From Bacteroidia bacterium (lineage in GTDB: Bacteria; Bacteroidota; Bacteroidia; J057), in NCBI GenBank assembly GCA_019695295.1, contig JAIBAH010000039.1, forward strand, positions 1-35,556: a stretch of 35,556 nucleotides of DNA, given 5' to 3'. The notes beneath the pieces were generated by a model. That model did not search any database. It saw only the letters and a list, made by a program, of their open reading frames with translations, and was not told the DNA's origin. Made by a program: the position numbers and the translations under genes. Below are positions 1-35,556 of the stretch, in pieces (within the stretch, counting starts at the first letter, position 1; every line of letters begins with the position of its first letter).

Positions 1-26
1 CAAGAAATAAAGGTTTCATAATTTAA

Positions 27-44
27 TATATATTATAATGTATA
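27..44 (-). promoter_or_regulatory. A/T-rich leader motif, copy a
   Basis: On the minus strand this 18-bp string begins TATACATTATAA and is identical at 4712-4729, with a close variant at 6725-6743. Each copy lies just upstream of a minus-strand ATG. Here the ATG would be at 19-17, opening a gene (M-K-P-L-F-L...) that leaves the window. A shared translation-initiation leader is the simplest reading. A/T-rich leaders are usual in Bacteroidota, but exact 18-bp repetition is less so. Confidence 0.35.
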
Positions 45-115
45 ATCCAGAATTAAACGGCATATAAATCTCTATTGAAAGATACTGCTTTCTACTATAT
101 CGTGAAAATCTTCCA

Positions 116-616
116 TTAGTTTTTTTCGATTTTGGCGTTCAGGCTGTCGGAATTTCCCATAAATTGGCGTTTTGGGATTTTGATTACCAGCCGTTTGGCT
201 GTACTCATTGCCGCAAATTGATTCCCCAAAGCCGTATTTTTGCTCGCAAAGAACTTGTCTGAAGCATGAGAAAAAAACATTCTTTGCCGAAAAGTAGGTT
301 TCTGGATAATCGTTCCGCCTTCATTGTGGATTTCCGCATAAGGCACATCAGTTGCTACCTTTACGAAACCCGTTCCAGCCTCTACCCTCCGGATGGAGCG
401 ATATAACGCACGGGACTGAACCAGTAATGCACGACTCCCGGCATTGGGTTCAAATGGGTTGGGCTTCCGTTTCTCCCAAGCCTGCCCATCCCATGCCGCC
501 GACTTGAACGAATCTTTGAAATGATTTACAGCCATATTGCCCGCCGTGATTGGGAAAGACCGTAAGAGCTTTACGAGCTGCTTTGCACCTGCCTCGAAAT
601 TGGGGTTTTGGTTCAT
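116..616 (-). CDS. Phage virion morphogenesis protein (Mu gpG-like)
   Basis: This 166-residue protein resembles the phage virion morphogenesis family (Mu gpG), thought to act in head-tail joining or tail completion. Visible family features are the N-terminal helix, the segment around residues 83-96 (the VPYAEIHNEGG stretch) and the C-terminal IPKRQFMG motif near residues 146-153, which is typical of the family. It is the last complete gene of the leftward packaging/head operon and lies 343 bp downstream of the portal/gpF gene, with two candidate antisense RNAs in between. The start is an ATG behind an A/T-rich leader. The family call is from remembered motifs; the precise role is inferred from Mu. 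Confidence 0.8.
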   Translation of the reverse strand: MNQNPNFEAGAKQLVKLLRSFPITAGNMAVNHFKDSFKSAAWDGQAWEKRKPNPFEPNAGSRALLVQSRALYRSIRRVEAGTGFVKVATDVPYAEIHNEGGTIIQKPTFRQRMFFSHASDKFFASKNTALGNQFAAMSTAKRLVIKIPKRQFMGNSDSLNAKIEKN

Positions 617-630
617 CTTTATTTTTTTAC

Positions 631-668
631 TTTAATTGAAACCATTTTAAAAAACATTCGTATATTTG
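631..668 (+). promoter_or_regulatory. Duplicated promoter, copy 1 (for candidate RNA 1)
   Basis: A plus-strand Bacteroidota-type promoter: TTG at 636-638, 22 bp, then TATATTTG at 661-668 (perfect TAnnTTTG). The whole 38-bp block matches 853-890 at 34 of 38 positions. It points against the surrounding minus-strand operon and is followed about 70 bp later by a rho-independent terminator. Confidence 0.65.
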
Positions 669-671
669 TAC

Positions 672-736
672 TGATGAGGCGGTAACGCGTCGTCACCCGC
701 GATTAAGCAGCCCCAAAGGCTGCTTAAAACGTTTTT
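672..736 (+). ncRNA. Candidate small RNA 1, about 65 nt
   Basis: Predicted from a consensus promoter (-7 box 661-668) and a terminator hairpin at 703-727: a 10-bp perfect stem TTAAGCAGCC / GGCTGCTTAA with a CCAAA loop, then a T run at 732-736. The 5' part holds GCGG (679-682) that can pair with CCGC (697-700) around an ACGCG core. The block GGCGGTAACGCG at 678-689 matches GGCGGAAGCGCG at 902-913 in the second RNA at 10 of 12 positions. It lies antisense to the gap between the portal/gpF and gpG genes. The start site is inferred from promoter spacing; there is no known family I can name. Confidence 0.5.
703..736 (+). terminator. Terminator of candidate RNA 1
   Basis: Perfect 10-bp stem with a 5-nt loop, followed after AACG by five T residues. 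The T run is offset by four bases from the stem, so termination may be incomplete. Confidence 0.5.
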
Positions 737-852
737 AGATGGACAGTAATCGCTTACTATAGTCTTTATCCGATTTATGTACCACTACGGTTACCTTGTC
801 CGGGAATATCAGCACAACAAATTGTATTTTCCATTTTCTTACAATTTTTCGA

Positions 853-890
853 TTTAATTGAAACGTTTTAAAGAAACATTCGTATATTTG
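853..890 (+). promoter_or_regulatory. Duplicated promoter, copy 2 (for candidate RNA 2)
   Basis: TTG at 858-860, 22 bp, then TATATTTG at 883-890. It is a 34/38 match to 631-668, with the same spacing. It drives the plus strand, opposite to the flanking genes. On the minus strand the same bases form part of a 52-codon open frame, which is regarded as less likely to be meaningful. Confidence 0.65.
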
Positions 891-893
891 CAT

Positions 894-961
894 TGGGACT
901 GGGCGGAAGCGCGCGGTGCCGCTGCCGGAATGACTGCTTAATAGCGGTCATTCCGTTTTTT
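894..961 (+). ncRNA. Candidate small RNA 2, about 68 nt
   Basis: Promoter-to-terminator length is nearly the same as in candidate RNA 1. A 5' element GCGG (903-906)...CCGC (919-922) encloses a GCGCG core as in RNA 1. The 3' end is a strong terminator: stem 926-938 with 943-955 (13 pairs, one G-T wobble), TAAT loop, then six T residues at 956-961. The RNA ends over the stop codon of the convergent portal/gpF gene. The GC-rich 5' half stands out from its A/T-rich surroundings. Function unknown; antisense control of the leftward operon, or a trans-acting prophage RNA, are the options considered. Confidence 0.55.
926..961 (+). terminator. Terminator of candidate RNA 2
   Basis: A 13-bp stem (one wobble) with a four-base TAAT loop and an uninterrupted run of six T on the plus strand. 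On the minus strand no T run follows the hairpin, so it works in the plus direction only. Confidence 0.7.
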
Positions 962-3569
962 ACGGGGTCAGTAAGGATTGAAGGAATGACCAATCTTCAA
1001 TGGACTCCCTCGTTAGGTGTACTACTCTGTGGTTATGATTGGGGTAGATAAGCATTACTTCGGTAATTCCGCTATTATGTCCCGGCTGAAAAACAGCCCT
1101 TAGTTTTTTCTTCATATTAGAAAGGGTCATTCCCGGAACGTTTAGTAAGAGAACACCCATATTTGCACGCTGCTGGTTTGTCCTTTTTAATGCTTTTTGT
1201 ATAAAGTCATCCCCTTTGTCTGTGCTATTTTGGGGCTTGTGTCGTTTAAAGTCGCTCAACACCCATTCGCCGTCTGGCAACTGCACCCATGCTTCAGGGT
1301 TTTTTGTTCCTTGCTCAAAACTATGCGGGCGAATCCTTACATTATAGCCCGCTTTCATTAACCATTTTGCATACTCTATGTTTTCCGGATAATCAGTTCG
1401 GTCATGGTCCGGGTGTATTGCTACGAAATTGCCCGCTTTGTTTTTTTGCACTTCTTTGAATAGATTCATTTCGTATGCGCTACTCATTTTTTCCGAAATA
1501 TTTTTCCATATACCCTTAGGGATCTCAGCAATATAGGGATGGTCATCCGGGAAGATAATTCCATTTATCCCTACATTATTCTTAAATATAGGTTTAAGCG
1601 AGGGTAAATCGGGCATTACTTCCGTAACTGCAACCTCCCCGGCTTCCCGCTGCCGGACGCTACACCGACACCCCCACCCATTTGGCGGGAAATAGGTAGT
1701 CCAAAATGCGTCATTGACAGGACGCACTATCCCGTTGAGCGCAAGATGTTCCGGGCGTGTGCGTCCGTCCGTAACTGCGTCGTACTCTAAGAGCGGCAAG
1801 GTTTCCTGTTTCTGTTTAATCTGCACCCACTGACTTGCCATTTGCGATGCTGCCACTGCCTGATTGTATTCCGTCCTGAGGTAGTTTACGTTATGTGTTT
1901 CATTGATTGCAACTGCAGCTTTTTTGAAGTCAGTCCATCCCCTTCGGTTGCCGTTTTCGTCTTCAAGCAGGGTGCGCAACTCTTTGAGCTCCTCAAAAGA
2001 CTTTGCGCCCGAAAATAAAAACATATTTTTGCGTAAGAAAGACAAAACCCTTACGTCCTTATTGCCATACGCTATACTTCCATAACCATCGGCAATAGCC
2101 TCATTGTATGCGACTCCCAACTCCGCTGCAAATGCTGTATAGATTTCCGCCTTGGTTATCTTACCATCGTGCAAATCCCTGAGCATGGACTCAAATGCTT
2201 TTGCCAATGCCTTTTCCGATTTATCAGTTACATTATTATAATGTATGATTTTCGTCACATCCGCAGTCGGCCTCTTCGTAGAGGGCGTGTAAGCTCCCTC
2301 CCTTGCGGGCAGAAAAGGGAGCTGTTGAAAATTTGCAGACATGGTGGGCTTGACTGGGGGCAGAACTGGCGCGCCATAAGTGTCCATCAAATACTGTGGA
2401 GTGAAGCCATAACCCAAAACGAGCAACTTGTGGTCTATTTCCCATTGATCCATAATAGGCAATCTGCTTGCATTGTCCCAGTCAAATACGAGATTATCCA
2501 CCGCTATCCCATGCGTTTTCAAAAACGGATTCAGCGTATTATTGATAAAGTTTGAGATAAGTACCTTATCGTCTTTTAAGATATCATCCGCAACCCTTTC
2601 CGACACCTCCGCTTTATTGTACGATCCTACTCCATTATCGTTTGTCATCATAGTCTGCCCGAGTACAGCCTTAGAAATTGCTTCCTCTTTCATCTCTATG
2701 TACTTCATGAATATCTCGTAACTATCAGTATGTGACGCTTCGATAAATCCAATCTCCACCCCATGCGGGAACCGGCCCCATTGACCAGCACTGATTTGAG
2801 CAAGAAAACCGTCCACCTGTTCAATGTCTGTGGGATTAGAGAGTACATTTTTTGCGTAGGGAATGGGCAGGCCGAATCGCTGCCCAAATTCTAACCAGGC
2901 TTTCTCCATGCCGTTTTTCCGAATTACGTGATTAGAGATTGCTCTCAGTTTACCGAGTGATTTCGGATTGCCCACCTCTACCGTAAACCTGCCAAGAAGA
3001 GTATCCCTGTACTCTAACCCATTTCTATCGTATGGTTTTATGAGGATAAGTCCATGCTCAGGGACTACATGTTCTCGTGGCACCAATCGCACTTCTGTTA
3101 CCTTCTTGTCTGCAATGTCGAATTCAATCAGGCTATGTCCCCAGAAAACGCTTTCCGCCGCATATTTTATTACTTCCTGAAACCAGTTGCCTGAAAGCGG
3201 GGTGTCCTTCGTGGGCACTTCTTTTCCTTGCAGGTTTGTGATTTTATATGGGTGTCCGGTAATGCGTTTCAATCTGACATCTATTTCGCTTTCCGTATGC
3301 AGGTCTTCCATTGCTTTGCTATACAATTCGTATAGCTCCGCTCTCCTGGGCATCAGCGGGTCGCCCGCCAGCTCTATCGCTGTCCGCCACCTTTTTAAGT
3401 CGGCATTGATATAGCCGTTTCCGGTCTGGATTATTTTTGCAAGAATAGAAGTGGCATTTTGCGGAGCACTTGTTTCCCGGTTATCTCTCGCCTGAAATTC
3501 GGGCGTTCGTTTTTGTGAATTTAAGCCCCCGTAGGGCTGTTTTGTTTTATGCCTGTGTAATTTAGCCAT
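960..3569 (-). CDS. Fused portal (DUF935) / Mu gpF-like head protein with C-terminal PD-(D/E)xK-like toxin domain
   Basis: The 869-residue protein has three parts. Residues about 40-430 resemble the Mu-type DUF935 portal, the ring through which DNA enters the head. Residues about 440-640 are a gpF/SPP1 gp7-like minor head domain, with the hallmark DGRTRPEH (601-608) and PPNGWGCRC (628-636). Residues about 700-869 are extra: D766 followed by D773-F-K775 gives a PD...D-x-K arrangement, and the segment after it is helical and rich in Q, A and K. This resembles the tRNA-nuclease CdiA C-terminal domains of contact-dependent toxins, here encoded at about 960-1475. Portal and gpF are separate genes in Mu. 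Toxin-like tails on gpF-type proteins are known in phages and may be ejected with DNA, but the exact family here is inference. Confidence 0.8.
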   Translation of the reverse strand: MAKLHRHKTKQPYGGLNSQKRTPEFQARDNRETSAPQNATSILAKIIQTGNGYINADLKRWRTAIELAGDPLMPRRAELYELYSKAMEDLHTESEIDVRLKRITGHPYKITNLQGKEVPTKDTPLSGNWFQEVIKYAAESVFWGHSLIEFDIADKKVTEVRLVPREHVVPEHGLILIKPYDRNGLEYRDTLLGRFTVEVGNPKSLGKLRAISNHVIRKNGMEKAWLEFGQRFGLPIPYAKNVLSNPTDIEQVDGFLAQISAGQWGRFPHGVEIGFIEASHTDSYEIFMKYIEMKEEAISKAVLGQTMMTNDNGVGSYNKAEVSERVADDILKDDKVLISNFINNTLNPFLKTHGIAVDNLVFDWDNASRLPIMDQWEIDHKLLVLGYGFTPQYLMDTYGAPVLPPVKPTMSANFQQLPFLPAREGAYTPSTKRPTADVTKIIHYNNVTDKSEKALAKAFESMLRDLHDGKITKAEIYTAFAAELGVAYNEAIADGYGSIAYGNKDVRVLSFLRKNMFLFSGAKSFEELKELRTLLEDENGNRRGWTDFKKAAVAINETHNVNYLRTEYNQAVAASQMASQWVQIKQKQETLPLLEYDAVTDGRTRPEHLALNGIVRPVNDAFWTTYFPPNGWGCRCSVRQREAGEVAVTEVMPDLPSLKPIFKNNVGINGIIFPDDHPYIAEIPKGIWKNISEKMSSAYEMNLFKEVQKNKAGNFVAIHPDHDRTDYPENIEYAKWLMKAGYNVRIRPHSFEQGTKNPEAWVQLPDGEWVLSDFKRHKPQNSTDKGDDFIQKALKRTNQQRANMGVLLLNVPGMTLSNMKKKLRAVFQPGHNSGITEVMLIYPNHNHRVVHLTRESIEDWSFLQSLLTP

Positions 3570-3633
3570 AATTGAATAATAATTGAAATTGAAGAGGATT
3601 AAACCACTTATAAAGGACGTTGCTGCTTGTTGA

Positions 3634-4038
3634 TTAAAAAGAATAGAAATTATCTGAGGTTTTTCCCCAATTTACCCCTGAACTACCAGTAACGATAGCA
3701 GGCAGTCCTGGGTTGAGTTCTCCTCTTGCTACCATTTTTAGCCAGTCAATTGCTGCCCTGTATCGCTCTACCCTGATAGCAGGGATTTTCACGGGAGCAA
3801 AAGCAGCATGAAGATGATAGAGAGCGATGTCGCCGCAGTACATTACTAAGACGGGGTGTCGCTCAGTGCCTGTTGTGGAGAATATTGAAGAGACATCAAA
3901 TCGAGTGGATAGGTAGCTTTGCATTTCTGAAACGCTGGCATTAATTGCGCTCTCAAGGGGAGCGGGATTGCTTCTTATTACGGATTCGAGATTATCCGAT
4001 TTGATGAGCATAGAAAAGTCGGTTTCTGTAATAAACAT
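3634..4038 (-). CDS. gp36-like head-tail connector protein (DUF1320)
   Basis: A 134-residue protein similar to the DUF1320 / Mu gp36 family, usually small helical proteins next to the head genes and probably head completion or connector subunits. Visible features are an N-terminal ITETDF start, the central helix around residues 67-84 (CGDIALYHLHAAF) and RYRAAIDWLKMVARGEL at about 103-118, both typical of the family. It lies 5 bp after the 120-residue protein gene and 64 bp before the portal/gpF gene in the same leftward operon. The ATG start fits the family length. Confidence 0.72.
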   Translation of the reverse strand: MFITETDFSMLIKSDNLESVIRSNPAPLESAINASVSEMQSYLSTRFDVSSIFSTTGTERHPVLVMYCGDIALYHLHAAFAPVKIPAIRVERYRAAIDWLKMVARGELNPGLPAIVTGSSGVNWGKTSDNFYSF

Positions 4039-4042
4039 AATT

Positions 4043-4405
4043 TTAGTAGTTTACGACCCTCCCAAGGGGTATGGTTAGAATTTGCAATCTTGTATTTTCA
4101 GGAAAGCCGTTATCCACCCAGTAGATTTTGACTCTCACTGTGAGGATTCCATAAGGAAAATGCGTAGTATCTTTCCCGAGTAATTGAAATTTCAGAACAT
4201 TGTTATTCATTGAGTCTATCGTTAGTTCCTGAAACTCTGACTGGTCACTGATAGAATAGCGAGCGGAAGTTTCCGTCTGTCCTGAAAAAACAGTAGCCGT
4301 GATATTATGAACTAATCCGGCGGTGCCGACATCGATTGGGTGTCCGGAGTCAAGCAGTGGCAATTTAATCGCTTTATCCTCTCCTTTTTTGATAAATAGA
4401 TGCAT
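4043..4405 (-). CDS. Unknown beta-rich phage protein
   Basis: I do not recognise this 120-residue protein. It is rich in alternating hydrophobic and polar residues, suggesting a beta sandwich, with no signal peptide or membrane segment. Its ATG overlaps the stop of the holin-like gene by one base (TAATG), indicating translational coupling. The next gene, gp36-like, starts 5 bp further on. Position between holin candidate and connector gene suggests a virion or head-completion component; that is inference only. Confidence 0.6.
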   Translation of the reverse strand: MHLFIKKGEDKAIKLPLLDSGHPIDVGTAGLVHNITATVFSGQTETSARYSISDQSEFQELTIDSMNNNVLKFQLLGKDTTHFPYGILTVRVKIYWVDNGFPENTRLQILTIPLGRVVNY

Positions 4406-4701
4406 TATTTAGTGGTCGTTTTGCGGTTCGTATTATTTCCAAGATAATCCCCTATTTGCTTAATGATTGTACTATTCTCTTGTACTACATTCCGTAAATC
4501 CGTGGTTAATTCTACAAACTGGTCTCTTTCCGTTTTTCGCTCATTATGCAGATTTTCCAACTTGGATTCCAGCTCCGTCATGCGCGTTTCGTTTTTTGAT
4601 TCCATTGCTGTTTGTCTTTTGTACAGTACCCAGATAAGCCCGACGAGTATCACGACGGCAAATCCTTGTGTTGCTAATTGCTTTAAGAAAAACTCTTCCA
4701 T
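4405..4701 (-). CDS. Putative holin, BhlA/UviB-like small membrane protein
   Basis: A 98-residue protein with one N-terminal membrane segment (about residues 13-28, FAVVILVGLIWVLYKR), then a highly charged coiled coil (about 30-75). The beginning, MEEFFLKQLATQGF, resembles the BhlA/UviB family of phage and bacteriocin holin-like proteins. Holins permeabilise the inner membrane at lysis. There is no endolysin beside it, so an alternative is a membrane tether of unrelated use. It follows the terminase gene and is coupled by TAATG overlap to the next gene. The leader carries the exact 18-bp repeat seen at 27-44. Confidence 0.6.
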   Translation of the reverse strand: MEEFFLKQLATQGFAVVILVGLIWVLYKRQTAMESKNETRMTELESKLENLHNERKTERDQFVELTTDLRNVVQENSTIIKQIGDYLGNNTNRKTTTK

Positions 4702-4711
4702 TTTTACTATC

Positions 4712-4729
4712 TATATATTATAATGTATA
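4712..4729 (-). promoter_or_regulatory. A/T-rich leader motif, copy b
   Basis: Identical 18-bp string to 27-44, placed 10 bp upstream of the ATG of the holin-like gene on the minus strand, in the short gap after the terminase stop. Read as a translation-initiation leader; a weak promoter is an alternative. Confidence 0.35.
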
Positions 4730-4731
4730 AA

Positions 4732-6258
4732 CTAAAATTGAATCCGTTCTTTTTCGCCTACGGAAAAGGCTTTTGCTCCGGGGGTTTGAAATCCCCCTCC
4801 TTTTTCCAACCAAGTGATTCCGCCGTCACAAGCGTCAGGGAAATCGTCATGCACTTTGCTCCCTCGTTCAAATGCCAAGGTTTGGGAAATGCCGGTTTGC
4901 ATATCGGGGTTGTCTTTTTCCGCTTCGTTGTATAGCACTTCGCCCCTCTCCCATTTTGTAGAGCTGGCTTCTATTCGTGCGTGCTTATTGTCCTTTCGGC
5001 TATCGTCAATCAAGATGTCTAAATACTCGCCTCTTTGCCTGCCTTCCGTATTGTAGTCATTTAGGAAAGCACCTTGTATGAATCCCCCCTCCACTACATG
5101 ATAGACAATCAGCCCCTTTCTTTTGAGATACATCCCCCAGTCGTAATGCCAGCGTACCATATTGGGAATGGTAGTTTGGCGGCAGTAGCCTTTGAGTATA
5201 TGATACTCCCTCCCGATTTTCCCAATCGTTACAATCGCTTTATAGTCTGAGGTTGTATTGGCTTTGAAAGAAGGGTCCACGTAGCAGAGAATGTACTCAT
5301 ACTTTTTCCAATCCTTTTCGGGCATGGGTTTCCATACAATCCAATCCGCTTTGAAAATGTTTCCTTCCTCAATGGGAGTATTCATATACTCCCGCATAAA
5401 GCCCCGGTATCCGTATTTTTTTCGGCGTTCCTCAATCCATTCCGGCGTAATGAAAGCCGCCGCCGGATTCCCGTCTTTGTCCATCACGTCCACACGAGTA
5501 ATGTCTATTTCTGGATTTTCTGTGAGCAGGATATGCCCAAGCGAAGTTTTGGAAAAGTAATTATTATCAAAGATGAACCGAAACCGCTCGCCGCCTGCCT
5601 CCTGCGTCCCCATCACATCTTCCATCATCCAGTGATACATCTCCCTGCACCGGGCAGGGTTTTTGGACAGTTCCTTGCTGTCCACGTCCGAGATGACGAT
5701 ATAGTCAGGGCGTTTGAGCTGAATGTTTAGCCCCCTGACGGGCTGCCCCATTCCCAGCCCCACAAACGAACTTCCGTTACGGGTAGTAAATTCTCCTTCC
5801 GCCCAACTGCCATGCAGTTTTTGCGGGCCAAAATCTCTTATATATCTCTCGTTGTTTTCTAGCTGAACCTGCAGGTTCCCTAAGAGCCTTGCCGAAAAGT
5901 TTTCGTTAGGCCCAATGGTAAGCATGAAATCCAACTCCCCTTTTGCCAGCAACATCATCGGCAAAATCGTAGTAGTCCATGTGCTCTTTCGAGCTCCCCG
6001 AAACATCATCCACCACCCAAAATAGTTTTGGGTTTTGAGTACTTTGTTGGCTGCTTTTACCAGATACTCCGGGGTTTCTTTCAAGAACGGAAGATAGTAC
6101 TCCTGAAATAGCTTGGGCGATTTAAGGAGTTTGGCAATTCGCTTTTCTTTTTCAGCGTCGTTTTCGTCCAGAGTGTATTCTGTTGCAAGGCGAATTGCAT
6201 TAGCTTCCCGTTCAAAACGGGCCTGGAGTTTTTGTATATATTTTTGCGTAAGCGCCAT
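4732..6258 (-). CDS. Terminase large subunit (Mu gp28-like)
   Basis: The DNA-packaging motor of 508 residues. The ATPase half shows a Walker A-like RGARKST at 87-93 and a Walker B-like YIVISDVD at 186-193. The nuclease half shows YVDPSFKANTTSDYKA at about 326-341 and DDFPDACDG at 471-479, the acidic positions expected of the RNase H-like terminase nuclease. Length fits Mu-like large terminases. It begins 12 bp after the small subunit gene, in the usual order. In Mu-like phages it packages replicated, integrated DNA by headful cutting. Confidence 0.9.
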   Translation of the reverse strand: MALTQKYIQKLQARFEREANAIRLATEYTLDENDAEKEKRIAKLLKSPKLFQEYYLPFLKETPEYLVKAANKVLKTQNYFGWWMMFRGARKSTWTTTILPMMLLAKGELDFMLTIGPNENFSARLLGNLQVQLENNERYIRDFGPQKLHGSWAEGEFTTRNGSSFVGLGMGQPVRGLNIQLKRPDYIVISDVDSKELSKNPARCREMYHWMMEDVMGTQEAGGERFRFIFDNNYFSKTSLGHILLTENPEIDITRVDVMDKDGNPAAAFITPEWIEERRKKYGYRGFMREYMNTPIEEGNIFKADWIVWKPMPEKDWKKYEYILCYVDPSFKANTTSDYKAIVTIGKIGREYHILKGYCRQTTIPNMVRWHYDWGMYLKRKGLIVYHVVEGGFIQGAFLNDYNTEGRQRGEYLDILIDDSRKDNKHARIEASSTKWERGEVLYNEAEKDNPDMQTGISQTLAFERGSKVHDDFPDACDGGITWLEKGGGFQTPGAKAFSVGEKERIQF

Positions 6259-6270
6259 AGCAGAGTGGGG

Positions 6271-6726
6271 TTATTGGGTGTATTTTTCAGCCTCCTCTTT
6301 CATCAGGCTATCTATATATGGCGTAATCTCCTTTGCAAGGGAAAGATTACGTGTTTTTATATAGTTCATAATTTTGGTAGCGGCTTCGTAAAGCTGAGGC
6401 AACTGAAGCTCCGGCTTGAACTTATCCTTGATCGTGCCCATTTGAATCATAATATTGGCTTCTGCGGTCGACGGGAACCGCTCCTTCTCCGGACGGGAAT
6501 CGATGAGCATAAAAAGATTCCCGAGATACTCGGTGTTCTTCATTGCAATTTTCTCATTCGTTAGTTTGAGCATTTCCCGTTTCTTCTCCCAGTTATCCTC
6601 TCTCGCCCAAATCCCGATTGATTTCAAGGAAACGTTTAGTTCCCTTGCAATTTCGGTCTGCGACTTGGATTCATAGAGGAATTTCATCCAAGCAATTTCC
6701 CTTTCTACCGTTTTCTTGTTTGCCAT
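6271..6726 (-). CDS. Terminase small subunit (Mu gp27-like) with helix-turn-helix
   Basis: A 151-residue DNA-recognition partner of the terminase motor. A helix-turn-helix is visible at about residues 22-45 (SQTEIARELNVSLKSIGIWA), followed by charged helices, as in many small terminases. It is the first gene of the leftward operon, with its ATG about 44 nt from the predicted transcription start. The A/T-rich leader motif variant directly abuts the start codon. The specific gp27 equivalence is inferred from order. Confidence 0.82.
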   Translation of the reverse strand: MANKKTVEREIAWMKFLYESKSQTEIARELNVSLKSIGIWAREDNWEKKREMLKLTNEKIAMKNTEYLGNLFMLIDSRPEKERFPSTAEANIMIQMGTIKDKFKPELQLPQLYEAATKIMNYIKTRNLSLAKEITPYIDSLMKEEAEKYTQ

Positions 6727-6743
6727 ATATTATATAATGTATA
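6725..6743 (-). promoter_or_regulatory. A/T-rich leader motif, variant copy c
   Basis: A variant of the 18-bp repeat at 27-44 and 4712-4729; on the minus strand it reads TATACATTATATAATATATG, running into the ATG of the terminase small subunit. Supports a common initiation leader for leftward genes. Confidence 0.35.
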
Positions 6744-6775
6744 GGAACGGCAATCCGTTCGCTAAAATTAATATA

Positions 6776-6888
6776 CAAAGGTCTATAATTCCCTACGATA
6801 ATTCAAAATAACGTTCCCAACTTGGGCAAAATCCTGCCCAAATTGGGAACGTTATTTTGGTTTGAATATAAATTACTAACGATATTTG
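6776..6888. promoter_or_regulatory. Divergent late promoter pair built on a 56-bp palindrome
   Basis: A palindrome spans 6804-6859: 17-bp outer arms (CAAAATAACGTTCCCAA and its complement), one mismatch, 7-bp inner arms and a 6-bp centre. Its end bases are -33 boxes for both directions: TTTG at 6856-6859 is 21 bp from GATATTTG (6881-6888) on the plus strand, and CAAA at 6804-6807 is 20 bp from CAAAGGTC (6776-6783) for the minus strand. Both -7 boxes match TAnnTTTG at 7 of 8. Inside are two 11-bp palindromes, CCCAACTTGGG (6816-6826) and CCCAAATTGGG (6837-6847), with centres 21 bp apart, about two helical turns. This suggests a phage regulator binding two sites on one DNA face and controlling both late operons. 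Confidence 0.7.
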
Positions 6889-6953
6889 CAATTCATTTAA
6901 AAGTACACAAAGTATCGTATCTATTTTTCACATTAAATAATCCAAGTATGTAA

Positions 6954-8129
6954 ATGAGCAAACAAGAATTTAAGGCCGACTACAACGCAAGTACCAGGAC
7001 ATTTACCTTTATGATTATTGGTAGGCTGTATTCAAATTGGGATGTAATGAGCGTATCACAAAGTTTTAATGAAGCGATTCAAAACGGTGCCGAAAAAGTT
7101 GACATCCTTTTGCATAGCCCCGGCGGAGATGTATATACCGGTTTTGGAATATATTCCCTGATCCAGTATTTCAAAAAACAAGTTCCGGTAGAGATTCATA
7201 TTTTGGGGCTTTGCGCGTCTGCTGCTACTTTTATTGCAATGGCAGGAGATAAGGTATATATGAACCCGCTTGGTACATTTATGATTCACAACTGCTCCGG
7301 AGAACTCTACGGCACTGCTGAAGAGATTGAAAAAGGATTAGCGGAAATGAGAAAAATCAACCAAATGATGGTGGATGGATACGCAGCGAGAACCGGTAAA
7401 ACAAAGGAACAAATAAAAGCCTTGATGGACGCAGAAACGAGCATGACACCGGAAGAAGCACTAAAGGGAAAATTCATTGACGTAATCAAGGGCTATGACG
7501 GCGTAGAGGTAAGTGCGTTTGTCGCACCCGCCGAAATCAACGCAACCAAAAAAAGTATTTCAGAGATTTTCAATAATTATATCACAAAAATGGCAGAGGA
7601 CACAAACAAAAACAAACCGCCCGTAGCGGAAAATCAAAACGTACCGCCCGTAACTAATCTCACGCCGGAAGAACAGAAATGGATGGCAGATAATCAACAT
7701 GCCCTTTCTAAATTCCAGTCATGGATGAAGGACGGTAGCGACAAAAAGCAGGTAGAGAATGTAACGGCTATCCTCAACAGGGTCGCAGAAGCGGAGCAAA
7801 AAGTAGCCGTATTGGAAGCAAAACTTTTGCAGGCAGAAAAGCAACGCAAAGAAGACTTGTTGGACGCAGCGGTAGTCGATGGCAGAATTACGGCTTCCGA
7901 AAGAAGCAAGTATGATGGCTTGACTTACGAACAAATTTCCGCTTTCATCAAAGACCTAAAGCCGGCCATCAAACCTACTCAACTTGTGGAGCGCATTTTC
8001 AAAGCGAACGACAGAAACGAGTGGACATTTGACGACTGGGCACGTAAAGACCCTGACGGACTTTCCCAAATGGAGAAAGAGAATCCCGAACGATTTAACG
8101 CATTGTATTCCGAAAGCAAAAAAAAGTAA
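6954..8129 (+). CDS. ClpP-like prohead protease fused to scaffold (Mu gpI-like)
   Basis: A 391-residue protein. Residues about 15-180 are a ClpP/S49-type serine protease: oxyanion segment SPGGD (55-59), nucleophile S89 in LCASAA, and H112 in FMIHN. Such phage proteases trim the scaffold and coat during head maturation. Residues about 213-391 are a Gln/Lys/Glu-rich linker, a coiled coil (about 262-305) and a C-terminal helical tail, the layout of a scaffold that binds coat protein. It is the first gene of the rightward operon, about 60 nt from the predicted start of transcription. The ATG at 6954 is chosen; an internal ATG at 7590 may make the scaffold alone. Confidence 0.85.
   Translation: MSKQEFKADYNASTRTFTFMIIGRLYSNWDVMSVSQSFNEAIQNGAEKVDILLHSPGGDVYTGFGIYSLIQYFKKQVPVEIHILGLCASAATFIAMAGDKVYMNPLGTFMIHNCSGELYGTAEEIEKGLAEMRKINQMMVDGYAARTGKTKEQIKALMDAETSMTPEEALKGKFIDVIKGYDGVEVSAFVAPAEINATKKSISEIFNNYITKMAEDTNKNKPPVAENQNVPPVTNLTPEEQKWMADNQHALSKFQSWMKDGSDKKQVENVTAILNRVAEAEQKVAVLEAKLLQAEKQRKEDLLDAAVVDGRITASERSKYDGLTYEQISAFIKDLKPAIKPTQLVERIFKANDRNEWTFDDWARKDPDGLSQMEKENPERFNALYSESKKK
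7590..8129 (+). CDS. Candidate internally started scaffold protein
   Basis: An in-frame ATG inside the protease gene (residue 213) would give a 179-residue scaffold. The bases before it, AATTATATCACAAAA-ATG (from 7575), nearly copy those before the capsid start, AATTATATTAAAAA-ATG (from 8139), and both go on with GGC(A/C)GA. Scaffold made from an internal start in the protease gene is established in lambda (C/Nu3) and in Mu (I/Z). Here it is inferred from the leader likeness alone. Confidence 0.5.
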   Translation: MAEDTNKNKPPVAENQNVPPVTNLTPEEQKWMADNQHALSKFQSWMKDGSDKKQVENVTAILNRVAEAEQKVAVLEAKLLQAEKQRKEDLLDAAVVDGRITASERSKYDGLTYEQISAFIKDLKPAIKPTQLVERIFKANDRNEWTFDDWARKDPDGLSQMEKENPERFNALYSESKKK

Positions 8130-8152
8130 CCACCCCCTAATTATATTAAAAA

Positions 8153-9034
8153 ATGGCCGATTTAAAAAGAGAAATTTGGACTAACCGATTGGTTGAAAAA
8201 TTTGAAACGACCTCCAACTTCTTGGAGTTATTCGAAGACGAAAGTCGTAATGTAAATAACGACGTGATTAACTTGACTGACATTGGAGCTGATCCAGCTG
8301 TATTGATTAACAATACCACTTTCCCTATTGCAACTGCAGTATCTACTGACGCTAATATCCCTGTCCAATTGGATCGCTACGATACCGAAAACACCGAGAT
8401 CCCGGACGCAGACATCGAAACATTGTCTTACGACGTCATTGAATCTCATAACCGCCGACATGTGCGTGCGCTGAATGAAACGAGCCTGAAAAAAGCCGCT
8501 CATGCAATTGCACCTGCAGACGGAACGGTTGCTACCCTCCCTATGGTCAAAACTACTGGAGCTGATGACGGGGACGGATTTAAGAAAATCACCGTAGCGG
8601 ATATTCTGAGGCTGAAACAAAAATTTGACGACGCTGAAATTCCGATGGAACGCAGAGGGTTATTGCTCACTGCGAAGCATGTGAATCAGTTGGCGTTGGA
8701 GGATACTGTTTTCAGAGACGAACTCCGTCGGTCTGGCACAGCAATGTTTAATTATTTTGGGTTCAAAGTGTATCAATTCAGCGGAAATCCGATTTACACG
8801 GCGCTGTTTGAGAAGGTGGCTTATGGAGCCGTTGCGCCTGTGGGTGCAAGGTACGCCTCTGTTGCTTTCTGTGGTGAGCGCACTTTCAAAGCCAAAGGAA
8901 CACCAAAGATGTACAAATCCGTAGCAGAAAATAACCCGCCTATGAGGAAAACCACAATCGGATATAGTCTGCGTTATGTCGCAATGCGTCTCAAAAATGA
9001 AGGGATAGGAGTAATTGTAGCTGACTCTATTTAA
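8153..9034 (+). CDS. Major capsid protein (HK97-like fold)
   Basis: A 293-residue head-shell protein, following the protease/scaffold gene by 23 bp as in most tailed phages. It has no membrane or signal sequence. It shows an acidic N-terminal helix region, an extended central part, and a C-terminal segment (about 240-293) with GERTFKAKGTPKMY and SLRYVAMRLKNEGIGV that fits the HK97 axial domain pattern seen in coat proteins of Bacteroidota Mu-like phages. No cross-linking or cleavage motif is evident. The assignment rests mainly on position, size and overall composition. Confidence 0.75.
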   Translation: MADLKREIWTNRLVEKFETTSNFLELFEDESRNVNNDVINLTDIGADPAVLINNTTFPIATAVSTDANIPVQLDRYDTENTEIPDADIETLSYDVIESHNRRHVRALNETSLKKAAHAIAPADGTVATLPMVKTTGADDGDGFKKITVADILRLKQKFDDAEIPMERRGLLLTAKHVNQLALEDTVFRDELRRSGTAMFNYFGFKVYQFSGNPIYTALFEKVAYGAVAPVGARYASVAFCGERTFKAKGTPKMYKSVAENNPPMRKTTIGYSLRYVAMRLKNEGIGVIVADSI

Positions 9035-9070
9035 ACCAGTATTAATCACCTTTAAATTATATTTTAAACC

Positions 9071-9382
9071 ATGAAAAAGATTTTAGGATTATCTTTGCTT
9101 TTAGGGCTCTGTTTGTTTACGGTAGGAGCTATGCCGCCACCAACCGGCCATTTACAGGATTGCGCGATTACCAATCTGGATGACAGTGGCCATAAGTTCG
9201 AAATCACCAGGAGTGTATTTGCAACGACAGGGGTTTCACGGTACCGGTATGAAATTGTGCCGGATGGATATACTTATACCGTTAGTCCATGGCAGTATTT
9301 CCGGAATTTCTACGCCTATGCAGGGAAGCAGGTAAAGTGGCAACCCCAATATGCTTTAACTTTCAAAATAGTCAGTACCTAA
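9071..9382 (+). CDS. Small secreted protein, possible moron
   Basis: A 103-residue protein with a clear signal peptide: MKK, a hydrophobic run at about 5-19, and a likely cleavage site after VGA near residue 20. The mature part is beta-rich with aromatic residues (YRYEIVPDGY, FRNFYAYAG). It is not recognised. A secreted protein between capsid and tail genes, followed directly by a terminator, is the layout of a moron: a gene useful to the lysogen, for example in superinfection exclusion or surface change. There is no convincing own promoter in the 36 bp before it. Confidence 0.65.
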   Translation: MKKILGLSLLLGLCLFTVGAMPPPTGHLQDCAITNLDDSGHKFEITRSVFATTGVSRYRYEIVPDGYTYTVSPWQYFRNFYAYAGKQVKWQPQYALTFKIVST

Positions 9383-9392
9383 AACTAAATAC

Positions 9393-9431
9393 AAAAGGGC
9401 ACGCAGACATATGCTTGGGGTGCCCTTTTTT
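9393..9431 (+). terminator. Terminator inside the late operon
   Basis: Stem AAAAGGGCAC (9393-9402) pairs perfectly with GTGCCCTTTT (9420-9429), with further T residues to 9431. It would reduce transcription from capsid and secreted-protein genes into the tail genes. The next start codon (9447) is only 16 bp beyond it. Confidence 0.75.
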
Positions 9432-9446
9432 AAAAAAAACAATCCA

Positions 9447-9863
9447 ATGTCCGAAATCAAACCCCCATTAATTAGTAAAGAGGTAGCCCAAAGAGTAATG
9501 GAGATTGCCACTAAAAGAGTGGTAAACAAAATATATATTACTACGGATGGTAATGTGTTTTTAGAGATGTCCTTAGCGCAAGATCATGAGACTAAGCTAG
9601 GGGGTCAAAGAACGCCTACCGAACGCAAACCCCCCGAAACCCTTTCTTATGCACAGGTCGAAGAAATTGCGACTGCAGAAGACGGGCAGGAAGAAAGAGG
9701 ATTGGAGGGAAAACCTGAAAAAAAGACTTCAAAAAACAAAAAGGCGAAAGAATCGGAAGAGACGGAAACGCCTGTAAATCCGAACGTATCTGAAACAATC
9801 AATGAGGAAGAAACAGCGAAGTCTGTGATTCCAAATGTATCTGAAACAATCACTAAAGAATAA
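9447..9863 (+). CDS. Unknown acidic, low-complexity phage protein
   Basis: A 138-residue protein, not recognised. The start is set at the ATG at 9447 (MSEIKPPL) because an upstream start would lie inside the terminator hairpin. Residues about 5-50 look folded (a helix and two strands); from about 55 on the chain is Glu/Lys/Thr-rich and disordered. The end holds two copies of PNVSETI, from a repeated DNA stretch near 9781-9800 and 9832-9851. Its position between capsid and sheath suggests a head-tail joining or decoration role, or a scaffold-like chaperone; none can be shown. Confidence 0.6.
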   Translation: MSEIKPPLISKEVAQRVMEIATKRVVNKIYITTDGNVFLEMSLAQDHETKLGGQRTPTERKPPETLSYAQVEEIATAEDGQEERGLEGKPEKKTSKNKKAKESEETETPVNPNVSETINEEETAKSVIPNVSETITKE

Positions 9864-9866
9864 CTT

Positions 9867-11123
9867 ATGTCTGTACAAGTTTATAGAGGTACAAACCCCC
9901 TAAGTCCCGATGCTTCTGCAGACGGGGTATCTGCCCTGATTATACAGGGGGTGCCCATTGCAAATGGAGGAGGCGTTTCTGGAATAGGGCTAAATGAATC
10001 GAAGATGGTGCGTAGCGTAGCTGAAGCCGAGTTAATCGGCATTACGCAAAGCTACGACGAAACCGAAGGGGTAATGTGTTATTATCACATCAAAGAGTTT
10101 TTTAGGCTAAATCCAAAAGGAGAGCTTTGGATTATGATAGTGGCGCAATCGCTTGCGTGGAGTGCCGTACTGAGTGGGTCAACCGCCGCAAAGAGATTGC
10201 TTTCAGACGCAGCCGGCAAGGTTAGAATATTGGGCGTTGCATTTAATCCATTGTCTGCTTATACTCCTGTAATAGACAATGCAATTGATAGTCAGCTCCC
10301 GGATGCAATCTCTGCAGCTCAGTTGCTTTCGGATTATATGTACGAGGAGAATAAGCCTTTACCGGTTATCGTTATAGAGGGCAGAGGACTTACCGGAAAT
10401 GTATCGGACCTGATAGACTTGCGGACGCTTTCTGCTCCGAATGTATCTGTCGTAATTGGGGCTGATCATTCTTATGAGTTTAGAGACGCGCTCGCTAACG
10501 ACTACGCTAATGCCTCTTTTGTGCAACGACACGCAGCGGTAGGAACGCTCATAGGCGCAATATCCAGAGCCCAAGTCAATCATTCAGTCGCTTGGGTTGA
10601 GAAAAACGATGTACAGGACGTAAACAGAAAAGTATTTTTGGCTGCAGCAATGAGCAACAGTAATTTACCCTCTGCTTACACGAACGCAAACCTTAGCGAT
10701 CTCAAGTCAAAAGGATGGATTCATTTCTACAAAGATGTGGACGCTCCTGGAACTTATATTTCTGATTCGCCGACCTGCGTTGCCATCAACACCCCTTACG
10801 CATTCATTGAGTTAAATCGCACGATGGCAAAAGCAAGTAAAGGCATCAGAGCCGCATTGCTTCCCAGCGTTGCAATGCCCGTCGTGTTTAACCCAGATGG
10901 AAAGTTGCGTCGCACTACAATTGAGGAACTCAGCGCAAAAGCAAAGAAGCCCCTGGAAGCAATGGTAAAAGCTGAAGAAGTTTCGGCGTATAGTCTTATC
11001 ATTGATCCGGCTCAGGATGTGCTTGGGACACAAACCCTCGTGGTGAGATATGAGATTGTGCCTACAGGAACGGCAAGAACGATTGAAGCATACATTAACT
11101 TTATTAACCCTTTCAATACGTAA
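9867..11123 (+). CDS. Tail sheath protein (DUF2586-like)
   Basis: A 418-residue protein taken as the contractile sheath. The N-terminus (VQVYRGTNPLSPDASADG...) and the C-terminal block (about residues 340-418: NPDGKLRRTTIEELSAKAKKPLEAM, then VRYEIVPTGTARTIEAYINFINPF) fit the DUF2586 sheath family of Bacteroidota phages, whose final strands knit neighbouring subunits. It is followed 4 bp later by a tail tube gene, the canonical sheath-tube pair, so the phage is a contractile (myovirus-type) one. It starts 3 bp after the acidic protein gene. Confidence 0.82.
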   Translation: MSVQVYRGTNPLSPDASADGVSALIIQGVPIANGGGVSGIGLNESKMVRSVAEAELIGITQSYDETEGVMCYYHIKEFFRLNPKGELWIMIVAQSLAWSAVLSGSTAAKRLLSDAAGKVRILGVAFNPLSAYTPVIDNAIDSQLPDAISAAQLLSDYMYEENKPLPVIVIEGRGLTGNVSDLIDLRTLSAPNVSVVIGADHSYEFRDALANDYANASFVQRHAAVGTLIGAISRAQVNHSVAWVEKNDVQDVNRKVFLAAAMSNSNLPSAYTNANLSDLKSKGWIHFYKDVDAPGTYISDSPTCVAINTPYAFIELNRTMAKASKGIRAALLPSVAMPVVFNPDGKLRRTTIEELSAKAKKPLEAMVKAEEVSAYSLIIDPAQDVLGTQTLVVRYEIVPTGTARTIEAYINFINPFNT

Positions 11124-11127
11124 AAAA

Positions 11128-11559
11128 ATGGCAACAATTAACAGATTAGGACAAAGCTACGCTTGGGGGGATGTAAAGGTAAGTGTTTTTGGTCGTGAAC
11201 TGGTTGGAATTACTTCAGTAGAGTACGACAAAGAAAAAGAAGTAAAGGCCATCTATGGGCAGGGCGTGGACCCGGTAGCCTATGGCAAGGGAAACAACAA
11301 GTATTCCGGAAAAATCACCTTAGACCTAAAAGAGGTGCAAGGAATTATGAAGGCAATCGGCGTCCCGGGCAAAGACATTACCGATATTCCGGCTTTTGAT
11401 ATTATCGTTACCACTGGTGACGATATAGCAAACGAAACAATCGTAGATGTACTGCAAGAATGTCTTTTCACAAAAATAGGCAAAACCATAAAACAAAATG
11501 ACCAGGAATGGATGGTGGAGCTTCCGCTACACGTTTCAGGAATCGTGTTTGGTTCATAA
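11128..11559 (+). CDS. Tail tube protein
   Basis: A 143-residue protein. The start is placed at the ATG at 11128 (MATINRLGQSYAWGDV), 4 bp after the sheath stop; longer frames would overlap the sheath gene. It is a beta-rich protein with the GKITLDLKEVQGIMKA pattern and a C-terminal ELPLHVSGIVF strand, like contractile tube proteins. The tube is the channel inside the sheath. Position directly after the sheath gene is the strongest evidence. Confidence 0.82.
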   Translation: MATINRLGQSYAWGDVKVSVFGRELVGITSVEYDKEKEVKAIYGQGVDPVAYGKGNNKYSGKITLDLKEVQGIMKAIGVPGKDITDIPAFDIIVTTGDDIANETIVDVLQECLFTKIGKTIKQNDQEWMVELPLHVSGIVFGS

Positions 11560-11568
11560 ACAAATCGG

Positions 11569-11596
11569 GTTGGCAGCACAGGAATGTGCTGCCAAC
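11569..11596 (+). promoter_or_regulatory. Stable GNRA hairpin between tube and chaperone genes
   Basis: GTTGGCAGCACA (11569-11580) pairs perfectly with TGTGCTGCCAAC (11585-11596) around a GGAA tetraloop, a GNRA type. No T run follows, so it is not a standard terminator. It sits 10 bp after the stop of the abundant tube protein and may protect its mRNA 3' end or mark a processing site. Confidence 0.65.
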
Positions 11597-11619
11597 TATC
11601 ATAACCATATATTTCAACC

Positions 11620-11946
11620 ATGCAAGTAATACAAGGCGAAGCCACAGAAGCGCAGATCCAGGAATGGAAAAAAAAACACGCTGAAATTTATGAAATTCGC
11701 GTACCAAAAAACGACGACGAAACAGAGTTTCTTTTTGGATACTTTAAAAAGCCAGACAGAAGCGTAATCGCAAACGCAATGAGATACGCAACTGACAACC
11801 CCATTAAGGCGGGAGAAATTCAATTTAATGGTTGCGTAATTGCGTGTCAGCAGGAAATGAAAGACGACACGGGATATTTCCTCTCAGCAATGCAACAAGT
11901 AGGGTCGTTGGTTAAAATCAGAGAGGCAACTTTAAAAAAGTTATAG
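11620..11946 (+). CDS. Tail assembly chaperone, short (frame 0) product
   Basis: A 108-residue protein between the tube and tape measure genes, the place of tail assembly chaperones (lambda G, Mu gp41-type), which coat the tape measure before tube polymerisation. It has an N-terminal helix (EATEAQIQEWKKKHAEIY), a beta hairpin, and a C-terminal helix ending in ATLKKL. The last codons carry the slippery run TTTAAAAAAG, and a second open frame in -1 continues for 70 codons without its own usable start. This is the classical G/GT layout. Confidence 0.8.
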   Translation: MQVIQGEATEAQIQEWKKKHAEIYEIRVPKNDDETEFLFGYFKKPDRSVIANAMRYATDNPIKAGEIQFNGCVIACQQEMKDDTGYFLSAMQQVGSLVKIREATLKKL

Positions 11947-12152
11947 GGGAGGAGGGAACGCTACCCGCACTCAACGAAGACTCGGAGGGAGGCGTTGCAT
12001 TGGAGTTGCTGCACATGGATGCATTGATTCAACACTATCTTCATTGCAACCCCTGCGAACTCCCCGACGAAACCTATGCCCTTGTGTGGGCAAAAACAAA
12101 GTTCCTAATGGAATGGATAGACAAAAAACAGGCGAAAATATGGGGTGGGTAG
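11620..12152 (+). CDS. Tail assembly chaperone, frameshifted long product
   Basis: Reading frame 0 to 11940, slipping back one base and reading on from 11940 gives 107 + 70 = 177 residues with the stop at 12150-12152. The added part (KVIGEEGTLPAL, then MDALIQHYLHCNPCELPD, then YALVWAKTKFLMEWIDKKQAKIWGG) is well-formed helical protein. The -1 frame is closed upstream at 11913-11915 and has no ATG until 12015, so independent translation is unlikely. The T-type extension is known to recruit tail tube protein in lambda. Confidence 0.75.
11931..11940 (+). promoter_or_regulatory. Programmed -1 ribosomal frameshift site
   Basis: In frame 0 the codons read T TTA AAA AAG. This contains two overlapping slippery heptamers, TTTAAAA and AAAAAAG; the latter is the efficient heptamer of E. 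coli dnaX. The frame-0 stop comes two codons later (11944-11946). The pairing of this site with a long -1 frame is direct from sequence; frameshift efficiency is not. Confidence 0.8.
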
Positions 12153-12158
12153 AAAGGG

Positions 12159-12326
12159 TTATTTACGGGATTTCTTCCGTCTCTCCTCTTCGGCGGCGTG
12201 TTTTTGTATCGCCCAAAGCCTGTCTGCCTCCTCGTCTGCGTCAGTAAAGGGGACGTCAGGCCTTTTCGGAGGCTGGCTGCAAACAATCTTTACTAAAACG
12301 CCGAGAATTATCGCTTCTATAATCAT
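12159..12326 (-). CDS. 55-residue membrane microprotein on the opposite strand
   Basis: A small open frame on the minus strand inside the rightward operon. It starts MIIEAIILGVLVKIVC, an N-terminal membrane helix, followed by SQPPKRPDVP and a highly charged helix ending AAEEERRKKSRK. Its stop ends 6 bp from the stop of the frameshifted chaperone (convergent), and its ATG is 38 bp from that of the tape measure gene (divergent), so the frame fills the 212-bp gap neatly. The A/T-rich leader fits other genes here. Not recognised; spanin-like, holin-antagonist or regulatory peptide are guesses. Confidence 0.5.
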   Translation of the reverse strand: MIIEAIILGVLVKIVCSQPPKRPDVPFTDADEEADRLWAIQKHAAEEERRKKSRK

Positions 12327-12364
12327 GATAATAGGGTTAAATTGTTTATTTTATACATACGGAA

Positions 12365-14620
12365 ATGGCAGAATTTGGTTTGACTTGGATACTAAAATTA
12401 AAGGATCAGGTAACTGGGCCCTTAAACGGGATTTCCAATAGTTTGCACAACGCTGTATCTCAACTTGGAAACTCTCAACTACAGCTCAATCATGTAGCGC
12501 AAGCCGCCCAGGCGTTCGGGGACGTAATGGATCAAATCATTGCGCCCGGCGAAAAATTCAACGCTGCCCAGAAAGAACTCCAAGCCATTACCAACGTAAC
12601 TGATAGCGAGCTAAAAACCCTCAGCAAAAACGCATTGGATTTATCGAAAGTCTTTGGGGGAGACGCAGCAGGCGCAATGAAAGCCTTTTCTCAATCCCTC
12701 TCCGATATTGGGCCTCACCTCGCAAAAGATGAAAAAGCATTGAAGGATTTCGGACGAAACTCCTTTGTGCTTTCTAAGCAGCTCGGCAACGATGTGCCGC
12801 TTGCTGCCGGGATATTAGATACCTCCCTGCAACAATTCGGAAAAAACTTAGATGACCCCAAGGCTGCAGCAGCCCAAATGACCGAGATGATGAACATCAT
12901 GAGTAAAGCTGCAGCTGATGGCTCTGCCACTATGCCGCACATTGCCAAAACCATGCAGGTTGCGGGAGCATCGGCTGGGACAGCTGGAGTCGGTTTTTAC
13001 GATTTTCAGTCAGCCGTACAAGCGCTTTCTTCTAAATCCCTGAAGGGAGCGGAAGCAGGAACGGCATTAGCCCGGCTCTTCGACGGTATGCAAACTGCAG
13101 GCGGAAAATCCAAGGAAACCCTAAAAGGACTAAAGGACGCAGGCGTAAACCTCCAAACCCTGACATCTACTACCGTTCCGCTATCAGAAAGGATTAAAGA
13201 AATTCAAAAGATAGCAGGCGATGTAAATCTTCTCACAAGCCTTTTCGGAGTGGAAGGGAAAACAGCGGCGTTGGATTTGGTAGAGAAAATGGATATGATT
13301 CAAGCGGGAGCAGGCGGAATAAGAGACAGTATCGTAAACCATCAAAATGACGCTTTCCGTCAGGCAGAAACGGTAATGGGGGGCTATTCCGAAAAAATGG
13401 GCAGAATGAAAGCCCGTTTGGAGGCATTTAAAATAGGAATTTTTGAAGCAACCCAAGAGTGGTTGCCCTTTATAGCCGGGACGACAGGCGGAATCGTAGC
13501 CCTGGGGCAGTTACCAGCCTCTTTTGAATTCCTGAAAAGCATGCGTGTTTTTATCGGCACTTTGTTTTCTGACACAAAAACCCTCATTCTAAGCAGCGCA
13601 AAAGGCGGGATACAAGCATTGGCGCAAATCGGAACAGCCGGAGGCAACGCCATTAAGGCCGCAATGCGGGCAACCGCTTCGGGATTCTCTTTTGTAACTT
13701 CAGGAATCAAAAATGCAATCGCCTGGACACGGGGATTTATTACCGTTTTCAGGGGCAATCCTGGCGCAACGATAAGTGGTTTTTTTGCACCGATTTCAAA
13801 CGCATTTCGGGCGGTTATTGCCCAAAGTCGTTTGGGGATTGTGTGGGTTCGGGGGTTCATCACTACTTTTAGAGCGAATCCCGCTGCAATCGTAAGGGGC
13901 TTTTTTATGCCGCTTATCAGCGGATTTGGAAATTTAAAAGTAGCCTTGGTCGGAACATGGGTGAAGTTCATCGGATTTATGAGTAGCATGACATTAGCCA
14001 AAGTGGGGGCAGCCCTCTGGAACGGCGTAGTAGGAATTGCTACCGGGTTACAATGGCTTTGGAATGTAGCCCTTTCTGCCAACCCCATCGGCTTGCTGAT
14101 TATCGCCATTGCTGCCCTTACAGCAGGCATGATATATCTGTATCGAAATTCGGAAACGGTACGAAATATTTTCGCTGCAATTGGTACGGTAATCGGGCAG
14201 GTATGGGACAAAGTATGGACTTTTTTTAAAGGATTAGCTGAAAAAATAGGGAGTGTACTGAGTCCTGTAGCTGATTTTTTGGGATTGAGTATGCCAAAAA
14301 TAGACATCGGAACAGGAGGAGAGGCAGGTTTGATTACCGACTTTAGTGGCATAAACGACAAGACTCTTAGCGTCTCTGACTTAGAAGGAGACGGAGCGGG
14401 AGCAAAGAAAAAAGGAGGCTACGACAAAATCGGCGGTAGCGTCGGCGGGGCTGACAATAGCACAAGAAATGTGGTGGTCAACTTTCACCCCGATTCTATA
14501 AAAATATTTGATAATGCCAAGATAGACAACGCAAACAATGCACTTGGCGACATCAGAAAAACGATTACCGAAGTTATTGTATCCAGCATCCGGGATGCTG
14601 AAATAATCGCAGGAAACTAA
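12365..14620 (+). CDS. Tail tape measure protein
   Basis: A 751-residue protein that sets tail length and is later ejected. Residues about 75-330 match the TP901-type tape measure core: an Ala/Gly/Lys-rich helical domain with ALDLSKVFGGDAAGAMKAFS and GFYDFQSAVQALSSKSLKG. Residues about 385-620 hold hydrophobic segments, including LLIIAIAALTAGMIYLY. Within this is a 40-residue tandem repeat: W454-TRGFITVFRGNP and W494-VRGFITTFRANP, each followed by GFF. The C-terminus is polar and presumably binds the baseplate hub. It follows the chaperone gene as usual. Confidence 0.88.
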   Translation: MAEFGLTWILKLKDQVTGPLNGISNSLHNAVSQLGNSQLQLNHVAQAAQAFGDVMDQIIAPGEKFNAAQKELQAITNVTDSELKTLSKNALDLSKVFGGDAAGAMKAFSQSLSDIGPHLAKDEKALKDFGRNSFVLSKQLGNDVPLAAGILDTSLQQFGKNLDDPKAAAAQMTEMMNIMSKAAADGSATMPHIAKTMQVAGASAGTAGVGFYDFQSAVQALSSKSLKGAEAGTALARLFDGMQTAGGKSKETLKGLKDAGVNLQTLTSTTVPLSERIKEIQKIAGDVNLLTSLFGVEGKTAALDLVEKMDMIQAGAGGIRDSIVNHQNDAFRQAETVMGGYSEKMGRMKARLEAFKIGIFEATQEWLPFIAGTTGGIVALGQLPASFEFLKSMRVFIGTLFSDTKTLILSSAKGGIQALAQIGTAGGNAIKAAMRATASGFSFVTSGIKNAIAWTRGFITVFRGNPGATISGFFAPISNAFRAVIAQSRLGIVWVRGFITTFRANPAAIVRGFFMPLISGFGNLKVALVGTWVKFIGFMSSMTLAKVGAALWNGVVGIATGLQWLWNVALSANPIGLLIIAIAALTAGMIYLYRNSETVRNIFAAIGTVIGQVWDKVWTFFKGLAEKIGSVLSPVADFLGLSMPKIDIGTGGEAGLITDFSGINDKTLSVSDLEGDGAGAKKKGGYDKIGGSVGGADNSTRNVVVNFHPDSIKIFDNAKIDNANNALGDIRKTITEVIVSSIRDAEIIAGN

Positions 14621-14621
14621 G

Positions 14622-15302
14622 ATGAATTATTCTTTTAGCATCAATGAGTTATTACGACGAGCTTTCGTTGGTACTCCACAATACCGTGGAGTGGACGCAG
14701 AAAGAGGCACGCCAATCCCGTCTTTTGATCCGTTGCCTGAATATCAAAAACAAACGGTTGATTACGGCTTAAGCCTTAGCCCTGGTATGGTTAAGGCATG
14801 GTCTATGATACAGTTTCCGGCAGGCAGTTATAAAATAGGCGATAAGGTCTATAATTACGAAACACTATACCTCCCGGAGGCTACTTTTGTAGAAGCCAGC
14901 AGGCAGAAGAATATTGTAGAAACGGCAGTTGCCGGAAGACGCGGGAAGGTAAAAGAAATCATCTCTTCAGAAGATTGGGAAATTTCCATTAAGGGGATAA
15001 TTACCACGGGGAGTATGGGCGAAAAGCCTACTCTAAACCCGGATGAGTATCCACATAACGAGGTGATGGCGTTGCGGAACTTCACCGAGATAGACAAGGA
15101 TGTAGAGATTTTAGGCGAGCTTTTTACGACTTTGGGCATACAGAGGGTAGTGGTGAAAAGCATTGCTTTCCCATTACTGGAAGGGTTCCCTTTTTTACAG
15201 CCCTATGTATTAGAGTGCGTGAGTGATTTCCCGTTCGAGCTGGAGGTTGCCTTAGATAATCAAACAGTTGCTTTAGCCAGAGACTTCCAAAACTACGGAT
15301 AG
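14622..15302 (+). CDS. Baseplate-associated protein (DUF6046-like)
   Basis: A 226-residue protein that seems to belong to the DUF6046 family of Bacteroidota phages, named from memory and not with full certainty. It has a mixed alpha/beta middle part with EDWEISIKGIITTG at about 124-137, and a C-terminal half (about 167-220) of strands including LGIQRVVVKSIAFPLLEGFPFLQPY. It starts one base after the tape measure stop and ends one base before the next gene, so the set is tightly coupled. Position suggests a tail-tube terminator or hub connector. Confidence 0.6.
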   Translation: MNYSFSINELLRRAFVGTPQYRGVDAERGTPIPSFDPLPEYQKQTVDYGLSLSPGMVKAWSMIQFPAGSYKIGDKVYNYETLYLPEATFVEASRQKNIVETAVAGRRGKVKEIISSEDWEISIKGIITTGSMGEKPTLNPDEYPHNEVMALRNFTEIDKDVEILGELFTTLGIQRVVVKSIAFPLLEGFPFLQPYVLECVSDFPFELEVALDNQTVALARDFQNYG

Positions 15303-15303
15303 T

Positions 15304-16011
15304 ATGAAAACAATTACTGAATACGGACAAAATATCATAGACCTCGCAATTCAAACCTACGGGAATCTTTCCTATGTTTTTGCGCTGATACAAGAAAATG
15401 GGTTAGGTGGACTAAACGTAAACCTTGCTCATGGAATAGAAATAAACTACAATGCGATAGATGAGGATACGCCAGATAGAGCAGTGCAATCTTTTTATGA
15501 AAAGCGGGAAATCAGGGTAAAAACAGGGGAGGAAAAGTACTATGCTATTACTCCATGTGGAATTCCGGAAGGGTATGTTTTATGGCAATTTAGAATAGAT
15601 GAAATTGCGACTGATACTATTCTGTATCTTAATTCGGCAAGTTCATGCCCTTCATTAGCAACTGTAAATAGTTGGGATGTAGAATACAAATTAAGTCATT
15701 TTGCATTGATTGTAATGACGCAAGCAATGTCTCCCACTGCAGCTGCATATAATTTTGCAACCTGGTTTAATGAGTACCGAGAAGGATTTGCCTTTGCAGC
15801 AGACAATACAGTCACCCTTTTATTGCCAAAGTCGGAATATCCTTGTGACACTGATTTATCTCTTTGTGCTTACAAGAAAGCAAGAGGACTTGACGAACCA
15901 TATAGTGCCCTGGAAACACCACCGGACATCTATTATCCGAGCGTAAAGACAAGATGTTGTAATAATGAATCTGGTACCGAAAGCGAAAACACTGTTTATC
16001 CTATATTATAA
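15304..16011 (+). CDS. Baseplate protein with LysM-like N-terminus
   Basis: A 235-residue protein. Residues about 5-50 (YGQNIIDLAIQTYGN, then VFALIQENGL and LAHGIEINY) resemble the LysM / tail protein X fold of baseplate connectors such as P2 gpX. The remainder is unrecognised: a beta-rich centre and a Cys-containing tail (PCDTDLSLC, CCNN). It is coupled to the hub gene by a one-base TAATG overlap. The GC content appears lower than in the neighbouring genes. The LysM likeness is visual, not tested. Confidence 0.55.
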   Translation: MKTITEYGQNIIDLAIQTYGNLSYVFALIQENGLGGLNVNLAHGIEINYNAIDEDTPDRAVQSFYEKREIRVKTGEEKYYAITPCGIPEGYVLWQFRIDEIATDTILYLNSASSCPSLATVNSWDVEYKLSHFALIVMTQAMSPTAAAYNFATWFNEYREGFAFAADNTVTLLLPKSEYPCDTDLSLCAYKKARGLDEPYSALETPPDIYYPSVKTRCCNNESGTESENTVYPIL

Positions 16012-16982
16012 TGGCATATCTTCTCACATGTAGCATTAAGTTAGAGCCGCTCCAGTCCTTCGACTTTGCGCATGAAGTCGTTATTGATAGTTCATATAAA
16101 ACGCTTACCGATACCGCAACTCTCCGATTCCCGAGAAACATAAAGCTGAGAAACGCCAATCTTAGAGAAGTATTGAAAAAAGGCCAAAAGGCCAAACTAT
16201 CATTGGGATATGACGGCAATAATAAGGAATTGTATTTGGGGCGGATTGTGGGGGTTAAACCTGAAACCCCTTTCTTAATCGAAATGGAGGATGAGATGTG
16301 GACTTTAAAACAAAAAAACGTCTCAAAAGCATACCCAAAAGTAAGCCTCAACCAACTGTTAAGGGATATTATTACACCGTTGGGAATAGTATATGAGTGC
16401 AGTCAGGATATTAATCTAGGGAAAATTCGTATAGAAAAAACCACTATCGCAAAGGTGCTGGAAATGCTGAAGGATAATTACGGAATTTACTCGTTCTTTA
16501 TTGGCGAGGTTTTACATGTAGGAACCCCTAATTTATCAGGGTTCGACTACGCCTCTCAAAGCCCAATAGCGTTTGATTTTCAAAAAGACATCCCAAAGGA
16601 CTCTGCCTCCTTGTCTTATGTATCCTCAGACGATAGAAAATTAAGAATTGATGCGGTCGGGTTTACTACTGACAATAAAGTAATCAAAGCAACAATAGGA
16701 GAGCAGGATGGCGAAGTTCATACCCTTCACTACTATGGGATTACTGAGGAGGCAGAGCTTAGGCAGCGAGCCTTAGCAGACCAGAAAAGGATGCAAGTAT
16801 CAGGATATAAAGGTGTTTTTACGGCGTTTGGAACTCATATTGTGAAGCACGGAAATGTAGTCTCCCTAAAAGACAACGAATACCCGGAAAGGGAGGGCAA
16901 TTATCGTGTAGAATCGGTAAAAACCACTTTTGGATTAGCAGGATTCAGACAGGAAATAGAATTAGGCGCAAGAATATCATAA
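16011..16982 (+). CDS. Baseplate hub protein (gpD / late control D-like)
   Basis: A 323-residue protein like the P2 gpD / Mu gp44 hub, which links tail tube and spike. Evidence: N-terminal beta domain ending LRFPRNIKLRNANLREVLKKG; a middle TLKQKNVSKAYPKVSLNQLL and LGIVYECSQDINLGKIRI segment typical of the D domain; then the C-terminal GITEEAELRQRALADQKRM stretch followed by GNYRVESVKTTFG and a GFRQEIELGARI end, characteristic of late control D proteins. It is overlapped with the upstream gene and 3 bp from the gp25-like gene. Confidence 0.8.
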   Translation: MAYLLTCSIKLEPLQSFDFAHEVVIDSSYKTLTDTATLRFPRNIKLRNANLREVLKKGQKAKLSLGYDGNNKELYLGRIVGVKPETPFLIEMEDEMWTLKQKNVSKAYPKVSLNQLLRDIITPLGIVYECSQDINLGKIRIEKTTIAKVLEMLKDNYGIYSFFIGEVLHVGTPNLSGFDYASQSPIAFDFQKDIPKDSASLSYVSSDDRKLRIDAVGFTTDNKVIKATIGEQDGEVHTLHYYGITEEAELRQRALADQKRMQVSGYKGVFTAFGTHIVKHGNVVSLKDNEYPEREGNYRVESVKTTFGLAGFRQEIELGARIS

Positions 16983-16985
16983 AAA

Positions 16986-17300
16986 ATGAAAACAGTACAA
17001 GACATAAGAACGGACAATGGCGAATTGGTAATAGCTAACGGCGATTTCCTGCTAACGGATTCAGACAATACACATATTGAAAGTATCCTGATGGCCGAAA
17101 AAGGGCACTACCGGCAACACCCTTTGTGCGGAGTGGGCGTAAAGTCTTTTCAAAGTGCACCGTTGGCTCAGTCCGTACTAGCCTTGCTACGCAAAAGAAT
17201 AGAAATGCAGCTTAAATTAGATGGCTATGCAATTACAAAAATAGAAATAAACCCTACCTTAACCCAAGAGAGCATTCACATTAAAGCAAATAGGAACTAA
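16986..17300 (+). CDS. Baseplate wedge protein (gp25 / W-like)
   Basis: A 104-residue protein resembling the T4 gp25 / P2 gpW / Mu gp46 wedge subunit, which nucleates sheath assembly. Visible features: GDFLLTDSDNTHIESILMAEKG at about 19-40, then HPLCGVGVKSFQSAP and a long helix VLALLRKRIEMQLKLDGY before a closing strand. The gene sits directly before the gpJ-like gene (1 bp gap), the usual W-J order. Confidence 0.75.
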   Translation: MKTVQDIRTDNGELVIANGDFLLTDSDNTHIESILMAEKGHYRQHPLCGVGVKSFQSAPLAQSVLALLRKRIEMQLKLDGYAITKIEINPTLTQESIHIKANRN

Positions 17301-17301
17301 A

Positions 17302-18123
17302 ATGGCAAGAACAATCCAACAAATATTTGATAGTATAGAGGCAGAGAAAAACGCAAGTTCCGCCCTTTCAGACCTTACCTCTCCCAGTCAAACCGCTATT
17401 TGGAGGGTATGGGCTTTTATTGTCGCCGCGGCAATATGGGCACATGAAACCCTTTGGGATATGTTTTGGACAGAAGTGCAAACGGTGATGAATAGAAACG
17501 TAGTAGGCACTTTGCCGTGGTATAGAGAAAAAGCACTTCAGTTTCAATACAATCCTTCTCAACCTTATTTTATTGTTTTTGATGAAGAAAACCGCCCAGT
17601 ATATGATATAATTGCTCCGGCCGATAGAATCATTACCCATGCTGCAGCGGTAGAGAGTTTTAATAGTATAGTGATTGTCAAAGCTGCGAAAAGTGTTTCT
17701 GGCGTTCCTGTTCCGCTGACCTCATTGGAGTTGCAGAGTTTCAAAGACTATATGTTTTCCATGAAATTTGCCGGCACTAGACTGAAGTGCATTTCCACTG
17801 ACCCGGACAAAATATCTGTATTTGCCAATATCTATTACGACCCAATTGCCCCATTTAATGCGGTTTCAATTGCGGTTGAAGAAGCATTAAATCTTTATTT
17901 AAACACATTGCCATTCAACGGAATCGTATATGTAGAAAAAGTCCAGAACGCAATACAGTCTGTAAAAGGGGTTGTCTCCGTTGAAATAGTAAGCGTAAAC
18001 GTGGATTATGGAAACGGCGTTTTGCCAATTACCCGTGTACATCAAACGCTCGCAGGTTATTGTACGATTAATTCTGCTTTCCCGTTGTCTTCCACTTTAT
18101 CCTATAATGCCTCTAATATATGA
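17302..18123 (+). CDS. Baseplate J-like protein (Mu gp47-like)
   Basis: A 273-residue wedge protein. The central and C-terminal parts fit baseplate J: SVFANIYYDPIAPFNAVSIAVEEAL, followed by LNTLPFNGIVYVEKVQNAIQS and VKGVVSVEIVSV, the repeated strand-helix pattern of the family. N-terminal helices contain Trp-rich WRVWAFIVAAAIWAHETLWDMFW, probably an amphipathic packing surface rather than a membrane span. The stop overlaps the next start (ATGA), showing coupling. Confidence 0.8.
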   Translation: MARTIQQIFDSIEAEKNASSALSDLTSPSQTAIWRVWAFIVAAAIWAHETLWDMFWTEVQTVMNRNVVGTLPWYREKALQFQYNPSQPYFIVFDEENRPVYDIIAPADRIITHAAAVESFNSIVIVKAAKSVSGVPVPLTSLELQSFKDYMFSMKFAGTRLKCISTDPDKISVFANIYYDPIAPFNAVSIAVEEALNLYLNTLPFNGIVYVEKVQNAIQSVKGVVSVEIVSVNVDYGNGVLPITRVHQTLAGYCTINSAFPLSSTLSYNASNI

Positions 18124-18734
18124 TTTATCTGATAGATTTCTTTATATTTATTAAGAGGGTTTTGCCTCCTCCGCTAAGAAAAAGCCGAATGATTGCTTGG
18201 CTTTGGGCATTGGTTAAGCCTGTTGCACAACTTCATAGTGCCCCTTCTGTATTGCACCCGGTACGCTTTCCCAATTGCCTTGTTTTTGATAGTCCCTCCT
18301 TTTTGAGCTTTAGGTTGCATAGCCTTCTGCGGGCTTCTGTGAACGGGGAGGTGATTGTATTGGAGAGGCTATTGAATTTATTTTATTACGCTTTCTTTGA
18401 TTCTACACAAGCCCGTGGAACGCAGGGATATTGGATATACATTGAAGACAAAGATTTAGATATAGGATATCCGTTCGTTTATCTTGATGTGGAAAACAGG
18501 CCTTTGCCGGTGTATTCTGCGGCTGACTATACGCCTCCTTTGCCTTTGCCCGATAACGGATCTTCGAGTCTGGAGGGTCCTCAGTATCTATATCAGTTAT
18601 CAGATTACTACGGGCCCGTTGATTTTATTGTCTATGTTCCGCAAGTACTCCCATTTAACCAAACGGAGATGGAAATACTAATTAATCAGTACAAATTGGC
18701 CGCCACAAAATATATAATTCAAGTTTACTCATGA
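18120..18734 (+). CDS. Phage baseplate/tail protein, gpI or gp48 position
   Basis: A 204-residue protein that overlaps genes on both sides by four bases (ATGA). By order (W, J, this, fibre) it occupies the position of P2 gpI / Mu gp48, which connects baseplate and fibres. The first 20 residues are hydrophobic and basic; a conserved-looking core starts at MIAWLWALVKPVAQLHSA (residue 24). The middle has EVIVLERLLNLFYY, the end PFNQTEMEILINQYKLAATKYIIQVY. Bacteroidota phages carry related proteins at this place, recalled without a firm family name. Confidence 0.65.
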   Translation: MIYLIDFFIFIKRVLPPPLRKSRMIAWLWALVKPVAQLHSAPSVLHPVRFPNCLVFDSPSFLSFRLHSLLRASVNGEVIVLERLLNLFYYAFFDSTQARGTQGYWIYIEDKDLDIGYPFVYLDVENRPLPVYSAADYTPPLPLPDNGSSSLEGPQYLYQLSDYYGPVDFIVYVPQVLPFNQTEMEILINQYKLAATKYIIQVYS

Positions 18735-19717
18735 AAAAAATTGATTTTACGTACCCTGGAGGGTACCCATTGGTACAGGAGTCGCTCGGTTTTATGCAGG
18801 ATGCATATACGGACGCGATCAAAGCACTTTCCCTTTCATTGGATATTTCTGGCTCACCAACAGGCAAAGCCGTAATACTGTCGGGTTGTGAGGTAACTAT
18901 TGTAAGTGGGAATATCTCCATAGCTGCTGGTTATGTGGCGTGGAATACAGGTGAAATTATGCCCGTTATGCCCGTTACGCTTACCTACATACTGGGCAGC
19001 CCTCTATATTTGATTAGAAAAACGGCCCCCCACGCAAGCATGGATCCTACTTATTTCGCAATGAGTGGGCAAGTTCAGGATGTTCATATAAATAGTTTCT
19101 GCGAGGTGAGTTACACGCCTTCAGGCACACATCTGCCTTTCCTTGAACAGTATAGGTATAGGAATATGGTAAGGGATTATGGCACTCCGCTCGCAAGTAT
19201 TATCGCCTATGGGGGGCAAATTTCAAGTATTCCTTCAAACTGGAAATTGTGTGACGGATCAACCTTGAATTACAATCTCAATCCAGAGTTTCAATCCCTC
19301 TTCGGGGTCATTGGAACAATACATGGAGCCGGAGTGAGCGTAGGTGATTTTAAACTACCGGACTTAAGAGACCGATTTATACTTGGAGCTTCGCCTACCC
19401 ATTCCGTTGCCACATCGGGCGGGGATGACGAAATTACACTTGTCGAGGCAAATCTTCCGCCTCATTCCCACGCAATTGATAACGACGGTGAACACATTCA
19501 CGGGGCGAAGTTCCCTAACGTCACGATGGTCGGAGTAAACGTTGGTACAGGCGACCCTGCTGCGGACTCTGATTTCGCTAACTCGTTCTGGAAAGACACA
19601 GCGGTAGCGGGCGATCACAATCATGGCGGGGAAACGGGAGATGGAAACGGAACCTCAACGCCAATTCAACACTTACCGCCTTATGTGGCACTTTGCTATA
19701 TAATTCGAGTATATTAA
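18731..19717 (+). CDS. Tail fibre protein with collar domain and HxH motifs
   Basis: A 328-residue receptor-binding candidate. Residues about 155-220 form a phage tail collar domain: P-A-S-I-I-A-Y-G-G-Q, then WKLCDGSTLNY, and FKLPDLRDRFILG. The C-terminal part has His pairs PHSHAI, GEHIHGA and GDHNHGG, which in T4 gp12 and gp37 hold iron or zinc ions along a needle-like trimer, and it ends LPPYVALCYIIRVY, typical of such tips. No chaperone for fibre assembly is visible next to it. Confidence 0.82.
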   Translation: MKKIDFTYPGGYPLVQESLGFMQDAYTDAIKALSLSLDISGSPTGKAVILSGCEVTIVSGNISIAAGYVAWNTGEIMPVMPVTLTYILGSPLYLIRKTAPHASMDPTYFAMSGQVQDVHINSFCEVSYTPSGTHLPFLEQYRYRNMVRDYGTPLASIIAYGGQISSIPSNWKLCDGSTLNYNLNPEFQSLFGVIGTIHGAGVSVGDFKLPDLRDRFILGASPTHSVATSGGDDEITLVEANLPPHSHAIDNDGEHIHGAKFPNVTMVGVNVGTGDPAADSDFANSFWKDTAVAGDHNHGGETGDGNGTSTPIQHLPPYVALCYIIRVY

Positions 19718-19743
19718 TCAACCTTTAATTTTTATTTTTTTCA

Positions 19744-20643
19744 ATGAACGCAAGTCAAGAGAACAAACTCACCATGATGAAGACGGTAGATTCCGTCTTA
19801 GACACCAATCAAGCGGTATGGTCTGCCTCCGCTCCATTTTCCGTTCTTGTCGCAGATTTTAGAGCGAGATATAGCGACATAGAAGCCCAAGCAGTAACGC
19901 AGTCGCAGAGCACCAAAGGCGCAACCATGGCCAAGGAAGTTGCTAAAAAATTAGTTGTATCTACGGCACTGGAAATCGCACTCACAATTAAAGTTTATGC
20001 AACCGACTCAAACAACCTTATACTGAAGGACGACTTCACTCTCACTCAATCCGATTTAGACCAGCTGAGAGATACGGAACTGATTATTGAGGCACAGAGA
20101 ATTCACGCAGCAGCAGCAGCAATGGCCGTAGATTTAGCTCCTTACGGAATTACTCCCGTAATGGTTTCTGCTTTTTTGACCGCAATTACAGGTTTCGTGT
20201 CAATCCTTGCAACACCAAGAATCAAAGTGTCTCAAAAATTTATTGCAAGAGAAAGCATTGACGTATTGCTTTTTCAGGCTACGAACATCCTTGATAGTAT
20301 TGATGCTTTGATGCTGCGCTACAAATATAGTAATACTGTATTTTACAAAGAGTACAGGAAGGCAAGAAAAATCATTAACCTTGGACACAGAAACACCCGA
20401 CTCGGTCTCTTTGTTGAGCTGGAGGATGGCGTAGATTACGCAGGATTTTCCGTACTATTACAAAAAGGGATAAGTTCTTACATGGGCGAAACGGACTCTG
20501 ATGGCAAAGCATTGTTTGAATCGTTAAAAGCAGGAAAATACGCCGTAACTATAACCAAAGACGGGTACGAAACATACAATGGAGTACTAACGGTTAAATC
20601 CGGTGTTTTAAACACCATTAAGGTTTCTTTAAACCTAATTTAA
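19744..20643 (+). CDS. Helical protein with C-terminal carboxypeptidase-regulatory-like domain
   Basis: A 299-residue last gene of the late operon. Residues 1-220 are mainly helical and Ala-rich, with no signal peptide. Residues about 225-299 (GFSVLLQKG, GETDSDGKALFESLKAGKYAVTITKDGY) match the carboxypeptidase regulatory-like / PEGA beta-sandwich pattern, a domain often found in cell-surface proteins of Bacteroidota. Similar architectures occur in Bacteroidota chromosomes. Position after the fibre gene suggests a virion-surface adhesin or fibre-associated protein; role unproven. Confidence 0.6.
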   Translation: MNASQENKLTMMKTVDSVLDTNQAVWSASAPFSVLVADFRARYSDIEAQAVTQSQSTKGATMAKEVAKKLVVSTALEIALTIKVYATDSNNLILKDDFTLTQSDLDQLRDTELIIEAQRIHAAAAAMAVDLAPYGITPVMVSAFLTAITGFVSILATPRIKVSQKFIARESIDVLLFQATNILDSIDALMLRYKYSNTVFYKEYRKARKIINLGHRNTRLGLFVELEDGVDYAGFSVLLQKGISSYMGETDSDGKALFESLKAGKYAVTITKDGYETYNGVLTVKSGVLNTIKVSLNLI

Positions 20644-20670
20644 CTACGGTTTAAATTATCTTTTTTAATT

Positions 20671-20715
20671 AAAATAAGCGTTGTATCTTTGCCGATACAG
20701 CGCTTATTTTTTATA
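20671..20715 (+). terminator. Terminator at the end of the late operon
   Basis: A long hairpin: AATAAGCGTTGTATC (20673-20687) pairs with GATACAGCGCTTATT (20694-20708), with one G-T wobble and a TTTGCC loop, then a T run to 20712. It marks the 3' end of the rightward prophage operon, 28 bp after the last stop. Confidence 0.8.
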
Positions 20716-21065
20716 TCAAAAAGACATTTTTGCTTTGACGCTATGTAGATACAATTATTTTAGTAAAGTACAAAAATGGAAATGTTTATAAAATAAATTT
20801 TGAAATTTGTTACTTTTGGTTTGGCGAATTTGTTACTTTTGGTTTGGCGGAATATAAAAAACAATGAAAAAGGCAAAGTAATTCCATGATTTTGTATAAA
20901 ACCGAAAGAAAGCCGGATATACTCCAAATTAGAAACAAGGGTTAGTGTGTCTTTTTTGAACTGGTGAATCAGGTTATGAAAAAGGGAGATTTCACTTTTT
21001 CTAAGGCGATTTATAACAAACTATGTCCAAAAATGCGGAAATCTGGGGGTTTTTAGGGTAAAAAG
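20716..21065. other. Intergenic stretch, probable prophage-chromosome junction
   Basis: About 350 bp with no convincing gene. It contains a perfect tandem 23-bp repeat (20804-20849) and a short frame reading M-K-K-G-D-F-T-F-S-K (20976-21056) that is too brief to support. Phage-type genes end before it and chromosomal genes begin after it, so the right end of the prophage must lie here. I cannot fix the exact base. Confidence 0.5.
20804..20849 (+). repeat. Perfect tandem 23-bp direct repeat, candidate transposase-binding end
   Basis: Two exact copies, 20804-20826 and 20827-20849, of a unit beginning AATTTGTTACTTTTGG and ending TTTGGCG. Mu carries adjacent 22-bp transposase-binding sites (R1, R2) at its right end, so this may be the equivalent. 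A following CA at 20862-20863 could be the terminal dinucleotide. Each unit also contains TACTTTTG, a TAnnTTTG match, so a promoter function is an alternative. Confidence 0.45.
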
Positions 21066-21096
21066 TTGGTGAGTACCAAAATAGAGGATAAATTTG
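21066..21096 (+). promoter_or_regulatory. Promoter of the outer-membrane protein gene
   Basis: TTG at 21066-21068, 20 bp, TAAATTTG at 21089-21096 (perfect TAnnTTTG). The predicted start of transcription is about 30 nt before the ATG at 21133. Confidence 0.6.
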
Positions 21097-21132
21097 GCAC
21101 ATTATTTTTTCAACAGTTGAGAAGTTCTTTTT

Positions 21133-21969
21133 ATGAAAAACAGTAATCAAAAACATACATTCATTTTTTTTCTGTTTCTTGTTTCCGGCACCTGGGGAAG
21201 CCTGATGGCGCAACCCTCCAAATATTTTGGAACCGAGGGGGCTACCGAAACCTCCGTTATCGGATTGCAGGCCGGTAGTGGCATTATCAGCGGTGATGTG
21301 GATTTTATGCCCTTTGTACAGGGCGGACTATATTATCAGTATCATTTCAAAAGGTGGCTGGATGTAAGGGCTGGAATCAATTATGGATTATACAAAGGTG
21401 CGGACACTGACAGGACCGGGGCTATCGGGTCTAATCAGGCACTGAACGGCGGCTCTCTCAATAATCCGCCCGTGAATTATACGAATACCGGATTTGTTTA
21501 TCAGAATTATCAGACATCTGTCATGGATATTTCTGTCACCGGCAAACTGAATCTCATTTCGCTCTTTTCCCCAAAATATAAAAAGCCTTTTAGTGTGTAC
21601 CTGATGGGGGGAACCGGTGTACTTACTTATCTTGCAAAAACAGACGCTCTGGATGCTTCAGGAAATATCTATCCCTACCAAAATATTACCACAGACAACC
21701 CATCTGAAGTAAAATCCCTGCTTTCTGATATGAGAGATGGCAAATATGAATCTTTTGCTGAGTATGAGAAAAACAGTCACCTTTTCCTCTCGGGAGGGCT
21801 GGGGTTTCGCTATCGTTTAGGCAATCACTTAGGACTGGGGCTGGAATCACAGGTTAAGTACATTCAGGACGACTTATTAGACGGACAGCGCTGGAAAACC
21901 GATACCGAGACTTCCGAAAACAATGATATTATCTTTAATGCCGGACTGATATTTGAATACCTGTTCTGA
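21133..21969 (+). CDS. Small outer-membrane beta-barrel protein
   Basis: A 278-residue protein with a signal peptide (basic start, hydrophobic run at about 10-24, cleavage after LMAQ near residue 27). The mature chain alternates hydrophobic and polar residues in many short strands (GGLYYQYHFKRWLDVRAGINYG; FLSGGLGFRYRLGNHLGLGLE) and ends in aromatic FEYLF, the pattern of porin-family or OmpA-like eight-stranded barrels inserted by BamA. No OmpA C-terminal domain is present. Substrate or role unknown. It is the first chromosomal gene right of the prophage. Confidence 0.7.
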   Translation: MKNSNQKHTFIFFLFLVSGTWGSLMAQPSKYFGTEGATETSVIGLQAGSGIISGDVDFMPFVQGGLYYQYHFKRWLDVRAGINYGLYKGADTDRTGAIGSNQALNGGSLNNPPVNYTNTGFVYQNYQTSVMDISVTGKLNLISLFSPKYKKPFSVYLMGGTGVLTYLAKTDALDASGNIYPYQNITTDNPSEVKSLLSDMRDGKYESFAEYEKNSHLFLSGGLGFRYRLGNHLGLGLESQVKYIQDDLLDGQRWKTDTETSENNDIIFNAGLIFEYLF

Positions 21970-21983
21970 AAAAACAAGGAAAG

Positions 21984-22019
21984 GAGGGGTTCTCATTAGC
22001 TGAAAACCCCTCTCTTTTT
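21984..22019 (+). terminator. Terminator after the outer-membrane protein gene
   Basis: GAGGGGTT (21984-21991) pairs with AACCCCTC (22005-22012) around a 13-nt loop and is followed by TCTTTTT. It lies 15 bp after the stop and separates the gene from the convergent 1023-residue gene. Confidence 0.75.
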
Positions 22020-22058
22020 AGATTCTTTTACTCTCAGTATTTTTCCGGGAGGATAAAC

Positions 22059-25000
22059 TTATCTCACTTCCATTTTTCTGGTAATTCTTCCCTTTTCATT
22101 TTCAAGCGTCAGAAGATAAGTTCCGGAAGGCAGTTTTCCGGTATTGACTCCAAAGGATTCATTTTCTTTGCTGACAGAAACAGATTGCTGAAAAATGTTT
22201 TTCCCGGACACATCATTTATCGTCAGGGTATAGCGGTCGGTTTCCATTCCTTTTACCTGCATCGTAAATTTCCCGTGATTCGGATTGGGATAGACAGAGA
22301 AATCCCCTGTAAGGCCGGAAGGACTGATACTTACAAGACTACCTGAAATCCTGACACTATCTACATAAAGCACATTGCTGTAACCTCCGTAATTCTGAAA
22401 CACAATTAATACAGAATTATTTCCGGCATATTCGCTCAAATCCACTGTATCCGTTCTCCACTGTTTCTCTGCAGGCACAAAATAAGAATCCAACTCCGGT
22501 GCTGTAGCAAGGTCAGCCCCACCTTTGGCATATTCTCTGGAATAAGATTGTCCGCAGTCTGTGGAAACAAGTACTACCAGAGAGTCAATATAGCCGGGGA
22601 AAGTGGTGTAAGCGACATCAAACACGAGTTTCACATTGCCGGAAAATCCCGAGAAATCATAAACGGGGGTTCTCATCTCATCCCTTGCGCCGCCGCCATT
22701 GATATTGTAATTATCAATCATCATGGAGCGTGCACTTGCGTCATAGCTTCCTGCATCATTGGTATTGACCCAGTGCAGACCATCTCCTGCAATATTATTT
22801 TCAGACCAGTTTGCGGGTAGTCCGCCTCCTGATTCAAAACCTTCATTCTGAACCGGAGCATTGGCAAGCACCGTAATGTAGAAATTTTTGGTTTCAGAAT
22901 CGCTGCCATTGGTATTGGTACTTGTAAGGGTTACATTATAAGCACCGGAATTGATATATACTACGGACGGATTCTGAAGAGTAGAGGATGAGGGACTTGC
23001 TCCGGGAAAGTTCCAGTTCCAGGAGGTCGGATTACCAATAGACGCATCGGCAAACTGTACAGTCTCACCCGTACAAATTACCGTATGATTTGCATTAAAC
23101 TGAGTATAGGGAAATGCATTCTGACTATTGTATAAATCCGATTCCCATACCCCTCTTCCATAATAGGCTACCCGGATTTTAGAAGCGGCATTCCCTTCAT
23201 GATACACCATAAAATCCGTGATATCTGCGATAGAAGGAAGCCCCTGAGAGTATCCGACCCAATCTGTAGCGGCTATGTTTTTATAATACACCCCCTTGGC
23301 AGTTGCCAGATATATTGATTCGTCTGTACTGAAACGATCCCAGTAAATACTCAGAATATTAATGGGGGGGAGAGTTCCGCTTACGTCTGCCCAGTTTACC
23401 CCCCTGTCATCAGACCGGAACACCTTACTTCCGCAGGATACATAAACAATGTTGGATGCATTGGAAAGCGGGGCTATACTCCCGGCGACAGCAGTGCCGG
23501 CAGGGCTGTTCAGCAGAGAGAAAACCGGAGTTGGTGCAAAGATATTGTCACATCTCAGGATTTTATCATTCTCAAGTACTGCATAAATGACGCTCGAATC
23601 ATCCGGACAAAATACCAGGCTTCTGATAAACTCCGGATTGGTATATAATAAAGTCCAGGCAACATTCCCTGAGGACTGAGAGAGATTCGTGGAGAGGTAA
23701 ATATTGCTGCTGCCTGCAACCGCCAGATTCGGGTTCAGCGGGCTAAAGGCAAATCGGAGTCTGTTTCCGTCCACTGCGCCTGAAGGCAGGTTGATGCTTT
23801 CTTCTCCTCCCTGAGCAGAGGTATTTCTTCTTTCCCCCGTTTCTGCATAATATACATTGCCTGTTCCATTATAGTCATAATACATTCTGCTGCCCCAGTC
23901 TCCACCCCTGTTGGTTTTCCAGAAATTATTAAAATCAAATAACTCTCCATTATCCTGAGTACCAATACTGATGAGGTGAGGATGTACAGGACTGCATGCG
24001 CCTTTGTAGCATTCGGTGGCTTCGAGGCCATCAGAAGTAACCTGCCAGGTATTGCCGGCATCCGGAGATTTCCAGATTCCGCCATCGTTGGCATTATATA
24101 ATATATAGGGAGGCCCGGGAGAGAAAAACATTTGATGCATATCCGTATGTACTGTTTCCCACCAATTCGTCAGCTGAGTCCAGTTTACGCCTCCGTTTGT
24201 AGATTTCCAGACTACATGAGAGCCTGTGTAAAGGATATTTGCGTCGGTTGGGTCAGCGGCAAGGCAAAAATTGTAATTTCCCTGACCTCCACCCTGATCA
24301 TCGTAACCCGTCAGACTTACTGCGGGATTATGATATGCTACTGAAAAAGAAAGGCCGGCATCACTGGATTTAAAAATGGTACCTTCGTCCTTGACTGCGC
24401 CTACATAAACGATATCCGGGTTTGAGGGCGAAACAGCGAGCCTGCATCCATCTCCGGGCGTGGCACTCCCCGTAAGCCCATTGGTAATTTCTGTCCAGGT
24501 GTCTCCCCGGTTCACTGACCGGAAAAACTTATCAAAAGTAACAGCATACATAATGGATGCATTGGCCACAGGCTGAAAAACCATATCCGTAAATTCTCCT
24601 CCATTGAGTTTGTTCAACCATGTCAAACCACCGTCTGTAGTTTTCCATATCCCGTCATTGGTAGCGGCGATAATGATATCCGGGTCTGATGGGTCCATTA
24701 ACATTTCCACAGCCATGAGATTCCCGATTCCATTATTCGAGGGGTTCCAGGTTTGTCCTCTGTCAACACTTTTCCATACCCCGAAACTGGTTCCGTAGTA
24801 ATTAGGGTCTCCCGTACCTATATAAATAATGCTGTCATTATTATAGTTTACACATACAGAAGCAAGATTACTGGACGGCAAAGCGTCTGTACCTGTACCC
24901 GTCCAGGAAGCACCGGCGTCATTACTGACCCAAAGGCCTCCGGAAGCAGTAGCAGCATATACAATCTGTGGATTATTCGGATGAAATTTTACCTGAGTGG

Positions 25001-25130
25001 TTCTTCCTATTCCGTTAATTTGTCCGGAAATATCTACGGGAAACTGAATCGGTCCTACTGAAAGCCAGTTATTCTGAGCGGTCAGTATAGTACAAATGAG
25101 CAAAGCCCAGCCCAAAAGGATATTTTTCAT
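22059..25130 (-). CDS. Secreted Asp-box beta-propeller / PKD / T9SS sorting-domain protein
   Basis: A 1023-residue secreted protein. A signal peptide (MKNILLGWALLICTILTAQ) is followed by about 650 residues of sortilin/BNR-like propeller with repeated Asp-box motifs: WVSNDAGASW, WKSVDRGQTW, WKTTDGGLTW, FRSVNRGDTW, FKSSDAGLSF, WKSTNGGVNW, WKSPDAGNTW, FRSDDRGVNW. Next come a PKD domain (about 680-760, with SWNWNFPGASP), a jelly-roll-like domain (about 768-930) and a type IX secretion type A sorting domain (about 945-1023: FSVYPNPNHGKF ... LPSGTYLLTLENEKG). Expected to be exported and anchored to, or released from, the surface. Ligand or enzyme activity unknown. Confidence 0.85.
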   Translation of the reverse strand: MKNILLGWALLICTILTAQNNWLSVGPIQFPVDISGQINGIGRTTQVKFHPNNPQIVYAATASGGLWVSNDAGASWTGTGTDALPSSNLASVCVNYNNDSIIYIGTGDPNYYGTSFGVWKSVDRGQTWNPSNNGIGNLMAVEMLMDPSDPDIIIAATNDGIWKTTDGGLTWLNKLNGGEFTDMVFQPVANASIMYAVTFDKFFRSVNRGDTWTEITNGLTGSATPGDGCRLAVSPSNPDIVYVGAVKDEGTIFKSSDAGLSFSVAYHNPAVSLTGYDDQGGGQGNYNFCLAADPTDANILYTGSHVVWKSTNGGVNWTQLTNWWETVHTDMHQMFFSPGPPYILYNANDGGIWKSPDAGNTWQVTSDGLEATECYKGACSPVHPHLISIGTQDNGELFDFNNFWKTNRGGDWGSRMYYDYNGTGNVYYAETGERRNTSAQGGEESINLPSGAVDGNRLRFAFSPLNPNLAVAGSSNIYLSTNLSQSSGNVAWTLLYTNPEFIRSLVFCPDDSSVIYAVLENDKILRCDNIFAPTPVFSLLNSPAGTAVAGSIAPLSNASNIVYVSCGSKVFRSDDRGVNWADVSGTLPPINILSIYWDRFSTDESIYLATAKGVYYKNIAATDWVGYSQGLPSIADITDFMVYHEGNAASKIRVAYYGRGVWESDLYNSQNAFPYTQFNANHTVICTGETVQFADASIGNPTSWNWNFPGASPSSSTLQNPSVVYINSGAYNVTLTSTNTNGSDSETKNFYITVLANAPVQNEGFESGGGLPANWSENNIAGDGLHWVNTNDAGSYDASARSMMIDNYNINGGGARDEMRTPVYDFSGFSGNVKLVFDVAYTTFPGYIDSLVVLVSTDCGQSYSREYAKGGADLATAPELDSYFVPAEKQWRTDTVDLSEYAGNNSVLIVFQNYGGYSNVLYVDSVRISGSLVSISPSGLTGDFSVYPNPNHGKFTMQVKGMETDRYTLTINDVSGKNIFQQSVSVSKENESFGVNTGKLPSGTYLLTLENEKGRITRKMEVR

Positions 25131-25179
25131 AAGATTATATTAAGGTGTTATGAGCGATAGAAGTGCTTTCCGGCAATTA

Positions 25180-25869
25180 TTATTTTTTCGCCTTGCTGTT
25201 TGTTTCCAGCGTTTTTTGTATCAGCAGGGCATACGTTAAATCATTGACATTCCCCGTAACGAATACTCCGTTTTCTTTTTGAAAGGCTTCGACACCAGCC
25301 TTGGTTATACTTTCAAAATACCCATCCGTTTTCATTTCTTTTCCCTGAATTTTAAGCATAGACTGAACCTGAAACACATGAGTATTATTGTCTCCGGATT
25401 TCAGGATTTGGTTTGGCCATGATTTGGATACATTTTGTGCAATAATAAACGGAAACTGACTGGCGTCAGCGCCTGCTTCTTCTGCTTTACGGATATCTTC
25501 GTTGGAAAACCCCATTTTCTTTAACCGTGCTGAATTCAGCAGTTTTTGTTCGAGATAGGCGGCAGTTGCCTGAGCGTGATTATATTTTGAAACAGCTTCT
25601 GCGTAACGACTGTCTTTTCCGTCAAACATTCTCACATCAATCTGATTTTCATACCACATATTCCGGGCTACATTTCCTGTTTCAAAAACCGCCTGATAAA
25701 ACTGTTTTACCGTTTCCTGATTATAATATGCCCCATCTATATCGGGGTTTACCGAATAATCATAATTAGAGGGAGGAGAATACCGTATATACTGAACATA
25801 TTGCTTATAGGCTAAATAAGGGATAAAAACCAGCAAAGCCCCTAACAGTATTTTTTTAATGGCATTCAT
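25180..25869 (-). CDS. Membrane-anchored peptidoglycan-binding-like protein
   Basis: A 229-residue protein with an uncleaved N-terminal anchor (ILLGALLVFIPYLAY, about 7-21), a helical middle part (about 50-155), and a C-terminal domain (about 163-222) resembling PG_binding_1: HVFQVQSMLKIQGKEMKTDGYFESITKAG and VEAFQKENGV. Such domains bind peptidoglycan or similar glycans. A promoter at 25901-25928 suggests its own transcription, with the large T9SS protein gene 49 bp downstream probably in the same unit. Biological role unknown. Confidence 0.65.
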   Translation of the reverse strand: MNAIKKILLGALLVFIPYLAYKQYVQYIRYSPPSNYDYSVNPDIDGAYYNQETVKQFYQAVFETGNVARNMWYENQIDVRMFDGKDSRYAEAVSKYNHAQATAAYLEQKLLNSARLKKMGFSNEDIRKAEEAGADASQFPFIIAQNVSKSWPNQILKSGDNNTHVFQVQSMLKIQGKEMKTDGYFESITKAGVEAFQKENGVFVTGNVNDLTYALLIQKTLETNSKAKK

Positions 25870-25900
25870 AATGGATTATTGATTTGAAGAAATTCAAGGA

Positions 25901-25928
25901 CAAATATACAAAAAACTTATAATTTCAA
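25901..25928 (-). promoter_or_regulatory. Promoter of the peptidoglycan-binding-like gene
   Basis: On the minus strand TTG (25928-25926), 17 bp, TATATTTG (25908-25901), a perfect TAnnTTTG box. The start codon is 31 bp further on. The -33 box overlaps the 3' end of the SDR gene. Confidence 0.6.
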
Positions 25929-26651
25929 TTTTTTAAAAATAAATTCAGGAATATTTTTTATAATCAGCATGATATACCGCCACATCCACAGTGTATAAAT
26001 CGTGTTTTTCTTTTTGGCTGCGGCTTTAAAAATATCTCTTGCTACCTGCTCCGGTTTTGCAGTAAGGGGAGCCGGCAAAGGTAACCCCTCCGTCATTGCG
26101 GTTTTCACAAAACCCGGTTTTACCGTGAGTACATGCACTCCTTTGGAAAAGAGGCGGTTCCGGAGGCCGGATAAGTAAGCCGAAAAGCCTGCCTTCGCAC
26201 TTCCATAAAGATAATTACTCCCGCGTCCCCTGTCCCCTGCGACGGAACTGATTCCTATAATTGTTCCTTTTCCTCTTTTTTCCATCTCCCCCGCTGCAAT
26301 TTCCAGAATAGAAACCGCACCCGTATAATTGACTGAGATTGTCTGATGGGCAAGATTCCAGTTTTTCTGAACCTCCTCCTGCGGAAACATCACTCCAAAA
26401 ACACAAATGACTATATCCGGAGCCGGCACAAGGGAGCGGTAAAAAGAAGCATGAGTATCATAGTCTGCTGCGTCAAATGCGTATTCACTTACTTTCACCT
26501 GATAACGAATAGCCAAATCCGATACCTCCGGCTTCAGTGCTTCCGTATCCCTTGCCGCCAAATATAATGCATAGCCATTTTTGGCATATTCATGGGCGAG
26601 TGCTTTTGCTATATCTGACTTTGCACCTAAAATTAATACGTATTGACTCAT
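25917..26651 (-). CDS. SDR-family NAD(P)-dependent oxidoreductase
   Basis: A 244-residue short-chain dehydrogenase. The Rossmann segment is VLILGAKSDIAKALAHEYA (5-23), an atypical GAxSDIA form of the usual GxxxGIG, seen in DprE2-like reductases. The active-site Ser lies in GISSVAGD and the Tyr-x-x-x-Lys in YLYGSAKAG (about 147-155). The C-terminus is basic and hydrophobic (WMWRYIMLIIKNIPEFIFKKLKL) and may touch the membrane. It follows the small membrane protein by 9 bp and lies in the kynurenine gene cluster; whether it acts in that pathway is unknown. Confidence 0.78.
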   Translation of the reverse strand: MSQYVLILGAKSDIAKALAHEYAKNGYALYLAARDTEALKPEVSDLAIRYQVKVSEYAFDAADYDTHASFYRSLVPAPDIVICVFGVMFPQEEVQKNWNLAHQTISVNYTGAVSILEIAAGEMEKRGKGTIIGISSVAGDRGRGSNYLYGSAKAGFSAYLSGLRNRLFSKGVHVLTVKPGFVKTAMTEGLPLPAPLTAKPEQVARDIFKAAAKKKNTIYTLWMWRYIMLIIKNIPEFIFKKLKL

Positions 26652-26660
26652 ATATCTGAA

Positions 26661-27140
26661 TTACTCAAATTGTGCGTTTTCATTGGCAAGTATTTGCAAC
26701 TCCTCTCCGGTAAATTCTATTTCTCTCACCACTTTTTCTCTTCTGGGAATAAAATAAATCAGGAACCCGATGAATCCTATTCCAATGACGAGCAGCATTT
26801 GTTTGCCGGTGAGCAATATTCCCACACCGCAAAACAAAGCTACTGCTTCCAGCAAAGCAGCCCGGATAATTACCCAGGTGCGATAAGCCTTTAGTTTTTC
26901 GGACAGGGTACTTTTATTTTCTATCTGTAACTTTGTCCTTGGAAACAAAAAAGCAATCAGGCCTCCGTTTACAAGCATCAAGCCCAAAATTCCCGTCTGA
27001 AAGAGTTTGGTAAGCGTAGGAATGTCCGCCTCCGGATTTACGGGACCCAGAATCAAGCCCATGACCAAAAAAATTACCGCACCGGCAGTAATCGCCAGGT
27101 GAAGGATAATAATCTGAGTAAAAAATTGCTTTACTGTCAT
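26661..27140 (-). CDS. Four-helix integral membrane protein, unknown function
   Basis: A 159-residue protein. An upstream TTG could add four residues, but the ATG at 27140 (MTVKQFFTQIIILHL) is chosen. Four membrane spans are visible at about 9-32, 46-67, 89-111 and 113-132, followed by a soluble tail (REKVVREIEFTGEELQILANE). Not recognised by family; similar small membrane proteins occur widely in Bacteroidota. It lies between the SDR and kynurenine monooxygenase genes. A -7-like TATCTTTG (27171-27164) precedes it without a clear -33 box. Confidence 0.65.
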   Translation of the reverse strand: MTVKQFFTQIIILHLAITAGAVIFLVMGLILGPVNPEADIPTLTKLFQTGILGLMLVNGGLIAFLFPRTKLQIENKSTLSEKLKAYRTWVIIRAALLEAVALFCGVGILLTGKQMLLVIGIGFIGFLIYFIPRREKVVREIEFTGEELQILANENAQFE

Positions 27141-27177
27141 TTCTTTTATCAATAAAATCCGGGCAAAGATAAACAGT

Positions 27178-28608
27178 TTAAACTAAAAAACCACTTTTTG
27201 AGTAAACCTCCTGAAAGATAGTTTTTGCCTGTTCCCAGTTTACTCCTTTTATCAGGGTCGCTGTTTCATACTTCCGAAGAGCTTCTTCCTCTCCTTCGGC
27301 TCTCACTTCCGGTATAGCGCTCACAATTTGTGACAGCACGTCCTGATTAATTACCCCTTTTTTACGGGCCTCTGAGTACGGAACAAGGCTAAACGAAACC
27401 AGTTCATACTGAGACTTATATTCCGGAAAACGTTTTTCCATTTCCAGTTCGATTCCTCTGCGAAGCAACGCACCCGGGTAGCCGGATTTAGACATTCCCT
27501 CAAAGTTTTCCTGAGCCATCATAGAAATAGCGTCTGCATTTTCTTTGCGGTTTTGCTGATATTCCCGGAATATCCTGTCCCAGTCAGGGTAATATGATTC
27601 AACACAACGATCCAGCTCGATACAGTCTTCAAATGACGCATTCACCCCCTGACCATAAAAAGGGACTACTGCATGACAGGCATCTCCTACAAGTGCCATC
27701 TTATCCTCCACTATCCAGGGATAACACATTACGATTCCCAAAGCAGAAGTAGGGTTATGAAAGTAATCTTCAATCAGGGAAGGCATCAAAGGCAGGGCAT
27801 CCGGAAAATATTGCTGAAAAAAATCTGCAATTTTGGGTTCTGAGTCCAGTTGCTGCATGCTTTTGTCTCCTTCATAAGGCATAAAAAGAGTACAGGTAAA
27901 AGTATTGTCCATATTGGGCAGGGCAATCATCATAAAATTACCGCCATCTCTTCCCCATATATGCAGCCAGTTTTTCTCCATTTGTATGTCTCCGGAAGGG
28001 CCTGCGGGGATACAAAGCTCTTTGTAATCCACCCGGAAGCGTTTTTCTTCCAGTTGAAAATCCGTAGATTTTTTCATTGCACTCCGTACAGCGGAATTGG
28101 CACCGTCACAGGCAATGATTCTCCCTGCTGAAAGAGTATAGGATTGAGGGGAATCCGGGTTTTCCAGATTGGAAAGGGTTACCTCATTATTGGCAATATC
28201 AATCGCGTCACATCTTTGTTTAAAATGCAGTTTTGCCCCAACCCGTTCTGCTTCAGTCATCAAAATTTCGTTGAGCAATGGCCTGGAAACTGAATTTTGC
28301 CAGTGATCCGGATTTACGCTGTACATTGTACCGATAGGATTGCCCTCGAGGGGGTGATTCATCCTACCGTACATAGGAGTAGCTATTTCCCTGATTTTTT
28401 CTACTACACCTGAAATGGTCAGCGCATGAATACCCCGGGCAGAAACGGCAAGGTTAATAGATCTTCCGGCATCCACTGTTTCTTTTCTGCGGTCAGGCCT
28501 GCGCTCATATACTTCCACCTCAAACCCTCTTCTTGCCAGAAGAATTGCAAGCATTGAGCCGGAAAGGCCCGCTCCAATCAGGATAATTTTTTCTTTGTAC
28601 TGATTCAT
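27178..28608 (-). CDS. kmo: Kynurenine 3-monooxygenase
   Basis: A 476-residue FAD enzyme that converts L-kynurenine to 3-hydroxykynurenine using NADPH and O2. The FAD-binding motif IGAGLSGSMLAILLARRGFEV begins at residue 11; the second nucleotide motif is VGDACHAVVPFYGQGVN at about 304-320, very like the GDAAHAMVPFFGQGMN of known enzymes. Residues RSINLAVSARG match the substrate-pocket loop of the family. Length agrees with KMOs. It follows the tryptophan dioxygenase gene by 35 bp, so both act in tryptophan catabolism or NAD synthesis. Kynureninase and formamidase are not in the window. Confidence 0.92.
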   Translation of the reverse strand: MNQYKEKIILIGAGLSGSMLAILLARRGFEVEVYERRPDRRKETVDAGRSINLAVSARGIHALTISGVVEKIREIATPMYGRMNHPLEGNPIGTMYSVNPDHWQNSVSRPLLNEILMTEAERVGAKLHFKQRCDAIDIANNEVTLSNLENPDSPQSYTLSAGRIIACDGANSAVRSAMKKSTDFQLEEKRFRVDYKELCIPAGPSGDIQMEKNWLHIWGRDGGNFMMIALPNMDNTFTCTLFMPYEGDKSMQQLDSEPKIADFFQQYFPDALPLMPSLIEDYFHNPTSALGIVMCYPWIVEDKMALVGDACHAVVPFYGQGVNASFEDCIELDRCVESYYPDWDRIFREYQQNRKENADAISMMAQENFEGMSKSGYPGALLRRGIELEMEKRFPEYKSQYELVSFSLVPYSEARKKGVINQDVLSQIVSAIPEVRAEGEEEALRKYETATLIKGVNWEQAKTIFQEVYSKSGFLV

Positions 28609-28643
28609 AAAGAATGAAAATCGATTTTTAGAATATTAATTTA

Positions 28644-29690
28644 TCAGGACGTAAATCCCAGTTCTTTAATTAAACTCACCGGTACCGGAGGAAGGTTTCT
28701 TCGTTCAATTAAAAAAGTGGAAAGTTCCGAAATTTCTCTGAATACCCTGTGCTGACGCAAAGCCCCTTCAAGGTATCCTTCCTGGTTTTTGCCCTGTTTG
28801 TTTATGCCTCCTGTTCCTACACGCATTCCTATCATTCTGGAAACCATCATAAGGTGTTTGTACCGGAATACAGCAATGGTTTCGTCTATATCCTGCAACC
28901 GGATGAGCAGCTGATAGGGAAGGTGAAAACGGGGAAAGTCTCTGTAAAGCATAATAAAAAGAATCGCCCTTAAGGCCTGAGGGCTAAAACTACCAATTCC
29001 CTGATGACTAAAGATAGCCTCAAATTCTGCTCTGCGGCTTTCTTTGTCTTCTTTTTCATTCAGACTATTGAGGAACAATTGCTTATAATTCTCCCAGAAT
29101 TTCTCAGGCGTATTATCTTCTGTCCAGTAGTTCTGTACCAGAAACGGCATCCGTTCAAGCCACTGAATCAGGAGGGTTTTCAGGGTAGGAGATTTTTCTA
29201 CCTCTCCGATGGTTTGATAGTCTTTTGAGTCAAATCCCCCTTCATTGGGATTCTGGCGTTTATAGTATTCCCCTCCGTAACGATTGTGCATTTCCAGCCC
29301 GAGTTTGGCCTCTATGATTTTGAACTGAACGCTCTGAAAACCCGAAGCGGGAGTAAGGAAATTCCTGAACTCCAGAAAATCCTGAGAGGTCATGGTTTCG
29401 AGCACACTGATTTGCTGCGTAAGCAATTTCCATATCTCTACCACCCTGTCCAATCGCCGGATTACGGTACCCAAATCGCCGGAATCGTCATTGACAGACT
29501 CTTTGTTCAGAATTTCCAGAACGGAATCCAGTTCGTACACCACCTGCTTAAACCATAGCTCGTAAGTCTGATGGATTATTATAAAAAGCATTTCATCATG
29601 GGCTTTTACTCCGTGTTTTTCGCTTTCCGGAGTCTGACTACCGAGTATTTTGTCCAGATGAAGATAATCATTGTAGTAAATATTTGGCAT
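28644..29690 (-). CDS. kynA: Tryptophan 2,3-dioxygenase
   Basis: A 348-residue heme enzyme giving N-formylkynurenine from tryptophan and O2. Signatures: HDEMLFIIIHQTYELWFKQ at 31-49; SVQFKIIEAKLG; the likely heme-ligand His in RYKHLMMVSRMIG; and the GTGG loop (residues around 300) that closes the active site. It is longer than many proteobacterial enzymes and includes an insertion in the middle (about 150-220). The gene starts the minus-strand kynurenine unit. A promoter was not found with confidence in the 96 bp before it (a partial -7 GACTTTTG is present). Confidence 0.93.
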   Translation of the reverse strand: MPNIYYNDYLHLDKILGSQTPESEKHGVKAHDEMLFIIIHQTYELWFKQVVYELDSVLEILNKESVNDDSGDLGTVIRRLDRVVEIWKLLTQQISVLETMTSQDFLEFRNFLTPASGFQSVQFKIIEAKLGLEMHNRYGGEYYKRQNPNEGGFDSKDYQTIGEVEKSPTLKTLLIQWLERMPFLVQNYWTEDNTPEKFWENYKQLFLNSLNEKEDKESRRAEFEAIFSHQGIGSFSPQALRAILFIMLYRDFPRFHLPYQLLIRLQDIDETIAVFRYKHLMMVSRMIGMRVGTGGINKQGKNQEGYLEGALRQHRVFREISELSTFLIERRNLPPVPVSLIKELGFTS

Positions 29691-29786
29691 AATAGCGGTT
29701 ATAATTTGTTAATATTAAAAGGCACAAAAGTCGAAAAGGATTTAGGACTTAAATGTGATTTATATCATAGTTTTTATAAGAAGTAT

Positions 29787-30812
29787 TTATTTCCCAAGGG
29801 CAGAAAGTCTGTTTGCAGTATATGCTGTCATTTCATCGGTAATATCCAGATGCGTCACGAACCGGATGTATTCATTTCCGAAGGGAGCACCTTTGATACC
29901 GGAATCCGCAAGCATTGCCAGCACCTCCTTATTGGTTTTCCATTTTGGGTCTGGTTTAAAAATAACTATATTGGTCTCTGCGGGAATTACCTCCTGAATC
30001 TTATTATTTTCCCGGAGCACGGTTTCCAGTATCTTTGCTCTGCGGTGGTCTTCCGACAATCTTTCTATATGATGATTCAGCGCATAGATTCCGGCTGCTG
30101 CAAGATAACCAGCCTGTCGCATTCCCCCTCCGAATACTTTTCTGACTCTTTTGGCATGCTGTATCGCTTCGTGACTCCCCAAAAGCACAGAACCCACCGG
30201 CGCACCCAATCCTTTGGAAAGACAAACCGAAATCGTATCGAAATATTTACCATACTCAACGGGATTTTCGCCCGTTCTGTTTAGTGCATTGAATACCCTA
30301 GCTCCATCCAGATGAAGTTTAAGCCCTTCTTTTTTTGCAAGACCGCTGATGGCCTCTATCTGAGGAAGCGTATAAAAACTGCCTCCGCCTTTATTACAGG
30401 TATTTTCCAGCGAAATGAGTTTGGTTCTTGGATAATGCACATCCTCAGGATTGATATTTTCAGCTATCATTCCGGGGGTTAAAATGCCCCTTTCGCCAGA
30501 GAGCAAACGGGGAGAGACGCCACTGTTAAACATCATTCCTCCGCCTTCATATAAATAGATGTGGGATAGTTTGTCACAAATCACCTCATCCATGGGCTGA
30601 GTATTTATTTTAATGGCAATCTGATTGGTCATTGTGCCTGAGGGGCAAAACAATCCGGCTTCCATCCCGAAAATAGCTGCGGTAAGCACCTGAAGTGCGT
30701 TTACTTCCGGGTCTTCTCCAAACACATCGTCTCCCACCTGAGCACAGAACATTGCATTTAGCATTTCTTTTGTTGGGCGGGTCAGGGTATCACTTCTTAA
30801 ATCTACTTTCAT
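29787..30812 (-). CDS. Low-specificity threonine aldolase
   Basis: A 341-residue PLP enzyme of the GLY1/LtaE type that cleaves L-threonine or allo-threonine to glycine and acetaldehyde. The N-terminus [18 protein letters not shown] is the family signature; [10 protein letters not shown] follows; the PLP lysine lies in [14 protein letters not shown] at about residue 200. Length is usual. It shares a divergent promoter region with the serine-biosynthesis fusion, so serine, glycine and threonine metabolism genes are back to back here. Confidence 0.92.
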
Positions 30813-30840
30813 GGAGGATTTCTGTTAAGTATAATGACTG

Positions 30841-30872
30841 CAAAGAAAGTAATTTCCCCTCAAAAGGACAAA
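30841..30872 (-). promoter_or_regulatory. Promoter of the threonine aldolase gene
   Basis: Minus strand TTTG (30872-30869), 20 bp, TTTCTTTG (30848-30841), 7 of 8 to TAnnTTTG. The ATG follows 28 bp later. Confidence 0.5.
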
Positions 30873-30959
30873 AGAAAAAGCAGCGGAAAAAATCTTCTCT
30901 TTATATATCCTTACTTTACTCCGTATTATTTTCCGCTTTTCGGGTTGCTTTTCCGTTAA

Positions 30960-30994
30960 TTTGTTCCTGTTTATGAATATTTAGGCTATATTTG
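30960..30994 (+). promoter_or_regulatory. Promoter of the serine-biosynthesis fusion gene
   Basis: TTTG at 30960-30963, 23 bp, TATATTTG at 30987-30994. It places the transcript start near 31,000, ruling out a start at the in-frame TTG at 30992 and favouring ATG 31037. Confidence 0.6.
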
Positions 30995-31036
30995 CACCCG
31001 GATTCAACGATGATATACAAACAGATTCGGGAAACG

Positions 31037-32917
31037 ATGAACATTATAATTGATTTTGACAGTACTTTCACACAGGTAGAAGCATTGGAAGAACTGGCAG
31101 AAATTTCTCTGAAAGGACATCCACAAAAACAGGAGATTGTAAGGCAAATTAAAGAAATTACGGACAAGGGAATGGCCGGAGAAATCTCCTACAACGAGTC
31201 TTTGTCCCGAAGAATGGCACTCCTTCCGCTCACCAAAACTCATATTCAAACCCTTATTCAGCGACTTAAAAAGAAAATTTCTCCTTCATTCGCCCGGAAT
31301 AAGTCTTTTTTTGAAAAAAACAAAGGAAAAATATATATTGTTTCACTCGGTTTCAGAGAGTTTATTGAGCCGGTGGTTGCTCCTTATTTCATAGATTCCG
31401 GTCACGTTCTTGCCAATACTTTATGCTATGACGAAGCAGACAATGTAACCGGATTTGACAATGAAAACCCGCTTGCTCACAGCAAAGGGAAATCCCGCGT
31501 ACTCAGAAACATGAATCTGGAGGGAGAAATTATTGTAATCGGAGACTCCTATACGGACTTTGAGGCAAAGGAAAGTGGCGTAGCCCATAAGTTTTACGCA
31601 TTTACTGAAAATATTTTACGTTCCGGAATTCTGGATTATGCAGACCATGTTTTACCAAATTTCGATGAATTTTTATACGTAAACCAACTCCCAATGTCTA
31701 TTTCTTATCCCAAAAACCGAATCAAAGTCCTTTTACTGGAAAATATTCACCCCCGTGCCGTTACTTTATTTCAGAAGGAAGGATATCAGGTAGAAACCCT
31801 CAGTAAGGCCCCTTCGGAAGAAGAGCTATGCTCACTGATTCAGAATGTTTCCGTTTTAGGGATTCGCTCCAAGACGCATCTAACAGAAAAAGTACTGCAG
31901 CACGCAAACCGGCTGATGGTAGCCGGGGCTTTTTGCATAGGGACCAATCAGATTGACCTTCAAAAGGCCGCTGAAAAAGGAGTAGCTGTGTTTAATGCTC
32001 CCTATAGTAATACCCGCTCGGTAGTAGAGCTTGCTATGGGCGAAATCATTCTTTTAATGCGTAAAATCCCTCAGATGAACGCACAACTACATCAGGGAAT
32101 CTGGAATAAATCAGCATCAGGAAGTCATGAGGTCAGGGGAAAAAAACTGGGAATCATCGGATATGGAAATATCGGTACGCAATTATCGGTGGTGGCTGAG
32201 GCTTTCGGTATGGAGGTCTATTATTATGATGTGGTAGAAAAGCTCGCACTGGGAAACGCCCGGAAATGTAATTCCCTGAAAGAGTTTCTTAAAATAGCAG
32301 ATGTAGTAAGTCTTCATGTGGACGGGCGTAAGGATAACCATCTTTTTTTCGGAGAAAGTGAATATAAACTCATGAAAAAAGGGGCAATTCTGATAAATTT
32401 GTGCCGGGGCTTTGTTTTGGATATCGAAAAGTTGATTCCTCACCTGAAAAGCGGTAAAATTGCAGGGGCGGCAATTGATGTTTTCCCTTATGAACCTTTC
32501 CATAATAATGAGCCTTTTATTTCAGCATTATGTGGGTTACCGAACGTCATTCTTACCCCTCATATAGGCGGAAGTACGGAGGAGGCTCAGGAGAATATCG
32601 CCGGGTACGTGCCGGCAAAAATCATAGAATACATCAATGCCGGCAATACTTTCGGGGCTGTAAATTTCCCTTCACTTCAGTTGCCACAGCAGAAAAATTG
32701 TCACAGACTGATTCATATTCATCATAATGTACCGGGGATTCTGGCAAGAATTAATCAGATTCTGGCAGGAAACGGAGTAAATATCGAAGGGCAATATCTA
32801 AAAACCAATGAAAGTATTGGCTATGTAATTACCGACGTTGACAAAGAATACAGCAAATCGGTTCTGGAGGAGCTAAAAAAAATAGAACATACTATAAAAT
32901 TCCGGGTTTTATACTAA
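31037..32917 (+). CDS. serA: Phosphoserine phosphatase-like / D-3-phosphoglycerate dehydrogenase / ACT fusion
   Basis: A 626-residue protein. Residues 1-205 are a HAD-IB phosphatase: D6-F-D8-S-T with the metal loop GDSYTDFEA at 169-177. Residues about 222-540 are phosphoglycerate dehydrogenase: GYGNIGTQ NAD motif at 375-382, VSLHVDGRKDN, INLCRGFVLD (Arg) and the catalytic His in TPHIGGST at about 506. Residues about 555-626 form an ACT domain (HHNVPGILARINQILAGNGVN). It would catalyse steps one and three of serine synthesis; the aminotransferase is not in the window. ATG 31037 is chosen because DFDST starts there as in other HAD enzymes; an ATG at 31010 is possible. Confidence 0.85.
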   Translation: MNIIIDFDSTFTQVEALEELAEISLKGHPQKQEIVRQIKEITDKGMAGEISYNESLSRRMALLPLTKTHIQTLIQRLKKKISPSFARNKSFFEKNKGKIYIVSLGFREFIEPVVAPYFIDSGHVLANTLCYDEADNVTGFDNENPLAHSKGKSRVLRNMNLEGEIIVIGDSYTDFEAKESGVAHKFYAFTENILRSGILDYADHVLPNFDEFLYVNQLPMSISYPKNRIKVLLLENIHPRAVTLFQKEGYQVETLSKAPSEEELCSLIQNVSVLGIRSKTHLTEKVLQHANRLMVAGAFCIGTNQIDLQKAAEKGVAVFNAPYSNTRSVVELAMGEIILLMRKIPQMNAQLHQGIWNKSASGSHEVRGKKLGIIGYGNIGTQLSVVAEAFGMEVYYYDVVEKLALGNARKCNSLKEFLKIADVVSLHVDGRKDNHLFFGESEYKLMKKGAILINLCRGFVLDIEKLIPHLKSGKIAGAAIDVFPYEPFHNNEPFISALCGLPNVILTPHIGGSTEEAQENIAGYVPAKIIEYINAGNTFGAVNFPSLQLPQQKNCHRLIHIHHNVPGILARINQILAGNGVNIEGQYLKTNESIGYVITDVDKEYSKSVLEELKKIEHTIKFRVLY

Positions 32918-33065
32918 GAAAAGGAATTGGTTGTTTTTTCCAAAAAGCAGCCCAAATAAAAAAATGACGTTAATGATAAACAAGAGTCTAAAGCTCAAAC
33001 AAATACAACTTCAGCGCAGAATATTTTATAATACCAAAAATAATTTTCTGTAAACAAGTCTTTTA

Positions 33066-33098
33066 TTTGTATTTTTCTGAATATAGGTACAATATTTG
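33066..33098 (+). promoter_or_regulatory. Promoter of the PKD surface protein gene
   Basis: TTTG at 33066-33069, 21 bp, AATATTTG at 33091-33098 (7 of 8 to TAnnTTTG). The 256-bp gap before the gene holds nothing else recognisable. Predicted untranslated leader about 70 nt. Confidence 0.5.
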
Positions 33099-33173
33099 TA
33101 ATTCAGGGTAGTTATTAGTTTTCATAGTTATTTTATCAAAAAATCTCTTTTATATATATAAATCATATTGATT

Positions 33174-35556
33174 ATGTACAAATTAAGGTACAACCTGCTG
33201 TTTTTTTTAACTTTTATCGGATTAGTGACTCATCAGAATGATTTATGGGCACAGGCAGATTTTACGGCTTCTCCTACCTCAGGATGCGCTCCCTTACTGG
33301 TAACCTTTAATGCTGCCTGTCCCGGATGTACAGCATTTACAGTAACCGGATGGAGTTTTGGCGGAGCCGGATCATCTCCCACATCTGTATTTAATACTCC
33401 CGGTACCTTTGCTGTTACAATGAGTTATACCCTGAACGGCACCCCCGGTGTAGTGACTAAACCTAACTTCATTACTGTATTTGAGACCCCGTCTGTGGAT
33501 TTTACAGGAGACGACCTTAGTATTTGTCAGGGAGAAACCGTGAATTTTACCGGAATTGTAACGAACGGTACACCCGGCTATACCTATACGTGGAGCACGG
33601 GAGCCTGCCCTATAGCCAATACCGCCAATACAAGTTGTACTTATAATATTTCCGGACAATATGATATTTCCTTATTGGTATCAGACACTAATCAATGCTC
33701 CAATTCTGTTACCAAAACCCAATATATTAGTGTTGAAAATAAACCTCAGGCAGATTTCACTGTCAATTATCAGCAGGGAAGCTGTACTCCTCCTGTAACG
33801 GCCACCTTTACATGGAGTCCGGGAAATACCCCCTCCGGAAGTACCCACTTCTGGGACTTTGGTGATCCTGCAAGCGGTGCAAATAACACAAGTATTCAGA
33901 GTAACCCGACCCATAACTACATCGGAACCGGTACTTTTTCAGTAATCCATATCGTAACGAGTCCAGCGGGATGTATTGATACCTTTATCCTAAACAATGG
34001 TATTACAATAGGCTTCAACACTCCGGCTGTCGTAATCTCTGATACAACTCCCTGCCTGAACATTCCGGTTAGTTTTATTGCTACTCCATTTGCAGGGATG
34101 ACTTACGCATGGACAGCTACGGGAGCAAGTCCGTCATCCGGTTCAGGAAATATGGTGGATTTCACCTTTACTACCGCTGGTACACAAACCGTGGATGTTG
34201 CTTTTACATTTGCGGGATGTACTGTAAATCAGACATATACATTACCTATAGATCCTGGACCCGATTACACTGTGGCTATCAGTGATTCCTCCGGCTGCGT
34301 TACTCCGTTTGCCACACAGCTCACAATTACGAGTGCAAGCCCGCTGAATATAGGACTTTCCTCTTCTCCCTCAGGGGGAGTAAGTATAGTGCAATCCTCC
34401 CAGACAACCTATAATCTAACGTTTAATAACCTGGGGGCCTATGATATTACCATTAATGCCACAAATCTGGCGGGTTGTAACAGCCTCGAAATATTGCCGG
34501 ATTTAGTTACAGTCGCCCAGCCTGTTGCTTCATTTATCAATGAAGACAGCACCTCTGTGGCTAACCGGTGTGTGGGTCAGTCTGTACAATTTTTCTCAAC
34601 AAGTTCTGATGGTGGCTCCCCTATAGTCAGTTACAACTGGTCATTTCCCGGCGGAAGCCCTGCCACATCTACTTCTTCAAGCCCAACAGTTACCTATAAT
34701 GCAATCGGAAATTACAATGTAAGCCTTACCATTACCAATGCCGATGGCTGTACTGCCACTTACAATTGCACTAACTGCGTAAAAGTGGGAGGACAAATGC
34801 AAAATATCGACTTCTTCCTCAATGTTTCTACTCCAATGTGCGCCGGTGCTCAGGTGAGTTTCCTCAATGCCTCTCAGCCGGCATGCTCAGGTGCTGCAGG
34901 CGTTACCGCTCAGTGGATTTACTCCATAGGAAGCACTCAGGCCGGATTTTCTACTAACTGTAATGGCAACTGGATTACCGATACAGTGGGCACCTTCAAT
35001 GTAACGCTGATAATGAATAATAACGGGTGTAAAGATACACTCAGAAAAAACAATCAGTTTGTAGTAACCGGGCCGGTTGCGGACTTCTCCTACACACCTG
35101 ATGTAATCTGTACGCTGCCTGTAACGCTTGATTTTACCAATAATACCTTTGGCGGAAATCCAACCACCTGCTCCTGGACTTTTGGAAATGGTCAGACGAG
35201 TACAGCCTATACTCCTCCGTCCCAAACGTACAATAGCCCCGGAACATTCCCTGTTACTTTGACCGTTACCGGTGGAAATAATTGTACCAATACTAAAACC
35301 ATTAATATTAATACCGGAAATGTAGTGGCTGATTTTACTACCTTCCCTCCTCCCTCCCAGATAGTTTGTGTAGGAACAACCGTAAACTTCCTCCCCAATA
35401 TTACCTCCGGTATTAATTATGCATGGAACTTCGGAGACCCGGCTTCAGGACAAACGAATAATACCTCCCTGCTGCCGCAACCTTTCCATATTTACAATAC
35501 CCCCGGAACTTATACCGCTACGCTGATTGTGAATGGAAATCAGGCTCTGTGCAGAG
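33174..35556 (+). CDS. Large secreted PKD-repeat protein, 5' part (runs off the window)
   Basis: An open frame of 794 codons that is not closed by the window end. The ATG at 33174 begins MYKLRYNLLFFLTFIGLV, a signal peptide, with the mature chain starting near ADFTASPTSGC (residue 31). At least seven PKD-like repeats follow, each with a W-x-F or W-x-x-G core: GWSFGGAG, YTWSTG, HFWDFGDPASG, YAWTATG, YNWSFPGGSP, CSWTFGNGQT, YAWNFGDPASG. Paired cysteines recur (for example CAPLL...CPGC), as in gliding-motility and T9SS-exported adhesins. The C-terminus is absent, so a sorting domain cannot be seen. Confidence 0.85.
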   Translation, partial: MYKLRYNLLFFLTFIGLVTHQNDLWAQADFTASPTSGCAPLLVTFNAACPGCTAFTVTGWSFGGAGSSPTSVFNTPGTFAVTMSYTLNGTPGVVTKPNFITVFETPSVDFTGDDLSICQGETVNFTGIVTNGTPGYTYTWSTGACPIANTANTSCTYNISGQYDISLLVSDTNQCSNSVTKTQYISVENKPQADFTVNYQQGSCTPPVTATFTWSPGNTPSGSTHFWDFGDPASGANNTSIQSNPTHNYIGTGTFSVIHIVTSPAGCIDTFILNNGITIGFNTPAVVISDTTPCLNIPVSFIATPFAGMTYAWTATGASPSSGSGNMVDFTFTTAGTQTVDVAFTFAGCTVNQTYTLPIDPGPDYTVAISDSSGCVTPFATQLTITSASPLNIGLSSSPSGGVSIVQSSQTTYNLTFNNLGAYDITINATNLAGCNSLEILPDLVTVAQPVASFINEDSTSVANRCVGQSVQFFSTSSDGGSPIVSYNWSFPGGSPATSTSSSPTVTYNAIGNYNVSLTITNADGCTATYNCTNCVKVGGQMQNIDFFLNVSTPMCAGAQVSFLNASQPACSGAAGVTAQWIYSIGSTQAGFSTNCNGNWITDTVGTFNVTLIMNNNGCKDTLRKNNQFVVTGPVADFSYTPDVICTLPVTLDFTNNTFGGNPTTCSWTFGNGQTSTAYTPPSQTYNSPGTFPVTLTVTGGNNCTNTKTININTGNVVADFTTFPPPSQIVCVGTTVNFLPNITSGINYAWNFGDPASGQTNNTSLLPQPFHIYNTPGTYTATLIVNGNQALCR

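Follow-up and report, generated by a model that had tools for sequence, protein, structure and literature searches.

The gap between two divergent gene clusters of a Bacteroidota Mu-like prophage, one for packaging and one for virion proteins, carries a palindromic array of two putative operator copies, placed midway between two outward-facing predicted promoters of the Bacteroidota type. Comparison with relatives shows that this palindrome is genuine and that it lies at a control point common to a large family of Bacteroidota Mu-like phages. On these grounds, the two-site operator array and a phage-encoded late regulator quite probably control both divergent late operons, with a small HTH protein as the binder and activator.

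The two divergent operons of the window

The window, by which we mean the whole 35,556-nt stretch analysed, is a contig of a Bacteroidota genome with packaging, head and tail genes of a Mu-like prophage. Leftward from position 6726 the gene order is small terminase subunit (TerS), large terminase subunit (TerL), small ORFs, adaptor Gp36, Mu portal-F fusion and, at the contig edge, tail completion/neck. The operon of the head maturation protease runs in the other direction (Table 1). The terminase and protease operons are inferred to be late from their gene content. The TerS–protease intergenic gap is 227 bp long and contains the palindrome.

Some other features of the window were also observed. 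A single 869-aa protein (960-3569) combines Mu-type portal domains with those of gpF head morphogenesis; this fusion is also present in Porphyromonas phages, and Hankyphage p00 and Peternella are annotated with two genes. Between the tail-completion and portal-F genes, the segment 617-959 (+) comprises two tandem similar units, and in each of them a hairpin of terminator-like form comes after a promoter-like CATTCGTATATTTG stretch (82% identical over 51 nt); these could be two small RNA genes within the leftward late operon. A 1023-aa ORF at 22059-25130 (-) is without a PHROG match and may be host DNA past the prophage.

Table 1. Genes, predicted promoter elements and putative operator copies of the window
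Feature	Position	Strand	Remarks
Remaining leftward operon up to the contig end	116..4701	-	adaptor Gp36, Mu portal-F fusion, tail completion / neck, small ORFs
Large terminase subunit (TerL)	4732..6258	-	PHROG 38, E 3e-60
Small terminase subunit (TerS) / DNA-binding protein	6271..6726	-	PHROG 4151 (DNA binding protein) and weak terminase small subunit matches; opens the leftward operon
Predicted -7 box GACCTTTG, leftward promoter	6776..6783 (read 6783-6776)	-	5/6 fixed bases of TAnnTTTG
Predicted -33 box TTTG, leftward (terminase, portal) promoter	6804..6807 (read 6807-6804)	-	20-nt spacer to the -7 box
56-bp palindrome, putative operator array	6804..6859	.	inverted-repeat score 22; outward TTTG at each edge
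Putative operator copy 1, CCCAACTTGGG	6816..6826, centre 6821	.	21 bp from copy 2
Putative operator copy 2, CCCAAATTGGG	6837..6847, centre 6842	.	21 bp from copy 1
Predicted -33 box TTTG, rightward (protease, capsid, tail) promoter	6856..6859	+	21-nt spacer to the -7 box
Predicted -7 box GATATTTG, rightward promoter	6881..6888	+	5/6 fixed bases of TAnnTTTG
ClpP-type head maturation protease	6954..8129	+	PHROG 94, PF00574; opens the rightward operon
Rightward operon	8153..19717	+	major head protein, sheath-like DUF2586, tape measure, baseplate, tail fibre

A palindrome with two phased sites between two predicted promoters

The arms of the inverted repeat (6804-6828 and 6835-6859) are 25 nt long, pair at 24/25 positions and enclose a 6-nt loop. 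CCCAACTTGGG and CCCAAATTGGG are framed by AACGTT, and the palindrome ends outward in TTTG on both sides. An earlier note on this DNA had claimed a palindrome containing two CCCAAnTTGGG elements with centres 21 bp apart, and the inverted-repeat analysis bore this out. Two dyad sites at this distance, a whole number of helical turns, have the form of an operator array. CCCAAnTTGGG occurs in the window in just these two copies, even with one mismatch allowed, and in the 4.9-Mb genome the exact TCCCAAnTTGGGnA is restricted to the same two; no other full copy of the palindrome was found in that genome. A score of 18 was reached by none of the 5,220 dinucleotide shuffles made from 174 family gaps, which argues that the window palindrome, at 22, did not arise by chance.

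The earlier note had also placed each TTTG edge 20 or 21 bp from a 7/8 TAnnTTTG box. We found these boxes as described, each having 5/6 of the fixed bases, which is 7/8 if the free n are counted. Hence, with spacers of 20/21 nt, the window holds a pair of promoters of the sigma-ABfr form (-33 TTTG, -7 TAnnTTTG, spacer ~20). A distance of 98 bp separates the two -7 boxes, and their midpoint (6832) almost coincides with the centre of the palindrome (6831.5); an outward-facing pair of boxes 94-99 bp apart is expected by chance in just 0.3 of 73 cluster gaps. No sigma-70 promoters, which are the wrong type for the host, were found near the gap.

Conservation of the gap architecture among relatives

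We gathered ~300 relative loci from viral contigs, genomes and phage records. The closest large terminases are just ~40% identical to that of the window, and therefore all comparisons span long distances; an alignment of 19 large terminases proved too diverse for a pattern scan. TerS and protease genes were divergent, with a gap of 12-560 bp, in 243 of the 246 loci in which both were recognised, and this layout was also present in Hankyphage p00, Peternella, fF4 and Porphyromonas phages. Some of the gaps are as short as 53-60 bp.

An inverted repeat scoring at least 9 was observed in 40% of 174 non-redundant gaps, the corresponding values being 3.4% for dinucleotide shuffles and 2.3% for slices of coding sequence from the same loci. 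For the further counts we took one gap per cluster of TerL at 70% identity (73 clusters); this superseded a -7 profile over all palindromes, which was dominated by one clade. The lag of direct repeats peaked at 21 bp (18/73 clusters) and 22 bp (8 clusters), most other lags being found in 0-5. The arrays include four copies of TACCATCATGGG, three of CCCATnATGGG and two of CTAAAGgAAAATCTTTAG. With the best member representing each cluster, which makes the counts somewhat generous, 41/73 clusters had at least one member with a strong palindrome or with a 21/22-bp repeat, and 32/73 had neither; when a preferred promoter distance (see below) was also accepted, 59/73 had at least one of the three signals and 14/73 had none.

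From these comparisons, the architecture of the gap is conserved among relatives and its sequence is not, the sites differing between lineages. The proposal that relatives would carry pairs of CCCAAnTTGGG between the terminase and protease genes therefore held for the architecture but not for CCCAAnTTGGG itself, which is unconserved, nor for the number of sites, which varies. Palindromes, like 21/22-bp repeats, do occur in the gap far above chance, although the 14 clusters lacking all three signals depart from the expectation that related prophages of this layout would have a palindrome there.

One large clade of relatives was observed to have a tRNA-Met (cat) gene that is oriented like the protease operon and separates the head-protease gene from the late operator (L277:2259-2333; in the same place in L318, L291, L303, L306, L297, L287 and L327).

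Quantized spacing of the divergent promoters

We measured the inner distance between the divergent -7 boxes. It was 115-119 bp in 29/73 clusters (0.2 expected from shuffles), 71-76 bp in 9/73 (0.4 expected) and 94-99 bp in 3/73 (0.3 expected), the last being the window's class and the smallest. The preferred distances are therefore about 74, 96 and 117 bp, in steps of ~21 bp; a separate count placed these peaks at 74, 95-98 and 116-118 bp. When the family was aligned on the -7 box, T was present in 82-91% at each of three positions 22-24 nt upstream, followed by G or T, which indicates a -33 box with a 20-nt spacer. The suggestion that the -33 boxes lie at the edges of the palindrome fits this picture, as the family has TTT(G/T) at -33, with a 20-bp spacer, beside the repeats. 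Taken together, the spacing classes and the -33 position leave a zone of ~26, 48 or 68 bp from one -33 box to the other.

The strongest centres of symmetry were at -10.5, 0 and +10.5 bp from the promoter midpoint in the 94-99-bp class and at 0 in the 74-bp class. In three-site gaps, the expected centres at +21 and -21 bp were absent from the top ones; the outer copies there may be half sites. We infer that the number of sites and the promoter distance rise together, so that the site nearest to a -7 box would stay ~37 bp from it, with the outer centres unseen in the 117-bp class.

The first base of the -7 box was C in 35/70 and T in 11/70 boxes, whereas the published Bacteroidota -7 consensus is TAnnTTTG (PMC7366714). 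As this base is mostly C and not the consensus T, the family's late promoters are suggested to be weak or activator-dependent.

A small HTH-like protein as the candidate regulator

To the left of the gap, and on the rightward strand of the early genes, all 18 near-complete phages have an HTH-like ORF of 59-140 aa. In at least 11/18 a small HTH-like ORF lies within ~0.8 kb of the tail-completion gene, where the left late operon ends, and in Hankyphage p00 (32174-32443) and Peternella the gene is also beside the tail-completion end; the match in G741 is weak (E 0.003) and lies further left. A Pfam search of these proteins gave nothing credible. In PHROGs, one type belongs to family 17154 (function unknown), and one member matched a late-activator family so weakly (E 0.1) that we did not count it as evidence. 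The model of the Hankyphage-type protein has a three-helix HTH-like fold (pLDDT 79). A sequence search of solved structures returned none, Foldseek gave no match under E 0.001, and fold comparison gave common HTH arrangements only (Z 7 or less); as the fold matches are weak and of this general kind, we name no family for the protein. A search for a Mor/C homologue (PF08765) in 22 relatives yielded two weak matches, none above the cut-off.

Next, we compared proteins with sites. Among loci fetched by similarity to the Hankyphage-type (EFFISEERI-type) protein alone, at least two copies of YATGATR were present in 27 of 32 distinct gaps, compared with 0.9% of shuffles, and their lags were 21 and 42/43 bp. 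None of the 17 phages not retrieved via this protein had two copies. In 33 non-redundant phages, site similarity followed the similarity of the small HTH protein when TerS and TerL were controlled for (partial Mantel r 0.38, p 0.0005). With regulator and TerL controlled, the correlation with TerS was r 0.08 (p 0.15), and other early genes gave weak residual values (r 0.10-0.22). Phages with similar terminases but different small proteins had different sites. As 20 of the 33 phages were collected via similarity of the small HTH protein, the sample is enriched for one protein type, and we take the Mantel correlation as support rather than proof.

A regulator gene to the left of the window, as guessed in the earlier note, would match its position in every complete relative, but the gene itself did not emerge from the window's assembly: a search there for transposase and regulator, made without a positive control, found nothing. 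The contig opens (1-22) with the last codons of a + strand frame (QEIKVS, then stop), where complete relatives encode the small HTH protein, and the contig break seems to fall just inside or beside this gene.

In Hankyphage p00 (L501, 41055-41191), CTAAG-n3-CTTAG palindromes were noticed by eye in the stretch that separates the early operon from the gene of the CI-like repressor; they look like the repressor's operators.

A possible switch for both late operons

The earlier note had proposed a pair of regulator dimers on one DNA face switching both late operons, and the comparative evidence (layout, 21/22-bp repeats, quantized -7 spacing) supports it. In such a scheme, induction would lead to transcription of the early operon, the last product of which would be the small HTH protein; in the phage of the window, its gene would lie just left of position 1. 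The protein would bind the array as phased dimers on one helix face (21 bp, two turns). As the array is exactly midway between the divergent promoters, one bound assembly could serve both operons: in contact with RNA polymerase beside the -33 box, the bound protein would recruit the host enzyme or activate it at either promoter, and the packaging and virion genes would thereby be switched on at the same time. What the DNA itself displays is where the sites lie and at what pitch, the promoter elements, a layout kept across relatives and a promoter distance that moves in steps; the identity of the binder and its action as an activator are what the scheme proposes beyond this.

For the family as a whole, we lean slightly towards a fast-evolving class of small HTH proteins acting on phased arrays midway between divergent promoters, in lineage-specific protein-operator pairs. 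In the shortest form, with just one palindrome and with -7 boxes 74 bp apart, two polymerases that face in opposite directions, away from each other, may both be served by a single dimer.

Alternative explanations of the array

The same regulator could bind the same array as a repressor that closes the two late promoters in the lysogen or in the early phase of infection. Recognisable -33 and -7 boxes with a good spacer suit this, as does an array that abuts or overlaps the -33 boxes, and much of the geometry would be explained by a repressor as well. We consider it unlikely, as the -7 box is off consensus at its first base, the gene at the end of the early operon occupies the place of the Mu late activator C, and a repressor needs no fixed helical phase to the -7 box, yet this phase is the conserved feature. 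Direct binding by a CI-like prophage repressor has in its favour that tandem palindromes at a pitch of ~21-24 bp resemble repressor operators in general. Silencing of repcHP, which raises most Hankyphage genes (PMC12135933), also counts for it. However, the late-gap motif of p00, CATGATGA, was absent by eye from the repressor/early-promoter region, and in each of 15 near-complete phages the sites have essentially no copies outside the late gap. As the p00 repressor region has other palindromes and lacks the late motif, the repressor is disfavoured as the binder, and we judge its direct action on the array very improbable.

TerS is a DNA-binding HTH protein encoded directly beside the array, which it might bind as a pac-like site or as an autoregulator. 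The site similarity, however, was unexplained by TerS similarity in the above Mantel comparison, the array is mid-genome, and transposable phages, as Mu, package from the prophage end; a role of TerS is thus extremely unlikely. A hairpin acting in RNA, as a bidirectional terminator or a 5'-UTR structure, would agree with the terminator-like pattern of the minus strand, although no transcription unit ends there. Both inferred starts are outside the palindrome, which would therefore stay untranscribed; moreover, direct repeats in relatives (four copies in L136, two in L375) form no comparable hairpin, and the RNA family search gave no Rfam match, all of which makes this reading very doubtful. 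A central gyrase site would have a parallel in Mu, whose gyrase site (SGS) is located between G and I and which also has a late promoter at the corresponding junction, close to gene I (PMC10052514; PMC4461284); the gap, at 0.33-0.74 along the contig among relatives, has a position that is compatible and nothing further. Against this and against a mobile palindromic repeat (MITE/REP) stand the very short gaps (53-60 bp) and the single full copy in the genome; as neither reading explains the promoter spacing and the repeat pitch, we give both hardly any weight.

Activation by the small HTH protein from a shared array hence remains the reading that we prefer. It would provide a single switch, and a named candidate protein, for late expression in very common gut and environmental phages, Hankyphage included, for whose late regulation no description was found in the open-licence literature searched. 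The many natural pairs of small HTH protein and operator, with promoter steps of ~21 bp, would make a clean system for studying how two divergent promoters are driven by one bound regulator when the polymerase is that of Bacteroidota.

Comparison with known systems

In Mu, the C gene is positioned at the end of the early/middle region. The small candidate gene, present in 18/18 near-complete relatives, resembles it in usually being at the end of the early/middle operon, but its product is unlike Mu C in that it is not a recognisable Mor/C protein. The two systems are also alike in having a small phage DNA-binding protein, a site upstream of -35 and non-consensus late promoters (in Mu, Plys, PI, PP and Pmom), and the node is likewise at the junction of the head-protease gene (I in Mu); the late promoters of Mu need an activator (PMC4461284). 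Mu differs by its four separate late promoters, whereas the Bacteroidota phages have one divergent node, with one to several sites at a 21/22-bp pitch and promoters of the Bacteroidota type.

The family's promoters, as seen in their logo, are similar to sigma-ABfr promoters in the -33 TTTG, the -7 TAnnTTTG and the ~20-nt spacer (PMC7366714), and differ from them at the above first base of the -7 box. In Hankyphage p00, CATGATGA repeats are 43 bp apart in the gap, and this operator sequence differs from that of the window; the gap of a Porphyromonas phage is just 56 bp, and no comparable array was found in it. The late node, undescribed in the open-licence literature searched, appears to be a Mu C-like mechanism in a rearranged form: one divergent node, Bacteroidota promoters and another protein family.
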